Of a stretch of 57,588 bases of DNA, positions 1-57,588 are shown one piece after another. The first letter of the stretch is position 1. Every line of letters begins with the position of its first letter. The translations under genes were made by a program, and so were the position numbers. Origin of the DNA: Deltaproteobacteria bacterium RIFCSPHIGHO2_02_FULL_40_28 (GTDB lineage: Bacteria; UBA10199; 2-12-FULL-40-28); the NCBI GenBank assembly GCA_001798135.1, contig MGRJ01000031.1:1-57588 (forward strand), written 5' to 3'. The notes beneath the pieces are model-generated. The model saw nothing but the letters and a program-made list of their open reading frames with translations. It was not told the DNA's origin and did no database searches.

Positions 1-176
1 ATAAATAATTAAAAAACTAAATTCCACCTTTTAATAAAGGTTCATTAATAAAAAATGACTGCAAAAAATAATAAATAACAAATTAACTACAAAAGGTATG
101 TGGCACTAAAAAGATGCTAAGAAATATTTGATGAAAATTATTGGAGGCTTCTATCAAAATGACAATTCAATCAAAA
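1..176. other. AT-rich left edge, no gene seen
   Basis: Very AT-rich sequence downstream of holA with many in-frame stops on both strands. No convincing terminator, promoter or RNA gene was recognised. Confidence 0.5.
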
Positions 177-1130
177 TTAAGAACGAGAAGGTAATGCTAC
201 ATCCATCACGAATTTTTTGAGTGAAAAAACAGGAAGGGCCTGGCCCGATTTAATTTGGCAATCCATCTTTGCTAAACTACGAAAAATATCTTTAAGCTGA
301 TTTACAGAAAAAGACTTGGCTTGCATAAGATAATTCTTGGCAAAAAAAGGATGAACTCCCAACACGCCAGCCATTTGCCCTTCTCCAAAACGTTCTTCCA
401 AACATTCTCTAGCCTTTAACAAAAGCCGAAAATGACGCTGAAGCATCACTAAAAGATAAACTGGATTTTCTCCTTGAGAAAGAATGTGATCTAAAAGATG
501 GGCCGAGTGGGCAAAATCTCTTTTCCCAATTTGATCACTCAATTCAAAAATTTTCTCACTTCCAAAAGATCCAACGATGGCTTCAACATCTTTAAACTCA
601 ATATTTGTTCGTGGATGACAATAAAGCATCAAGGTTTCCAGTGAAGAAATAAGCGCTGCCAGTTGATTGCCAAAAATGTCTACCAGGACCTCAGCTGCCT
701 CTAAAGAAAGGGTGATGTTGAGGTGCTTGGCTTCCATTAAAATCCAAGAAACCATTTGATTAGCATAAGGAGGTTTAAGTTCAATAATCCATCCTTGCTC
801 TTTGGCATAAATCCAGGCTTTCAGTCGTTTATCAATTTTAGGTGTTATAAAAACAAGAATAGTTTGGGGATTTGGATTTTTAAAATATTCTAAAAAAATA
901 TCGAGTTCTTCTTTTTTTAACTTATCGATATCGCTCACGATGATCCATTTTAATTCAGAAAAAAGAGAAAGATCATGACAGGCATTAACCATGGTCGAAA
1001 CTTCAACTTCTTTTGCTGAAAAAAGTTTTTTATCATAATTTTGAGGAAGCTTGGCTTTTATTTTTTTGAGTTCTCGGGAAATAAGATAGGAATCTTCACC
1101 GATAAGAATATAAACAGGCTTAAAAGACAT
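177..1130 (-). CDS. holA: DNA polymerase III delta subunit (HolA)
   Basis: Clamp-loader delta subunit, which opens the beta sliding clamp during replication. The 317-residue length and the N-terminal reading (VYILIGEDSYLISRELKKI) are typical of HolA: an AAA+-like fold with degenerate nucleotide-binding features and a C-terminal helical collar (DHILSQGENPVYLLVMLQRH). The ATG at 1130 follows an AAGG ribosome-binding site. It lies 12 bp after spoVR on the same strand and is probably read through from the prkA operon. A housekeeping gene with nothing unusual. Confidence 0.93.
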   Translation of the reverse strand: MSFKPVYILIGEDSYLISRELKKIKAKLPQNYDKKLFSAKEVEVSTMVNACHDLSLFSELKWIIVSDIDKLKKEELDIFLEYFKNPNPQTILVFITPKIDKRLKAWIYAKEQGWIIELKPPYANQMVSWILMEAKHLNITLSLEAAEVLVDIFGNQLAALISSLETLMLYCHPRTNIEFKDVEAIVGSFGSEKIFELSDQIGKRDFAHSAHLLDHILSQGENPVYLLVMLQRHFRLLLKARECLEERFGEGQMAGVLGVHPFFAKNYLMQAKSFSVNQLKDIFRSLAKMDCQIKSGQALPVFSLKKFVMDVALPSRS

Positions 1131-1142
1131 GCCTTAAATCTT

Positions 1143-2630
1143 TCATATCCCTTCTTTAGTGTCCATTTCTTTGTGTTTTTCGCCATCAAAGGAATAAATA
1201 CGAAGTTGGGAACCCAATTGAGTTTCAATCAGAACAGGGCGTTTCCAAATGTCATACATGTTTTTTAAAACATCTTTGGCATAGTCTAAATCTAAATCAA
1301 TCCCATGATGTACATGCTTTAAAAGAAGTTCGGCTCGATTATCATAATTGGCATCCACCACCTCTATAAAAGGTTGCCCAAAGTTAGTAAGATGAAATAA
1401 AAGTTTTTCTTTAATAATCTTAAATTCACGAGAAGCAATTTCATAGTGATTAGAAGCACGATTAAATTCAAACGAAAATAATTTGTGACGGGCACAAAAT
1501 TCTGGAGTTAAAAAACTTTCAATAAAAGTAACATCATTATAAATTTTTCGTACTTCAAAAATTTTCTCACGACCTAACCCCAGTTTTTTATCCCATTTTG
1601 CTTTTTCTACCATATCCTCGCATTCATCATATTCTTTTCCAAAACGGCCTTTATTCCATCGCTCTTCAATATCTCTAAAAATTTCGAGTCCAATTTTATA
1701 GGGATTAAGACGACCAGAAGTCATAGCTACTGTTCCCGAATGATGATCGGCAAAATCAATGATCTCAGAATCATTTAAAATCTTTTCAGTCATGATTTTG
1801 CTGTGCCAGTAAGAAGCCCAACCTTCGTTCATGATTTTAGTTTGTGCTTGAGGGGCATAGTAATACCCTTCGTCCCGAATGATGTGTAAAATATCGTATT
1901 CCCAACGAGAAAGCGGAGCGTACTCCAAAAGAAACCCCATCACATCTTTTTGAGGATGCAGTGGAATTTTAGTTTTTTGTTTATCTTCTTTTTCCTGTTT
2001 TTGTCTCTGCATTTCAATGAAATGCTCAGGATTAATGAAACCTTCGAGATATTCTTTATCTACTTTAAGGCGATGAACATCTTGTTTTAATTCCTCTTCT
2101 TCTTCCTCTACAACCTTATTTTTTCTTTCTGAAAAAGGTAGCTGATAATCAATGAGGTTATCAATAGAAAGACATACGTCTATAAAACGCTCAACCTTCT
2201 CATAGCCTAGTTTATCAACATAGCGCGTTACTCGCACACGATGATTAGCCATTTGATCCATCATGTTTTTTGGAGTAGGGCCAAAAAAAATATTATTTTT
2301 GAAAAAATCGCAATGACCAAAAACATGGGCCATCACCATTTTTTGATCTACCATGTTGTTGGAATGTAAAAGATAAGCATAACAAGGATCGTTATTGATC
2401 ACCATCTCATAAATTTTAGAAAGACCATAAGCATAGCTTTTAGAAAGTTGTTCATACTCCATCCCAAAGCGCCAATGTGGATAACGATTAGGAAAACCAC
2501 CATAGGCTGCAATTTCATTAACCTGCTTCCAATCAAGAATTTCAAAAATAGTCTTAAAAAAATCTAAGCCATAGCTTCTTGCATGATTTGCAATAGTGGC
2601 CTTCCATTGTTCTAGTTCTGGTGTTAGCAT
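1143..2630 (-). CDS. spoVR: SpoVR/YcgB family protein
   Basis: SpoVR-family protein, 495 residues, the usual length. Hallmarks are the N-terminal block YPHWRFGMEYEQLSKSYAYG, the HNNMVDQKMVMAHVFGHCDF region rich in conserved His/Asp, and EGWASYWHSKIM near residue 270. Its biochemical activity is unknown; family members accompany PrkA and YeaH and are linked to stationary phase or sporulation. Its ATG overlaps the TAA of yeaH (TAATG) with an AAGG site upstream, so translation is probably coupled. Third gene of the prkA-yeaH-spoVR operon. Confidence 0.93.
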   Translation of the reverse strand: MLTPELEQWKATIANHARSYGLDFFKTIFEILDWKQVNEIAAYGGFPNRYPHWRFGMEYEQLSKSYAYGLSKIYEMVINNDPCYAYLLHSNNMVDQKMVMAHVFGHCDFFKNNIFFGPTPKNMMDQMANHRVRVTRYVDKLGYEKVERFIDVCLSIDNLIDYQLPFSERKNKVVEEEEEELKQDVHRLKVDKEYLEGFINPEHFIEMQRQKQEKEDKQKTKIPLHPQKDVMGFLLEYAPLSRWEYDILHIIRDEGYYYAPQAQTKIMNEGWASYWHSKIMTEKILNDSEIIDFADHHSGTVAMTSGRLNPYKIGLEIFRDIEERWNKGRFGKEYDECEDMVEKAKWDKKLGLGREKIFEVRKIYNDVTFIESFLTPEFCARHKLFSFEFNRASNHYEIASREFKIIKEKLLFHLTNFGQPFIEVVDANYDNRAELLLKHVHHGIDLDLDYAKDVLKNMYDIWKRPVLIETQLGSQLRIYSFDGEKHKEMDTKEGI

Positions 2631-3730
2631 TATTTTCCTTTTCCCAAAAAAGTTTTTATCGAATCAATAATTTTATCCCTGTTCTCAATCTTGGAGGTAA
2701 TCAGTTTTTCGTGAGTTGCACCAAAACGCTCGGTTAAATCTTTTAAAAATTGGCCACTGCCATATTCGCTTTCTACTTGGCCATAGCAAAAAGCATTACA
2801 AAAAGTAAAAAAATCCTTCTGTAACAATTCCAAACATTCTTGGGTATCGCTTCCAGACCAATTATCTCCATCCGAAAAATGAAAGGGATAAATATTCCAT
2901 TGATCGGGATCATAATCTTCTTTGATCATTTTAAGCGCTAATTTATAAGCAGATGAAATGATGGTACCACCCGATTCGCGCGTATGAAAAAAAGTTTCAG
3001 CATCTACTTCTCTGGCAACGGCATCGTGAATAATGTAGCGTGTTTCCAGCCCCTTGTATTGCAACTTAAGCCAAGCATCAATCCAAAAAGATTCAATGCG
3101 GACAATTTCTTTTTGGTCTTGTCCCATAGAACCTGAAACATCCATCATGTAAATAATAACCGCCTTGGTTTGAGGCTGATGCACTATTTTTAAACTGCGA
3201 TAACGCCTATCTTCTGCAAAAGGAGTAACAATGGGATTTTCGGGATTATACACACCAGAAACAATCTGGCGTTTTAAAGCTTGTTTGTAAGTGCGCCTAA
3301 AATGACGTAAAGATTGGGGACCCGCTTGGCGAATCCCTCGATAAACATTTTTTTCTGAGTTGATTTTTTCACATTTTTTGGGCAAAATTTTGGGAAGCTC
3401 TAGCTCTTCTCCCAAAAGCTCGGCCATTTCTTCCAGCGTGATATCTACTTCGACAATATGGTATCCTTCAGCATTGCCTGCTGTGCCCACACCATCCTCT
3501 TCTCCAAGAGGAGTGCCTGTATCTCCATCTCCTTGTCCAACACCACCAGATTGTTTATCTGTATAACGAAAACGAGGAATATCAATTTGTGGGATAGGAA
3601 TACTTACCAGCTTCTTACCTTGCTTACCAATGAGTTCGCCGCTGGTAATATACTTGCGAAGCTCTTTTTTAACATGGCCGCGGATAATTTGCTTAAAACG
3701 ACCATAATCTTGTTCAATTTTTAAAACCAT
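2630..3730 (-). CDS. yeaH: YeaH/YhbH family (DUF444) VWA-like protein
   Basis: 366-residue DUF444 protein that partners PrkA/YeaG kinase in many bacteria. The N-terminal half is basic and then Gly/Asp-rich (residues about 60-90). The C-terminal half is a von Willebrand A-like domain with a MIDAS-type DVSGSMG motif at residues 197-203. Its exact function is unknown. It sits 21 bp downstream of prkA and overlaps spoVR, giving the standard three-gene cluster. Confidence 0.92.
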
Positions 3731-3751
3731 GAGAACTCCATCTTGATCTCA

Positions 3752-5827
3752 TCAGTTTTTCTCTTTAATGTCTCCTCTAGCAAAAATGGAGGCAACATAG
3801 TTTAATACATCAGTTGCACTCTCATCATTATAACCATAGTTTTTAATAAGCCTGGCCTTAACAACGTCTATCTTTTCTTGAGTTTGTGCATCTACCGTGT
3901 TGCTTACTAACGAACTCAACTTGATAGAATCTTTTTGATCCTCAAAAAGTTTTAATTCTAAGGCTTTGTATAATCTCTCGTTAGTTTTATAATCAAATTT
4001 CTTACCTTCCAGAGAAAGAGCACCAATATAGTTCATGATTTCACGTCTAAAATCTTCTTTGCGGGAATCAGGAATATCAATTTTTTCCTCGATAGAACGC
4101 ATGAGACGTTCATCGGGTTCCTCATCTTGACCAGTAAATTTATTTTTAACTTTTTCTCTTTGTGTATAAGCTTTTACATTGTCAATATAGTTACTGCACA
4201 GTCTAGACAAGGCATCTTCATCAGCAGTAATGGCTCTTTGAACTTCATTTTTTACAATATTTTCGTATTCTTCTTTGACCACAGCAAAAATTTCACGATA
4301 TTTTTTACGAATATCTTCGGTTGCAATCAGAGAGTGATGTTTTAAACCACTTTCTAGTTCGTTTAAAACCATAAAGGGGTTAATTGAAGTTCCCAAAGAA
4401 CTCACCAGGGCATTAGAAATTTTATCTTGCACATACCGTGGTGAAATACCCTCTAACCCTTCTCTTACACCCTCTTTACGCAGCTCCTTTACATTGTCCT
4501 CAGTAAAACCAGGCATGGTTTTACCATCATACAATTTTAATTTCTGCAGCAAAGTAAGACTGGCTTTTTTGGGCTCTTCTAAACGCGTTAATACAGCCCA
4601 CATAGCAGCTACTTCAACAGTATGAGGAGCAATGTGTTTTCCTTTAACCTTTTCGTTAGTAAAATCTTTTTCGTAAATTCTCTTTTCTTGGCTAATACGT
4701 GTAATATAAGGAATATCAATTTTGATGGTTCTATCCCTAAGAGCTTCCATGTACTCATTACTTTGTAATTTGCGATATTCTGGTTCGTTCGTATGCCCAA
4801 TAATCACTTCATCAATATGAGTTTGTGCAAATTTTTTGGGCTTTACCTTATGTTCTTGTGAAGCTCCCAATAAATCATAAAGAAAGGCTACATCGAGCTT
4901 AAGCATTTCGACAAATTCGATAATGCCACGATTGGCAATATTAAATTCTCCATCAAAATTAAAAGCCCTCGGATCAGACTCCGAACCATATTCTGCAATT
5001 TTTCTGTAATTAATATCTCCTGTAAGTTCGGTGGAATCTTGGTTTTTTTCATCACGTGGCTGAAAGGTCCCCACTCCAATACGATCTTTCTCAGACATCA
5101 CCATGCGATACACTTCAATATGGCTAATTACTTTTTCCCAATTACCTTCGTAAATATTAAAAAGTTCATTATAAATAAATCGACTAATGGGAGATAAATC
5201 TCCATCCAAAATAATTCTTTCAGATTCTGAAAGATTTTTGTTCACAGTATCTAAAAGTTTTTCTCTGACATGAGGAGGAATTAAATAAAGAGGTTCAGCA
5301 TGAATGGGATCTTTGATCAAATCTGCACTTCCAAATAATCGATCAATGGCCTTATTGCCTGTTTCTCCCTTTGTCCAACGAAAACTATAAAGAGCTCCTT
5401 CGGGCTTGCGAGAGTAATCTTCTACGCCTTTTTTTAAAAGACGCACAATGGTTGACTTAGAAGAACCCACAGGTCCATGTAATAAAATAACACGTTTTTC
5501 TGGCCCATAACGTAGGGCAGCAGCCTTAATCACATTGACTAATTTCATCAGGTGCAAATCAATGCCATAAACTGCATCTTTACCATCATCATAAGGATCT
5601 CCAAAAAATTGATACTTGGTGATATTCTTTTTGTATTCCTTGTACTCTTCGGTACCAAAGCTCAGAACCATATCGTAGAGCCTCTGGTAAGCCGATCTAC
5701 TCACCTTTGGATTTTGAATGAAAATTTGAAGATAGTCTTGAAGGGATCCTACCCAATTGAGGTCCCTAAAATGACGAACCTCTTCGGAATCATTAATCAT
5801 TTCAACTAGTTGTTTTGTTGAAATCAT
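3752..5827 (-). CDS. prkA: PrkA-type serine protein kinase / AAA ATPase (YeaG)
   Basis: PrkA family protein of 691 residues, close to the family norm (about 640-690). The N-terminal AAA-type domain has a Walker [10 protein letters not shown] at residues 118-126; the C-terminal PrkA domain follows. Family members are described as Ser kinases or AAA proteases acting in starvation and sporulation responses. The ATG at 5827 follows a strong GGGGGG ribosome-binding site. It heads the prkA-yeaH-spoVR operon. A possible weak promoter (TTGCTC, 18 bp, TAAAAT) lies in the 122-bp upstream gap. Confidence 0.93.
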
Positions 5828-5949
5828 ACGTCCCCCCCTTTTTCTTTTTAAAAAAATTAAAATGTCATGTGAAACTAATCCGCTATCTTCATTTTACCAA
5901 AATTGCGCCCATTCGAGCAATGTTTAATCCAAAGTTATGACGCATCAGG

Positions 5950-6729
5950 CTATTTGTTGTTCTCTGTTATAAGCAGCTTCTCGTCCTTGGTACGCAAGGT
6001 TTCTCTCACAACAGCTCTAATCAGCTTATTGCGATTAGCTTTCCCGAGAAGAGTTTTTAAATCTTGGAAAAGGCTGGGATCATTGATAAAGGCCCCAATG
6101 GTTCCATGACCTGAATTTATTTTTTCGCTAATTTGTTCAAATTGATCTGAGATCCCTTTCAAATCAGCCATCAAATCTTTATCGTAAATAATTCCATGAG
6201 CAACTCCCTCTCCTGCGCGTATTGTTTTTAAAATTTCATTCACATGATCTACAGTGTGTGTAGTGTTATTCAGCAAATTTTCACCTTTCTCAATTAATTC
6301 GGTAATGCCTGAAGGCGAACTTGAAAGCAGCACATCATCACTTTGTAAAGCAGGGAATTCCATAGAACCTACACTCACAAAAACCATTTTATCTCCCAAA
6401 AGCCCTTGTGTTACAATAGAAGCCTCAGAATCTTTTCGAATACGTTCTTGATAATCGGTACTAATACGAAGTAAAACTTTTACTTCTGTTTGTTCTAATC
6501 CTTCACCAAATAAAATTTGATTTACTGTCCCTACATGAATACCTGCTAATTGCACAGGTGCTCCCACTCTCAAACCACTGATATTTTTAAACCAAGAAAC
6601 AAGAGTATACTGCTGGTCAAAAAGCCTTTTCTCGCTTCCCAACATAAAAATTATCATCATCAACAAAGCAAGGCCTACAATCACAAAGGCGCCCACTTGA
6701 AGTTGAGTTACATGTTTGGTTGGTCTCAT
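5950..6729 (-). CDS. mlaD: MlaD-like MCE domain lipid transport protein
   Basis: Membrane-anchored MCE protein, the periplasmic substrate-binding ring of an Mla-type inter-membrane phospholipid transporter. One N-terminal membrane segment (VGAFVIVGLALLMMIIFML) is followed by an MCE domain (SGLRVGAPVQLAGIHVGTV near residues 50-70) and a long helical C-terminal part. Length is 259 residues. It is the last gene of a four-gene minus-strand operon, 9 bp after the ATPase. No mlaB or mlaC is present here. Confidence 0.9.
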   Translation of the reverse strand: MRPTKHVTQLQVGAFVIVGLALLMMIIFMLGSEKRLFDQQYTLVSWFKNISGLRVGAPVQLAGIHVGTVNQILFGEGLEQTEVKVLLRISTDYQERIRKDSEASIVTQGLLGDKMVFVSVGSMEFPALQSDDVLLSSSPSGITELIEKGENLLNNTTHTVDHVNEILKTIRAGEGVAHGIIYDKDLMADLKGISDQFEQISEKINSGHGTIGAFINDPSLFQDLKTLLGKANRNKLIRAVVRETLRTKDEKLLITENNK

Positions 6730-6738
6730 AAATTCCCC

Positions 6739-7485
6739 CTAAAGGCTTAAATCCACCTGCCCTTGAATAAAACTTTGAATCTCTGGATTTCTAGAAGTTT
6801 TAAGCTCATTAACTGTTCCTAAAAATGCAATTTTGCGTCCGCTTAAAAGCCCAATACGATTTGAAATTTTAAAAGCCGATTCCATATCGTGAGTAACTAC
6901 CACAGAGGTTACTTTTAATACCTTTTGCAAATTTCTAATTAATTCGTTGATACGATTAGTATTGGAAGGATCCAGGCCTGTTGTGGGTTCATCATACAAA
7001 ATAACTTCTGGATCTGTTGCAATAGCTCTGGCTAAAGCCACCCGCTTTTTCATGCCTCCCGAAAGATCAGACGGATAAATCTCTTCACTGCCTTCCAAAG
7101 CGACTAATTTTAATTTTTCTTTCACAATTTTTTCTATCTTTTCTAGGGGATAATCAAAATGCTCCCGTACTGGATAGGCCACGTTTTCAAAAACTGTTAA
7201 AGAATCAAAAAGCGAAGCTCCTTGGAAAACCATACCAATTTTAGAGCGCATGGCTACCAAGGCTTCCTCACTCATATCAATCACATTGTGCCCCTTAAAA
7301 AACACATTTCCTTTTTCTGGCAAGAGAAGCCCCAGTAAAATTTTAAGTGCAACACTCTTTCCTGTCCCGCTGCCACCAATAATGGTAAAAGTTTCACCTT
7401 CATTAATTTGCAAATTAAAATCTTCGAGTACACGATTATTCCCAAAAGCTTTCCACACATTTTGAAATTCGACAATGGTTCCCAT
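6739..7485 (-). CDS. mlaF: MlaF-like ABC transporter ATPase
   Basis: ATPase subunit of the Mla-type lipid ABC transporter, 248 residues. Walker A GGSGTGKS at residues 37-44, the signature LSGGMKKRVALARAIA typical of MlaF, Walker B VILYDEPTTGLDP, and the switch His in VVVTHDM. It is packed between mlaE (2-bp gap) and mlaD (9-bp gap) in one operon, so it drives the permease encoded just upstream. Confidence 0.93.
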   Translation of the reverse strand: MGTIVEFQNVWKAFGNNRVLEDFNLQINEGETFTIIGGSGTGKSVALKILLGLLLPEKGNVFFKGHNVIDMSEEALVAMRSKIGMVFQGASLFDSLTVFENVAYPVREHFDYPLEKIEKIVKEKLKLVALEGSEEIYPSDLSGGMKKRVALARAIATDPEVILYDEPTTGLDPSNTNRINELIRNLQKVLKVTSVVVTHDMESAFKISNRIGLLSGRKIAFLGTVNELKTSRNPEIQSFIQGQVDLSL

Positions 7486-7487
7486 AA

Positions 7488-8306
7488 TTAAAACAACAAA
7501 AAAACTTTCGTTAAAAAATAATCAGAAACAAATACTGCTACAGAGCAAATAACTACAGACAGTGTGGTAGAATTACCAACTCCTTCGGTTCCTCTGGAAG
7601 TTTTTAACCCCTGGTAGCAAGAAATAATACCAATTAAAAATCCAAAGAAAAAAGTTTTACCAATACCACTCACTACATCTTCGATTTCGACCGTACGTTT
7701 TACTTGATCTAAGTAAAAAGAAGTAGAAACACCTGACTCAATAACAGAAACCACCATTCCACCCAAAATACCTAAAACATCAGCTATCAAAGTTAAAATG
7801 GGAGTAACAAGGGTAGTCACTAAAACACGAGGAATAACTAATTTCACAATTGGATTAGCTCCCATGGCTTCAATAGCTAAAACTTGTTCTGTCACTGTCA
7901 TCGATCCTAATTCGGCTGCAATACCAGAACCACCACGAGCAGCAACCATTAGAGCGGTAAGCACAGGACCCAACTCACGCACAATAGCAATACCCACCAC
8001 TTGCCCCGTGTAAAGTTCTAAACCAAAACGCCTTAAACCCACAACAAATTGCAGGGCTAAAACCATTCCTGTAAAAATTCCTACGAGATTTGTCAGCGGA
8101 AGTGATCTTACTCCCAATTGATAAGCTTGTTCGATGACCAAGCTTAATTTAATGCCTCCGCGAAAAATAGCCATAAAGGTCTTCTGAGCCAAAATAGCCA
8201 TACCGCCAATATAATCTGAATAATCAATAACCCTTTGACCTAAGTTAAAGGCTAGTTTTTTCAATTTATCTTTTTCTGGAATTTCAGTGTATTCCATATT
8301 ACTCAA
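7488..8306 (-). CDS. mlaE: MlaE-like lipid ABC transporter permease
   Basis: Inner-membrane permease of the MlaE/YrbE family (272 residues). Conserved features are GVRSLPLTNLVGIFTGMVLA, the ELGPVLTALMVAARGGSGIAAELG region and MGANPIVKLVIPRVL, with five to six hydrophobic segments. It works with the MlaF ATPase and MlaD substrate protein encoded next. The start overlaps the end of the preceding gene by 4 bp, which suggests translational coupling. Confidence 0.93.
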   Translation of the reverse strand: MSNMEYTEIPEKDKLKKLAFNLGQRVIDYSDYIGGMAILAQKTFMAIFRGGIKLSLVIEQAYQLGVRSLPLTNLVGIFTGMVLALQFVVGLRRFGLELYTGQVVGIAIVRELGPVLTALMVAARGGSGIAAELGSMTVTEQVLAIEAMGANPIVKLVIPRVLVTTLVTPILTLIADVLGILGGMVVSVIESGVSTSFYLDQVKRTVEIEDVVSGIGKTFFFGFLIGIISCYQGLKTSRGTEGVGNSTTLSVVICSVAVFVSDYFLTKVFLLF

Positions 8307-8848
8307 TCGATGGGAGGGCCGGCTAAATAGTGAAAACCCTCGTACATCCTTTTAAAATCATCTAAATCCCTCTCAAAATCTTCTGGAGTAGCCATATAAA
8401 CAAAATCAAAAACACATGCGTTCATTTTTAAAACAACCACCTCCATACGTATAGGAGCTCCATCCACTGTGCCAGTGGCCTGTGCCTTCACAGCTGCGCG
8501 TCCTTCTAATTTTAAATCTTGATGCTTAATAGTTTGAGTTTTAGCCATGCCATAAAAAAGTTGATCAGCTAAACTAGTAAGTGGTGCATCATCAAAGCTT
8601 CCCTTACAAAAAGAATCGACTGAAAGAGTAGCCGAACGCGCTTGATGTGCAAAAACAATGGCCCGGAAACGAAGGGATTTTTTTTCCCATTCCCCTGACG
8701 GAACACCAATACGAAATTTTCCACCTTCTGTATAAACAAAGCCCTGATTATATTTTAAAACACTACCCCGATTATCAACTCCGCCAAAACAGTGAGAAAA
8801 AATTAAAAAACAAAAGAGAATTAAAGGAATGCGGATTAAAATAGACAA
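8303..8848 (-). CDS. exported protein of unknown function, first gene of the mla operon
   Basis: 181-residue protein not matched to a named family. The N-terminus (RIPLILFCFLIFSHCFGG) is an export signal. Cys is preceded by FSH, a poor fit to the lipobox, so lipoprotein status is uncertain. The body reads like a small beta-rich domain (FRIGVPSGEWEKKSLRFRAI, LEGRAAVKAQATGTVDGAPI). The 4-bp overlap with mlaE suggests a role in or near the lipid transporter. Confidence 0.75.
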   Translation of the reverse strand: MSILIRIPLILFCFLIFSHCFGGVDNRGSVLKYNQGFVYTEGGKFRIGVPSGEWEKKSLRFRAIVFAHQARSATLSVDSFCKGSFDDAPLTSLADQLFYGMAKTQTIKHQDLKLEGRAAVKAQATGTVDGAPIRMEVVVLKMNACVFDFVYMATPEDFERDLDDFKRMYEGFHYLAGPPID

Positions 8849-8900
8849 GAAATCCCCCTTCGTCTAAGGATAACTGAAATTATCAAAGGGCACAACGAAA

Positions 8901-9518
8901 ATGATGAATGATTTCCCTCGACTACACTCGGGACATATCCCTCGCTTAATTCTTGCATCAGCTTCCCCCAGGAGAAAGGATATTCTTGCCAATGCCGGCT
9001 ATGTCTTTCAAATAGCTCTTGCTGACATTGATGAAACCCCGCATGTTAATGAAAATCCCAAAAAATTAGCCTTAAGATTAGCCCTAGATAAGGCTCTTTT
9101 TGTTTCCAAAAAATTAAAAAATACCCTCGTTATTGGAGCTGACACCTTGGTTGTGCTAGAAAATAAAATCTTTGGAAAACCTACGACTCAAAAAGAAGCC
9201 TGTGCATTTTTAGAAGCTCTCTCTGGAAAAACTCATACTGTGATTTCTGCCTATGCTTTGATCTTGGCACCCACCCAAATTATTTCGCACGATTATGATA
9301 AGGCAAGTGTCAGCTTTCATCAGCTAACAAAACTCCAAATTAAAAAATATGTTAAAACTGGCGAACCCATGGACAAAGCGGGAGCCTATGCCTATCAAGG
9401 AAAGGGGCTTAAGTTCATTAAAGAGATCAAAGGTGCACCCGAAACCATCATTGGTTTACCCGTAGCAAAATTAAAACCCCACCTTGAAAAATGGATGAAA
9501 AAAGATCACAATAGTTAG
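8901..9518 (+). CDS. maf: Maf-like nucleotide pyrophosphatase
   Basis: Maf/HAM1-superfamily house-cleaning pyrophosphatase that hydrolyses non-canonical nucleoside triphosphates. The N-terminal LILASASPRRKDIL motif, the ADTLVVLENKIFGKP block and the C-terminal DKAGAYAYQGKG block are diagnostic. Length is 205 residues, with about 14 extra N-terminal residues if the ATGATG at 8901 is used. Its stop at 9516-9518 directly abuts the start of the metallophosphoesterase. Divergent from the mla operon across 52 bp. Confidence 0.93.
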   Translation: MMNDFPRLHSGHIPRLILASASPRRKDILANAGYVFQIALADIDETPHVNENPKKLALRLALDKALFVSKKLKNTLVIGADTLVVLENKIFGKPTTQKEACAFLEALSGKTHTVISAYALILAPTQIISHDYDKASVSFHQLTKLQIKKYVKTGEPMDKAGAYAYQGKGLKFIKEIKGAPETIIGLPVAKLKPHLEKWMKKDHNS

Positions 9519-10406
9519 ATGCGCACCAAGGAATTTTTTCGAAAACTCCATCATAAAAAATCAAACCGAAGGGTCATTTATGGCTTATTTAATGTGCTTC
9601 TCCCTTTTGTTGGAACCTACGCCCAGCATGTGGCTGTTTTCAAAGTAAAAAAAACCCATTTAACCCTTGCTATTCCTCATTTGGGGAAGTCCTTTGAGAA
9701 TTGTAAGGTAGTACAAATTAGCGATTTGCACATGGGCCCTACCAACTGCAATATGGCCTACTTTAACCGCTGTGTGGATTTAATTAATCATGAAAAACCT
9801 GACCTCATTGTGATGACAGGAGACTACCTTCAATGGACTGAAAAATTTCTAAATCCCCTGGCTCATCTCTTAACACGTTTAAAAAGTAAATTTGGAACCT
9901 ATGCCTCGTTTGGAAACCATGATTATGGGGTATGTCATGACAAAGCTCCACCTACTGATCCCATTCATCATAAAAATATTCAAAACACTTTTGAAAAATA
10001 TGGAATTAAAGTTCTACACAATACCCACGATGTTATTAAACAGAGAGAAGACCATTTAGCCCTTGTGGGAATTGGAGATTATTGGACCACTCACTTTCAT
10101 CCAAAAGAAGCTTTTGAAGGATTACTTCATTGCCCCCGTATTGTACTTTCACACAATCCCGATAGTTTTTTTGAAATAAAAGATTATCCTTTCGATTTGA
10201 TGCTGGCAGGGCATGTTCATGGAGGGCAAATTAGTTTTCCAATTGTAGGACCCTTGGTTGTTCCCATCAAACATAAACGCTACAAACAAGGATTGCATCG
10301 GGTAGCAAATCGTTGGCTTTATACCAATCGAGGTCTTGGATTTACCTTCAAGGCACGCTTTAACTCTCCGCCAGAAATTACCGTTTTAACATTAAAATCG
10401 GCATAA
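9519..10406 (+). CDS. YaeI-type calcineurin-like metallophosphoesterase
   Basis: 295-residue phosphoesterase with all metal-binding motifs visible: ISDLHMG (D-x-H), MTGDY (GD), SFGNHDYG (GNHD), LSHNPD and MLAGHVHGG (GHxH). The N-terminus has a moderately hydrophobic stretch (VIYGLFNVLLPFVGTY) that may anchor it. YaeI-like members act on phosphodiesters, including UDP-2,3-diacylglucosamine-type substrates, but the substrate here is unknown. The ATG immediately follows the maf stop, so the genes are co-translated. Confidence 0.85.
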   Translation: MRTKEFFRKLHHKKSNRRVIYGLFNVLLPFVGTYAQHVAVFKVKKTHLTLAIPHLGKSFENCKVVQISDLHMGPTNCNMAYFNRCVDLINHEKPDLIVMTGDYLQWTEKFLNPLAHLLTRLKSKFGTYASFGNHDYGVCHDKAPPTDPIHHKNIQNTFEKYGIKVLHNTHDVIKQREDHLALVGIGDYWTTHFHPKEAFEGLLHCPRIVLSHNPDSFFEIKDYPFDLMLAGHVHGGQISFPIVGPLVVPIKHKRYKQGLHRVANRWLYTNRGLGFTFKARFNSPPEITVLTLKSA

Positions 10407-10412
10407 CTTCAA

Positions 10413-10497
10413 AATGGGTCCTGTCACTGGGGAGACCTTTTTGATGCTCGCCCACGTGACGGCTGCGCGTCAAAAAGGTCTCCCCGTGCCACCCATT
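10413..10497. repeat. long hairpin element between convergent genes
   Basis: Inverted repeat filling the gap between the metallophosphoesterase and pckA. The arms share AATGGGT and GGGGAGACCTTTTTGA blocks, separated by a short mismatched bulge; the centre is a GC-rich TGCTCGCCC...GGCTGCGCG core. The right arm includes the pckA stop region. It may serve as a bidirectional terminator. A 28-bp copy of its right arm lies at 45534-45561. Confidence 0.8.
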
Positions 10498-12100
10498 AAG
10501 CAATTGGGGCGGCGTTGCGAATTTCGATGCTTGTGCCTTCGGCAAATTGCTTGAAGTTTTCGTTAAAAAGACGCGCTAATTCGCAAGCCTTGGCATCGTA
10601 GCCTGCTTTATCTTTCCAAGTATTTTTAGCTTCTAGAATTTCTGAGGAAGAAACTCCTGGGCAGTTCAAAGGAGTTTCAAATCCAAAAATGGCATCTTTC
10701 TTAAAACTCATACGATTTAAATCGCCACTTAAAATAGCCTTAATAATAGAACGTGAATCTTTAATGGCAAAACGTTCACCCACTCCATAGGAGCCGCCAC
10801 TCCAGCCCGTATTCACTAACCAACACGTTACTTGATGCTTGGCAATTTTTTCACCCAATAACTTGGCGTATACCCCTGGGTGCAAAGCCATGAAGGGAGC
10901 CCCAAAACAAGCACTAAAGGTAGCCTGAGGTTCTTTAATACCGCGCTCGGTTCCTGCTACCTTGGCTGTGTAACCAGAAAGAAAGTGATACATTGCCTGT
11001 GCGGGAGTAAGCCTAGCCACAGGCGGCAACACACCAAAGGCATCACAAGTAAGCATAATAACATTTTGAGGATGACCCCCGAGACCGTTTTCCACCACAT
11101 TTGGGATAAAATCGATGGGATATGAAGCACGAGTATTTTCAGTTTTTTCTGCGCTGTCTAAATCAACCGTACGTTCTTTTTCATCGTACACCACATTTTC
11201 TAAAACAGTTCCAAAGCGACGTGTGGTTGCATAAATTTCAGGTTCGGCTTTAGGGTTTAGTTTGATCGCCTTGGCATAACATCCACCTTCAAAGTTAAAA
11301 ACCCCATTGTCACTCCAACCATGTTCATCATCACCAATTAAAAAACGCTCGGGATCAGCTGAGAGAGTAGTTTTTCCTGTACCAGACAAACCAAAAAAAA
11401 CAGCTGTGTCTTTCTTTGTACCCATATTGGCAGAGCAATGCATAGAAAGCACACCCTTCTGAGGCAAAATATAGTTTAAGAGAGTAAAAATGGATTTTTT
11501 AATTTCACCCGCATAGTGAGTTCCCCCAATGATAATAATCTTCTTAGAAAAATTGGGAATAATAAAAGCCTCGGAACAAGTTCCATCGCTTGCAGGTTCT
11601 GCTTTTAAGGTAGGAACTGCAATCAGCGTATATTCGGGCACATGTTGTTCTAAAATCTTTTGATCTTTAATACGAACAAACATATTTTGAGCAAAAAGGC
11701 TCTGCCAAGCAAACTCGGTAATAACGCGAATGGGAAGACAAAAATCGGGATCGGCTCCTGCATAACAATCTTGTACAAAAACTTCCTTACCTTTTAAATG
11801 CTCTAAAACTTTCTTATACAGAACATCAAATTGAGAGGGCTCAATAGAAATATTTACCTTGCCCCACCAAATTTTATTTTCGGATGCACCATCTTTCACA
11901 ATAAATTTATCATTGGGAGAACGCCCTGTGTACTTTCCTGTGTCGCACAAAAGAGGACCACATGCTGCAAGTTTTGCCTCTCCCCTTTTAATGGCTTCTT
12001 CATAAAGGCTGGGAACCGAAAGATTCCAATACACCTTTTTAACGCCTAAAATACCCTGTTTTTCTAATGAAAAAAACTTGATAACCTCTTGATTTAACAT
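10496..12100 (-). CDS. pckA: phosphoenolpyruvate carboxykinase (ATP)
   Basis: ATP-dependent PEPCK, converting oxaloacetate and ATP to phosphoenolpyruvate and CO2 in gluconeogenesis. Length 534 residues, as expected. Motifs: TGRSPNDKFIV near residue 57, the kinase-1a P-loop GLSGTGKTTLSADP, the metal site DDEHGW and the adenine-binding segment NTGWSGGSYGVG. The upstream 122 bp contain an AGGGA/TCCCT stem-loop in the likely leader and a TAAGGAG-type ribosome-binding site close to the ATG. Stands alone on the minus strand. Confidence 0.97.
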   Translation of the reverse strand: MLNQEVIKFFSLEKQGILGVKKVYWNLSVPSLYEEAIKRGEAKLAACGPLLCDTGKYTGRSPNDKFIVKDGASENKIWWGKVNISIEPSQFDVLYKKVLEHLKGKEVFVQDCYAGADPDFCLPIRVITEFAWQSLFAQNMFVRIKDQKILEQHVPEYTLIAVPTLKAEPASDGTCSEAFIIPNFSKKIIIIGGTHYAGEIKKSIFTLLNYILPQKGVLSMHCSANMGTKKDTAVFFGLSGTGKTTLSADPERFLIGDDEHGWSDNGVFNFEGGCYAKAIKLNPKAEPEIYATTRRFGTVLENVVYDEKERTVDLDSAEKTENTRASYPIDFIPNVVENGLGGHPQNVIMLTCDAFGVLPPVARLTPAQAMYHFLSGYTAKVAGTERGIKEPQATFSACFGAPFMALHPGVYAKLLGEKIAKHQVTCWLVNTGWSGGSYGVGERFAIKDSRSIIKAILSGDLNRMSFKKDAIFGFETPLNCPGVSSSEILEAKNTWKDKAGYDAKACELARLFNENFKQFAEGTSIEIRNAAPIA

Positions 12101-12222
12101 TGATTTTTACTCCTTACAGGGAAAAGATTTTTCATCCCTATTCGTTTTGGTTTAAGAATCTGCGGGCTATCATGCTTTTTTATGATTGAAAAGAGCTTTT
12201 TACGGGAATATTATGGAAATTT

Positions 12223-12594
12223 ATGAAATCATTTAAAATAATTTTTCTGTTGGGTTTTTTGATTCTTTTAAGTTCATCCCTGCTTGCAGAAGAAAAAATA
12301 CGCAAAGGTCTTTTTCTTTCCCAATTTCATGTAGAATTAGAACCCAAAGATAAAATAACCATCACTTTTACTGACGATGGAATGATTACAGGCATTCCTT
12401 CCATTTACAACAAAGTGTATACGCATAATTGCACGGGGCACTGGGCTTTTCATAAAAGAAATCAGGATATATCAATTAATCGTTTCAAAGGTTGTGAGCC
12501 CCTAGAGGGTCGATATCGTGTTAAAGTTAACTCCACGGGCTTGGGGTTACGGGATGGATTTAAAACTGTCTTCCTTAAATTTCTCAATCGTTAA
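12223..12594 (+). CDS. small exported protein of unknown function
   Basis: 123-residue protein with a clear Sec signal peptide (KIIFLLGFLILLSSSLLAEE; cleavage likely after SLLA). The mature part is about 100 residues with two Cys (HNCTGHW and KGCEP) that could form a disulphide in the periplasm. No family recognised. Its 3' end overlaps the likely start of yggS by 41 bp in another frame. Confidence 0.7.
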   Translation: MKSFKIIFLLGFLILLSSSLLAEEKIRKGLFLSQFHVELEPKDKITITFTDDGMITGIPSIYNKVYTHNCTGHWAFHKRNQDISINRFKGCEPLEGRYRVKVNSTGLGLRDGFKTVFLKFLNR

Positions 12595-13291
12595 AAGACG
12601 CATTTGGGATGCTGCTCAAAAAGCAGGCTGCTCCCCTGATGCCATTACACTTTTGGCTGTCTCCAAGGGACAATCCTGTGAAAAAATTCGTGAAATTTAT
12701 TATCAGGGACAATTTGATTTTGGGGAAAATTATGTGCAAGAGCTTGTAACGAAAATAAAAGAATTTAACTCCCCCCAACCCCCTCTTAATTTAAGAGGGG
12801 GCAAGGGGGAGTTACAGATTAAATGGCACTTTATTGGTCATCTTCAGAGAAGAAAAGTAAAAGATGTTGTGGGTCAGGTGGAATACATTCATTCGTTAGA
12901 CTCTCTCCCGTTAGCTCAAGCCATCAATGGACAAGCTGAGAAATTAGGAATAAAACAAAAGTGTCTCATTCAAGTAAATATAGCAGAAGAAAAAACAAAA
13001 TCAGGATTAAGTCCATCAGAAGTTCATCCTTTTTTAGAAAAACTAGCTCCCCTTATGCATTTAGAAATCATGGGATTGATGGCCTTGCCGCCTTATTTTG
13101 AAGATCCAGAAAAGGTAAGACCTTACTTTCAATATTTAAGAAAATTAAAAGAGCAATTGAATCTCCCTCTTCTTTCCATGGGAATGAGTTCTGATTTTGA
13201 AATAGCCATCGAAGAAGGGGCCAACATCATCCGTATTGGTACAGCTTTATTTGGAGAAAGAAGTCTTCTGACAAACAACGCAAATGAATAG
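12554..13291 (+). CDS. yggS: YggS-family PLP-binding protein (PLP homeostasis)
   Basis: Pyridoxal-phosphate-binding PLPHP family protein involved in vitamin B6 and amino-acid homeostasis. The PLP lysine lies in LLAVSKG; other signatures are FGENYVQE, WHFIGHLQ, GLMALPP, GMSSDFEIAIEEG and IRIGTALFG. The start at 12554 (MDLKLSSLNFS) matches family N-termini; an upstream ATG at 12518 would add 12 unrelated residues. Residues near 72-87 (SPQPPLNLRGGKGEL) are encoded by an inserted palindrome and lengthen the loop before WHFIG. Followed by proC and yggT, a common neighbourhood. Confidence 0.92.
   Translation: MDLKLSSLNFSIVKRRIWDAAQKAGCSPDAITLLAVSKGQSCEKIREIYYQGQFDFGENYVQELVTKIKEFNSPQPPLNLRGGKGELQIKWHFIGHLQRRKVKDVVGQVEYIHSLDSLPLAQAINGQAEKLGIKQKCLIQVNIAEEKTKSGLSPSEVHPFLEKLAPLMHLEIMGLMALPPYFEDPEKVRPYFQYLRKLKEQLNLPLLSMGMSSDFEIAIEEGANIIRIGTALFGERSLLTNNANE
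12766..12814. repeat. palindromic repeat inside yggS
   Basis: 49-bp near-perfect palindrome with arms TAACTCCCCC and CCCCCTCTTAA and their complements. It differs only at an internal CAA/TTG triplet position. Its C-run/G-run style resembles the inner element at 19101-19181. It is read in frame through yggS without a stop. Confidence 0.85.
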
Positions 13292-13341
13292 AAATCCTTT
13301 TCTCTTTTCATATGCCCCACCTTCGTTTATAACCCTAGTGA

Positions 13342-14160
13342 ATGAAAACTTTAGGAATTATAGGAACGGGCAACATGGCCGAAGCCATTGTGGGTGGCAT
13401 TCTTGCAAAAAAGATTTTCAAACCTCAAAATATCATTGGTTTTGATATCGATTTACAAAAATTAAATTCCTTCACAAAAAAATTTCGTATCCAAAAGGCC
13501 AAAACACCTCTTGAAATTACAAAAGCCAATATCATTCTTTTGGCCGTTAAACCTCAAAACATGGGTGAGGCTCTCCAAACTCTTTCTCCCCTTGTTTCAA
13601 AAAAAAATTTGGTTTTAACCATTGCAGCAGGCCTGCCTTTAAAATTTTTTAGAAAAAAATTAGGAAATAATCCTCGTATTATTCGTCTCATGCCCAACAC
13701 CCCTGCCTTGGTGGGCTTGGGGGCCACGGCTTTTATAGCAACACCCAATTGCACCAAAAAAGACATACAAAAAACTCAAAAAATTTTTTCAGCCATTGGC
13801 ATGGTGATAAAAATTAAAAATGAAAAACAAATGGATGCCATTACTGCCCTGTCTGGAAGCGGCCCAGCCTATGTTTACTTGTTTGTAAAATCTTTGATAG
13901 AAGGTGGGCAACAATTGGGGCTTTCTTCTGAATTAACTCGCACTTTAAGTTTACAAACAGTGAAAGGCGCTCTCGAACTTTTGTCTCAATCAAAAGAAAA
14001 TCCCAAAACTTTAATTGGCCGGGTAGCCTCTAAAGGAGGGACAACTGAGGCGGGATTAAAAATCTTGACCAAAAAAGGGTTTGAATCCATGATTTTTGCT
14101 TGTCTCAAAGCAGCCCAAAAAAGGGCTTTTGAATTATCTAAAATGGGAGAAAATTTATGA
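13342..14160 (+). CDS. proC: pyrroline-5-carboxylate reductase
   Basis: Last step of proline synthesis, reducing pyrroline-5-carboxylate with NAD(P)H. The N-terminal Rossmann motif IIGTGNMAEAIVGGI, the LAVKPQNMGE block, IRLMPNTPALVG and the C-terminal ALSGSGPAYVYLFVKSLIEGG signature are all present. Length 272 residues, typical. It overlaps yggT by 4 bp (ATGA) and follows yggS by 50 bp. Confidence 0.96.
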   Translation: MKTLGIIGTGNMAEAIVGGILAKKIFKPQNIIGFDIDLQKLNSFTKKFRIQKAKTPLEITKANIILLAVKPQNMGEALQTLSPLVSKKNLVLTIAAGLPLKFFRKKLGNNPRIIRLMPNTPALVGLGATAFIATPNCTKKDIQKTQKIFSAIGMVIKIKNEKQMDAITALSGSGPAYVYLFVKSLIEGGQQLGLSSELTRTLSLQTVKGALELLSQSKENPKTLIGRVASKGGTTEAGLKILTKKGFESMIFACLKAAQKRAFELSKMGENL

Positions 14161-14486
14161 CCTTTTTTGCTAACTTACTTCTGGCTGTTTCAAAAGTGAT
14201 CAGCATGGTGGTAGGAATTTACACCTTCATTGTAGCTGGTGCCGTGATTATTTCGTGGATTTCACCAGATCCCTACAATCCCATTGTGCGTTTTATTCGG
14301 TCGGTAACCGAACCCCTCTTTGAACGTGTTCGTTCTTTGCTTCCTGCAGCTTTAAAACGCCAAGCCATCGACTTTACCCCTATGATTGTCATCGTCCTCC
14401 TGGTTTTCTTTGAAACCCTGGTTAGCGGTACCCTTTCAGATATTGGCATTAAGCTCAAATATGGGGCTATTGATCAACTTCCTTAA
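14157..14486 (+). CDS. yggT: YggT family membrane protein
   Basis: 109-residue YggT-family integral membrane protein. Two hydrophobic segments (about residues 5-35 and 78-98) flank the conserved WISPDPYNPIVRFIRSVTEPLFERVR loop; only part of that motif is quoted in families as diagnostic (PYNPIVRFI). Role unclear; the family sits with proC and yggS and has been tied to membrane or osmotic functions. ATGA overlap with proC suggests co-translation. A TTCCTTAAGGAA palindrome spans the stop. Confidence 0.9.
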   Translation: MTFFANLLLAVSKVISMVVGIYTFIVAGAVIISWISPDPYNPIVRFIRSVTEPLFERVRSLLPAALKRQAIDFTPMIVIVLLVFFETLVSGTLSDIGIKLKYGAIDQLP

Positions 14487-14552
14487 GGAAAGTAAGTGTC
14501 ATTTTTTTGTCATACCCCATCAACACACCCAGTAAAAAACCCCAGGTATTCC

Positions 14553-14598
14553 TTGATAATTTTCTCATAGACCCCTAGAATAGGGGTGTCTACACCCC
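14553..14598 (+). promoter_or_regulatory. sigma-70-type promoter with nested palindromes, T3SS regulatory block
   Basis: TTGATA (14553-14558), a 17-bp spacer and TAGAAT (14576-14581). A CCCCTA-GAA-TAGGGG palindrome (14572-14586) covers the -10 box and overlaps a second palindrome, GGGGTGT-CT-ACACCCC (14583-14598), at the expected start of transcription. It probably drives the 14637-19050 operon; the palindromes could be an operator or a 5' stem-loop. Confidence 0.6.
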
Positions 14599-14636
14599 AC
14601 CTTAAAGGCGGGCCTTAAAGAGGGCATGTTTTAAAT

Positions 14637-15275
14637 ATGGCAGATCGTATCGATAAAATAAATCGGGTTGATTATGAGCGGGTTGAGGCCTCTGTAGAAT
14701 CTCAAAAAGATAGAAGTCGGGATGAAAACCAGGAGGATAGAGATAAGGATGAGTTTGCCAAGGCCAAGGAAAAAACAGATTGGAAACTTCTTTTAGATAA
14801 TGCACCCCAATGGAAACGAAATATTCAATTGGCAAGAGAAGAAGTGGAGAAAATTATTTTTCAAAAAATTAGTTTAAAAACAGAGCCCTCACTTCTGCGA
14901 ATTGATGTGGTTTTAAAAGATGGGGAGATCATTAGTCCAGCCTTTATGGCCATTTCACGATTGGTGGGTTTGAAAATTAAAAATTTAAACAGTGGCGATT
15001 TAGTGCCCCCGCATCTTCTTTTTCATAATCATGTTTTGCGAATTACTATTCCTAGCAATCCAGACTATTTGGATCAAAAAAGAAGTAGTGGAACGATACA
15101 ACCAGCCCAAGCAATTCAAGAAAAAGAACCGTCTCCTAAAGAAACCTCCTACTGGCAACTCTTTGATCCTCAAACAGGGCGCATAAAACTAGAGGTAAGT
15201 TTAATTTATGGGATTTCTGGAATTGTGATTATTTTAATCATCATTGGATTATCCCTGCTTTTTAACCAAACTTAA
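14637..15275 (+). CDS. tail-anchored membrane protein of unknown function, T3SS-linked
   Basis: 212-residue protein, no family recognised. The N-terminal 55 residues are highly charged (DRSRDENQEDRDKDEF) and probably disordered or coiled. The middle (about 75-140) looks like a small folded domain (LLRIDVVLKDGEIISPAFMAI). A single C-terminal hydrophobic segment (LIYGISGIVIILIIIGLSLL) makes it a likely tail-anchored inner-membrane protein facing the cytoplasm. Its stop is one base before the kinase ATG, so the two are probably coexpressed and may work together. Confidence 0.7.
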   Translation: MADRIDKINRVDYERVEASVESQKDRSRDENQEDRDKDEFAKAKEKTDWKLLLDNAPQWKRNIQLAREEVEKIIFQKISLKTEPSLLRIDVVLKDGEIISPAFMAISRLVGLKIKNLNSGDLVPPHLLFHNHVLRITIPSNPDYLDQKRSSGTIQPAQAIQEKEPSPKETSYWQLFDPQTGRIKLEVSLIYGISGIVIILIIIGLSLLFNQT

Positions 15276-15276
15276 T

Positions 15277-17631
15277 ATGACTTTTGAACCAAAACCATTT
15301 GGGAAATATTTCCTTGTAGAAAAAATAGCCGTGGGCGGTATGGCCGAAATTTACAAGGCTAAAACCTTTGGAGTGGATGGTTTCGAAAAACTTTTGGCTA
15401 TCAAAAAAATCCTTCCCCATTATTCAGCTGATAAAGAATTTATCGCCATGCTAACCGATGAAGCCAAGCTTGTTGTGAGGCTTTCTCATACCAACATTGT
15501 TCAAATTTACGACTTAGGTAAGGTAGGAGATGATTATTACATTTCTATGGAATACATTGAGGGGGTTAATTTACGCGAAGTAATTACCAGAGCCAAGGAA
15601 GCTCATGAAACAATCCCCCTGCCTATTTGTTTTTATATTGCCTCTGAAATGTGCAAGGGGCTTGATTACGCCCATGGCAAACGTGATGATAACGGCGAAC
15701 CCCTCCACATTGTTCATCGTGATATTAGCCCTCAAAATATTCTACTTTCCTTTGAAGGTGAAACTAAAATTGTAGATTTTGGTATTGCCAAGGCAGCCAT
15801 GAATATTTCCCACACCACTGCTGGCATTCTTAAAGGCAAAATCACCTACATGTCCCCAGAGCAAGCCGTAGGTAAGCCCGTTGATGGAAGAACCGATGTA
15901 TTTTCAACCGCCCTTCTTCTTTACGAAATGATTACAGGAGAAAGATTTTTCAACGGTGAAACCCAATTGGAGGTTTTAAATAAAATACGGGAAACCAAAA
16001 TTACAACTACTAGCTTTGATTCTCGTATTCCCGATGAAGTAAAACCAATTTTAGCTAAAGCTCTTACTTATAATCCTAATGAGCGCTATGAAACGGCGGG
16101 AGATTTTCAAATTGCACTCACTAAACTTTTATATTCTCGCTATGTAGATTTTTCTCCCAAAAAACTGGCTTCCTTAATTAAAAAATGGTTTTCGGAAGAG
16201 TTAAGAAAGAAAAAAGCTCTTCTTTCTGAAGAAGCTTCCTATAAATCTCTCATGCAATCCATAGGGTCAGAACCCGGATTTGAGACAAGTCTTGTTAAAT
16301 CAAACGAGCCAGATACAGGGGATGTTGTTCTTTCAGATACTGCAAAACCTGGTGATAATTTAAAGCCAGAAATGTTTGTTCCTAAAAAAGGAAAAAAGCC
16401 CCCCACTCCTAAAAAGAACTATAAAAGGGATGATGAATTAACAATCACCTCGGCTTCTAAAATTAAAAAAATTGAATCCCCAGGGGAAAAAAGTAAAAGC
16501 CGTGTTCTCTTGGCTTTAGGCATTCTGGTGGTTCTTGGAATTGGAATTTTTACCCTCACCTCACCAAAGAAACAAGAGATTGGTGAAACTGCAAATATAC
16601 AAATTACTTCTGTTCCTGATGGAGCCAGTATTTATTTGAATGGAGAAGACACAGGAGAAATAACTCCTGCTGCTTTAGAAAAAAACAAGGCTCCTGCAGA
16701 TTATCTTTTACGTATCGAGCTTGATGGCTATGAACCCTTTGAACAAAAAGTAAGTTTAAAACCAGGAGAACCATCCATTGTTCATGCTAAATTAAATCCC
16801 AATACAGCTGGATCTCTTGTGATTAGCTCGAAACCCGAAGGAGCTAAGATTTCTATTGATGGAAAAAATGCTGGTATCTCTCCATTAACAGTTAAGGGTT
16901 TAGATATAAACAAACCTCATAAACTGCTTGTAGAAAAAGAAGGTTATGAACCTTTTGAAAAAGATGTAGAACTTAATGACATTGATGCCACTCAAGTTTT
17001 TGCTGAACTCATTGAAAAAACACCTTTAGGGAGTTTGAATATTAAATCAAACCCTGGCGGAGCCATCATCCTCATTAATGACAAAAGTACAGGGCTTACA
17101 ACTCCAGCTCAAATTACAGATTTAACTTTGGGACAAACTTACAAAATTGTTCTTCAGAAGGATAAATTTGAAAAATTTGGACAAGAAGTCGTGCTTGATA
17201 AAAAAGAACCTTACCTCATCGAGGCCAATCTTATTCCTCAAATGGTTACAGCTCCTATTGTGTTAAAAGAAGAAAAATTTAAAGAAGAAGTTATTGTTGA
17301 AAAAGAAGTTGAAAAGAAAATTGAAGAAAAAAAGGAAAAACCTAAAGAAGTCAGATCAGAAACACCAAAAGAAATTAAACCTCCTCCTCCGCCGCCAGCA
17401 AGTAATTCTTATTATGCGGGCTCTGGCGTTGTACGCATTGATTCAAGCCCCAGGGGGGCTAGTGTTCTTTTTAATGGATCCAAAGCAGGAGTAACTCCTG
17501 TACTCATTCCAAATGTTGAAGGGGGCAGGTCTCACACTGTTACTTTAAGTTTTCCTGGATATCGGAGTTGGACAAGAACTTTTACACTGAGTCAAAGCCG
17601 AATGGAAATGACGGCACAAATGGAGAGGTAA
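15277..17631 (+). CDS. transmembrane Ser/Thr protein kinase with PEGA repeats
   Basis: PknB-type Hanks kinase, 784 residues from the ATG at 15277 (an upstream ATG at 15244 lies inside the previous gene). Kinase motifs: Gly loop AVGGMAEIYKA, Lys43 in AIKK, HRD at 147-149 followed by SPQN, DFG at 167-169 and the activation-segment end YMSPEQ. A membrane segment spans about residues 409-428. Outside the membrane are four PEGA repeats (for example SKPEGAKISIDGKNAGISPL), interrupted by a Lys/Glu- and Pro-rich spacer before the last. The cytoplasmic kinase likely senses envelope or secretion-apparatus state and phosphorylates FHA-partner proteins encoded nearby. Confidence 0.9.
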   Translation: MTFEPKPFGKYFLVEKIAVGGMAEIYKAKTFGVDGFEKLLAIKKILPHYSADKEFIAMLTDEAKLVVRLSHTNIVQIYDLGKVGDDYYISMEYIEGVNLREVITRAKEAHETIPLPICFYIASEMCKGLDYAHGKRDDNGEPLHIVHRDISPQNILLSFEGETKIVDFGIAKAAMNISHTTAGILKGKITYMSPEQAVGKPVDGRTDVFSTALLLYEMITGERFFNGETQLEVLNKIRETKITTTSFDSRIPDEVKPILAKALTYNPNERYETAGDFQIALTKLLYSRYVDFSPKKLASLIKKWFSEELRKKKALLSEEASYKSLMQSIGSEPGFETSLVKSNEPDTGDVVLSDTAKPGDNLKPEMFVPKKGKKPPTPKKNYKRDDELTITSASKIKKIESPGEKSKSRVLLALGILVVLGIGIFTLTSPKKQEIGETANIQITSVPDGASIYLNGEDTGEITPAALEKNKAPADYLLRIELDGYEPFEQKVSLKPGEPSIVHAKLNPNTAGSLVISSKPEGAKISIDGKNAGISPLTVKGLDINKPHKLLVEKEGYEPFEKDVELNDIDATQVFAELIEKTPLGSLNIKSNPGGAIILINDKSTGLTTPAQITDLTLGQTYKIVLQKDKFEKFGQEVVLDKKEPYLIEANLIPQMVTAPIVLKEEKFKEEVIVEKEVEKKIEEKKEKPKEVRSETPKEIKPPPPPPASNSYYAGSGVVRIDSSPRGASVLFNGSKAGVTPVLIPNVEGGRSHTVTLSFPGYRSWTRTFTLSQSRMEMTAQMER

Positions 17632-17634
17632 ACT

Positions 17635-19050
17635 ATGGACGAAAAAGATTTTGGCAATAAAACCGAGCTTTTGCCTGCTGATGAAACCCGTGGTGTTATT
17701 TCACTACGTAAATGTCAGTTAGTGATTATTGAAGGCCCCGGTGAAAAAATTAAACATGAATTGGGAAAAACTAAAATTCTCCGTATTGGTAAAAAAGAAG
17801 ATAATGATATTGTTATTAAAGACAACACCGTTTCAAGAAATCACTTTGAAATTGAAACCACAGTAGATTCTTATCTTTTGCGTGATCTTAATTCTACCAA
17901 TGGCACCTACATCAATGGCATTCGTGTTAAAGAAGCCTTTCTTTCCCCTGGCGATATCATCACCATGGGTAAAACAAAAATTGAATATGTGGCTTTTGAT
18001 GAAAAAGTACACATGGAACCTTCTAGAAATACTTCCTTTGGCTTCATGGTAGGCAAAAGTAAAAAGATGCGCCAAATTTTTGGAATTTTAGAACGCATCT
18101 CGCCAACCCTTGCTACTGTTATCATTGAAGGAGACACCGGCACGGGCAAAGAATTGGTTGCACGTGCTATCCATGATAATTCTCAAAGAAAAGACAAACC
18201 CTTTATTGTTTTTGATTGTTCAGCTGTGGCCCCTAACCTGATTGAGTCGGAACTTTTTGGACACATGAAGGGCTCTTTTACAGGAGCTGTTAAAGACCGC
18301 AAAGGAGCTTTTGAGATGGCTACCGGTGGAACCATTTTTTTAGATGAAATTGGTGAACTTAATTTGGATTTACAACCCAAGCTTTTACGCGCCTTAGAGC
18401 AAAGAGAAGTCAGGAAGGTAGGCTCTACTCAGCCCGTTCAATTAGATGTAAGGGTTTTATGTGCCACCAATCGTGATTTAAGAAAAGAAGTTGAAGAAGG
18501 TCGCTTTAGAGAAGATTTGTACTATCGCCTTTCGGTTGTTAAGATTCAACTTCCTCCTTTACGCGAAAGAAACGAAGACGTGCCCCTGATTATCGAAAAA
18601 ATTCTTTCAACGGCCAGGTACAATCAAAAACCAGACGGGAGTTTTATTGCCACACGTGTAGAAGATGATGCTTTAAAAATGTTACAACGCTATCAATGGC
18701 CAGGCAATGTGCGTGAACTCAATAATATTTTAGAGCGTGCTGTTTCTTTCTCACAAAATGGATCAGTTGATGCGCAGGCCTTACGTGTTTTATTTAATGA
18801 AGCCCATAATGAAGAAGACCACACAGTAAAAACAGGAGCTGTTGCTGATAACAGCCTACCATTTAAAGAAGCCAAACAAAAGATCGTTGAAAACTTTGAG
18901 AAAGAATATCTACAAGATCTTTTAAAACGTAATAAAAATAATGTATCAAAAGCTTCCAGAGAAGCAAAAATTGATCGTAAACACTTGCGTAATTTGCTGA
19001 TTAAGTACGAAATTATCGACTCGAATTCTCCAGATGAAGAGGAAAATTAA
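17635..19050 (+). CDS. FHA-domain sigma-54-dependent transcriptional activator
   Basis: 471-residue enhancer-binding protein. An N-terminal FHA domain (about 46-115; RIGKKEDNDIVI, VSRNHFEIE, DLNSTNGTYINGI) replaces the usual receiver and would bind a phosphothreonine peptide. The AAA+ domain has Walker A GDTGTGKE at 166-173 and a sigma-54 contact loop reading GSFTGA at 213-218, one residue off the canonical GAFTGA. A Fis-type helix-turn-helix ends the protein (NNVSKASREAKIDRKHLRNLL). Encoded 3 bp after the kinase. A matching sigma-54 promoter lies at 31805-31820. Confidence 0.93.
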   Translation: MDEKDFGNKTELLPADETRGVISLRKCQLVIIEGPGEKIKHELGKTKILRIGKKEDNDIVIKDNTVSRNHFEIETTVDSYLLRDLNSTNGTYINGIRVKEAFLSPGDIITMGKTKIEYVAFDEKVHMEPSRNTSFGFMVGKSKKMRQIFGILERISPTLATVIIEGDTGTGKELVARAIHDNSQRKDKPFIVFDCSAVAPNLIESELFGHMKGSFTGAVKDRKGAFEMATGGTIFLDEIGELNLDLQPKLLRALEQREVRKVGSTQPVQLDVRVLCATNRDLRKEVEEGRFREDLYYRLSVVKIQLPPLRERNEDVPLIIEKILSTARYNQKPDGSFIATRVEDDALKMLQRYQWPGNVRELNNILERAVSFSQNGSVDAQALRVLFNEAHNEEDHTVKTGAVADNSLPFKEAKQKIVENFEKEYLQDLLKRNKNNVSKASREAKIDRKHLRNLLIKYEIIDSNSPDEEEN

Positions 19051-19063
19051 AATTTTTTCCTTT

Positions 19064-19214
19064 GTCATTCCCGTGAAAACGGGAATCCATCTTTATTTGT
19101 CCCCCTTTGTAAGGGGGACTACAGGGGGTAGAGTCTTACTAAACTCTCTACCTCCCCTAACCCCTCCTTACAAAGGAGGGGAACCAAGATGGATCCCGCC
19201 TTCGCGGGGATGAC
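19064..19214. repeat. nested palindromic repeats between convergent operons
   Basis: Outer pair: GTCATTCCCGTGAAAACGGG at the left end and its relative CCCGCCTTCGCGGGGATGAC at the right, joined by ATCCATCTT/AAGATGGAT. A second palindromic element with CCCCC/GGGGG and CCTCCTTACAAAGGAGG stems (about 19101-19181) is inserted within it. Both are intergenic repeat families; related copies are at 30268-30370 and 57249-57318. It could also act as a bidirectional terminator. Confidence 0.85.
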
Positions 19215-19228
19215 AATGTGTCCCTACA

Positions 19229-19843
19229 TTATTTTTTCCTAGATTTAAACACTTCCATAGGTTTAACCATTCGTTTTGGTGGAAGGCTTTGTTGTTGTCC
19301 TTGCATTTCTTTAAGCTCTTTATCCCTGGCAAGAGAGCGCTTAATGGCTATGACCAAGGCTCTGGCGCGATTAGAAAAACGATTATCTCCTTTTACATCC
19401 AAAAGAATAGCTTCTCTAAAATCTTCTGCTGCTTTGCGATAACTTTTTTTACGAAGAAAAATCTCACCCCGGTTAGCAAAGGCATTTGCATTTTTAGGAG
19501 ATAGTTTTAAAACTTCTGTATACTGAAAAACAGCATCAACATATTTTTTAAGTTTTTGATAAGCCCCTGCCAGGGCTAAATGATGAAAATAATTATGATG
19601 ATCTAAAAAACAAAGAACTTCAAAAATCTTTCTCGCTTCATCATAACGCCCATGCTTTAATTTTACATAACCCATCTCAGCCACCTGCTTAATTTTTTTT
19701 CGATTCATGCCCGTTAAAGTGGCAAAAGTAATTTTTCTTTGGGCAAAAGCATGCATTAATTCGGTAACGAATTTTCTTCTTAAAGGGTCTGGTGAGAGAA
19801 GTTTATTTTTACCCTTTTCGTTAGTGCCTTCTTGTGACTCCAT
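19229..19843 (-). CDS. TPR protein, possible T3SS chaperone
   Basis: 204 residues. A basic N-terminal region (about 1-65) precedes two to three TPR-like units (MGYVKLKHGRYDEARKIFEV, LAGAYQKLKKYVDAVFQYTE, NRGEIFLRKKSYRKAAEDF). TPR proteins of this size resemble SycD/LcrH-type class II chaperones. It follows the 20652 gene on the same strand, and the alternating secreted-protein/TPR order fits a substrate-chaperone pair. It resembles the TPR protein at 20656-21198 in organisation, so the two may be paralogues. Last gene of the block. Confidence 0.75.
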   Translation of the reverse strand: MESQEGTNEKGKNKLLSPDPLRRKFVTELMHAFAQRKITFATLTGMNRKKIKQVAEMGYVKLKHGRYDEARKIFEVLCFLDHHNYFHHLALAGAYQKLKKYVDAVFQYTEVLKLSPKNANAFANRGEIFLRKKSYRKAAEDFREAILLDVKGDNRFSNRARALVIAIKRSLARDKELKEMQGQQQSLPPKRMVKPMEVFKSRKK

Positions 19844-19866
19844 AATTTCCCCTTCAAGGACAAATT

Positions 19867-20652
19867 TTATGCAGAAAGATTACGTGTAACGGCAGCCAAA
19901 CCTTCATCCCGGGTTTTAACCAGTTGTGAAAACATTTCGATGGTATTATTCCAAGATCCTTCGAGATCTTGAATTAATCCTACATACAACTCACGATACA
20001 TTGAAACCTGCTCGGTTTGAGCTGCAAATTCTTCTGCTGAAATTTCTCCTGACCTTAAGGCTTCGCTTAATTGGGTAATTTGCATATCCATTTCCCCCAA
20101 CCCTTCCATTAAATGCGCTTCAGTTGTTTTAATGCCCTCTTCAGTTCCAATGAGATAATCATACATTCCATTAAGACCAAGAGCCTCAGCCATGGCTCTA
20201 GCTTGTTCATCAACATATTCAGTTGAACCAGTGGTGGCTACAGCAGAAGAAGAAATACTGTTCAAAAGTTGCTGGGCGCTTGCCTCATCTCCTGCATCTT
20301 GTGCGGTAAAAGCCAGAATTTCTGGTGAATCCATCAAAATTTGCTGGATGGCTTGATAATCTTCCTCTCCCATTTTTGAATAAAGGGCATCAATATTACC
20401 GGCCTGGATTTCTGCATCTAAACTTTGAACAAGTTCGGGATCAAGAATAGACATAAGCCTTACGTAAGCTAACTGCCAGTAAGCTTGGAAAACAGGATCC
20501 TGAAACAAAGCAGGATCAACGGTTTGCACCCCATCTAAGGAAGACAGATAAAGATTAGGGTCAATACCCTGGCTTGTACAATAATCCGTGATGTATTCAC
20601 GAATAGCTTCTTTTTCTGCAATGCCTGATTCTGAATAACTAATCGTTGTCAT
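19867..20652 (-). CDS. acidic helical protein, candidate T3SS-secreted protein
   Basis: 261-residue acidic protein with no recognised family and no signal peptide. Mostly predicted helical; one Cys (TDYC, residue 25). The C-terminal 100 residues (IGTEEGIKTTEAHLMEGLGE, SGEISAEEFAAQTEQVSMYR) look amphipathic or coiled. Sandwiched between two TPR genes with 3- and 23-bp gaps, which suggests a chaperoned substrate or translocator. Inference from context only. Confidence 0.65.
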   Translation of the reverse strand: MTTISYSESGIAEKEAIREYITDYCTSQGIDPNLYLSSLDGVQTVDPALFQDPVFQAYWQLAYVRLMSILDPELVQSLDAEIQAGNIDALYSKMGEEDYQAIQQILMDSPEILAFTAQDAGDEASAQQLLNSISSSAVATTGSTEYVDEQARAMAEALGLNGMYDYLIGTEEGIKTTEAHLMEGLGEMDMQITQLSEALRSGEISAEEFAAQTEQVSMYRELYVGLIQDLEGSWNNTIEMFSQLVKTRDEGLAAVTRNLSA

Positions 20653-20655
20653 TGC

Positions 20656-21198
20656 TTACCTCATATTCTCCATCAAAACCTTGCTTCTCTTGGCCCAGGG
20701 GGTTTTAAAACCAGGATCCAGTTGAAGTGCATATTGAAAATCTACTTTGGCCTCGGGAAATTTTTTTAACTTAAGGTAACATTCCCCTCGATTGACAGTG
20801 CACGAAATTTCACAATCATTGAGATACAAAGCTGTTGAATATTCTTCCACGGCTGCTTCGTATTGTTTTCTTTTTTGATAAATGGAACCCAAGAGAGCCC
20901 TGTAGTACCAGTTTTTATGATCAATAACAGCTAGACCTTTTAAAAGAATTTCGGCACGTGCTGTATTACCAGAACGATATTGAGCATAGGCAGCCTTGGT
21001 TAAAAGTTTTAAAAAAGTTTTTGGATACCCCTTAATCTCAGCCCAGGTAACCTCTCCTTTTACAAATCTTTTAAAGTTACTCCAATCTTCACGGATTTTT
21101 TCTTTTGGAATTTTTTCCAAAAGAGTGAGAGCCTTTTTTTTCAAATCAGGTCTTTTATCAAAAATTTTGGGGAGAATAATTTTTTTGGCTTTGTTCAT
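20656..21198 (-). CDS. TPR protein, SycD-like chaperone candidate
   Basis: 180 residues with a basic N-terminal third and about three TPR units (LTKAAYAQYRSGNTARAEIL, LLGSIYQKRKQYEAAVEEYS, NRGECYLKLKKFPEAKVDFQ). Size and TPR content fit class II T3SS chaperones, which keep hydrophobic translocators soluble. A good GGGAGG ribosome-binding site precedes the ATG. It lies between two candidate secreted proteins in one operon. Confidence 0.75.
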   Translation of the reverse strand: MNKAKKIILPKIFDKRPDLKKKALTLLEKIPKEKIREDWSNFKRFVKGEVTWAEIKGYPKTFLKLLTKAAYAQYRSGNTARAEILLKGLAVIDHKNWYYRALLGSIYQKRKQYEAAVEEYSTALYLNDCEISCTVNRGECYLKLKKFPEAKVDFQYALQLDPGFKTPWAKRSKVLMENMR

Positions 21199-21212
21199 TT
21201 TCCTCCCTCAGA

Positions 21213-22082
21213 TTAAACAATATTGCTGATAATGGTCCCTGTAGTCTGATTGCTTGTTCGAGAAAGTTCGGAGGCGAGTCTCATCATCTCATCCACCACA
21301 TCTTGAGCTGTTTGAATAAACTCTGTCATGGTTTGTAAGGTGGTAGCTACAACACTCAGTTGTTGAGAAATAGCCTGGGCATCATATTGGGCAGCAACAT
21401 CTTCAGGATCAATATCTTGTAGTTTATCCATCAAGTCTTCCATTTCATCAGAAGAATCATCAATAACGTCCAAGGCTGCATCTTGCAAATCACGTGACTG
21501 GGGATTTAAGGCATAGGCTGTATAAAGCAAAAGAGCCACTCCTGGATTTCCCATGGAAATAAAAAGGGACATCACATCGCTTAAATCACTGGTGTTAAAA
21601 AGATCAAAAACCTCGTTAGCCACATCGGCACTTTCTTCTTCACTCATTTCTAGCTCTTGAGAAAGAAAGGTTTCGATTTCAGACAAACCAGAAGAAGTGG
21701 AATCGCTTGATTCTTCTGCAGCAGTGGTTGTAGCTTGAGGACCATAGGCAATAAAATCGTTGATGGCATTTAAAAGAGCCGCATCACTGGAATGAATATC
21801 TCCTAATTGTTGAAGCGAAGTAACAACATCCTCATCCCAAAGCCAGGAGTAATCTTCAGGATTAGAAATAAAAGCCTCGGGGCTCATCATGTATTCTGGA
21901 AGAGTACCCGTGCCTTCTAAATAAGCGGTGATTAAATCTTCAACATCATAACCAGCAGAAGTATCGTTATTTTGAATAGCTGTAGCTATGGCATCATAGT
22001 CTACGGTGCCAGTATCGGTGGTGTAATAAAGTTGGACAGCAGCAACCTCATCGGTTGAGGTACGATCGGTAATAGCAGTCAT
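21213..22082 (-). CDS. cysteine-free acidic protein, candidate T3SS translocator or filament subunit
   Basis: 289 residues, strongly acidic, no Cys, no signal peptide, no recognised family. The middle is Ser/Glu-rich (EESSDSTSSGLSEIETFLS) and includes a mildly hydrophobic stretch (GNPGVALLLYTAYAL). The last 55 residues form a heptad-like amphipathic helix (TLQTMTEFIQTAQDVVDEMM) ending in TIISNIV, a style seen at the C-termini of exported T3SS subunits. Own promoter upstream, AGGAG ribosome-binding site, and the first gene of a four-gene block with two TPR proteins. Confidence 0.65.
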   Translation of the reverse strand: MTAITDRTSTDEVAAVQLYYTTDTGTVDYDAIATAIQNNDTSAGYDVEDLITAYLEGTGTLPEYMMSPEAFISNPEDYSWLWDEDVVTSLQQLGDIHSSDAALLNAINDFIAYGPQATTTAAEESSDSTSSGLSEIETFLSQELEMSEEESADVANEVFDLFNTSDLSDVMSLFISMGNPGVALLLYTAYALNPQSRDLQDAALDVIDDSSDEMEDLMDKLQDIDPEDVAAQYDAQAISQQLSVVATTLQTMTEFIQTAQDVVDEMMRLASELSRTSNQTTGTIISNIV

Positions 22083-22106
22083 GACTTTTCCACTCCTTTG
22101 TAAACC

Positions 22107-22161
22107 CCTTGAAATTAGAAGGGGAATAAATAATTTTATCCCATTTTTGCAGGTTTAGCAA
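22107..22161 (-). promoter_or_regulatory. promoter and leader stem-loop of the secreted-protein block
   Basis: On the minus strand: TTGCTA (22161-22156), 17-bp spacer, TAAAAT (22138-22133). A CCCCTT...AAGGGG stem-loop (22127-22107) begins a few bases after the -10 box. Further upstream is a highly AT-rich tract that could act as an UP element. The stem-loop could alternatively be a weak end signal for the sctT transcript. Confidence 0.5.
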
Positions 22162-22227
22162 ATGCCATGTCATTTTTTACCCCCTTTTTATATATTTATA
22201 TAATAAAATCATATAGTTATAATTAAT

Positions 22228-23043
22228 TTATTGAGCTAAAAGTTTAGATAAATGACTCACGTGTTGAATCATTACTTTAAGGATGTGATTTATTTGTCCC
22301 ATGAGCACAAGAAGGGAAACATAGATCATCAGAGGACCAGCATAGCCCTTTAAGGCAAATCCTAACTCAAAAACATTGATTTGAGGTGCCATTTTGTTGG
22401 CTATTCCAAGTACCATGTCTAAAAGTAAGATAGCGATAAGAACAGGAGCTGCTAATTGCATGGCAATGATTAAAACATCTCCTGATAAACGAACTAAAAA
22501 TTGCAAGTAGGGAGAAAATCCTGGAGCTAAATGTGGCAGCTCTAAAAGAGGCAGTGTTTGAAAACTTAAAAAGAAAGCTTCTAAAAAATCACGGTGCCCT
22601 CCTACAGAAATAAAAAGAGCAATGGCTAACCAAAAATTATAAAGACCAAAAATAGAAACTTGCCCTAACTGGGGAACAAAAACCTGGGCATTGGCTCCCC
22701 CTCGTTGAGAATCCACCACCCTTCCCGCAGCTTCTAAGGCATAAAACACCATCAGGGTTACAATCCCAACACTGAGTCCAAAAAAAATCTCCTTAAAAAA
22801 AAGGGCTAAAATAATACCATTATTGGCAGGAAACGAATCCTTGATGGGCGGAACAATCAGTGGATATAAAAAAAGAGAAAAAGCAATGGCCATGGCCATT
22901 CTTACTCGTCCAGGAACAGCACGCGTGCCTAAAAAGGGTGTTAGAAGAAGCATGACAAAAATGCGTGTAAAAATTAAACCCCAACAAATAAGAACAAAAT
23001 AAAAATCAATATTAAGGCCTAGTTGTTCTGAGATTTTACTCAC
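22228..23043 (-). CDS. sctT: T3SS export apparatus protein SctT (FliR/EscT family)
   Basis: Integral membrane component of the SctRST export gate, 271 residues with about six to eight hydrophobic segments. Family signatures include ICWGLIFTRIFVMLLLTPFL near the N-terminus, VDSQRGGANAQVFVPQLG in the middle and PVLIAILLLDMVLGIANKMA. Start is GTG at 23043, 3 bp after the sctS stop. Last gene of the core apparatus run; no sctU (flhB) follows, which is unusual because fliR/sctT is normally next to it. Confidence 0.92.
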   Translation of the reverse strand: MSKISEQLGLNIDFYFVLICWGLIFTRIFVMLLLTPFLGTRAVPGRVRMAMAIAFSLFLYPLIVPPIKDSFPANNGIILALFFKEIFFGLSVGIVTLMVFYALEAAGRVVDSQRGGANAQVFVPQLGQVSIFGLYNFWLAIALFISVGGHRDFLEAFFLSFQTLPLLELPHLAPGFSPYLQFLVRLSGDVLIIAMQLAAPVLIAILLLDMVLGIANKMAPQINVFELGFALKGYAGPLMIYVSLLVLMGQINHILKVMIQHVSHLSKLLAQ

Positions 23044-23046
23044 AAT

Positions 23047-23313
23047 TTACTTCATGTATTCGGGAAATGCTTCGAACAAGGTTTTAGTGTACGTAATAAG
23101 CTGAGCCATTCCAATAGGGCCTACAAAAGCAACAACAGTAATCACAGCCACTAATTTGGGTACAAAGGTGAGAGTTTGTTCCTGCACTTGAGTTGTAGCC
23201 TGCAGAAGACTCACCAACAAACCCACCGCCATCGCAGCAAGAACAGGCGGAGCCGAAAGAATCAGAACTAAAAAAAGAGATTCACGTCCTACGGCTAATG
23301 CAAAAGATTCCAT
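23047..23313 (-). CDS. sctS: T3SS export apparatus protein SctS (FliQ family)
   Basis: Small two-helix membrane protein of the export gate, 88 residues from the ATG at 23313, preceded by GGAGGG at good spacing. An upstream start (23337) would add eight residues that cover the ribosome-binding site. Two hydrophobic hairpins surround the conserved SLLQATTQVQEQTLTFVPKL segment. Lies between sctR and sctT. Confidence 0.93.
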   Translation of the reverse strand: MESFALAVGRESLFLVLILSAPPVLAAMAVGLLVSLLQATTQVQEQTLTFVPKLVAVITVVAFVGPIGMAQLITYTKTLFEAFPEYMK

Positions 23314-23343
23314 AAACCCTCCAAGTCTGTTGCACAAACTTAA

Positions 23344-24078
23344 CTACATGTAGCCCAAGATGAGCCCTTTACTAATTAAGTACCATCCGTCCACCATCAC
23401 AAATAAAAGAAGCTTAAATGGAAGAGAAACTGTAATGGGCGAAACCATGAACATACCCATAGCCAAAAGAATATTAGAAACCACCATATCGATAACCAAA
23501 AAAGGCAAGAAAAGAACAAATCCAATCTTAAAAGAATCAGCAAGTTCACTCACAATAAAAGCTGGAATAATAATTAAAAAATGATCTTCAGCAACTTCGT
23601 AAGTGCGATCTCCACGAAGTTGTTTCGCTAAATTAAAAAATAAAGAACGATCCTTAGTGGCAGCATGTTTCATTAAAAATGCACGCATAGGCTCTTTGCC
23701 CGCATCTACAGCACGTTTAACTCCATCAAGAGAAGTTTGTGAAAGAAGAGGCTGATTTGATGAACCTGGTTCACGAATAACCTTCTCTACCTTGGTATAC
23801 ACGTCTTGCCCAACTGGCATCATGATATAAATGGTGAGAATTAAAGCCATGCCTGTTACCACTTGATTAGGCGGAATTTGTTGGGTACCTAAAGCCGAAC
23901 GAATCATAGACAAAACAACCGCAATTTTAATGAAAGAAGAAGTCATGATGAGAAGAAAAGGAGCCAGTGAAAGAACCACCAGCACAGCCATAATTACAAT
24001 GGGTTTAGCCACAGGCCCATCATCAATACCCATTGGCATTTGAGCCAATAGAGGGTAAGCTAATAGTGTTAGCATCAT
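23344..24078 (-). CDS. sctR: T3SS export apparatus protein SctR (FliP family)
   Basis: Central export-gate membrane protein, 244 residues. The SSFIKIAVVLSMIRSALGTQ followed by QIPPNQVVTGMALILT block is diagnostic; the GTQQ-PPN form is closer to non-flagellar SctR than to typical FliP. C-terminal conserved segment AFIVSELADSFKIGFVLFLP is present. Four to five membrane segments. The ATG overlaps the end of the fliO-like gene. Confidence 0.94.
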   Translation of the reverse strand: MMLTLLAYPLLAQMPMGIDDGPVAKPIVIMAVLVVLSLAPFLLIMTSSFIKIAVVLSMIRSALGTQQIPPNQVVTGMALILTIYIMMPVGQDVYTKVEKVIREPGSSNQPLLSQTSLDGVKRAVDAGKEPMRAFLMKHAATKDRSLFFNLAKQLRGDRTYEVAEDHFLIIIPAFIVSELADSFKIGFVLFLPFLVIDMVVSNILLAMGMFMVSPITVSLPFKLLLFVMVDGWYLISKGLILGYM

Positions 24079-24383
24079 GAGGATTTCCCTCCACTGTCTT
24101 CAATATCTTCTGCAGTTAAATCCATTAATTTAGTAATTCCCTGCTCGGTTACTGAAATTAAAGCATGCTTATTTCCTACACGAATCACAAAAAGATTTTT
24201 TCTGGGCTCTAAGGCTATGCGATCTAAAATTTCAATATTTCCAACCGATTTAACACGGCTCGCGTGCATGCGCGGCACCAGGTAGCGAATAGAAACAAAA
24301 GCTAATGCAATCACAAAAACCATGGCCAACATGGTTTTTAAAAAGAGCCATCCAAAAGAAAGTTCTGGTGTCATATTATCCAA
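24075..24383 (-). CDS. fliO: FliO-like protein
   Basis: 102-residue single-pass protein. An N-terminal membrane segment (TMLAMVFVIALAFVSIRYLV) is followed by the FliO soluble domain pattern: IEILDRIALEPRKNLFVIRV, VGNKHALISVTEQGI, LMDL. FliO is a flagellar assembly factor for the FliP ring and is normally absent from injectisomes. Its position between fliN-like and sctR genes equals that in flagellar operons. It overlaps the preceding gene by 8 bp. Confidence 0.82.
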   Translation of the reverse strand: MDNMTPELSFGWLFLKTMLAMVFVIALAFVSIRYLVPRMHASRVKSVGNIEILDRIALEPRKNLFVIRVGNKHALISVTEQGITKLMDLTAEDIEDSGGKSS

Positions 24384-24810
24384 TGAGTTGTTTAATTTGA
24401 ATTCCTAATTTACCTTCAATTAAAACCAATTCACCTCGTGCTACTAATTTTCCATTGGCCACTAAATCAATGGCATCCTGGGGGGCTTTTTTAAGTTCGA
24501 TAAATTCACCTTGCTGGACAGAAACTAATTCTCTTAAGGTCATGGTTCTTTTTCCTAAAACAGCAACCAATTGCACAGGTATATCTTCTGCTAATTGTTT
24601 TACTCCACGATCAAATTGCTGGGCATCCATTTCTGGAAAATCTTTTGGCTGTGGGGGCATGGGAGGCCTAGCTTTGACTTGCGCTTGTGCTTGAGGTGCA
24701 CCTTGCGATACAGGTGGCTTAGGTTTAGGAGTGACCTTAGGTTGTGTCAAGGGTTCAAGACCTAACTCTTTTAAGAGATCATCATCGAGTGGATTATCCG
24801 CATCCGCCAT
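24376..24810 (-). CDS. sctQ: FliN-like C-ring protein (SctQ C-terminal type)
   Basis: 144 residues. A Pro/Gln/Lys-rich linker (residues about 20-60) precedes a SpoA domain (LAEDIPVQLVAVLGKRTMTL, LVANGKLVARGELVLIEGKL). SpoA proteins build the cytoplasmic ring: FliN in flagella, the SctQ C-terminal product in injectisomes. The separate FliM-like gene lies immediately upstream, which matches flagellar fliM-fliN order. Overlaps the fliO-like gene. Confidence 0.88.
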   Translation of the reverse strand: MADADNPLDDDLLKELGLEPLTQPKVTPKPKPPVSQGAPQAQAQVKARPPMPPQPKDFPEMDAQQFDRGVKQLAEDIPVQLVAVLGKRTMTLRELVSVQQGEFIELKKAPQDAIDLVANGKLVARGELVLIEGKLGIQIKQLIG

Positions 24811-24818
24811 TTATCCCC

Positions 24819-25760
24819 CTATTCACTAAACACACCTTCTAGCGATACTTTCAGCACAGGCTTATCACTTGTTAGTCTTACATCAAAACCACCTTGGGTT
24901 CCATCCCCAATTCTTAATTTCAACAAGCCAGATAAATGTTTTCCATCATAGTCGGGATAACTTTCATCTAAAAGAACAATATCCCCTCTCTCCAATTGTG
25001 ATAAATCTGAGTGAGACAGCTCTGCCCTTCCAACCTCTAGCCAACTCACACAACGAAAATGCTCAAAACCAGCAAAGCGTTTGGAAGCTTTTTGGTTTTC
25101 ATGAGTCATGGTTTGACTCCAAAATATTTCGTTTTTTAAAGCCATGTCTTTTAACATTTCCTTAGGAACCAAAATGCGAAAAGGTCCAACTGTTTGGTTT
25201 AAAGCCACCTTAAAATTAAAAACAACTAACGCCTCTTCTTTAGGCAAAAGAGAAAGAATTTCTTTTCTTTGTACAATAAGCCGACTTAAAACAAGAGCTC
25301 GGTTTTTATTTTCAAAGACCTGGGGAGTTAAACTTGCAACCTTAACCAAAAAATATTTGAGCATCCCTTGCTCTAAGGATGTTAATTCGTGATTGACTTG
25401 TCTTTTGTTCTCCCCCCCTAGGAGTTTATCGATGATTGCAAAAGCAAGATGAGAAGCAAACTCGATCATAACTGGTTTGGTATAGGGAGTCAAGGTGGCC
25501 ACTGCCAAAATAGGATATGCAGGAACAATAGCTCCATATTGTTCAAAGCTGGTCTTGGAAAAATCTTCATAGCCAACATCAAAAGAGGGACCTACAATCT
25601 TACGAATAAAATTGATAAACTGCTCTAAGAGAAGATCGTTAGCTTCATCAAAAGCATTGGCTATGTATTTATGAATAGCCACATCTTCAAAAGTGTATTT
25701 TTTTAAGAGATCGAACGGATAGGGTTGGATGCCGGGTTTGCTCATTCCACTATAAAACAT
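24819..25760 (-). CDS. sctQ: FliM/SctQ-like C-ring protein
   Basis: 313 residues. The middle region (AFAIIDKLLGGENKRQVNHE, LTSLEQGMLKYFL) has the layout of the FliM middle/CheC-like domain, and the C-terminal 75 residues form a SpoA domain (VGRAELSHSDLSQLERGDIV). No FliM N-terminal CheY-binding motif is evident. The ATG at 25760 overlaps the preceding stop (TGATG); 25745 is a possible alternative start. Together with the FliN-like protein it would form the sorting platform ring. Confidence 0.83.
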   Translation of the reverse strand: MFYSGMSKPGIQPYPFDLLKKYTFEDVAIHKYIANAFDEANDLLLEQFINFIRKIVGPSFDVGYEDFSKTSFEQYGAIVPAYPILAVATLTPYTKPVMIEFASHLAFAIIDKLLGGENKRQVNHELTSLEQGMLKYFLVKVASLTPQVFENKNRALVLSRLIVQRKEILSLLPKEEALVVFNFKVALNQTVGPFRILVPKEMLKDMALKNEIFWSQTMTHENQKASKRFAGFEHFRCVSWLEVGRAELSHSDLSQLERGDIVLLDESYPDYDGKHLSGLLKLRIGDGTQGGFDVRLTSDKPVLKVSLEGVFSE

Positions 25761-26716
25761 CAGACTATTTCAACTTTGTAAATGGGAATATTTTTTTCTT
25801 TCAGTCGTAAATAAATTTTGGGCCGGTTAAAAAGAAAAAGGTTCTTTACATCACGGGCCGGACAAACAAATTTAATCACAATACCCTCACTTGTTTGAGA
25901 AGCTAAAATTTTCATTCCTGAAAAAGTTTCGTCGGTTAAAGTGATTTCCATTTCGGTTAATCCATCCTTGGTAAAAAGACGCACAGATTCTACAATTTCA
26001 TCTAAAACCCGATCTGGAAGTTTTTGATTTGAGGCTTGAGATTGGGAGCTTTCTGCACTTGATACACCAGCTACAGCCATTGGAGCCACCTTCTGATTAA
26101 AATGAAGCGCTGTTTTGCTGATTGTTTTTTCACCTTCCTTCTTCTCACCAAAAGATCCTGAAAAAGATTGGTTACCACCACCAAAACCCTGATCTTTATT
26201 ACGGTCTCCTCCAGAGTTTTGAGATCCACCACCTCCAGCACTCCCTCCTTCAGAACCGCCATCCTGGCCACCACCCTGGCCGCCGCTGCCCCCTTCACCC
26301 CCACCATGATGAGAAGATTTGGTTGCATCAATGCGCGCATGACCATCTTCGGCCGTAGCAGTAGCACCACGGGCGTGAGTTTGTTCTTTTACCGAATCTT
26401 TTTTATCCTCGTCTTTTTTGTTAGCTTCTTGTTGCTCACGATCTTTAGTGCTTTCTTTATTTCTAAAAGTTTCAATAATTTTAGACATTAATCCTGGCTG
26501 GTCTTTAACTTCGGCTTTTCCTCTCTGATCTCCTTCTTTATCTTTTCTATTCTTACTATCAATCTGGCTCAGTTCTTTTTGTTTTATTTTATTTGCAAAC
26601 TGCGCCTGAAAAGCAGCATCCGGCTTTTGTTTGGCCAGTTCACGATTACGATCTGCCTTTTTATCATCGGCTTTCTTGGCATCTTCTTTTGCTATATCGA
26701 TATTATCAACCGGCAT
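25760..26716 (-). CDS. sctP: SctP/FliK-like needle or hook length-control protein
   Basis: 318 residues. N-terminal 120 residues are extremely Lys/Asp/Glu-rich, followed by a Gly-rich linker (residues about 140-195). The C-terminal 75 residues (LTEMEITLTDETFSGMKILA, GIVIKFVCPARDVKN) match the FliK/SctP T3S4-like domain that switches substrate specificity via FlhB/SctU. Position between the FliJ-like and FliM-like genes is exactly that of fliK. GAGG ribosome-binding site upstream. Confidence 0.75.
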   Translation of the reverse strand: MPVDNIDIAKEDAKKADDKKADRNRELAKQKPDAAFQAQFANKIKQKELSQIDSKNRKDKEGDQRGKAEVKDQPGLMSKIIETFRNKESTKDREQQEANKKDEDKKDSVKEQTHARGATATAEDGHARIDATKSSHHGGGEGGSGGQGGGQDGGSEGGSAGGGGSQNSGGDRNKDQGFGGGNQSFSGSFGEKKEGEKTISKTALHFNQKVAPMAVAGVSSAESSQSQASNQKLPDRVLDEIVESVRLFTKDGLTEMEITLTDETFSGMKILASQTSEGIVIKFVCPARDVKNLFLFNRPKIYLRLKEKNIPIYKVEIV

Positions 26717-26717
26717 A

Positions 26718-27218
26718 TTAAGACCTCATGCGGTTTAATTGATAAACCGTATTTCCCAACTCGTTCATCAACTTGTTTTCTTTGGCATCAAGTGTTTTCT
26801 TTTCTTTCTTTGTCCAAAGCTCCTTATGTTTTTCCATCACATTCAATTCCTGGGCTGCATCCAGATAATCTCTTCTGGCCCTTTTTAATTTTTCTTCGGC
26901 ATGCACTACATTTTCAGTTTGATCCTTAATTTCATCTTCTACCTTTTTTTGATCGTCTTGTAGTTTAATCATAAAACCTAAATGAAACTGACTTTCTTTA
27001 ATTCGTGCCTGACCTGTAGCTACTTTTTGATTCATATCATTTCTCGCGTGCTCTCTTTGACGAATAACCTCCTTTTTTAAATCAGTGAGTTTTTTTAACT
27101 TTTCTTTCTCATCATCTAATTTTTTAATAGCCTTAGAGAGAGCTATTTCAGTTTGGCGTTTACGCCTTTCTTTAAGTTGTAAAAGAGGTTCTAATCTGTA
27201 TCGATTTTTCTTGGGCAT
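26718..27218 (-). CDS. sctO: SctO/FliJ-like coiled-coil stalk protein
   Basis: 166 residues, almost entirely charged coiled coil (LKERRKRQTEIALSKAIKKL, EEKLKRARRDYLDAAQELNV). FliJ/SctO proteins form the stalk that inserts in the ATPase hexamer. Location directly after the ATPase gene supports the call although sequence similarity in this family is always weak. No strong ribosome-binding site; 8 bp from the sctN stop. Confidence 0.8.
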   Translation of the reverse strand: MPKKNRYRLEPLLQLKERRKRQTEIALSKAIKKLDDEKEKLKKLTDLKKEVIRQREHARNDMNQKVATGQARIKESQFHLGFMIKLQDDQKKVEDEIKDQTENVVHAEEKLKRARRDYLDAAQELNVMEKHKELWTKKEKKTLDAKENKLMNELGNTVYQLNRMRS

Positions 27219-27226
27219 AATTTAAT

Positions 27227-28552
27227 TTATGAAAAAATGGCTTTAAGACTCTCTACTGCATCATCATAGTCTACATTTTCTCCAACTTCTTGTTTTAGAA
27301 AATTATTAACCTCCTCAATTTTTTCGATGGCATAATCTACAGCAGGATTAGAGCCTGATTCATAAGCGCCAATTAAAATTAAATCTTTTTCTTTTTCATA
27401 GTTGGCCACAACTTCTTTGAGTTTACGTGAGGCCTCAAGATGATCTTTCTCTACAATATTGCTCATTACACGAGACACCGATTCGGAAACATCAATGGCT
27501 GGATATTGCCCCCTAGCAGCCAAATCTCTGGAAAGAATAACATGCCCATCTAAAATAGAACGCACTTCATCTGCTACAGGCTCGTTCATATCGTCTCCTT
27601 CAACCAGTACCGTATAAAAGGCAGTAATTGAACCCTTGTCAGAATTACCACTTCTCTCTAACAGTTTAGGAAGGGTTGAAAAAACAGAAGGAGTAAATCC
27701 TTGTCGGGCTGGAGGTTCACCAACCGCTAAGCCAATCTCGCGCAGAGCTCGCGCAAAACGAGTAATCGAATCCATCATGAGAATCACTTTTTTACCCTGA
27801 TCTCTAAAATATTCAGCAATAGCTGTTGCTACATAAGCTGCTTTAGCACGCACAAGAGAAGGTTGATCAGAAGTTGAAACAACAATCACCGAACGTTTAA
27901 TACCTTCCTCACCTAAATCTTGCTCTAAGAAATCACGTACTTCACGACCTCGCTCACCCACTAAACAAATCACATTGATGTCAGCCTCGGTATTTCTTGC
28001 AATCATTCCCATCAAGGTAGATTTTCCAACTCCAGCAGCAGCAAACAAACCAATTCTTTGTCCCTCACCAACAGTTAAAAGCGAATCCATACTTCGAATC
28101 CCAACAGAAATAGGTTGCAAGATACGCCTTCTTTTGAGGGCATCGGGCGGGGAAGCATGAACAGGATAAGTTCCCTCACACTGCAGAGGGCCTTTTTTAT
28201 CAACATCGAGAGGATCACCAAGACCATCAAGAATACGACCTAAAAGATTAAAACCAACAGGCACCATGAGGCAATTTCCTGTGGAAATCACATCATTGCC
28301 TGGCCCAATGCCTTCCAACTCACCTAAAGGCATAAGTAAAACATCATTGTCCTTAAAACCAACCACTTCAGCCTTAATGGGTTGTTTGCGATAAATAGAC
28401 TCAATAAAACAAAGTTCTCCAACACGCACATTGGGCACAACAGCCCGAACCACAAGGCCTGTTAGCTCTTTCACCTTACCCTTCACACGATAAAGCGAAA
28501 GGTTAGAAACTTGACTACGATATTTTTGGAAGTCGATCACTGGGGCTAACAT
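27227..28552 (-). CDS. sctN: T3SS ATPase SctN (FliI family)
   Basis: Hexameric export ATPase, 441 residues. Walker A AAAGVGKST at 171-179, Walker B VILMMDSITRFARA, and the family-specific GSITAFYTVLVEGDDMNEPV and AIDVSESVSRVM segments. It unfolds substrates and releases chaperones at the export gate. The start follows a GGAG site and overlaps the end of sctL by 7 bp. One of the clearest T3SS genes here. Confidence 0.96.
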   Translation of the reverse strand: MLAPVIDFQKYRSQVSNLSLYRVKGKVKELTGLVVRAVVPNVRVGELCFIESIYRKQPIKAEVVGFKDNDVLLMPLGELEGIGPGNDVISTGNCLMVPVGFNLLGRILDGLGDPLDVDKKGPLQCEGTYPVHASPPDALKRRRILQPISVGIRSMDSLLTVGEGQRIGLFAAAGVGKSTLMGMIARNTEADINVICLVGERGREVRDFLEQDLGEEGIKRSVIVVSTSDQPSLVRAKAAYVATAIAEYFRDQGKKVILMMDSITRFARALREIGLAVGEPPARQGFTPSVFSTLPKLLERSGNSDKGSITAFYTVLVEGDDMNEPVADEVRSILDGHVILSRDLAARGQYPAIDVSESVSRVMSNIVEKDHLEASRKLKEVVANYEKEKDLILIGAYESGSNPAVDYAIEKIEEVNNFLKQEVGENVDYDDAVESLKAIFS

Positions 28553-29238
28553 ATTTCTCCTAAACCTAAAGCTTTACGAATGGCCTTAAGTTGATTTTCA
28601 AGCTGGGCATCAATGGTGCCTACTTCGGATTCTACAATACACCCCTTAGGTTTCACTTTCTCATCGGACCTGATTTGAATAGAAGAAGAATGATCAAGCA
28701 CCGAAAGTAAATCGGCATGGTTAGCTTTAACTACTTCGTAATCAATAGGATTAACTAAAATAACAATTTTTTGGCCTTGAGAAGCTTTAAGGGTTTGCTT
28801 AACTAAACCAACAATAGCAGCATCCCTACTTGAAAGATCTTCTCCAATCACTTTTTCTGCAATGTCATAAACCAAACGAATAACATCCTTTTCAATTGTT
28901 GCCGCGAAATCTTCCTGGATTTTTTTAGCCTGCACCATCATTTCAGAAACAAGGGCCATGCCTTCTTCATGTCCTTCTTTAAAACCTTTTTTTCTTGTTT
29001 TTTCTAACTCTTCGCCCACTCGTGATAATAATTTTTCAGCCTCTTTTTTAATGCGCATAGCTTCTTTTTTAGCATCATCTAAAATGGCACGACCATACGT
29101 GGTTGCATCTCTTTCTTCCTTCCTTAAAACATTACGAGACAAAGCTGGAACCATCACATCGCCAGAATCCTTCAAATCAACTTGTTTTTGAAGATCAAGG
29201 GTGTCTTCAATTTCACTTCGTTTAACAATCTTACTCAT
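28546..29238 (-). CDS. sctL: SctL/FliH-like ATPase stator
   Basis: 230 residues. Long charged helix with heptads (about 50-110; AKKEAMRIKKEAEKLLSRVG) followed by the FliH/V-ATPase E-subunit-like C-terminal domain (VIGEDLSSRDAAIVGLVKQT, KPKGCIVESEVGTIDAQLEN). FliH/SctL binds the ATPase and links it to the C-ring. Encoded directly before sctN with overlap. Confidence 0.88.
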   Translation of the reverse strand: MSKIVKRSEIEDTLDLQKQVDLKDSGDVMVPALSRNVLRKEERDATTYGRAILDDAKKEAMRIKKEAEKLLSRVGEELEKTRKKGFKEGHEEGMALVSEMMVQAKKIQEDFAATIEKDVIRLVYDIAEKVIGEDLSSRDAAIVGLVKQTLKASQGQKIVILVNPIDYEVVKANHADLLSVLDHSSSIQIRSDEKVKPKGCIVESEVGTIDAQLENQLKAIRKALGLGEIC

Positions 29239-29281
29239 AAAAGTATTTTATCTTAAAACTCCCTGAATTAACAGGGTATTT

Positions 29282-30235
29282 CTAAACTTCTTGCCCTACC
29301 AACCCCAAGACTATATTGAGAATTTCTTCTCGATAACGGGCAACAGTTTTTTCTGTATTGATGGGTTGATTTCTATCGATATATTTTTGAAATTGACCAG
29401 CCACCTCTTTTGAAAAACGCCTTTTGATAAGCAAAATAGCTTGCGAATCTTGTGGCAGCAATGACTTAGAAAAAATAAAAAATCCAGCATCCATCACTAA
29501 GCCTTCGGTTGATCTGCGATTTAAATCTAACGAAAGAAAATGCGATTGGGCTTGTTTTAAACGGATTTGAGGTACTTTTCTTTTTTGCTCTACATGCCTT
29601 TTCAAAATAGTAGCTTCTTTTTTCTCAAGCCTGGCCAAAATAAAATCAATGCCCTTCTCGTTTAAACTAACAATAGCCATGGCTAGTTCAGCATAGCCTA
29701 ATTCACGAAACATCATTTCGAGTTTAAAACGTGCAAGATGAGGAATGGATTCAAAAGAATGACCTATAGGGCCACTCCAAGTGTCACTTACACGAAATCG
29801 ATTTTCGAAATCAGACCTCATGGTTAAAAATAATTCTTCATCCATATGAGATAATTGCGACAAGCGTGGAAGATTTTTCAGTACATCTGGTGGCAAACGA
29901 TCTAAAATGGAATGCACATGTTCACTTGGCAAGTATTTAAGCACAATAGCAATCACACGAGGGGGTTCTTTTACTAAAGCTTCTAAAATCCAATCGGGAT
30001 GAATTTCTGCCAAAGGAGATTTGGCTATTTCTTCTTTGAGCTGTTTCATTTCTGAAATAATGGTTTTGTTTCTCTCTGCCTTAGACAAAGTTAACAGTTC
30101 CTTGAAAGCAGGCTCTAAAATGTTTTGTTCTTGAGTGTGAAGAAAACGAAGAAGAGTAAGCGCCCCATCACCATCTAATAAAAGTGACACTAAGGCAAAA
30201 GACCTTTGAGTATCCGATAATTCCAAAAATTTCAT
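29282..30235 (-). CDS. FliG-like protein in the SctK position
   Basis: 317 residues. The N-terminal 70 residues (SFALVSLLLDGDGALTLLRF) resemble FliG-N, and residues about 82-125 (WILEALVKEPPRVIAIVLKY, LPSEHVHSILDRLPPDVLK) match the FliG middle-domain EHPQ-type motif with EPPR in its place. The C-terminal charged torque helix of flagellar FliG is not obvious. It precedes the FliH-like gene as in flagellar operons. No ribosome-binding site is visible because a repeat element abuts the ATG. It may serve as the SctK/sorting-platform adaptor. Confidence 0.72.
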   Translation of the reverse strand: MKFLELSDTQRSFALVSLLLDGDGALTLLRFLHTQEQNILEPAFKELLTLSKAERNKTIISEMKQLKEEIAKSPLAEIHPDWILEALVKEPPRVIAIVLKYLPSEHVHSILDRLPPDVLKNLPRLSQLSHMDEELFLTMRSDFENRFRVSDTWSGPIGHSFESIPHLARFKLEMMFRELGYAELAMAIVSLNEKGIDFILARLEKKEATILKRHVEQKRKVPQIRLKQAQSHFLSLDLNRRSTEGLVMDAGFFIFSKSLLPQDSQAILLIKRRFSKEVAGQFQKYIDRNQPINTEKTVARYREEILNIVLGLVGQEV

Positions 30236-30245
30236 ATTAAGACAC

Positions 30246-30446
30246 TGTTGAGAAATGTCTCCCCTCTGTCATCCCCGCGAAGGCGGGGATCCAGTTCCTC
30301 TCTGTCATTCCCATGAAGATGGGAATCCATCTTAAATTCAAAGATGGATCCCTGCTTTCGCAGGGATGACAATTGATGCAGGAATGACAGAATTGATGGA
30401 AAACTATATTTTTCAACAGACCCATTAAAACACTGTTGAAAACAGT
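30246..30446. repeat. composite palindromic repeat inside the T3SS operon
   Basis: Copies of the GTCATCCCCGCGAA...GGCGGGGATCC type (30268-30293) and GTCATTCCCATGAA...GGGATGAC type (to 30370) lie back to back. They are bracketed by TGTTGAGAAA (30246-30255) and TTTTTCAACA (30409-30418); a CACTGTT-GAA-AACAGTG palindrome follows (30430-30446). The element fills the 229-bp gap between sctI and the FliG-like gene and could fold strongly in the operon mRNA. Confidence 0.85.
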
Positions 30447-30464
30447 GCCCTCAAAGATTATTTT

Positions 30465-30956
30465 TCAGCCCACTTGGGTTTGTACAATGGTTTGAATACC
30501 ACGCGAAATTGCATCCGTAAATCGCGAAAAACCTTCCGCCATAATGGTGGTATTAGCAACACCTGCTTGGAGGGCTAAAAGCTGTCTGGGATTAACCTTA
30601 AGCCCAGGAGTGGTGAGAGTTTCAATGGCTGAATCAAGACTTAAGAGATCTTTGTTCATTTCTTTAAACATGTCGAAGTACTGGCTATCTTTACCACCCG
30701 TTTTTTGAATTTCAGAACCTTCGGTCTGAACTTTAATATTTTCAGCAGACACAACATTCATATCCCCTTGAGTGCTGCCATAGTCTTCCTTCATTTTATC
30801 CATCATGCGATCAGCAAGAGTTTGATCAAAAGTTGTTTGAAAAGAAGGGTTAGTACTTGGAGTTAAAGTACCAGGTTTTAAATCAGGCGAGGGCGTAGTA
30901 GACTTAATTGTCTGAGCTGCAATCTGATTTAATTTTGAAATTAAGGGATCTACCAT
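30465..30956 (-). CDS. sctI: SctI-like inner rod protein
   Basis: 163 residues, no Cys. N-terminal 60 residues are Thr/Pro/Ser-rich and probably flexible. The C-terminal 45 residues (LLALQAGVANTTIMAEGFSR, FTDAISRGIQTIVQTQ) have the LLxLQ...V/A...A helix seen at the C-terminus of SctI/YscI rod proteins. The preceding sigma-factor stop and this ATG abut (TAAATG). Early secreted rod/inner adaptor by position next to the fliG-like gene. It could also be a FliE-like adaptor. Confidence 0.7.
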   Translation of the reverse strand: MVDPLISKLNQIAAQTIKSTTPSPDLKPGTLTPSTNPSFQTTFDQTLADRMMDKMKEDYGSTQGDMNVVSAENIKVQTEGSEIQKTGGKDSQYFDMFKEMNKDLLSLDSAIETLTTPGLKVNPRQLLALQAGVANTTIMAEGFSRFTDAISRGIQTIVQTQVG

Positions 30957-31766
30957 TTAATCTGTCCTCACAACCTCCTCTGGAGAGAGGTCATCTCCCA
31001 TGGGTTTTTTCATGCCCTTGGGATTTAAACAAGTAAGCTTCTTAAAAAGCATTTCTAAGGCCCGTGCATGTAAGCGAGAAGTCCACGATTTAGAAAGACT
31101 GAGCTTAGTTCCAATTTCTTGTAAGGTTTTATTTTGGAAATAATACATTTTGACGAGTTTTCTTTCTTTGTCAGGCAAGGCCTCAATGGCATCGCGCATT
31201 TTTTCTTTTACCTTTTGAAACTCAGCTTTGTGTTCAATATCTTTTTTGGCATTTTTATCCTCCACCTCAAAATCTTCCATACTATCCAGAGACATCACAT
31301 ACATGGAGGCCAACGAATTAAAGGTATCATAGAGACCCTCAACTTCACTTTTAACAGCATTTGTTGCACCCATAATGCGTTCGGTAATACTTTGAAAATA
31401 GGCACTGGCAGCTTGATCTAATTTGATTTTGGCGTAGAGAGATCTGGGAACCCAGCCTGTTTTTCTTAATCCATCATAAATGGCACCCTTAATACGATAA
31501 TAGGCAAAGGTTTTAAAATCGACGTTAAACCGTGCATCAAAACGTTTAGCAGCTTCTAAAAGTCCTAACCTGGCATTGCACAAAATATCATCATAATCAG
31601 CATCTGAAGAAAGAGCACGAGCTACCTTGCTGGCAATAGAAGCCGCAAAAGGTAAATATTTCTCGATTAAAGAATCGGAATCAGGTGTTGGCGCAGCAGA
31701 TCCTGCAGGTGGAACCGATACTTTACCCTTTTGATTTTTTGTTTTTTCTTCAGTCACAGTGTGCAT
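30957..31766 (-). CDS. FliA-like sigma-70 family (sigma-28 type) factor
   Basis: 269 residues from the ATG at 31766, which has a GGGGAG site 4 bp upstream; an in-frame GTG at 31790 would translate the ribosome-binding site. Region 2 (YDDILCNARLGLLEAAKRFD, FKTFAYYRIKGAIYDGLRKT) and region 4 (LPDKERKLVKMYYFQNKTLQ, EIGTKLSLSKSWTSRLHARA) are clear and FliA/WhiG-like. An unusual 40-50 residue insert lies between the regions. It is the first gene behind a sigma-54 promoter and heads the sctI-to-sctT run. Confidence 0.88.
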   Translation of the reverse strand: MHTVTEEKTKNQKGKVSVPPAGSAAPTPDSDSLIEKYLPFAASIASKVARALSSDADYDDILCNARLGLLEAAKRFDARFNVDFKTFAYYRIKGAIYDGLRKTGWVPRSLYAKIKLDQAASAYFQSITERIMGATNAVKSEVEGLYDTFNSLASMYVMSLDSMEDFEVEDKNAKKDIEHKAEFQKVKEKMRDAIEALPDKERKLVKMYYFQNKTLQEIGTKLSLSKSWTSRLHARALEMLFKKLTCLNPKGMKKPMGDDLSPEEVVRTD

Positions 31767-31804
31767 AAACTCCCCTTTTTTGATTTCCACTTACCCTTCA
31801 AGTG

Positions 31805-31820
31805 TGCAGCTTTTGTGCCA
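31805..31820 (-). promoter_or_regulatory. sigma-54 promoter of the sigma-factor/T3SS operon
   Basis: Minus strand reads TGGCAC-AAAAG-CTGCA: a perfect -24 box and a -12 box with one mismatch (CTGCA for TTGCA), GG and GC separated by exactly 10 bp. Transcription would start near 31794, 28 bp before the sigma-factor ATG. A CTCCT-N6-AGGAG inverted repeat about 120 bp further upstream (near 31935-31950) is a possible activator site. Confidence 0.78.
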
Positions 31821-31970
31821 AGATCAAAAAAAGGCAGGCTCCTTAGAACTTATTATTTTATGTTTAAAATCAACTAGTTATCTATTTTTTTCTCCTTTGC
31901 ATCAATTGTACTTCCTTATTTGGGGGTCATTCTCCTCAAAAAAGGAGGTATAGAGTCTCCATTTCGAACC

Positions 31971-32417
31971 CTAAAAATTGATAATGGCCTCTTGCTGAGC
32001 ACGGGTTCTATTGGTTACCACTTGCCCAATGCCGGGCTCCATTTCGTTAGGAACCATAAAATCTGTAGGCATAGCTCCAGCACTCACTGAATCTTTTTCA
32101 AACAATCCAGGCATGGAAATTGGACCTGTTTGTTGATTGGCTTGCGCAGCGAGTTGATCTTTTACCGATGCTTTATAAAGTTGATCCTGAGCAAAACGGG
32201 TTGAGCCATAGGCAGCCATGCTAATGGGAAGACCTATTCCAGGAAGGAGAGCCCCCGTTAAAGCTCCCGTCAAAGGACCACCTAAATTACCCCAAAATTT
32301 TGCCAGACCACGTCCAAATTTTTGCCAAGGACTTAAGGGGTCAGCTTCAGGGCGAGTGTAGGCATCGGCTCTTCCGTAATCAACTCGCATCATCGATGGC
32401 ATAATAGGTACTACCAT
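31971..32417 (-). CDS. small T3SS-linked protein with Gly-rich hydrophobic segment
   Basis: 148 residues, no Cys, family not recognised. Residues about 38-70 (NLGGPLTGALTGALLPGIGL) form a Gly-rich hydrophobic stretch that could insert in membrane; flanks are polar. GAGG ribosome-binding site. Lies directly after sctJ in the same direction, so it may be an accessory basal-body or secreted pore protein. Speculative. Confidence 0.65.
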   Translation of the reverse strand: MVVPIMPSMMRVDYGRADAYTRPEADPLSPWQKFGRGLAKFWGNLGGPLTGALTGALLPGIGLPISMAAYGSTRFAQDQLYKASVKDQLAAQANQQTGPISMPGLFEKDSVSAGAMPTDFMVPNEMEPGIGQVVTNRTRAQQEAIINF

Positions 32418-32435
32418 AAAAAACCTCGTCTTAAA

Positions 32436-33368
32436 TTAAGCTCTCTGCCCTTTTGGAGCTCCTTCTAAAATTTGATCTACTTGAGGAGCACCTGCAGGAA
32501 AAGCTTGGTTGCTTGATGCCTCTGTACCCTTTTTATTTGCTGCATTCTTTTGCTGACGTGAACGACCCAGCATGAGAACAATAAGAACCAAACCCGCCGA
32601 CAAAATAACAAACACCACCAAGAAAATAATGGCTACCGTTTTAAACTTTTTAGCCGACTTAGCATCCATGGTAAGCCCACCAATAGAAACCATATCTTCT
32701 GCTTCCATGGCTTCTATTTCCTGATCATTCGTAGGCTTTTCTTCTGCCATCATTTCTGCTTCAAAGGGAGCTTCCACACGACTAATAATAACCGCTACAT
32801 CCCTCATATCCATACTTGGAACAGTGTTAGCTACAAACTGCTGCACCTTAGATTCGGTAATAAATTCTGTTTGGTTAGATTTGGCAGCAACTTGCACAAC
32901 AACTGAGGCAGATGGCCTAGCTTGTGCTACACTATCATCTGCAAATTCATCTTTATCGGGCATGTTTAAAACAACATCGGCATTAACCACACCTGGAATG
33001 GCACGAAGTGAATTAATGATTTCACCCTTTAAAGCCAACATTTCACGGCACTTTTCTGTTTTTGGGGTAGGAATCATACCTGCATCTTTGCAAATACCCG
33101 ACAAACCCAATTCTCTTTGTTTAGGTAAATTATGATCAACTAAGATTTCTCTGGCTCTTGGCTCATCAGAGCCCCTCACAAAAACTGACCACGAAACTGT
33201 TTGTTGTTTTTCGATAGCTTGCTTTCTGGCTTTAATCCCATTTCGAGATAACACCACCATAATCTCATTAGTGTTTCGTTGATCCAACTCTTGCAGCAGC
33301 ACAACCTCGTCCTTACAAGCTATAAAGGTTGTTACTACCAACACAAAAATGAGTTGAAGTTTTGTCAT
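32436..33368 (-). CDS. sctJ: T3SS inner-membrane ring lipoprotein SctJ (YscJ family)
   Basis: 310 residues from the ATG at 33368; the longer open frame upstream lies out of phase with any sensible N-terminus. Signal peptide with lipobox-like FIAC (Cys18). The YscJ/FliF domain is clear: TNEIMVVLSRNGIKARKQ, LRAIPGVVNADVVLNMPDKD, SASVVVQV, VQQFVANTVPSMDMRDVAVI. A single C-terminal membrane segment lies near residues 245-268. This is the non-flagellar form; flagellar FliF is far longer and not a lipoprotein. AAGGGA ribosome-binding site. Confidence 0.95.
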   Translation of the reverse strand: MTKLQLIFVLVVTTFIACKDEVVLLQELDQRNTNEIMVVLSRNGIKARKQAIEKQQTVSWSVFVRGSDEPRAREILVDHNLPKQRELGLSGICKDAGMIPTPKTEKCREMLALKGEIINSLRAIPGVVNADVVLNMPDKDEFADDSVAQARPSASVVVQVAAKSNQTEFITESKVQQFVANTVPSMDMRDVAVIISRVEAPFEAEMMAEEKPTNDQEIEAMEAEDMVSIGGLTMDAKSAKKFKTVAIIFLVVFVILSAGLVLIVLMLGRSRQQKNAANKKGTEASSNQAFPAGAPQVDQILEGAPKGQRA

Positions 33369-33378
33369 TAATTTTCCC

Positions 33379-33810
33379 TTATCTGAGAGCAGCTTTTTGC
33401 GAAGCCTCAGCTCGAAATTTAACAGGATCATATCCTTCCAACACCAAGTTCTTAAGCGACTTGGCAAAATCACCTGCCGTGCCTGCTGTATCAAGCTCGC
33501 ACGCCTTATCCAAGGCTTTAAGAGCTTCATCTTTTTTGCCATAAAATAAAAGAGCCTCTCCTAAATGAGCATAAGCAAAAGCACTTTTTTCGTTAATTTT
33601 TAAAGCATCCTTTAAAGACCTAATGGCAGGAAGATACTTTTTTTCAGCAAAGAGCACATTAGCAAGTGCCACATGAGGCACCTCGTGATCTGGTTTTAAG
33701 GCAATAATACCTTCAAAAACAGCCCGAGCTTCTTTTAACTTGGTCATTGCCAAGTAGATGTAGCCTGCCTCCAACATCAAAACAATATCGTCTCGCGGAA
33801 CCTCGATCAT
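33379..33810 (-). CDS. TPR protein, T3SS chaperone candidate
   Basis: 143 residues made of about three TPRs (AGYIYLAMTKLKEARAVFEG, LANVLFAEKKYLPAIRSLKD, LGEALLFYGKKDEALKALDK) and a short basic tail. Size matches SctG/PscG-type needle chaperones or SycD-like proteins. It lies between the needle-like gene and sctJ, with an AGGAG ribosome-binding site. A role as chaperone for the 33835-34338 product is plausible but unproven. Confidence 0.75.
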   Translation of the reverse strand: MIEVPRDDIVLMLEAGYIYLAMTKLKEARAVFEGIIALKPDHEVPHVALANVLFAEKKYLPAIRSLKDALKINEKSAFAYAHLGEALLFYGKKDEALKALDKACELDTAGTAGDFAKSLKNLVLEGYDPVKFRAEASQKAALR

Positions 33811-33834
33811 ACTTACTCCTTTTTTTACCCTTCA

Positions 33835-34338
33835 TCAGCTTGACCTGATGTTACGGACTATGGATGCAACCATAGAATCTCTTGAGTTCATCAAGTTAGA
33901 AGCCGTGGTAAACATCCGGTTTTGTTTTCCCATTTCATCCTGAATCATGAGCATTGAAATACTAGAAGCTTGTGAATCAGCTAATTGCTGTTGGGCCATA
34001 CCAAGCATGTCTTGGGTTCCCGAACCTGTTGAGGTAGGAACACCAGAACTGCTACTGCCATAATAATTGGTAGTTGCCCCTGAATAAACACCCGCCGTAG
34101 TTCCATAACCTGTGCCACCACCATACCCAGCCGTAGCATTTACTGCCGAACCAACAATGGTTGCGCCATCGGTATTTCCAGCGGTTGCCATTGACGAAGT
34201 AGCCACAGGACCAGCCAAGGCCGAACCATAACTGACCTTCGAATAAAAATCGGTTCCTGTTGCAGCCTTTTGGGTGCTCGTTAAAGCATAACCACTTGAG
34301 TCTACCGAGTTGGTACCAATATTTGTTGGAGTTGCCAT
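33835..34338 (-). CDS. needle-like (SctF-type?) exported subunit
   Basis: 167 residues from the ATG at 34338, chosen for its AGGAGAG site; 34365 is an upstream alternative. No Cys or signal peptide. Residues about 1-115 are low-complexity Gly/Thr/Ser/Tyr. The last 45 residues form one helix ending TASNLMNSRDSMVASIVRNI, similar in pattern to needle C-termini such as PrgI/MxiH (QSNTVKVFKDIDAAIIQNFR), about 7 of 20 identical by eye. Needles are normally about 80-90 residues, so this would be a needle with a long N-terminal extension. It could alternatively be another rod or filament protein. Confidence 0.55.
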   Translation of the reverse strand: MATPTNIGTNSVDSSGYALTSTQKAATGTDFYSKVSYGSALAGPVATSSMATAGNTDGATIVGSAVNATAGYGGGTGYGTTAGVYSGATTNYYGSSSSGVPTSTGSGTQDMLGMAQQQLADSQASSISMLMIQDEMGKQNRMFTTASNLMNSRDSMVASIVRNIRSS

Positions 34339-34358
34339 ATTTTCTCTCCTATCTTTCG

Positions 34359-34374
34359 AGCCCATGATTGGGCT
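34359..34374. promoter_or_regulatory. intercistronic stem-loop before the needle-like gene
   Basis: AGCCCA-TGAT-TGGGCT hairpin located 21 bp upstream of the needle-like start codon, between it and the preceding gene. It may stabilise the downstream mRNA or mark a processing site. Confidence 0.4.
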
Positions 34375-34421
34375 TACATTGAAATTATCGTCATCTTGAA
34401 ACCCTTAAGTTTCGTTTTTTC

Positions 34422-34739
34422 TCATTTTTTTACTGTCGCCTTCTTAGGATCCATTGAAGACTGCTTTGGAGTGGCCTTAGATATGAGATCATACTTGGTT
34501 TTCACAAGATCCCTGATTAAATCAACAGTTAAATCATAAGCCTTTAAGGCTGCCCGTACCTTTTTTTGCTTGGCTAAGCCCCCTATTTTATTTTTAATCA
34601 TTCTTTCCAAGGCTTCATAAGCTTGAGAGATACTTTGGTTCACCTTGACGAAATCCTCGCTTTCAATCAATTTTTCGATAAAGGGATACCCTAAAAGAGG
34701 CTTTTTCACTTCGTCTTTTTTTGCTGGTTTTGTAGCCAT
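34422..34739 (-). CDS. small basic helical protein, T3SS-linked
   Basis: 105 residues, Lys-rich (about one in five), mainly helical (YPFIEKLIESEDFVKVNQSI, AALKAYDLTVDLIRDLVKTK). No family recognised. Strong GGGGGAAG ribosome-binding site. First gene after a terminator-like hairpin and directly before the needle-like gene, a place where SctE/needle-chaperone type proteins often lie. Function not determined. Confidence 0.6.
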   Translation of the reverse strand: MATKPAKKDEVKKPLLGYPFIEKLIESEDFVKVNQSISQAYEALERMIKNKIGGLAKQKKVRAALKAYDLTVDLIRDLVKTKYDLISKATPKQSSMDPKKATVKK

Positions 34740-34891
34740 ACTTCCCCCAATTGCTAATTAAATCAAATAGTTATATTTATACCGCCCCTCGTTTTAAAGG
34801 AGGGAATGGGCCTAAATAACCCATATCTTTAAAATTATAAGGTATTTTTCAAAAATTGGAAACCCTTCTTATCAGAGGGCTTTTTTGAGAA

Positions 34892-34925
34892 AAGAAGCCC
34901 CCGCTTATAGCAGGAGAGCTTCATT
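34892..34925 (-). terminator. terminator-like hairpin after the FHA/PEGA gene
   Basis: On the minus strand GAAGC...GCTTC with GC-rich inner pairing (TCCTGCT/AGCGGGG) is followed by TTTTC. It begins at the stop codon of the 34925-37177 gene. Confidence 0.5.
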
Positions 34926-37177
34926 TAAAGTTTTTCTGGGGTTAAAGTGACCTGAACAGATACAAACTCAGTGAGTTTGAGATTTTTTTTCACTTGTTGA
35001 GTTTGATACCCTTGTTTTTGAATTTCTATTAAATAATTTCCAAGAGAAAGTTCTGAAAGAATCATGGGCGTTTTTTGAGAAACTGCACGACTGTTAATAA
35101 ACACAGTAGCTGCGGATGGTTCTGTGGTAATAAAAATCACCGATTTGAGTGGTGAGAGTTGTTTAAAAAGGGATCGGGCCTCGCCTGCCAGGGGTTCTGT
35201 TTCTTTTGTATTAAGCATCACTTCAATTAAAACTGATAAAGCCTCGTTCTTTTTACCAAGAGCATTGTTGACTCGGGCTAAACCCAATTGAGCTCTGTAA
35301 TAAAATTCCAGGTTTATTTTAGCTTGTTCAAAATAAACAGAAGCTTGATCGAAATTATTCATCATGTAGTAACTATCTCCCAAAAAAAGATGGATTTGTG
35401 ATTTTTCTTTATCGGAAGGATCAAGCTTTAATCCTTCAATGAGTTGATTAATAGCCTCATTATACTGGGCTGCTAATCTTAATTCTTTGGCCTTATTAAT
35501 AAACTCTCCCACACGCGAAGTTTTCATGGTTATCTTGGTTTCAAACGGAGTATTCATTCTCATTTCAAGAGGAGCTTTATAATCAAAAAAACCTTCACTC
35601 ACTAATTTAAGTTCGTGCACACCTAACGGCATTTCTCCCTCATAAGGAGTTTCTCCTAATTTTTGTTCATCGAGATATAAAATAGCTCGATTAGGCTCGC
35701 TGGTAATTTTTGCAGGAAAATGTTGCAAATCCCGATCAAGGATACTCAGTTCTACTGCTTTTCTTTCTTCATTTACATCAAACTCACGTTTATAACGAAT
35801 TTCATCTACAAAAGTTTGTGAATCACCAATCTGAGTTTTTTCTCGTAGCTCGATAATGTAGTGACCAAAGGGAACAAAAATAGGTTTGCCATAGATGATA
35901 TCGGCAAGCTTTACTGGGTTAGCCTTAAATTGATCGTAGGCATAGTAACCTTCCAAATAAAAATGAACATGACGTGGAAGTTTATTAATTTTAATCATTC
36001 CAATCTCGCCCTTGATTGGAAAACTAAAAACCTCTTTTAAAGGATCGGCTACAAAGGGAACCTTAACCTGGTAAGAATCGCGTAAATCCCTTAATTCAAA
36101 TTCAGCAACAAGGGTGTAGCTTTGGGAGGCAACTAAATCAACGTGGGACTTAAGAGGTGTGTTGCCTAAAACCCGATCTTCAAATAAAACACGGGCTGGC
36201 AGAGGTTCGGAAGTAATATCTAAAAAGGCAGGAAAGGTTTTTCCACTAACGGATTTTACAACCGTTTGAGGTGAAACTTCACTTGGCAAAGCGTGCTCTT
36301 GTACTTGCCCCGCTTGTGCTTCCTTACCTTGGATCTGCCCATCTTGGGCAACCACAGGAACTTCTGCAGCCGGAACGGGCAATGCAGGCAAAACTTTTTC
36401 CTGAGGTACTTCTACTTTGGGAGCTTCTTCCTGGGGGGCTTCTTCTGGAATTATTTCTTCAGGAATGTTTTCATCATCTACAAGGGCTACTTCGGATGTT
36501 TCTTTTTCCTTCTTCTCATCACCAGAAACCAAGTAGTAAATAAGACCCGTTAATCCGCTCACAAGACAAATTGCAATAAAAAGATAACGCAATCCAACCC
36601 CAACTTTTTCTTCTCCTCCCTTTTTTTGTTCAAATAAAACGAGAGAATGCTCAGAATCCTCTGGGGGCAACACCTCTGTAGGTAAACCCTTGTCTTGAAT
36701 CCCATTAACAGAAGGCTCTACTGTATGAGGGTCTTCAGATTGCTGGCTTGTGGTTTCAAGGATTTGGGCATCGTGGGCATTGGCTTCTTCGTCAGTGTAG
36801 GGGCGTTCGACATAGCGAAAAGAATAAATCCCCACCTTAATTTGATCGAGATGAACTAATTTTTGTTCTTGCTGGTTCCTGATTATTTTGCCGTGAACCA
36901 TGGTTCCATTACGGCTTCCAAAATCAGAAATAATCACTCCCCCTTCATCCACCATAATACGAGCATGCAAACGGGAAACAGAAGTATCCTCTAAGCGCAA
37001 ATGAGCTTTTTGACGGGAACGGCCAATCAGGGTTTCGCCTCTTGGAAGTGCAAAAATTAAACCCTCGTGTGGACCAGTAATGGGTTCTAAGCGAGGATAT
37101 TCTTCGGAAGATTTTTGAGCAGGCGCCAAAACAGCTTCTGGATTTTCTTCTCCTTCTTGATTATCTTGATCGGCCAT
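34925..37177 (-). CDS. FHA-TM-PEGA-TPR membrane protein, possible SctD counterpart
   Basis: 750 residues. Cytoplasmic FHA domain about 48-115 (TLIGRSRQKAHLRLEDTSVS, SDFGSRNGTMVHGK), an acidic linker, one membrane segment at 197-218, an acidic Pro/Glu/Val-rich spacer (230-300), then periplasmic PEGA-like repeats (LDITSEPLPARVLFEDRVLG; AKITSEPNRAILYLDEQKLG; IFITTEPSAATVFINSRAVS) with two to three TPRs near 575-665. The cytoplasmic FHA plus periplasmic layout is that of SctD, which is otherwise missing, but true SctD is about half this length. Alternatively it is a signalling partner of the PEGA kinase. Confidence 0.8.
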   Translation of the reverse strand: MADQDNQEGEENPEAVLAPAQKSSEEYPRLEPITGPHEGLIFALPRGETLIGRSRQKAHLRLEDTSVSRLHARIMVDEGGVIISDFGSRNGTMVHGKIIRNQQEQKLVHLDQIKVGIYSFRYVERPYTDEEANAHDAQILETTSQQSEDPHTVEPSVNGIQDKGLPTEVLPPEDSEHSLVLFEQKKGGEEKVGVGLRYLFIAICLVSGLTGLIYYLVSGDEKKEKETSEVALVDDENIPEEIIPEEAPQEEAPKVEVPQEKVLPALPVPAAEVPVVAQDGQIQGKEAQAGQVQEHALPSEVSPQTVVKSVSGKTFPAFLDITSEPLPARVLFEDRVLGNTPLKSHVDLVASQSYTLVAEFELRDLRDSYQVKVPFVADPLKEVFSFPIKGEIGMIKINKLPRHVHFYLEGYYAYDQFKANPVKLADIIYGKPIFVPFGHYIIELREKTQIGDSQTFVDEIRYKREFDVNEERKAVELSILDRDLQHFPAKITSEPNRAILYLDEQKLGETPYEGEMPLGVHELKLVSEGFFDYKAPLEMRMNTPFETKITMKTSRVGEFINKAKELRLAAQYNEAINQLIEGLKLDPSDKEKSQIHLFLGDSYYMMNNFDQASVYFEQAKINLEFYYRAQLGLARVNNALGKKNEALSVLIEVMLNTKETEPLAGEARSLFKQLSPLKSVIFITTEPSAATVFINSRAVSQKTPMILSELSLGNYLIEIQKQGYQTQQVKKNLKLTEFVSVQVTLTPEKL

Positions 37178-37205
37178 AGATAAAACCCTTTACCACCACC
37201 TGAAA

Positions 37206-37235
37206 TTGACTTCAACTTCCCTTTCTGTTTATAAT
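37206..37235 (+). promoter_or_regulatory. sigma-70-type promoter, right-flank operon
   Basis: TTGACT, an 18-bp spacer and a perfect TATAAT (37230-37235). Six bases later comes a TTGAAA-CT-TTTCAA palindrome starting at the likely TTG start codon (37242). Divergent from the FHA/PEGA gene, whose start is 29 bp away from the -35 box. Confidence 0.65.
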
Positions 37236-37241
37236 AAGCAC

Positions 37242-38384
37242 TTGAAACTTTTCAATTTTCCCATATTTTTAAAAGCAATCACACCCCTTATTCTGAGTTG
37301 TTTGCTTTTTGTACCAAAAACCTTGGCACAAATTCCCTGTACCCATGAGCCAAATTATCAAGCTATGAATCAAGAAATGATGAACTATTTTCAACATTCC
37401 ATCTCGTCACAAAATGTTCGCATTGCAATTTTTCCCTTTCAAGACCAAACAAATTCTAATCCAGATCCCACTCTCTCCCAAGGTTTTGCTGTGGCTTTAA
37501 TTGATATTCTTTCCAAAGTGCAACGCATGGGAGTTTATCCAAGCATGTTAACACTTGAGTCAAGTATAGCGTCTGGAATTCCTTCACAAAACTATTTTGT
37601 AGAATCATCCATGGCCCCATTAGCCCAATCTTTGGGGGCTACCCATGCCATTATTGGAATGTTTCAAAAAACAGGTCCAACCGGACTTCGGTATTTTATA
37701 AAAATTATTGATGTGAAAGAAAGCCGCCTTTTATCTCCTCCCCAAGAGTTTGCTTCTGAAATGACTGACCGTTTTTTAGATGTGATGGGAGATACAGCTA
37801 AAAGCATTTTAAAAACTTTAAACAGTTCTAAAATTAAAGTCCCCTCTTTTGAGAAATATTTGGAACAAAATCCCTCTTATGAAGCGTTTCGCTACTACGT
37901 GAAGGGAATTGAAAAAAGCCTGCTCTACAACCCTGCTGATTTAGCCATAGCCAGAGCCTGGTTTGAAAAAGCCACAGCTGCCTCTTACACTTATACCACG
38001 GCCTATATGGAACGTATCCGTGTACTGATGATGCTCGCATTAATCGATCGCCTTCAAGGAAAAGATATTTCACTTTTAGTTTCCGAAGCACAAAAATTAT
38101 TACAGATGAGCAAAACCCAGGCTTTTAAATCTGGTGGCTCTTCCAAAAAAAATACACTAGATTGGCCCATCTCTGGGCTTCGTTTGTTCTTGGGTTATGA
38201 GTTTTATGTTACAGGAGTTGGTCGCTTTAATACTGGACAACATGAGGAAGCCAGTAGTTACTTAAGTGAAGCCAGACGCCTGGTACCAGAAGATGCGCTA
38301 GCCCGAGCCTTCCTGGCCAAAACAGGGGGGAGGGCCAGTGAAGAAATGATGAGAGCTACAAACATTACCAATTGTTTGCCATGA
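37242..38384 (+). CDS. exported FlgO/TolB-like protein with helical repeat region
   Basis: About 380 residues. No ATG precedes the signal peptide; in-frame TTG codons at 37206 and 37242 are candidates. The first lies in the -35 box, so TTG at 37242 is preferred; the peptide then begins LKLFNFPIFLKAITPLIL and is cleaved near TLAQ. Residues about 55-165 resemble the FlgO/TolB N-terminal fold (VRIAIFPFQDQTNSN, AQSLGATHAIIGMFQKTGPT). The C-terminal half is TPR-like. Coupled by ATGA to the next TPR gene; likely a periplasmic or outer-membrane assembly factor. Confidence 0.72.
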   Translation: MKLFNFPIFLKAITPLILSCLLFVPKTLAQIPCTHEPNYQAMNQEMMNYFQHSISSQNVRIAIFPFQDQTNSNPDPTLSQGFAVALIDILSKVQRMGVYPSMLTLESSIASGIPSQNYFVESSMAPLAQSLGATHAIIGMFQKTGPTGLRYFIKIIDVKESRLLSPPQEFASEMTDRFLDVMGDTAKSILKTLNSSKIKVPSFEKYLEQNPSYEAFRYYVKGIEKSLLYNPADLAIARAWFEKATAASYTYTTAYMERIRVLMMLALIDRLQGKDISLLVSEAQKLLQMSKTQAFKSGGSSKKNTLDWPISGLRLFLGYEFYVTGVGRFNTGQHEEASSYLSEARRLVPEDALARAFLAKTGGRASEEMMRATNITNCLP

Positions 38385-39637
38385 TAAAAAAAAATCAAAA
38401 TATCATTTTATTTTTTTTCATTTTTTTTCATTGTTTAACCTTAAGTACAGAAGTTTTTGCTGCAAAAAAAGCACGCAAACCAGCTGATCGTTCTATCATG
38501 CATAATAACTTGGGAGTTACTGCCCTGTACGAAGGAAATATCGAACGAGCTATTTTTGAATTTAAAACCTCAACTGAGCTTTCACCCAATTATGTTGAAG
38601 CCTGGAACAACCTGGGGCTTGCTTACAAATACAAGGGCAAGATGGAACTGGCAATTAACGCTCTTCAAAAAGCCATCTCACTCGATAAAAAATATCCCTC
38701 TCCCTACAATCATTTAGGAGCTGTCTACTACGATTTAGGCCGCTTTAATGATGCCATTGCAGAGTTTGATAAAGCCATTCGCAATAATAAAAAATTTAGT
38801 GACGCTTATTACAACAAGGGGATTACTTACGCTGCCATGGCCAGAAAAGGCAATAAAGAACACTTTCAAAATGCCGTAAAAACCCTTTCTCAGGCCACTT
38901 CCATTAATCCCGAGCACCCTTATGCGCATCATCAGTTGGCAAAAATTTATCAAGAACTCGGACAATTTGAACAAGCCATTATTCGTTATAAACTAGCCTT
39001 GGAAATTAATCCCAAACTTTCAGATGCTTGGGTTAATCTTTCTAATCTCTACAATCAAACAGGCGAAACCCTCAAAGCGCAACAAGCTTTAAATAATGCA
39101 ATTGTAGGAGAAGAGTCGGGTTCACCTGAGGCCCATATGAGCATGGGGCTTTCTTACTTGAAGGAAAATAATTATCAAATGGCCTTGAAAGAATTTGATA
39201 CCGTTATCCGTAAATCTCCCACAAATGAAATGGCTTATTTCAATGCGGGCTACACCCACTATCAGTTAGGGATTGAAGCTAAAAACAAGGGACAGGGAGA
39301 AAAAGCAAAAAGCTCCTTGGGTCAAGCCATTAAAGCTTACGAATCGGCCCTCACTTTAAAACCCAACTTTGATGATGCTGCTTACAATGTGGCTTATACT
39401 TATCAAGTCTTGGGTGATGCACAACAATCCATCGAATGGTATTTAAAAACAATCGAACTTAATCCCAAACATGCTCGTTCCCTTTACTCTCTGGCCGATC
39501 TTTATCAAACCCAAGGAGACGAAAATAATGCGATTAAATATTATTGTCGTCTTCTCACGGCACCCCTTGGAGATTTGCAAGTAGATATCAATCATATTCG
39601 TGAAATCACCAAAGCCAAAGGCGGATGCAAGCAATGA
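38381..39637 (+). CDS. exported TPR-repeat protein
   Basis: 418 residues from ATG 38381 (a TTG at 38372 is possible). Signal peptide IILFFFIFFHCLTLSTEVFA with cleavage before AKKARK. The rest is about eight to nine canonical TPRs (LGVTALYEGNIERAIFEFKT, NLGLAYKYKGKMELAINALQ, NVAYTYQVLGDAQQSIEWYL). Probably periplasmic scaffold or assembly protein. The ATG overlaps the previous stop and the gene's own stop overlaps the next ATG (ATGA at both ends), so the three genes form a tight operon. Confidence 0.85.
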   Translation: MIKKNQNIILFFFIFFHCLTLSTEVFAAKKARKPADRSIMHNNLGVTALYEGNIERAIFEFKTSTELSPNYVEAWNNLGLAYKYKGKMELAINALQKAISLDKKYPSPYNHLGAVYYDLGRFNDAIAEFDKAIRNNKKFSDAYYNKGITYAAMARKGNKEHFQNAVKTLSQATSINPEHPYAHHQLAKIYQELGQFEQAIIRYKLALEINPKLSDAWVNLSNLYNQTGETLKAQQALNNAIVGEESGSPEAHMSMGLSYLKENNYQMALKEFDTVIRKSPTNEMAYFNAGYTHYQLGIEAKNKGQGEKAKSSLGQAIKAYESALTLKPNFDDAAYNVAYTYQVLGDAQQSIEWYLKTIELNPKHARSLYSLADLYQTQGDENNAIKYYCRLLTAPLGDLQVDINHIREITKAKGGCKQ

Positions 39638-40653
39638 TTTCCATCAAAATTAAAAATCGGGACAAAAATACCGAAAGAAAAATGAAATCGAACGGGGATT
39701 CCATCCTCATTGGCCGCTCGCACCAGTGTGATATCCGTTTAGATGAAACAGCAGTGTCCAGACGTCATGCTGAAATTGTCCGGATTAAAAACGACTACTT
39801 TCTGGTTGATCTTAAAAGTGGCAATGGCACACTGCTCAATCAAAAAAAAATTAATTTCGAAGAAAAAATCTTACTTAAATCCAATGATGTGATCCGTATC
39901 GAAAATTTTGAGCTGATCCCAGTTATTCTTACCGAAACCGATCATTCCTTTCAAGACGAACTCACCGATTCGGGAATTATTGAAGTTAAAATGATTAAAA
40001 AAGTACTTTCTGCCCTGGAAAGTACAGCAAGCCCTTATTTAGAAGTGTTAGACGAAGGAGTATCAACTAAAAAAATCATCAACTTTGATGAACAAATGGA
40101 AGAACTCGTGATGGGCCGCGATCCCGATTGTCATTTAACCTTAAATCATAATTCTATCAGCCGTAAGCACTCCATGCTTACTCGCAAATGGGGAAAAATT
40201 ATTATTCAGGATTTAAAAAGTAAAAACGGCACTTATGTAAACGCAGAAAGAGTATCTGAAATTCCTTTGAAGGATGGGGATCAAATTGCAGTGGGAGCTG
40301 TAAAACTGTTATATCGAAATCCTGAAGAAGAAGATTTAACCGATCTTGCAAAACAGTTAACAAGCGCTCCTCCAAAACAAAAAAAATCGCAAGCAGAAGT
40401 CATCTCAACCGAAGCACAAATGTCACTCGGAAAATCCACTTCTTCTCCCAGAGTTTCCAAACCATCAGCCACAACCCTCATTGTAAAATTTGGAGAGTTT
40501 TCTCACACCCTACTTTCTTTTATGGGACAAATTTTTAAAAGTCAAAAAACACGAGATTTTTTTAAAACTTTTTCTCAATGGGAACTAATTGCCATTGGAG
40601 CGGGCGGTTTCATTTTTCTCTTAGCTATTCTTATTCTTTTGATTTTGATCTGA
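39634..40653 (+). CDS. tail-anchored protein with two FHA domains
   Basis: 339 residues. FHA 1 at about 24-90 (ILIGRSHQCDIRLDETAVSR, DLKSGNGTLL) and FHA 2 at about 156-225 (VMGRDPDCHLTLNHNSISRK, DLKSKNGTYVN). Both keep the Gly-Arg, Ser-Arg and Asn-Gly positions needed for phosphothreonine binding. A Ser/Thr/Lys-rich linker leads to a C-terminal membrane segment (ELIAIGAGGFIFLLAILILL), so the FHA domains face the cytoplasm. A natural reader of the locus kinase. ATGA overlap upstream and TGATG overlap with the methyltransferase downstream. Confidence 0.88.
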   Translation: MISIKIKNRDKNTERKMKSNGDSILIGRSHQCDIRLDETAVSRRHAEIVRIKNDYFLVDLKSGNGTLLNQKKINFEEKILLKSNDVIRIENFELIPVILTETDHSFQDELTDSGIIEVKMIKKVLSALESTASPYLEVLDEGVSTKKIINFDEQMEELVMGRDPDCHLTLNHNSISRKHSMLTRKWGKIIIQDLKSKNGTYVNAERVSEIPLKDGDQIAVGAVKLLYRNPEEEDLTDLAKQLTSAPPKQKKSQAEVISTEAQMSLGKSTSSPRVSKPSATTLIVKFGEFSHTLLSFMGQIFKSQKTRDFFKTFSQWELIAIGAGGFIFLLAILILLILI

Positions 40654-41492
40654 TGAACTTCAAAAATCACCAACACATGGTTTCTGATCCCAACCGTACT
40701 CCCCTCATTCAAAAAGCCATCGAAAAATGTGTAAAACCCGGCATGAGGGTTTTCGACTTGGGATGCGGCACAGGAATTTTAACTCTGACGGCTTTAAAAA
40801 AAGGGGCTACCGTCTATGCCTGCGAAGTAGATCCAAAGGCTTTAAGTTTTGCCAAAAAAAACATTGCCAAAGCAGGTTTTTCTGATCGTATTGTTTTTTT
40901 TGATCAACTTTCTTCACACATTCAACTCCCAGAAAAAGTAGATGTTATTTTATGTGAACTCATTGGAAGCTTGGCCTTTAACGAAAATATTCTTCCTTTT
41001 ATCAACGATGCCAGAACACGTTTTTTAAAAACAGGAGGTATCATTATTCCCCAGAGTATTTCTCTTTATGTAGCCCCCCTTCATCTTGAAATAGAAAAAA
41101 TTTCTCAGAAAAAAAAATCTTTCCACCAGTTTCCATTTATGATTACTAAAATAAAACCTAAATCTCTTCTTTCAAAAGAAATTAATTTAATCGATGTTGA
41201 TTTTTTAAAATCTGATTTTGCAGGCATTGATTGTGAACAAAAATTTACAATCAGTAAAAAAAATATTCTCACGGGATTTGGGGGATGGATTAAAGTAACC
41301 TGGCGGGATGGGTTTGTTACAAACACTGCACCTACAAGCCCTTTAACACATTGGAAACAAGCCTACTTGCCTTTAGCACAATCCCAGAATATAAATCCTG
41401 GTGACCAGATTTTGTTTCGTTTGCGCATTGGGCCCAGGCAAGATGATAGTGAATTTACGCTAGAACCCATCATTGAATGGGGATATAAATGA
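40653..41492 (+). CDS. PRMT-like SAM-dependent methyltransferase
   Basis: 279 residues from the ATG at 40653, which overlaps the preceding stop (TGATG); a longer frame from 40578 runs inside the FHA gene. SAM-binding motif VFDLGCGTGILTLTALKKGA, then ACEVDPKAL, and a CELIGSLAFNENILP segment followed by FLKTGGIIIPQSISLYVAPL. That last part resembles the double-E loop and post-loop of protein arginine methyltransferases. Substrate unknown; translational coupling to the FHA gene hints at protein modification in the same system. Confidence 0.78.
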   Translation: MNFKNHQHMVSDPNRTPLIQKAIEKCVKPGMRVFDLGCGTGILTLTALKKGATVYACEVDPKALSFAKKNIAKAGFSDRIVFFDQLSSHIQLPEKVDVILCELIGSLAFNENILPFINDARTRFLKTGGIIIPQSISLYVAPLHLEIEKISQKKKSFHQFPFMITKIKPKSLLSKEINLIDVDFLKSDFAGIDCEQKFTISKKNILTGFGGWIKVTWRDGFVTNTAPTSPLTHWKQAYLPLAQSQNINPGDQILFRLRIGPRQDDSEFTLEPIIEWGYK

Positions 41493-42229
41493 TGAAAAAA
41501 ATTTTAATCCTGCTTGTTTTATTTTTAGTAAGCGGGAAGGTGCAGGCAGAAAAGTGGCAATATTTAAGAAACGGGATTGCTTACCAAATTGTTTCCTTCA
41601 CAAAAACACCCCAAGAAACTTTTAAGCTTCATATTTTTAAAATCGACCCAAAACAATATCGTTTTAAACCCGTTCTTTCTCCTTCTGGGACAAGACAATC
41701 TGTTAAATCGTTTGCTGAAAAGTATAACGCCTTGATTGCTGTTAATTCTAATTTTTTTGATATCGAACATAAACCCTTGGGATTAGTGATTCAGAATGGC
41801 AAAACTCTTAACCCATTCAAAAAAATTTCATGGTGGGGTGTTTTTTATATTAAAAAAAATCACCCCTTTATTGTTCATTCTAGTGATTACCATCCAGATG
41901 ATCATATCGAAAGCGCCATAGAAGCAGGCCCCAGGCTTGTTATTAATGGGGTAATTGCACCTCTCAAGGAAGAAATAAGCGCCAAAACAGCCATTGGAAT
42001 TGACGCTGATGAGCAAGTTATTTTAGTGGTAACGGAGCATCCTATCAATATTCGTGAATTGGCTTCCTTCATGGCAAAACCAAAATCACAAGGGGGACTG
42101 GGATGTATTAATGCTCTCAATTTTGATGGAGGCAGCTCGACTCAACTGTTTGCACGCTTCTCACTTTTTGAACTGAATTTATCTGGCATGAGCGGTGTTC
42201 CCGCTGCACTTACCGTAATAAAAAAATAA
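41489..42229 (+). CDS. exported phosphodiester glycosidase (NAGPA) family protein
   Basis: 246 residues, start ATGATG (41489 or 41492) overlapping the previous stop. Signal peptide KILILLVLFLVSGKVQA. Conserved NAGPA-domain features: ALIAVNSNFFDIEHKPLGLV, AGPRLVINGV, KTAIGIDADEQVILVVTEHP and the C-terminal ALNFDGGSSTQLF. Bacterial members act on sugar phosphodiesters of cell envelope or exopolysaccharide; the substrate here is unknown. Ends at a strong hairpin shared with rho. Confidence 0.85.
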   Translation: MMKKILILLVLFLVSGKVQAEKWQYLRNGIAYQIVSFTKTPQETFKLHIFKIDPKQYRFKPVLSPSGTRQSVKSFAEKYNALIAVNSNFFDIEHKPLGLVIQNGKTLNPFKKISWWGVFYIKKNHPFIVHSSDYHPDDHIESAIEAGPRLVINGVIAPLKEEISAKTAIGIDADEQVILVVTEHPINIRELASFMAKPKSQGGLGCINALNFDGGSSTQLFARFSLFELNLSGMSGVPAALTVIKK

Positions 42230-42231
42230 CA

Positions 42232-42252
42232 GGGCGGGTTTGGAACCCGCCC
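42232..42252 (-). terminator. intrinsic terminator of rho (convergent junction)
   Basis: GGGCGGGTT-TGG-AACCCGCCC, 9-bp perfect stem with a 3-base loop. On the minus strand it is followed by TGTTATTTTTTT, a good U-tract, so it ends the rho transcript. On the plus strand it follows the glycosidase stop by 2 bp but has no U-tract. Confidence 0.8.
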
Positions 42253-42281
42253 CTACAAAATCATAATGCCGTCTTCAAATA

Positions 42282-43799
42282 TTACTTGTTCATGGAAATA
42301 AGGAAATCCTGGTTTGTGGCGGTTCCTTGAAGTTTATCGAGGGTAAATTCCATGGAGTCGATAACACTTAACGGATGAATGAGTTTTCGCAGGATCCATA
42401 CACGGGTTAATACATCATCGGGCTGGAGTAATTCTTCTTTGCGTGTTCCCGATTTATTGATGTCCATGCAAGGGAAAATACGTTTTTCCATCAATTTACG
42501 ATCGAGGTGAATTTCGGAATTACCCGTTCCCTTAAATTCTTCAAAAATAACTTCATCCATACGAGAACCGGTATCAATTAAAGCAGTCCCAATGATGGTT
42601 AACGAACCACCCCCCTCGATATTTCTGGCAGCACCAAAAAATCTTTTGGGTTTATGAAGGGCATTAGAATCCACACCACCAGAAAGAATTTTTCCAGATG
42701 GAGGAACCACCGTATTATAAGCTCTGGCCAAGCGTGTAATACTATCCAAAAGAATAACAACATCTTTTTTGTGTTCAACCAGTCTTTTGGCTTTCTCTAA
42801 AACCATTTCAGCCACCTGAACGTGACGAGTAGCTGGTTCATCAAAGGTAGAACTAATCACCTCACCTTTAACCGAACGTTCCATATCGGTAACTTCTTCG
42901 GGACGTTCATCAATTAAAAGCACAATAAGAAAAACTTCAGGATGATTTGTAGTTAAGGCATTGGCAAAATTTTGCAGCATCATGGTTTTACCCGTACGAG
43001 GCGGAGCCACAATCAAACAACGTTGTCCCTTACCAATGGGTGAAATTAAATCGATAATACGTGTGGTAAAGTTGCTTTTGCTGTATTCGAGCTTAAATTT
43101 TTCGTTGGGATAAAGTGGAGTTAGGTTGTCAAAAAGAATTTTATCTCTGGCAGCTTCACTGTCTTCAAAATTAACTTCTTCTACTTTTAAAAGTGCAAAA
43201 TAACGCTCGGAATCTTTTGGAGGACGAATTTGCCCCGAAACTGTATCTCCTGTGCGCAAGTTAAATCTCCTGATTTGAGAAGGCGAAACATAAATATCAT
43301 CTGGTCCTGGAAGATAATTAAAATCAGTTGAGCGAAGAAAACCAAAACCATCAGGCAAAACTTCTAGTACACCCTCACCATAGATGGCTCCTTGTTGATC
43401 GGTTTGCGCCTTTAAAAGTGAAAAGATTAATTCTTGGCGCGTCATGCCCGCAGCATTTTCGATGTTAAAATCTTTGGCTAAACTAATGAGATCTGAAATT
43501 TTAATTTCTTTCAAATCTTTTAAATACATCACACCGCCATTGAAAAAATTGGAGATGGCGGACTTGCTTTCCTTAGAACGCTCGGCCCTTGTTGCTTCAC
43601 GCTCTTCTTCATTTTGAACCTGAATTTTTTCGATTTCTTTTTGTTCTGAAATTCTGGGCTCTGGGGGATTGGCTAAACTTGGTTGGCCAGTATCGGAGCG
43701 CCCTTGGGGAAGCCTTCGGCCCCCGCGAGAGCGACGAGGAGGTTCATACTCACGAATACCGTTTGGTTTATCTGAACTACGACTTGTTGGATTATCCAT
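42282..43799 (-). CDS. rho: transcription termination factor Rho
   Basis: Rho hexameric RNA helicase, 505 residues from ATG 43799 (a TTG 9 bp upstream lies too close to the AAGG). The N-terminal 85 residues are an Arg/Pro/Ser/Gly- then Glu-rich extension ([13 protein letters not shown]), longer than in E. coli. Then the Rho N-domain, the RNA-binding DGFGFLRS motif, Walker A APPRTGKT, Walker [15 protein letters not shown], and the Q/R loops. Cotranscription with neighbours not evident. Confidence 0.96.
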
Positions 43800-43898
43800 T
43801 TGATTCAAACCTTAAAGTGATGATTGATACTAGCGGAATTATCGATACAGATTTAATTATGCCCTAAAAAGAGCCCTTTCGTCAAGAGCAATCAAACG

Positions 43899-44007
43899 GG
43901 AAGCTGGTGGAGTGTTTCTTTCGTCCCTGCGGAACTCCTCGCCCTTCGACTTTGCTCAGGGCTCGTCAAACAGTCCTCGCTCCTCAAGAAACACTCCACC
44001 AGCTTCC
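43899..44007. repeat. fold-back element between rho and ndk
   Basis: Perfect 22-bp inverted repeat (43899-43920 and 43986-44007; GGAAGCTGGTGGAGTGTTTC and its complement) enclosing a 65-bp GC-rich core. The core contains GCGGAACTCCTCGCCC and GGGCTCGTCAAACAGTCCTC. The same core occurs at 46812-46912 with unrelated arms. Confidence 0.9.
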
Positions 44008-44051
44008 TTCACCATGCCACCACTTCAATTAAAAGTTTCTTAAAAAATTTC

Positions 44052-44468
44052 TTAGAAAATTTCATCTTCCTTAAAAAAATAAGCTACTTCTCTTTTCGCT
44101 GTATCTAAGGCATCCGAGCCATGCACTGTATTGCGTTCGATATTTTCAGCAAGATCAGCACGAATGGTGCCTTTTTCTGCCTTTGAAGGATCGGTAGCCC
44201 CCATTAACTCTCTCCAACGGGTAATGGCATTATCTCCAGAAAGCACAAACACCACAATATTTCCAGCCATCATGGATTCTACCAAAGAACCAAAAAAGGG
44301 ACGGGCTTTATGTACTGCATAAAAACCTTCGGCCTTGGCGCGATCAAGTTTTAACATGCGAGCTGCAGCAATTTTAAGCTCTGCTTTTTCAACACGGGAA
44401 AAAATATTCCCAATCAGGTTTCTGCGCACTCCATCGGGTTTAATAATACCTAAAGTAAGTTCTTTCAT
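44052..44468 (-). CDS. ndk: nucleoside diphosphate kinase
   Basis: 138-residue NDK transferring gamma-phosphate among nucleotides. Active-site segment [18 protein letters not shown] contains the phosphoryl-accepting His; the N-terminal [15 protein letters not shown] and [15 protein letters not shown] are typical. Isolated between two fold-back repeats; sucD lies upstream on the same strand. Confidence 0.97.
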
Positions 44469-44486
44469 AAAAGCTCTACCTTTCTA

Positions 44487-44646
44487 ATTTCCGTGAAAAT
44501 AAAATGTGTCTTTCGCAAAAGTCGCGACTTTTAAAGACAGCGGTCTTAAAAGTCGCTTTGCTTCGCCAACTTGTTTTTTTATTTTCGCTCAGACAAGTCG
44601 GCTGCAGAGCTTTTGCTTTCAGACACATTTTATTTTCACGGAAATT
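44487..44646. repeat. fold-back element between ndk and sucD
   Basis: Perfect 26-bp inverted repeat (44487-44512 and 44621-44646; contains TTCCGTGAAAATAAAATGTG) around a 108-bp interior that holds further nested stems: AAAAGTCGCGACTTTT, GCGACTTTTAAAGAC with GTCTTAAAAGTCGC, and ACTTGT with ACAAGT. The right arm touches the sucD stop codon; the left arm ends 18 bp before the ndk start. Confidence 0.9.
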
Positions 44647-45512
44647 CAATAAATTTTCTTTAAAACTTCTCCCAACTCAGATGGAGATCTGGCCAACTTC
44701 ACACCAGCTTCTTCCAAGGCTTTTATTTTATCAGCGGCGCTTCCCCGCCCGCCTGCAATGATGGCGCCCGCATGGCCCATGCGGCGCCCCGGCGGGGCTG
44801 TTAAACCAGCAATAAAACCCACAACGGGCTTAGTTACGTTTTTCTTGATAAATCTGGCTGCTTCTTCTTCAGCGGTTCCACCAATTTCACCAATCATGAT
44901 GATGGCTTCACATCCAGCATCTTCTTGGAAAAGTTGTAGGCAATCGATAAAATTAGTTCCGTTCACAGGATCGCCACCAATGCCAATGCAAGTGGATTGT
45001 CCCAGTCCCATGCGAGTTACCTGATCTACAGCTTCATACGTAAGGGTTCCACTTCGAGATACAATGCCTACCTTCCCTGGCCGATGAATATGTCCTGGCA
45101 TAATCCCAATTTTACATTCCCCAGGAGTAATAATACCCGGGCAATTAGGGCCAATCAGCCGCGTTTTTTTGCCTTCTAAAACCCGCTTTACTTTCACCAT
45201 ATCAAGCACAGGAATGCCTTCGGTAATGCACACCACTAAAGCCAACTCGGCATCAATGGCTTCCAAAATAGCATCGCCTGCAAAAGCAGGTGGCACATAG
45301 ATTACCGAGGCATTGGCCCCGGTTTCTTTTTTGGCTTCCAAAACAGTATTAAAAATGGGAATGCCTTCAAAATCCTGGCCACCCTTACCGGGAGTAACAC
45401 CAGCCACCATTTGGGTTCCATATTCCCTGCAAGCTTTGGTATGAAATTGTCCCGTGGCTCCGGTAATACCTTGGGTAATCACTTTGGTATGTTTGTTAAC
45501 TAAAACTGACAT
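44646..45512 (-). CDS. sucD: succinyl-CoA synthetase alpha subunit
   Basis: 288 residues. TCA-cycle enzyme subunit that carries the phosphohistidine ([20 protein letters not shown]) and binds CoA ([15 protein letters not shown]). [20 protein letters not shown] is also diagnostic. Pairs with sucC encoded 65 bp upstream on the same strand. Confidence 0.97.
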
Positions 45513-45533
45513 AAAAAAAATTTATACGGTTGT

Positions 45534-45561
45534 GCGTCAAAAAGGTCTCCCCGTGCCACCC
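45534..45561. repeat. solo arm of the 10.4-kb hairpin repeat
   Basis: 28 bp identical to the right arm of the element at 10413-10497 (contains GTCAAAAAGGTCTCCCCGTG). It lies in the sucC-sucD gap without a matching left arm. Confidence 0.85.
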
Positions 45562-45577
45562 TTTTTAATTAATTACC

Positions 45578-46798
45578 TTACATCAACGCTCCTACAACTT
45601 TTTCCGCAGCATCAGCCATCGTATCAGCTGGAATAATTTTTAATCCCGATCCCGCTAAAATCTTTTTTCCCAAATCAACATTGGTACCTTGAAGCCTCAC
45701 CACAAGTGGAATTTTTAAACCCATCTCACGAGCAGCAGCCACCACCCCTTCGGCAATTACATCACACTTCATAATGCCGCCAAAAATATTTACTAAAATT
45801 GCTTTTACTTTTGGATCTGTGAGAATAATTTTAAAAGCTGTAGAAACCTTCTCCTGATTGGCTCCCCCGCCTACATCTAAAAAATTGGCAGGTTCGCCTC
45901 CATAAAGTTTAATGATATCCATGGTAGCCATGGCAAGACCTGCTCCATTTACCATGCAACCAATATTGCCATCTAAGCTAATGTAGGAAAGATCGTGTTT
46001 TTTAGCTTCAATTTCTCCGAGATTTTCTTCGTCTAAATCACGAAGGGCTTCGTATTCTTTGTGACGAAAAAGAGCATTGTCTTCAAAGTTAAGCTTGGCA
46101 TCTACAGCTAAAAGTTCGCCTTCTTCAGTTAAAACCAGGGGATTAATTTCAACCAAGGCGCAATCGGCTTCTACAAAGGCCTTAGCCAAGCCTCCAGCAA
46201 ACTTAACGAGCTTGGAAGTAGCTTCGGCATTTAAACCAAGAGCAAAGCCAAGATGGCGGCCTTGGTACGGCATAAAACCACAGGCAGGATCGATGGCTAC
46301 TTTAATGATTTTTTCAGGATGCTTGGCGGCCACCTCTTCAATTTCAACTCCCCCTTCAGTTGAAGCCATCAGCGTTACCCGAGAGGTTGCACGATCTAAC
46401 ACAGCTCCCAGGTAGTATTCTTTTTTAATTTTAATTCCCTGCTCAATAAGAATTTTTTTAATTTTTTTACCTTCAGCTCCACTTTGATGCGTGACTAAAA
46501 TATTTTCTAAAAGTTTTGTGGCAAAATCCATTAATTCAGCTTCTGTTTTAACAACTTTTACTCCACCTTGCATCACTACTTCTCGTTCTTGACCCAGTAA
46601 ATTCCCCTCGGTATTTTTTTTGTAAACGGTACCCTTTCCTCTTCCACCCGCATGAATTTGTGACTTAACCACCACTGGAAAACCCAATTCTTGGGCTATT
46701 TTTAAAGCTTCATCAACGGAAGTAGCCACGCGCCCCTTGGGGATGGGAACACCATACTTGCTTAAGATTTCCTTGGCTTGATATTCGTGGATATTCAT
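45578..46798 (-). CDS. sucC: succinyl-CoA synthetase beta subunit
   Basis: 406 residues, slightly longer than the usual 385-400. ATP-grasp N-terminus ([34 protein letters not shown]), [20 protein letters not shown], and the [20 protein letters not shown] and [18 protein letters not shown] segments. Forms the alpha2beta2-type enzyme with SucD. Confidence 0.97.
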
Positions 46799-46811
46799 GT
46801 CACAACTTACA

Positions 46812-46912
46812 AAAACCCCGGAAGGGAATTCCTTTCCGGTCCTGCGGAACTCCTCGCCCGAAGGCTCGTCAGACAGTCCTCGGACCGTCCAGGAACTCCC
46901 TTTCAGGGTTTA
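46812..46912. repeat. fold-back element upstream of sucC
   Basis: Imperfect 30-bp inverted repeat (about 24 of 30 positions pair) around a core with GCGGAACTCCTCGCCC and GGCTCGTCAGACAGTCCTC, the same core as at 43921-43985 but lacking 15 bp in the middle. The arms are unrelated to those of the 43.9-kb copy. Confidence 0.85.
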
Positions 46913-47019
46913 CAGCAGTGTGGGGTGTATAATGGAGGGGGGTACAAGTGTCAAGAATCATATTTTTTAAAAAAACAAATTATGGACTTAATTCCTGAAA
47001 TGTCGTACATTTAAGGAGT

Positions 47020-48189
47020 ATGTTCCAAAGAGAAATAGATCTTCCTAAAAAACATTCTTTCTTCCTTTTTGGGCCCAGGGGAGTTGGTAAATCAACCTTG
47101 CTGCAAACCTTTCTCCCACACGAACAAACTCATATCATTGATCTGTTAAACTTTGAACTTGAAACACAGCTTATTCAAAAGCCAGGGGAGCTAGGCCAAA
47201 TACTTAAAGCTCTTCCATCATCCAAACAATGGGTATTAATTGATGAAATACAAAAAATTCCCTCCTTACTTAATGAAGTTCATCGTTCCATAGAAAAAAA
47301 TTCACACCGTTTTTTTGCTCTCACAGGCTCTAGTGCCAGAAAATTAAAAAGAGGCCAAGCTAACCTTTTGGCTGGCCGTGCTTTCACTTACCAGCTACAT
47401 CCTTTGACCATTCATGAATTATCAAAACAATTTGACTTACAAACTGCTCTTTCTTATGGAACCCTTCCAAAGATTTATCATTTAGAAAATAATGAAAACC
47501 GAAAAGATTTTTTAAGCTCCTATGCACAAACTTACCTGAAGGAAGAAATTTTAGCAGAAGGATTAGTAAGAAATCTCCCCGCCTTTCGGCGTTTCTTACC
47601 TCTTGCTGCCCAAGAAAATGGGAATATTATTTCATGGTCAAATTTAGCCTCTGATTTGGGATTAGATTCTAAAACAATTCGATCGTATTTTGAAATCTTG
47701 GAAGACACTCTGGTTGGTTTTTTGCTACCAGCCTATTCTAAATCTATTAGAAAACGACAAAAATCTCATCCAAAATTTTATTTGTTTGACCCAGGTGTAA
47801 AACGTGCATTAGCGGGTGAACTTTCTTTTGAACTGGTTCCTAGAACTTCTGAGTATGGCCTAGCCTTCGAACATTTTTTTATTCTAGAAATAATGCGTCT
47901 GGCCAATTACAAAAAATGGGAATGTTCTTTTTCCTATTTTGCAACACACGACATTGAAATTGATTTGGTTATTGAAAAATTTCATCATCCCCCCGTTTTT
48001 ATAGAAATTAAATCATCCAATAAAATAAAAGGTTCCATGCTTTCTCCCCTTATTTCAATTGTTAGAGAAATTAAGGGAGCAAAAGGATTTTGTCTTTGTC
48101 AGGAAAAAACCAGAAGAAAGGTAGAAAATATTTTAGTACTCCCCTGGCAAGAAACTAGATCAGCGTTGGAAGAAGTTTTTGGAGTTTAA
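47020..48189 (+). CDS. AAA ATPase with DUF4143 domain
   Basis: 389 residues. Walker A FFLFGPRGVGKSTLLQ at the N-terminus, Walker B WVLIDEIQKIP, sensor LTGSSARKLKRGQANLLAGR, then a C-terminal DUF4143 region with winged-helix and PD-(D/E)XK-like features (FLFDPGVKRALAG; DIEIDLVIEKFHHPPVFIEI followed by K). Common in accessory DNA; function unknown, sometimes linked to defence or mobile regions. AAGGAG ribosome-binding site. Opens the accessory island and is convergent with yoeB. Confidence 0.88.
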   Translation: MFQREIDLPKKHSFFLFGPRGVGKSTLLQTFLPHEQTHIIDLLNFELETQLIQKPGELGQILKALPSSKQWVLIDEIQKIPSLLNEVHRSIEKNSHRFFALTGSSARKLKRGQANLLAGRAFTYQLHPLTIHELSKQFDLQTALSYGTLPKIYHLENNENRKDFLSSYAQTYLKEEILAEGLVRNLPAFRRFLPLAAQENGNIISWSNLASDLGLDSKTIRSYFEILEDTLVGFLLPAYSKSIRKRQKSHPKFYLFDPGVKRALAGELSFELVPRTSEYGLAFEHFFILEIMRLANYKKWECSFSYFATHDIEIDLVIEKFHHPPVFIEIKSSNKIKGSMLSPLISIVREIKGAKGFCLCQEKTRRKVENILVLPWQETRSALEEVFGV

Positions 48190-48208
48190 GATGTAACATA
48201 TTTGATTA

Positions 48209-48463
48209 TTAGTAATGATATCTTAATTGGGCAATTAAAATTTGTCCCTTAACCACCTTATAAACCAAACGATGCTCATGATCGATTCTTCTAGACCAAT
48301 AACCAGACAGGGCATGCTTTAAGGGTTCTGGTTTTCCAATTCCAGAGTAGGGACTTTTTTGAATATCCTGGATTAATTGTTGAATTCGTTTGATCTTATC
48401 TTTATCTTTTTTTTGCCAATAAAGATAATCTTTCCAAGCCAACTTCGAAAAAACAAGATTCAT
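48209..48463 (-). CDS. yoeB: YoeB-type mRNA interferase toxin
   Basis: 84 residues, the exact size of YoeB. Signature WSRRIDHEHRLVYKVV and the C-terminal RYHY, with the catalytic Arg and His in place. Ribosome-dependent endoribonuclease neutralised by YefM. Its ATG overlaps the stop of yefM by 4 bp. Confidence 0.95.
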   Translation of the reverse strand: MNLVFSKLAWKDYLYWQKKDKDKIKRIQQLIQDIQKSPYSGIGKPEPLKHALSGYWSRRIDHEHRLVYKVVKGQILIAQLRYHY

Positions 48464-48705
48464 ATTTTTTTCTTTTTGCCTTTTCCAGATTCAAGCTCTT
48501 CGACCGATTCTAGAAGTATTTTTGCATTTTTAGGGCTTCTTAAAAGATAAGCTGTTTCTTCAAGAGCTTCAAAATCATCTACAGAAAGCAAAATAGCTGC
48601 ACCACCTTTTTGACGTGTAATAAGCAGAGGCTTATGATCCTTGCATACTTTATCAAGTGCTTTTGCAAACTGAGCTCTTGCCTGGCTATAAGTTAAACTT
48701 TCCAT
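48460..48705 (-). CDS. yefM: YefM-type (Phd family) antitoxin
   Basis: 81 residues. N-terminal DNA-binding/dimer region (LTYSQARAQFAKALDKVC, LLITRQKGGAAILLSVDDFE) is typical of YefM; the Lys-rich C-terminus would neutralise YoeB. AAGGAG ribosome-binding site. The promoter carries two TGTACA hexamers, the known YefM-YoeB operator type. Confidence 0.93.
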   Translation of the reverse strand: MESLTYSQARAQFAKALDKVCKDHKPLLITRQKGGAAILLSVDDFEALEETAYLLRSPKNAKILLESVEELESGKGKKKKI

Positions 48706-48717
48706 TTTTATTCTCCT

Positions 48718-48755
48718 TGTACATTACATTGTACAATATAAGATTTTTTTGTCAA
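48718..48755 (-). promoter_or_regulatory. yefM-yoeB promoter and operator
   Basis: Minus strand: TTGACA (48755-48750), 16-bp spacer, TACAAT (48733-48728). Two TGTACA hexamers (48730-48735 and 48718-48723) are 12 bp apart and overlap the -10 box. The -35 box lies in the edge of the dispersed repeat. Confidence 0.75.
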
Positions 48756-48830
48756 GATGGGAAAAAGGGCACCCGCACTCGACCGCCGTAGCCAAGGCTA
48801 CTTTGGCGAAGGAGGCAGGGATGCTCCTAC
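48751..48830. repeat. toxin-antitoxin island repeat, copy 1
   Basis: Imperfect palindrome with centre CGCCGTAGCC-AA-GGCTACTTTGGCG, outer GGGCACCC/GGATGCTCC. Very similar to copies at 50606-50686 and 52671-52733. It sits between the nucleotidyltransferase-fold gene 3' end and the yefM promoter. Confidence 0.9.
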
Positions 48831-48835
48831 ATAGA

Positions 48836-49297
48836 TTATCTTTGTGTAGGGGAGCGGTTTGCAGCCAGGGTGGCCTTAAGGGCGGGAAGTACAGCCTTAT
48901 CTTTTAAGCGACCAACCGTTTCTTTGCTTAAAATAACTTTTTCTAAAGGTAAAACTTTTAATTTGATTCCTTGTAGATTTACCTCGAGAGCATTTTTATA
49001 TTCTTCATCAAATGTTCCAAGACCACTCACTTCCAAAACTAAATCAAGTGTTTGAAAATCTTCGCCTCCAAAACGTGCAGGCATTTGGAATTGAATGAGG
49101 GTTGGAATGAAAATGCCCCCACATTTTTCAATGGATTTTGCAATTTTTACATCTTCAATATCTTTAAACCACAAATCTACGTCTTGCGTTACAACAGGGG
49201 CATCTTGCAAGACAGCTGCAGATAATCCCACAATTAAGAAAGGTACTTTTTGTTCTGTTAGTTCTTTGAGAAAAGCTAATTCTTTTTCACTGAGCAT
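48836..49297 (-). CDS. nucleotidyltransferase-fold protein (MNT/AbiEii-like)
   Basis: 153 residues. VGLSAAVLQDAPVVTQDVDL is the core of a nucleotidyltransferase fold with the Gly-Ser-type turn (GLS) and the paired acidic residues DVD. KLKVLPLEKVILSKETVGRL resembles the family C-terminus. Members act in toxin-antitoxin or abortive-infection pairs. Overlaps the preceding small gene by 11 bp, suggesting a two-gene module. Confidence 0.75.
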   Translation of the reverse strand: MLSEKELAFLKELTEQKVPFLIVGLSAAVLQDAPVVTQDVDLWFKDIEDVKIAKSIEKCGGIFIPTLIQFQMPARFGGEDFQTLDLVLEVSGLGTFDEEYKNALEVNLQGIKLKVLPLEKVILSKETVGRLKDKAVLPALKATLAANRSPTQR

Positions 49298-49502
49298 TGT
49301 TTATTTTTTTAAAACTTGCCCTAATGGCCTGACCACGCATCAGGGCTAATTGTAATTTTTCGAAAGGTGATTTTTTTTGTGCAAAAAAAGTCTGCACTAA
49401 AGTTTCTCGATCCAAATTAGGTTTGGTTTTTAAAATTTCATCTGCAAGTTGATAAAATCCAATTAATTCTTGAATATATTTTTTTTTCTTTTCAGGTAAC
49501 AT
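49287..49502 (-). CDS. small helical partner of the nucleotidyltransferase
   Basis: 71 residues, helical and charged (KKYIQELIGFYQLADEILKT), family not recognised. Overlaps the nucleotidyltransferase-fold gene, so probably its antitoxin-like or partner subunit. Confidence 0.6.
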   Translation of the reverse strand: MLPEKKKKYIQELIGFYQLADEILKTKPNLDRETLVQTFFAQKKSPFEKLQLALMRGQAIRASFKKINNAQ

Positions 49503-49619
49503 AGCTTAAATTTATAATATCAGACTTTAAAAAAAAAATAAACACTTATAGGGGAATCGAGGTGTAGCCTAATTTCCGCTACTTTACGGTTATCAAGGGT
49601 GGCTACAATTTCGCCCTGT

Positions 49620-49880
49620 TTATTGAGACGTGGGGTAGATTCCTGGCAGAGGGCCACGAAATGATTGTAATCGCTTCACGCGTGATAATTTTGGTTTTAA
49701 AAGATACATGGTAGCCAGGTAATTAAAATTTTCCTTAATGCGTTTGGTAGCTACAAAGGATTGGGATCTGGCCTTTCCGCCGAGAGAGGCAATTTCTTTT
49801 TTGCGCTTTGAAGAAAGGCGTTTGGCTCGCACTTTTCCACCAAGCCGGCCTAGTTCTTTTGCCATTGTATGGATCTTCAT
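49620..49880 (-). CDS. small basic protein with repeated Leu-Gly-Gly-Lys motif
   Basis: 86 residues from ATG 49880. Contains two related segments, GRLGGKVRAKRLSSKRKKEI and ASLGGKARSQSFVATKRIKE, rich in Lys/Arg; no characterised family recalled. ATG is only 6 bp after a TATAAT box, suggesting a leaderless mRNA; ATG 49865 is an alternative. May be a DNA-binding orphan regulator or antitoxin. Confidence 0.6.
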   Translation of the reverse strand: MKIHTMAKELGRLGGKVRAKRLSSKRKKEIASLGGKARSQSFVATKRIKENFNYLATMYLLKPKLSRVKRLQSFRGPLPGIYPTSQ

Positions 49881-49886
49881 AGCTTG

Positions 49887-49915
49887 ATTATACTTAGCGC
49901 TAAGCATAATTTCAA
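49887..49915 (-). promoter_or_regulatory. promoter with palindromic operator in the spacer
   Basis: Minus strand TTGAAA (49915-49910), 17-bp spacer, TATAAT (49892-49887). The spacer contains the perfect 12-bp palindrome CTTAGCGCTAAG (49893-49904). The ATG at 49880 begins 6 bp after the -10 box. Confidence 0.75.
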
Positions 49916-49982
49916 GACAAAATTATTGTCATTTTCACACCAATTGTCATTCCCGTGCCACCAACAAAGGGTTCATTATCGA

Positions 49983-50381
49983 TTAGGATGTTATGACTTT
50001 GATCATGCCTTGCTCGGCTAATCGATAAAAATAACGATCAAAACTTAAGATTGGAAAATGATAAGCCTGGCTTAAATAAGCAATGGTGAGATCGGTGTAG
50101 CTTCCTTTTAATCGCTTACGGTAAAGATCCCAAGCAAACTGAGTAAATTGTGGAAGTTCTTCGTTGCTTATTCTCAATTTTTCTAAAGGCGATAAAAGTT
50201 CTTTAAGTTCTTGGTATTGTCTTTTGGTTAAAGCACCCATTAAAATTTCATGCTCGATAATGTCTGTTATAACAAGCAATTGGTTATCCAAACTAGAAAG
50301 GAAATAGGAGCGAAGAGAGGAAGAAAGATGATCCTTAAAAAAATCGATCCACACAGAAGTATCCACAATCAATTTAATCAC
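49983..50381 (-). CDS. vapC: PIN-domain toxin (VapC family)
   Basis: 132 residues. PIN-fold acidic residues visible in LIVDTSVWIDFF, TDIIEHEILMG, SYTDLTIAYLS and LSFDRYF. VapC toxins are site-specific RNases. Overlaps the antitoxin gene by 8 bp. Confidence 0.93.
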   Translation of the reverse strand: MIKLIVDTSVWIDFFKDHLSSSLRSYFLSSLDNQLLVITDIIEHEILMGALTKRQYQELKELLSPLEKLRISNEELPQFTQFAWDLYRKRLKGSYTDLTIAYLSQAYHFPILSFDRYFYRLAEQGMIKVITS

Positions 50382-50574
50382 GATATTTTTTAAGTGAAGA
50401 CTTTGTCCATTTGAGAGGAAATTTTCCTTCAGCAGCTATGAGATGCTCTATTTTTTTACGATGGATGTAGTTGTTTAAGGCAATGACAATAGCCTCTTTT
50501 TTAGAGCGAGCATGAGCCAACCTTTTTACTTTAAGAAGTTCTTTTTCTGGAAGATCATAATTAGCTTTTGCCAT
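50374..50574 (-). CDS. vapB: VapB-like ribbon-helix-helix antitoxin
   Basis: 66 residues from ATG 50574 (MAKANYDLPEKELLKVKRLA). Upstream ATG 50604 lies within the promoter. The middle ARSKKEAIVIALNNYIHRKK fits a VapB/RHH DNA-binding N-domain. ATG is 7 bp after the -10 hexamer. Precedes and overlaps vapC. Confidence 0.85.
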   Translation of the reverse strand: MAKANYDLPEKELLKVKRLAHARSKKEAIVIALNNYIHRKKIEHLIAAEGKFPLKWTKSSLKKYRD

Positions 50575-50581
50575 ATGTACA

Positions 50582-50610
50582 ATATTATTATTTTTTATGT
50601 ACATTGTCAA
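50582..50610 (-). promoter_or_regulatory. vapBC promoter
   Basis: Minus strand TTGACA (50610-50605), 17-bp spacer, TAATAT (50587-50582), then 7 bp to ATG 50574. TGTACA hexamers lie at 50598-50603 (in the spacer) and 50576-50581 (between -10 and ATG). Confidence 0.7.
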
Positions 50611-50686
50611 GATAGGAAAAGAGGGCAACCACACTCGGCCGCCGTAGCCAAGGCTACTTTGGCGAAGGAGGCAGGGATGCCCCTAC
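50606..50686. repeat. toxin-antitoxin island repeat, copy 2
   Basis: Same element as 48751-48830: GTCAAGAT-GGAAAAG-GGGC start, CGCCGTAGCCAAGGCTACTT centre and GGCAGGGATGCCCCTAC end. It lies between the hicB-like gene 3' side and the vapB promoter; the -35 TTGACA is formed at its edge. Confidence 0.9.
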
Positions 50687-50755
50687 AATTGCTAATATCG
50701 TTCACAATAACAAACAAAATTTTATGATTTATCGGAGGCGTTCAGGAAAAAAATC

Positions 50756-51193
50756 TTAAGCAACAGCTTCGTCGACAAGATCCAATACCACATGGACATG
50801 ATGACTCATAGCATGAATGAACTCCTCTACTTTGGTAATACTGGGAATAGCCCTGGCCTGTTCATATTGGGCATAAGCGTGCTTGGATACACCCAGTCGA
50901 TCAGCAACCTTTTGAAGGCTTAAGCCATATTTTGCACGTTGATTTTTTAGCATCAAAGCAATGAGATATCGATCATCGTCAGGCTGTTTTGTGCGGAGTA
51001 TAAATGTATTTCCAGGAAGGAGATTCACTAGAACCGAAAATCCCTTACGATCAACCAAAAGTTCTATGGCCTCTTTCATCATGGCTAAAGCATCCTTTTT
51101 AGACTTACCCTGAGTATAAACATCAAGGGTTGGAACACACACCGGCCAGTACTTACCTTCTTTGAACAACTTACCTTCAAATTTAATACACAT
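50756..51193 (-). CDS. HicB-like antitoxin with XRE helix-turn-helix, orphan
   Basis: 145 residues from ATG 51193 (GAGG upstream; a GTG precedes it by one codon). N-terminal HicB fold (GKYWPVCVPTLDVYTQGKSK, ALAMMKEAIELLV) and C-terminal XRE-type helix-turn-helix (LSLQKVADRLGVSKHAYAQY). No HicA toxin gene is seen on either side, so it appears to be an orphan or has lost its toxin. Confidence 0.82.
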   Translation of the reverse strand: MCIKFEGKLFKEGKYWPVCVPTLDVYTQGKSKKDALAMMKEAIELLVDRKGFSVLVNLLPGNTFILRTKQPDDDRYLIALMLKNQRAKYGLSLQKVADRLGVSKHAYAQYEQARAIPSITKVEEFIHAMSHHVHVVLDLVDEAVA

Positions 51194-51243
51194 CACAAAC
51201 CTCTATTTCTTTTTTGCCAGATTCCTCTCGGCTTTTTGTATAA

Positions 51244-51337
51244 TTCTTTCACTGCTTGGCACAAACTGACGGCATGCTGAAGAGCAGCCATTTTCCTAAA
51301 TTTGTTATTGAGGAGAGTCAAGGTCTTTATGATTAGG
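51244..51337. repeat. 94-bp direct repeat, copy 1
   Basis: 94 bp matching 53470-53563 with only about five mismatches, all clustered at one end. Lies in the 200-bp gap between the hicB-like gene and relE. The gap holds no other recognised feature. Confidence 0.92.
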
Positions 51338-51396
51338 CTCGGTTCAATTAATTCATCTTAATTCCCCTCCTTTGTTGCATTTCGGGAATATATTCT

Positions 51397-51651
51397 TTAT
51401 TCGCCATAATGGGTTTTGGCTCGCTCAATAAAAACAATTTTTCTCTTACTATCAATCTGATACACAATTCTATCTTTGTAGGATAAACGAAAAGAATAAC
51501 TTCCTAAAAGCTCACCTACTAGTTTTTTCCCTTCATAAGGGTTTTGTTGCAAAACATCTTGAACAATTTGAATGAATTTTTTTTGAAGTTTAGGAGGTAA
51601 TTCTTTAAAATCTTTAGCAGCCTGCTTGGCAAGTCTTACTTGATAGGGCAT
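51397..51651 (-). CDS. relE: RelE-family mRNA interferase toxin
   Basis: 84 residues from ATG 51651 (a TTG at 51663 would overlap the antitoxin). VRLAKQAAKDFKELPPKLQK, LLGSYSFRLSYKDRIVYQID and ERAKTHYGE fit the RelE/Txe fold. One base after the antitoxin stop. Confidence 0.92.
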   Translation of the reverse strand: MPYQVRLAKQAAKDFKELPPKLQKKFIQIVQDVLQQNPYEGKKLVGELLGSYSFRLSYKDRIVYQIDSKRKIVFIERAKTHYGE

Positions 51652-51652
51652 G

Positions 51653-51907
51653 TTACTTACCAATTAATTCTTCAAAAGCAATAGTATGGCCTTTTTTGAT
51701 TTCTGCTTTTGCTTTCTTAATTTTTTTACGAGCATTGGGAGCAGAAAGAATTTCTAAGGTTTCTAGAAGAGCTTCATAATCACCTTCTGAAATTAAAACA
51801 ACATCCCCACTTTTATGTTGAATGCGAATAGGGGCATGACCCTTAATGGTTTTTTTAATCAGATCATAAAAATCAGAACGCGCCTCTGTGGCTGTTATAT
51901 TGGTCAT
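51653..51907 (-). CDS. Phd/YefM-family antitoxin
   Basis: 84 residues from ATG 51907 (MTNITATEARSDFYDLIKKT). VVLISEGDYEALLETLEIL is the Phd/YefM dimer core. Pairs with the RelE toxin. The ATG is 6 bp after the -10 hexamer; the promoter has CGTACG hexamers instead of the TGTACA of yefM. Confidence 0.9.
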   Translation of the reverse strand: MTNITATEARSDFYDLIKKTIKGHAPIRIQHKSGDVVLISEGDYEALLETLEILSAPNARKKIKKAKAEIKKGHTIAFEELIGK

Positions 51908-51913
51908 AACCAA

Positions 51914-51942
51914 ACCGTACGCTAAAACGTACGTTTTGTCAA
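51914..51942 (-). promoter_or_regulatory. relE module promoter and CGTACG operator
   Basis: Minus strand TTGACA (51942-51937), 17-bp spacer, weak TACGGT (51919-51914), 6 bp to ATG. CGTACG hexamers at 51928-51933 and 51916-51921 are 12 bp apart; AAAACGTACGTTTT (51924-51937) is a perfect palindrome. Confidence 0.65.
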
Positions 51943-52274
51943 GATGGGAAAAAAGGGTCTGATTCAATGACTTTTGCCAATTCTTTTCTGGTTGTGCCGA
52001 GGGCGAACAGTGAATGAATCAGCAGATCGACGGACACGGAGGGATCACCATTTTCCATTTTCGCAACACGCGATTGACTGGATTTGATGTGCTTTGCTAA
52101 ATCGATTTGCGAAAATTTCTTGTGCATTCTTTTTGTTTTTAGATAACTGGACAGCATTAATTTGAACCGCACGAATTCCGATTCTTCTTTCGACAAATCT
52201 AGAAAATCATCAGCCGAACCGATTTTCCAACCAGCAGTTTTCAATTTTTCTTTTTTGTTGTTTTTCATATTCAT
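51939..52274 (-). CDS. higA: HigA-like XRE antitoxin
   Basis: 111 residues with an XRE helix-turn-helix (FSQIDLAKHIKSSQSRVAKM). Order toxin-first then antitoxin is that of higBA. The last codons (DPFFPS and TGA) are supplied by the shared CCCTTTTTTCCCATCTTGAC junction sequence, which also forms the -35 box of the next module. Confidence 0.9.
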   Translation of the reverse strand: MNMKNNKKEKLKTAGWKIGSADDFLDLSKEESEFVRFKLMLSSYLKTKRMHKKFSQIDLAKHIKSSQSRVAKMENGDPSVSVDLLIHSLFALGTTRKELAKVIESDPFFPS

Positions 52275-52612
52275 CTCCTTGTTACAGAATCATAAAGTTT
52301 AATTCTTCTTTGGCATGTATCTATAACGGCTTTTAGCATCTGATTCGTTTTCTTCTCAAAAACCTCCAAAATAATGATGGCATCCGGATCAGTCCTGTAA
52401 ACAATTCGCCAAGTTTTATTTTCATCATTGATTCGCAATTCATGACATCGCGGCGCAATGGATGGCATGGGTCGCGAATGCGGCATGGAAAGTTTTTCAC
52501 CTTGCTGAAGTTGCCGCAGCAAGAAACCCGCTTCCAATCTTGCCTCTTTGCTAAAAGGCGGTGTTTTGACTTCACCATGTAACCAGACCAGTGGTTTTTC
52601 CATCAAGCCCAT
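52271..52612 (-). CDS. higB: HigB-like toxin (phage Gp49 family)
   Basis: 113 residues from ATG 52612 (or 110 from ATG 52603). LVWLHGEVKTPPFSKEARLE, CHELRINDENKTWRIVYRTD and IILEVFEKKTNQ are typical of Gp49-type RelE-fold toxins. Overlaps higA by 4 bp. ATG 52612 is 5 bp after a perfect TATAAT. Confidence 0.9.
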   Translation of the reverse strand: MGLMEKPLVWLHGEVKTPPFSKEARLEAGFLLRQLQQGEKLSMPHSRPMPSIAPRCHELRINDENKTWRIVYRTDPDAIIILEVFEKKTNQMLKAVIDTCQRRIKLYDSVTRR

Positions 52613-52617
52613 GTGCT

Positions 52618-52646
52618 ATTATATGTCAGTTCTGACATATTGGCAA
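52618..52646 (-). promoter_or_regulatory. higBA promoter with spacer-filling operator
   Basis: Minus strand TTGCCA (52646-52641), 17-bp spacer, TATAAT (52623-52618). The spacer is filled by the palindrome ATATGTCAGAACTGACATAT (52621-52640), so bound repressor would block polymerase directly. Confidence 0.85.
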
Positions 52647-52670
52647 TAGGATTTTTTAAAAAAAATTAAA

Positions 52671-52733
52671 AGGGCAACCACACTCGGCCGCCGTAGCCAA
52701 GGCTACTTTGGCGAAGGAGGCAGGGTTGCCCTC
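52671..52733. repeat. toxin-antitoxin island repeat, copy 3
   Basis: Same family as the copies at 48.75 and 50.6 kb. Here the ends pair perfectly (AGGGCAACC with GGTTGCCCT) around the CGCCGTAGCC-AA-GGCTAC centre. It lies upstream of the higBA promoter. Confidence 0.9.
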
Positions 52734-52797
52734 TTAATTGGGCATGCACAAGGCCTGCCCATACAACAAAAATCGTCATTGATGACAATTTCCAATA

Positions 52798-52830
52798 TTT
52801 TATGCTTTATCGGCTTGGCGTTTGTGGCGA
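52798..52830 (-). other. fragment matching the 3' end of the 53559-55577 gene
   Basis: Minus strand CGCCACAAACGCCAAGCCGA then TAAAGCATAA encodes RHKRQADKA and a stop; the large gene ends RRKRQADKS and a stop, about 23 of 25 bases alike. A shorter relative (CCGATAAATCATAAAAT) is at 50722-50740. Confidence 0.55.
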
Positions 52831-52848
52831 ATTTTCCATTGTAAATGA

Positions 52849-53151
52849 TTAACGAGAATCAAAATGTTTTCTAAGATTTAAAGCTCCATGAAAAATGCCT
52901 AAAACATTTATGTCTTTGTCTTGATTAATCTGATAAATAATTCGGTAATGACCGTATAAAACAACACGAATGTTTTTCTTGGGAAAATTATTAAGACGGT
53001 AACCCATTTCCGGAAAATCCTGCAACAGGCTAACCTTCTGGATAATTTGTTTTGCAATATTTTGAGCTACTTGGGGTTTATCTTTGGCAATATAAGTTTG
53101 AATTTCTTTGAGCCAATCAAATGCTTCTTGAGACCATTTTATTTTTCCCAC
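52849..53151 (-). CDS. ParE/RelE-family toxin
   Basis: 100 residues, GTG start inside the antitoxin's last codons. ParE/RelE pattern: WSQEAFDWLKEIQTYIAKDK, DFPEMGYRLNNFPKKNIRVV, YGHYRIIYQINQDKDINVLG, FHGALNLRKHF. Target (gyrase or mRNA) cannot be told. Overlaps the antitoxin by 13 bp. Confidence 0.9.
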   Translation of the reverse strand: MGKIKWSQEAFDWLKEIQTYIAKDKPQVAQNIAKQIIQKVSLLQDFPEMGYRLNNFPKKNIRVVLYGHYRIIYQINQDKDINVLGIFHGALNLRKHFDSR

Positions 53152-53327
53152 GATTCAATTTCCCCGACAACTTCTTCATGAGAAAGTACTCGCCCTGCTT
53201 CAACATCCTTTAACCCACGTCTAATCATTCGGTGAAATAAAAGTTCCCTTAAAATTTCTTCATCGGTCATATCATCCGGTTGTTCCTGAATAATTCGAAT
53301 TAATCTCTCTTTGGCTGTTTCTTCCAT
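53139..53327 (-). CDS. small antitoxin paired with ParE/RelE toxin
   Basis: 62 residues from ATG 53327 with GGAGG 8 bp upstream. Acidic, helical; EAGRVLSHEEVVGEIESWEK is the typical C-terminal end of such antitoxins. Unlike other modules here it has a normal leader. A TTGAAA, 16 bp, TAGAAT promoter lies upstream (about 53350-53376). Confidence 0.82.
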   Translation of the reverse strand: MEETAKERLIRIIQEQPDDMTDEEILRELLFHRMIRRGLKDVEAGRVLSHEEVVGEIESWEK

Positions 53328-53469
53328 AGTACTAACCTCCAACTACATTTTTATTCTACCCAATTTTTTCATTTTTTCAATCCCCAATTAAGATAGTACA
53401 CCACGTCAAAACTCTATTTTTAAACCCCAGTTATTTCAATATGTTAAACACGTAAATATATTAAAACGG

Positions 53470-53563
53470 TTCTTTCACTGCTTGGCGCAGGCTAACGGCA
53501 TGCTGAAGAGCAGCCATTTTCCTAAATTTGTTATTGAGGAGAGTCAAGGTCTTTATGATTAGG
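53470..53563. repeat. 94-bp direct repeat, copy 2
   Basis: Second copy of 51244-51337. Its right end contains the stop codon of the 53559-55577 gene. The rest of the 53328-53469 interval is AT-rich with the antitoxin promoter only. Confidence 0.92.
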
Positions 53564-55577
53564 ATTTATCGGCTTGGCGTTTGCGGCGTTCTTCGAGTTC
53601 GCGTAATTGGGCGAGGGTAAATTCGGTTGAGGCTTGCGTTTGAGCAGCTTGATTACCACCTTCTTGGCCTTCGCTGGCCACTTGGGCTGCATAATTGATG
53701 ACCTGATTTTCTGGGGCGTATTTACCAGCAACTGTTTCTTCAGAAGCTTCTTCACGACGTGTAACAAATTCGGGGATATCCTCCGCCGTTCTTTCCCGGG
53801 AATAATCCACATACTCTCCTTGAGTTTCTAAAGCAGCTTGCATAAGTTCATCAACTTTCGATAATTGCCCCTCCCTCAGATCTTTGAAAAATGTCATCCA
53901 ACCATCCACTGCTCCACGGCCCTCATCCACATAGCCTAGCCATTTTTGTCCGCGTTCTACTCCACCTTCAACTTTAGATAAGCCAGAAGCTTCCGCTAAA
54001 GAATCGGGCATGTTAACATCAGTTCTATTTTCCTCAGGATCTTTTCGTCTGAGAGCCTGACGCATATCCGCATAAGCCCTTCTTTGAGATCCTTTGTTAT
54101 CAACAGACGCAGCTCCTAAACTATCCAAGGCCCTTGTAGCTAACTTTCTATCTCTCTCATCCCCATTGGCTTTCATCCTCTCTAACTTAGCTATGTAATC
54201 TTCCATTTGTGTTTCATCACCAGAAGGAGTCCATTCGGGAATATCCATTTCACTTCCCGTCCCTGAGGAACTAGAAGAAGTAGAAACAACTGATTTCATA
54301 AAATCTCTTTCTGAACCTGGATTTTTTGCCCTTGCATTAGAAACCCGATTATTAAAAACTTGAAGGGCTGCAGAAGAACTTCCCATACCCCTTTGGCTTG
54401 CATATCGACTTACTTCTCTATCAAAACGTGTTTTTGCTTTTGCAGCATCAACATCTGCTTCTGTAGCATAAGCAGCAATCATAGCTGAAGCGGCTGCTCC
54501 ACTATTTCTTAAATCAACAACTGCAGAAGACCCCGGAACTTGCATTCGAGTATAAGGATCAAACTTACCCTCACGAGTTGCAGTAGTTCCTGCTGTTACA
54601 AATTCCTGATGTTTAGTTGTTTTGTCATTAAGAAAAGCTACTGGATCTTGACCCGCCTCATTATAACTAGCCATCCAATAAAGAGTAGCCGCTTGATCAG
54701 AAGTTAAACGATCGGTGCCTGCAATGTGTTTTGTTCTAGCTGCAATTGGATCACTAAAGCCAGTGGCATCACCCGTACCATCCCACGCTGCTCCTGTATA
54801 AGCTGCATAGGCTGCGGGGGTTCCTTGAACAATAACAGATGGAGGGGCAGAACCATCTACTGCATCAACTCCTTCTGAATCACCTGCTCCACTAGCCCCA
54901 CCAGCATCAGCCACCTTCACCAAAGTATAAGTACTTCCAATTCCAAGAAAACCATCCTGAATTTCTACAGTGTATTGGCTACCATCATCCAAGGTAATGG
55001 GATTTTCACTTCCATGGCCTTCAAGTAATGCGCCTGCACTCACAGAAGCAGCATCGCCTCCATTAGCTTCATGCTCTGCCATGGCTTTTTCTAAAACTTG
55101 TTGCTTTAAACCTCGATCAGCTTTTGTAGCCCTACCTTCTCCTTCTCGAACTTTTAAGGGAGTGGATTTAGCTAAAGCGCCAACACGTGTTGTAGCTTCA
55201 GCACTTAAAACTGCGGAATCTCCTTCACTTTCTGTCTCATCTGTTCTGGGTGTCCCTTCATCAGGAAGAGGACCTTCTGGAGGTGGTGCTTCGTCAGGAG
55301 CTTCAGACTCACTTTCTGGGGGAGGAGGTTCTGGAGCGGCTCTTCGACCTCTGGGTGCTGCTCCTGCTCCACTGCCACGTCCGCCATCGAAAAGCCTTTT
55401 CAATCCACCAGCAGCTTGTTGGGCCTCTTCACTGTCTTCAGCAACACCCACAGCAATACCAGCAAGTTCGGTTGGATTAAGGGTACCTGCTTTAACCTTA
55501 CTCCAATCATCATCAGAAAGGGTTCCTTGTTCCCAAATACCACCACTTGCATCTGTAAAAGATGTTCCTTCAACCAT
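53559..55577 (-). CDS. large cysteine-free acidic protein of unknown function
   Basis: 672 residues, no Cys, no signal peptide, no recognised family. Composition rich in Ala, Ser, Glu, Gly. A Pro/Glu-rich low-complexity stretch lies about 75-115 (RRAAPEPPPPESESEAPDEA). A possible folded part is seen at about 280-420 (LTSDQAATLYWMASYNEAGQ; FDREVSRYASQRGMG) and helical segments to the end (EFTLAQLRELEERRKRQADK). Lies 12 bp after a similar long gene; both are probably one operon. Candidate secreted or surface-structural proteins. GC content higher than neighbours. Confidence 0.75.
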   Translation of the reverse strand: MVEGTSFTDASGGIWEQGTLSDDDWSKVKAGTLNPTELAGIAVGVAEDSEEAQQAAGGLKRLFDGGRGSGAGAAPRGRRAAPEPPPPESESEAPDEAPPPEGPLPDEGTPRTDETESEGDSAVLSAEATTRVGALAKSTPLKVREGEGRATKADRGLKQQVLEKAMAEHEANGGDAASVSAGALLEGHGSENPITLDDGSQYTVEIQDGFLGIGSTYTLVKVADAGGASGAGDSEGVDAVDGSAPPSVIVQGTPAAYAAYTGAAWDGTGDATGFSDPIAARTKHIAGTDRLTSDQAATLYWMASYNEAGQDPVAFLNDKTTKHQEFVTAGTTATREGKFDPYTRMQVPGSSAVVDLRNSGAAASAMIAAYATEADVDAAKAKTRFDREVSRYASQRGMGSSSAALQVFNNRVSNARAKNPGSERDFMKSVVSTSSSSSGTGSEMDIPEWTPSGDETQMEDYIAKLERMKANGDERDRKLATRALDSLGAASVDNKGSQRRAYADMRQALRRKDPEENRTDVNMPDSLAEASGLSKVEGGVERGQKWLGYVDEGRGAVDGWMTFFKDLREGQLSKVDELMQAALETQGEYVDYSRERTAEDIPEFVTRREEASEETVAGKYAPENQVINYAAQVASEGQEGGNQAAQTQASTEFTLAQLRELEERRKRQADKS

Positions 55578-55589
55578 AAACCATTTTCC

Positions 55590-57215
55590 TTATCCGAGAC
55601 GAGTGTTTGATAAATCTCGTCTGTGTAAATCGCGTCCTTCTAAAATTCCAGCTTCTTCCCTAGCTGCAGGACCAGTGGAAGCATTGGAATTCCAATAAGG
55701 ATTTATAAAACCATAAATATTTTTTTGCTCTGGCTTCCCAAGAATTGCAAAACGAGCATCTGCCAAGGCTTGGCCCTCTGGTGTGCTTGGATCTGTTGCA
55801 TAAATTTCTTCGGCCCTAGCACTTACTGCCCCTTCTGTTAAAGGACGAGACAAACCTCCAGTAAAATAAATAACACCCGCAGGAGCTTGGTTGGCGCCTA
55901 TCAACGCCTCATACCCCTGACGTTGCGCATGCCGATAAGTTTCTTGTCTTAAAGCTAAAACTGTTCTTGCTCCTTCGGCTGGTCCCTTTTGCCCACTCGC
56001 TTCAAAATCTGCCAGTTCAGCTTCTGTTTCTAACATTCCCGCTCTGGCTTCTTTAATTTTCACTTGATCACGTGTAGCCAGATAACGCTTGGCTCTTTCT
56101 TCACGCACTTCAGGGGCCACCTGGGCTGTAACCGTTGCTTGGGCTACTCTCACCCCCGGATCGGGGACATTGGGATCGGGAGTGTTTCTGGCTACCAAAT
56201 CCTGTGGAGTAGGATTATTAGGATCGGCGCCACTAGCATCAGCAACAACCTGAGGTGAAGCGGGTTGCCTTGTTTGTGTTCCTGGTTGTGTGCCTGGTGT
56301 TTGTGAACCTGGCGTTTGCGAACTAGGAGACGGAGTTCCCGGCCTCGTTAAATTACCTCTCGCTGTAAACACCATGCCATCGGGCCCTACACGTAATTCC
56401 CCTCCTTGTTTTGCAACACGCTGGCGTAGGGCTTCTGCTTCTTCTGGAGTAGCTGGTTTTGGTGTAGGAGCTGCTGTAAGTTTTTTATAAGTTTGTGCAT
56501 TTCCAGACATGGCGGCATCTTGTTGATTAGCTCTCGCATTATTCAAGCGCTGGGCGGCACTTCTTAAATCGGAAGCCTGGGAAGTGTATTTTGTATACTG
56601 GGGGCTATTGGCAGGAAAGGTAGCTGCCTTTTTTTCTAATGTTTTAGCACGAGCTAATAACTCTCCCTCCTGAGACATGGAAAGATCTACATAGCGTTGA
56701 TATTTTTCTTCTCCTTCAGCACCTTGTTCTGCATCGGCTCTGGCTCTTGCCATTTCATCAGCCATGGTATCGGCTTGTTGAATGGGGTTTTGAACAAACT
56801 TTTGTTCTACAGCATCATCCCCTTCGGCTAAATTTTGATCAAGCTGGGCTTCAAGTGCGCCTTCGTCTACATCAGCTTGAGGAAGAGGAGTAGAAGGATT
56901 TTTAACTTGCCCATCGGTTGGATTTTCAGCACCATACTGTTCGGAAGCCGCTAAAATATCGGCACCAATATCTCCCAGGCCACTCTCGGGTGCTGCTGGT
57001 TCTCCTGTAGGAGTCGCGGGAGGGGGAGCTTCTTCGGGTGCTGGTTCTGCTGGAGGGGCTTCTCCACCACTTCCTGCTTGCAGCCTGGGATCAGCCATTG
57101 GATCAGCACTTGAAGCTCTGCCATCTACAGAAGGCCTACTTCCTTCAGGCGCTGCCTCTGGTGCCGCCTCTGGAGGCGGAGCTAATGGATTTGCAGGATC
57201 AAACTTAACAGCCAT
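55590..57215 (-). CDS. large cysteine-free Ala/Pro-rich protein of unknown function
   Basis: 541 residues from ATG 57215 (MAVKFDPANPLAPPPEAAPE); an upstream in-frame start at 57245 runs through repeat DNA. No Cys and no signal peptide. N-terminal 100 residues and 285-345 are Pro/Ala/Thr/Gln low complexity (TPGSQTPGTQPGTQTRQPAS); between lie helices (GELLARAKTLEKKAATFPAN). The C-terminal 130 residues look folded (YEALIGANQAPAGVIYFTGG). Domain content not recognised; shares style with the following gene. Confidence 0.75.
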   Translation of the reverse strand: MAVKFDPANPLAPPPEAAPEAAPEGSRPSVDGRASSADPMADPRLQAGSGGEAPPAEPAPEEAPPPATPTGEPAAPESGLGDIGADILAASEQYGAENPTDGQVKNPSTPLPQADVDEGALEAQLDQNLAEGDDAVEQKFVQNPIQQADTMADEMARARADAEQGAEGEEKYQRYVDLSMSQEGELLARAKTLEKKAATFPANSPQYTKYTSQASDLRSAAQRLNNARANQQDAAMSGNAQTYKKLTAAPTPKPATPEEAEALRQRVAKQGGELRVGPDGMVFTARGNLTRPGTPSPSSQTPGSQTPGTQPGTQTRQPASPQVVADASGADPNNPTPQDLVARNTPDPNVPDPGVRVAQATVTAQVAPEVREERAKRYLATRDQVKIKEARAGMLETEAELADFEASGQKGPAEGARTVLALRQETYRHAQRQGYEALIGANQAPAGVIYFTGGLSRPLTEGAVSARAEEIYATDPSTPEGQALADARFAILGKPEQKNIYGFINPYWNSNASTGPAAREEAGILEGRDLHRRDLSNTRLG

Positions 57216-57248
57216 GAAAATACTCCATTTGTCATCCATGCACACTTT

Positions 57249-57318
57249 GTCATCCCTGCGAAAGCAGGGATCCAGTCTTAAAATTCAAAGATGGATTCCC
57301 ACCTTCGTGGGAATGACA
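57249..57318. repeat. dispersed palindromic repeat upstream of the long genes
   Basis: GTCATCCCTGCGAAAGCAGG on the left and CCCACCTTCGTGGGAATGAC on the right, joined by GATCCAG and a TTCAAAGATGGATT bridge. Same family as 19064-19214 and 30268-30370. A further half copy (GTCATTCCCGTG) is at 57555-57566. Confidence 0.85.
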
Positions 57319-57326
57319 GATTTCAA

Positions 57327-57361
57327 CACCCCTCTTACCCTTGGGGTGCTTTTCTATTATA
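57327..57361 (-). promoter_or_regulatory. putative promoter and leader hairpin of the long-protein operon
   Basis: Minus strand perfect TATAAT (57361-57356) with no clear -35. Seven bases later a CACCCC...GGGGTG stem-loop (57348-57327) opens the leader. Confidence 0.4.
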
Positions 57362-57588
57362 CGCAAAAAGAAGGCCAAAAACCATGCGATTTGCTCCCTT
57401 TTAATCAATATAAATTATTGATTTTATTTGTTTTTATTTTTTGACTAAAAGGGGGTGGGGTGGAAAACGTCAAAAAAACAAACATTTGAGGTATTTTCTC
57501 CCAAAATGAGAGGGGAAAAAGGTTGACCCCCCTCCCTGGAGGGGAGGGTGAAATTGTCATTCCCGTGTTTGTAAACTTACCCCCGCGT
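57362..57588. other. right-edge intergenic sequence
   Basis: No gene recognised. Contains an ATCAATA-TAAAT-TATTGAT palindrome (about 57405-57423), G-rich runs, a CCCTCC-CTGG-GGAGGG hairpin (about 57531-57546) and the half repeat noted above. Confidence 0.4.

Follow-up and report, generated by a model that had tools for sequence, protein, structure and literature searches.

A sigma-factor gene that lies among the genes of a type III secretion system (T3SS) raises the question of what switches it on and which genes it serves in turn. The gene studied here (30957..31766, minus strand, ATG at 31766) is encoded in a window of 57,588 nucleotides, by which we mean the whole stretch of DNA that was analysed, from a genome of 2.16 Mb in 31 contigs. 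All of our evidence is drawn from sequence, with neither transcription-start nor protein-DNA data; sites, spacing, conservation, linkage and co-occurrence could be read from it directly, while binding, the direction of regulation and the signal are inferred. The surrounding locus has the marks of a non-flagellar T3SS, since SctJ, SctL, SctN, SctO, SctR, SctS and SctT are present and flagellin is absent. Directly 3' of the sigma gene is an SctI/inner-rod-like gene (30465..30956, minus), assigned by inspection of its C-terminus and without a Pfam hit, and beyond it are the genes of the export apparatus and sorting platform (FliG-like, SctL, SctN, SctO, SctP-like, FliM-like, SctQ, FliO, SctR, SctS and SctT; 22228..30235, minus).

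The minus strand ahead of the sigma gene (TTGGCACAAAAGCTGCACACTTG) contains TGGCAC-AAAAG-CTGCA at 31820-31805, a sigma-54 -24/-12 element (TGGCACAAAAGCTGCA, 31805..31820, minus) with a predicted +1 at 31794. The earlier note had claimed such a site with exact GG-N10-GC spacing 39 bp before the sigma ATG, and both figures were confirmed on this strand, the distance being counted from the A after the CTGC of the -12 element to the ATG at 31766. This start, immediately preceded by GGGGAG, is preferred because an alternative GTG at 31790 would be nearly leaderless. Over the whole genome, TGGCAYN6TGCW gave 55 matches (27+28) against 4 (3+1) for the reversed-pattern control, from which we infer that sigma-54 sites of such quality are mostly real. 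RpoN is encoded in the genome and its RpoN box (ARRTVAKYR) is intact; the features expected of a sigma-54 promoter (a -24/-12 element, RpoN, and an upstream activator site within about -80 to -150) are all recognisable by sequence.

Conservation was judged on position and motif in 29 relatives with readable DNA upstream of the sigma orthologue. Most of these relatives carry the label of Deltaproteobacteria MAGs in the databases, and they presumably resemble GTDB UBA10199. A strict or near-strict -24/-12 element precedes the orthologous gene in 27 of the 29, mostly 25-60 nt ahead of its start. By our own count from the search outputs, 22 carry strict TGGCAY-N6-TGC and five (the f14 family and G011) the variant TGGC-NG-N4/5-TTGCA; G001 has a TAGCAC...ATGC form, and G008 has no site before the sigma gene and TGGCACCAAATCTGC instead before the next, sctI-like gene. 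Conservation upstream of orthologues, which the earlier note had named as a check, is therefore met, the strict pattern occurring in only 0.54% of random 250-bp segments from the same loci. No sigma-54 site was found before the sigma homologues of Myxococcaceae and most Acidobacteria, the exception being a perfect site in L134.

Two more elements could be recognised upstream. The first is an IHF-like site, predicted by sequence (ATAACTAGTTGATTTTA, 31865..31881, minus) and centred 52 bp upstream of the -24 element; its reverse complement fits WATCAANNNNTTR, the textbook IHF consensus. EM on the DNA upstream of 37 sigma-54 sites returned a box, ATAACTAaTTGATATTA (log-likelihood 167, versus 70-80 for shuffled DNA), the reverse complement of which (AATCAAnTAGTTA) matches the same consensus. 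Its distances to the -24 element cluster at about 32, 42, 53 and 64 bp in both orientations, a phasing at 10.5 bp with a Rayleigh R of 0.82 (the associated p of 5e-10 disregards relatedness and best-hit selection). We rejected the box AACTAnnTGATTT as an activator site or a second promoter because of the 10.5-bp phasing, the two orientations, the fit to IHF and the existence of a separate palindrome further upstream. This palindrome, TGGGG-N8-CCCCA, came from a second EM run on more distant DNA (194 versus 46-51 shuffled) and lies mostly 93-130 bp from the -24 element. At the sigma gene it corresponds to a putative upstream activator site (UAS; TGAGGAGAATGACCCCCA, 31921..31938, minus), obtained de novo by EM about 110 bp upstream, with a weaker second copy at 31944-31961. 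Elsewhere in the window, a strong IHF-like box at 34753-34777 (minus) stands 30 nt before the gene 34422-34739 with no -24/-12 element nearby.

The protein most readily placed at this palindrome is the FHA-type sigma-54 activator encoded at 17635..19050 (plus). Its presence in the same locus, stated in the earlier note, holds and extends across the class, with a single orthologue per genome (62-78%). It has the domains of a bEBP, namely an FHA domain, an AAA+ domain with GSFTGA and a Fis HTH, and GSFTGA or GAFTGA is found in all 20 activator loci examined. A conserved Ser/Thr kinase with PEGA repeats (15244..17631, plus) adjoins it, as it does directly upstream of the activator at nearly all of the 20 loci, and the first gene of the operon (14637..15275, plus) is of unknown function. 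By inference, the kinase is the probable source of a phospho-signal to the activator. PEGA is also shared by an SctD-like protein of the window (34925-37177), in which an N-terminal FHA domain is fused to TPR and PEGA domains. The top UAS match of the whole window (AGGGGTGTCTACACCCCA, 14582..14599, plus) is directly upstream of the kinase-activator operon, where a sigma-70-like promoter, TTGATA-N17-TAGAAT (14553-14581), abuts it. At the activator loci of 20 relatives the top palindrome is likewise mostly just 5' of this operon, and two copies in tandem, about 25 bp from each other, are frequent. Autoregulation of the operon through the palindrome at 14582-14599 is probable, pending binding data.

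Because the palindrome is common to the sigma promoter and the activator operon in most relatives, the FHA activator is the likely regulator of the T3SS sigma promoter, although no protein-DNA data support this. Activator and sigma gene share a contig, 12-22 kb apart, in 11 genomes, and are jointly missing from G003, G023, G024 and G040; SctR is absent from the last three, and G003 has only a 41% flagellar-like match to it. No activator match at E<1e-100 was found in G025, G026 and G028. It could be argued that the -24/-12 element is real and yet answers to another sigma-54 activator, for example one with a receiver domain, and that the FHA activator has its target elsewhere. Twelve strong sigma-54 activators are indeed encoded in the genome, and in four relatives a receiver-type activator with its own sigma-54 site is divergent from the sigma gene. 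That protein, however, has no close orthologue in the genome studied here (about 38% identity at best), and such a reading would leave aside both the palindrome that most relatives have ahead of the FHA-activator operon and the co-occurrence and linkage of FHA activator and sigma. We consider this reading unlikely, without striking it out, and retain the FHA activator as the likely regulator. The divergent receiver-domain activators (L100, L102, L103 and L135), each with its own -24/-12 element, have an IHF-like box in 3/4 cases; they suggest a second input in some families, where several activators may act. An activator adjoining the sigma gene in some relatives was considered as an orthologue of the FHA activator and rejected, being a receiver-type protein of another kind.

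What, then, would the T3SS sigma itself read? The motif GCAACTT-N15-CCGATAAT was found de novo in the gaps before T3SS genes of relatives, first upstream of the 33835-34365 family and then of the 31971-32417 family. In the window, the predicted promoter is GAAACTT-N15-ACGATAAT (34384..34413, minus), upstream of 33835-34365; the operon behind it (31971..34365, minus) comprises 34365-33835 (secreted/rod-like), a TPR gene, SctJ and 32417-31971. In the T3SS loci of the class that were examined, the exact motif has 24 matches and its reversed control 0, and a spacer of 15 is nearly exclusive (0 at 11, 12, 14 and 16-19; 2 at 13). Genome-wide, class genomes contain about 190 exact matches; the reversed control gave about 1, and 14 genomes from other phyla gave none. 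The -10 is of the FliA type (GCCGATAA), and the -35 is GCAACTT, not TAAA; the FliA consensus TAAA-N15-GCCGATAA was dropped with 0 exact matches. In those T3SS loci of Myxococcaceae and Acidobacteria that encode the orthologous sigma, both halves recur with 13 bp between them, a form equal to FliA geometry (GCAACTTT-N11-GCCGATAA versus TAAAGTTT-N11-GCCGATAA). The genes behind the motif include those for SctV (L187) and SctU (L196, L198), so that unlinked sctU and sctV are among the putative targets, together with a lytic transglycosylase (L188, L189, L234), homologues of 31971-32417 and many Ser/Thr-rich proteins. Individual genomes reach 16 (G029) and 20 (G041) exact sites. A family of about 215 residues (LPLDH..F...P.E.WT.E...) is also found behind such promoters in different genera (L172, L175, L176, L199, L238) and is a candidate family of secreted effectors. 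In L101, the gene after sctT has sites for both sigma-54 and the T3SS sigma (19384 and 19435), 50 bp apart, which suggests control by both steps.

The genome scan for promoters of the new sigma that the earlier note had called for succeeds at the level of the class, with its roughly 190 sites and its T3SS genes, but not by number alone in the genome itself. There, AACTTN16CGATAA has 5 exact matches where a base-composition estimate expects roughly 2, which is not significant, and only one clear T3SS-sigma promoter is found within the T3SS locus. Two further sites of this genome (C3:35482 and C10:38119) precede Ser/Thr-rich proteins; the motif was not found at sctU or sctV of this genome, and matches on C27 and C30, before toxin-antitoxin-like or unknown genes, are probably chance. 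We propose that GCAACTT-N15-CCGATAAT is probably the promoter of the T3SS sigma, the assignment of targets being inferred.

The same flagellin-free genome encodes a second FliA-related sigma without WVPRS (G000:C15:213216, L004); its long branch groups with the motility FliAs that flagellated relatives carry, and it may be a motility sigma that has decayed or been put to another use. If this or some different sigma were the reader of the motif, the T3SS sigma would have to read something else, and the existence of the C15 protein, like the occurrence of the motif in G024 without a detectable T3SS sigma, leaves room for this. Yet the C15 protein lacks the signature of region 2.4/3.0 and falls with motility FliAs, the motif sits at T3SS genes, unlinked ones included, and its 13-bp form accompanies the orthologous sigma in the T3SS loci of Myxococcaceae and Acidobacteria. 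We find this improbable and keep the T3SS sigma as the probable reader. As for G024 itself (99% complete), it holds 6 exact T3SS-sigma promoters, one of them ahead of a transglycosylase with homologues in other regulons, and no sigma factor, SctR, FHA activator or T3SS was found in it, perhaps through recent loss or through a missing contig or assembly gap.

The FliA-like nature of the T3SS sigma, as claimed beforehand, is borne out and is conserved across the class. FliA_WhiG (TIGR02479) is its top NCBIfam model (135.2 bits, under the curated cut-off of 189.6), among solved structures FliA and WhiG-type proteins come closest to it, regions 2 and 4 are present, and the LRxxxWxPRS motif of region 2.4/3.0 is kept as LRKTGWVPRS. 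Orthologues at 51-76% identity occur in nearly all genomes of the class, and homologues at 40-45% in Myxococcaceae and Acidobacteria; wherever sequence sufficed, the gene is within the T3SS locus in these groups and in all class members examined. In the tree, the T3SS sigmas of the three phyla (the deltaproteobacterial MAG class, Myxococcaceae and Acidobacteria) fall into a single clade (99/95) that is separate from motility FliA. From the FliA_WhiG match and the FliG-, FliM- and FliO-like genes, one might take the protein for plain flagellar FliA and the locus for a degenerate flagellum, but this is very hard to reconcile with a score of 135 bits against a cut-off of 189.6, with the lack of flagellin (none in this genome, nor in 41/45 genomes searched), with the SctJ, SctL and T3SS ATPase signatures of the locus, and with the flagellated relatives G005, G010 and G028, which carry the T3SS sigma plus a separate FliA. 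FlhA and FlhB have one homologue each in the genome, both outside the window, and no FlgM-like anti-sigma was found among the ten window proteins scanned. Only tentatively, and rather against than for, can we entertain a history in which the T3SS-dedicated FliA-family sigma is a relic of the injectisome's flagellar ancestor, spread with early-branching NF-T3SS over at least three phyla with its own GCAACTT/CCGATAA code, and in one lineage brought later under the control of sigma-54 and a kinase.

The reach of the sigma-54 transcript bears on how the two steps divide the work. In most relatives, the export-apparatus genes are contiguous with the sigma operon, with sigma-sctI-fliG-sctL-sctN... 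gaps of about 0-30 bp, so that the transcript probably includes the core apparatus genes. Read-through is less sure in the window, where the sctI-like and fliG-like genes are 229 bp apart and the gap is rich in repeats. Palindromic, REP-like repeats (GTCATCCCTGCGAAAGCAGGGATCC / CATTCCCGTGAAAACGGGAATCC type) occupy this gap (30236-30464) and another at 19051-19228. The FliG-like gene (29282-30235; FliG_M and FliG_C in Pfam) occurs with FliM- and FliO-like genes in a T3SS locus that is non-flagellar in other respects, and its conservation extends through the class and to Acidobacteria (L083-L107, L111); FliG is normally a part of flagella only. Before the post-sctT operon there is a degenerate -24/-12 element (TGACATGGCATTTGCT, 22157..22172, minus) with an IHF-like box (22199-22223), and relatives have a clear TGGCATnnnGGTTGC at this position.

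A chance match without function at 31805-31820 would find comfort only in the first base of the -12 element, a C and not a T, and can be set aside given conservation at the same place in 27/29 relatives and the phased elements that accompany the site; the predicted sigma-54 promoter of the T3SS sigma gene is real, far beyond chance, even in the absence of transcripts and a mapped start. We are confident, short of certainty, that this promoter of a dedicated T3SS sigma gene stands midway in a cascade of two sigma factors. In the model that we propose, the PEGA Ser/Thr kinase would probably control the FHA activator through phospho-threonine; the activator, probably regulating its own operon via the same palindrome, would bind TGGGG-N8-CCCCA about 110 bp upstream and be brought to sigma-54 RNA polymerase by the IHF-like bend; this polymerase would transcribe the sigma gene and, to judge from contiguity in relatives, sctI-fliG-sctL-sctN...sctT; and the FliA/WhiG-like sigma would read GCAACTT-N15-CCGATAAT before the sctJ operon, before scattered genes for secreted proteins and for a lytic transglycosylase, and before sctU and sctV in some relatives. 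The linear sigma-54, sigma-28-like, T3SS cascade of the earlier note is supported in its order by the shared palindrome and the de novo motif, but not in its strict linearity, as the export-apparatus operon is probably under direct sigma-54 control as well; the second sigma probably serves mainly the sctJ operon (ring/rod-like) and secreted-protein genes. For a large uncultured group, this provides a map of regulation that can be put to the test, a motif that flags candidate T3SS substrates scattered through genomes, and a system in which one may ask whether injectisomes retained a flagellar sigma factor.

Our searches of the open-access literature (subscription papers were outside our scope) turned up no FliA-type sigma dedicated to a T3SS, and those on UBA10199 and Chlamydia turned up nothing on such a circuit. 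In Chlamydia, sigma-54 and sigma-28 are described as coexisting with a T3SS. To our knowledge, Chlamydia has no dedicated T3SS sigma-28 under sigma-54. The needleless T3SS* of Myxococcus xanthus and the early-branching Myxo NF-T3SS can also be compared, since homologous Myxococcaceae loci contain the orthologous sigma gene, although no sigma-54 site precedes it there; the word sigma is absent from the main texts of the two papers, one about the needleless system and one about how NF-T3SS evolved (PMC12075869, PMC3459982). The likeness to flagellar class II/III control suggested by the earlier note is looser than it had appeared. It rests on the order of sigma-54 and then a FliA-like sigma, as in the FleQ/FlrA-sigma-54-FliA hierarchy, where early genes need a sigma-54 activator and FliA drives late exported products from promoters with a GCCGATAA-type -10, but the present genome lacks flagellin, its -35 motif is GCAACTT and not TAAA, and no FlgM-like protein was seen among the ten window proteins scanned. 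Legionella fliA, for its part, is reported to be RpoN-independent (PMC5655016). The nearest known control is that of the Pseudomonas syringae Hrp T3SS, in which HrpR/HrpS, sigma-54 and IHF act at hrpL and HrpL then acts at hrp-boxes (PMC5263251). Like that system, the proposed one leads from sigma-54, an enhancer-binding protein and an IHF site to an alternative sigma, and from there to T3SS genes and effectors through one motif; the combination of sigma-54 promoter, IHF site and activator at a T3SS sigma gene is recognised here by sequence only. They differ in that HrpL is an ECF sigma that reads the hrp-box, whereas the second sigma here fails the ECF criterion, is FliA/WhiG-like and would read GCAACTT-N15-CCGATAAT, and in that the place of HrpR/HrpS is taken by an FHA-domain protein with a linked Ser/Thr kinase. 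Based on this comparison, the sigma-54-to-second-sigma layout of the plant-pathogen Hrp system would also exist with an unrelated, FliA-like sigma and a kinase/FHA input.
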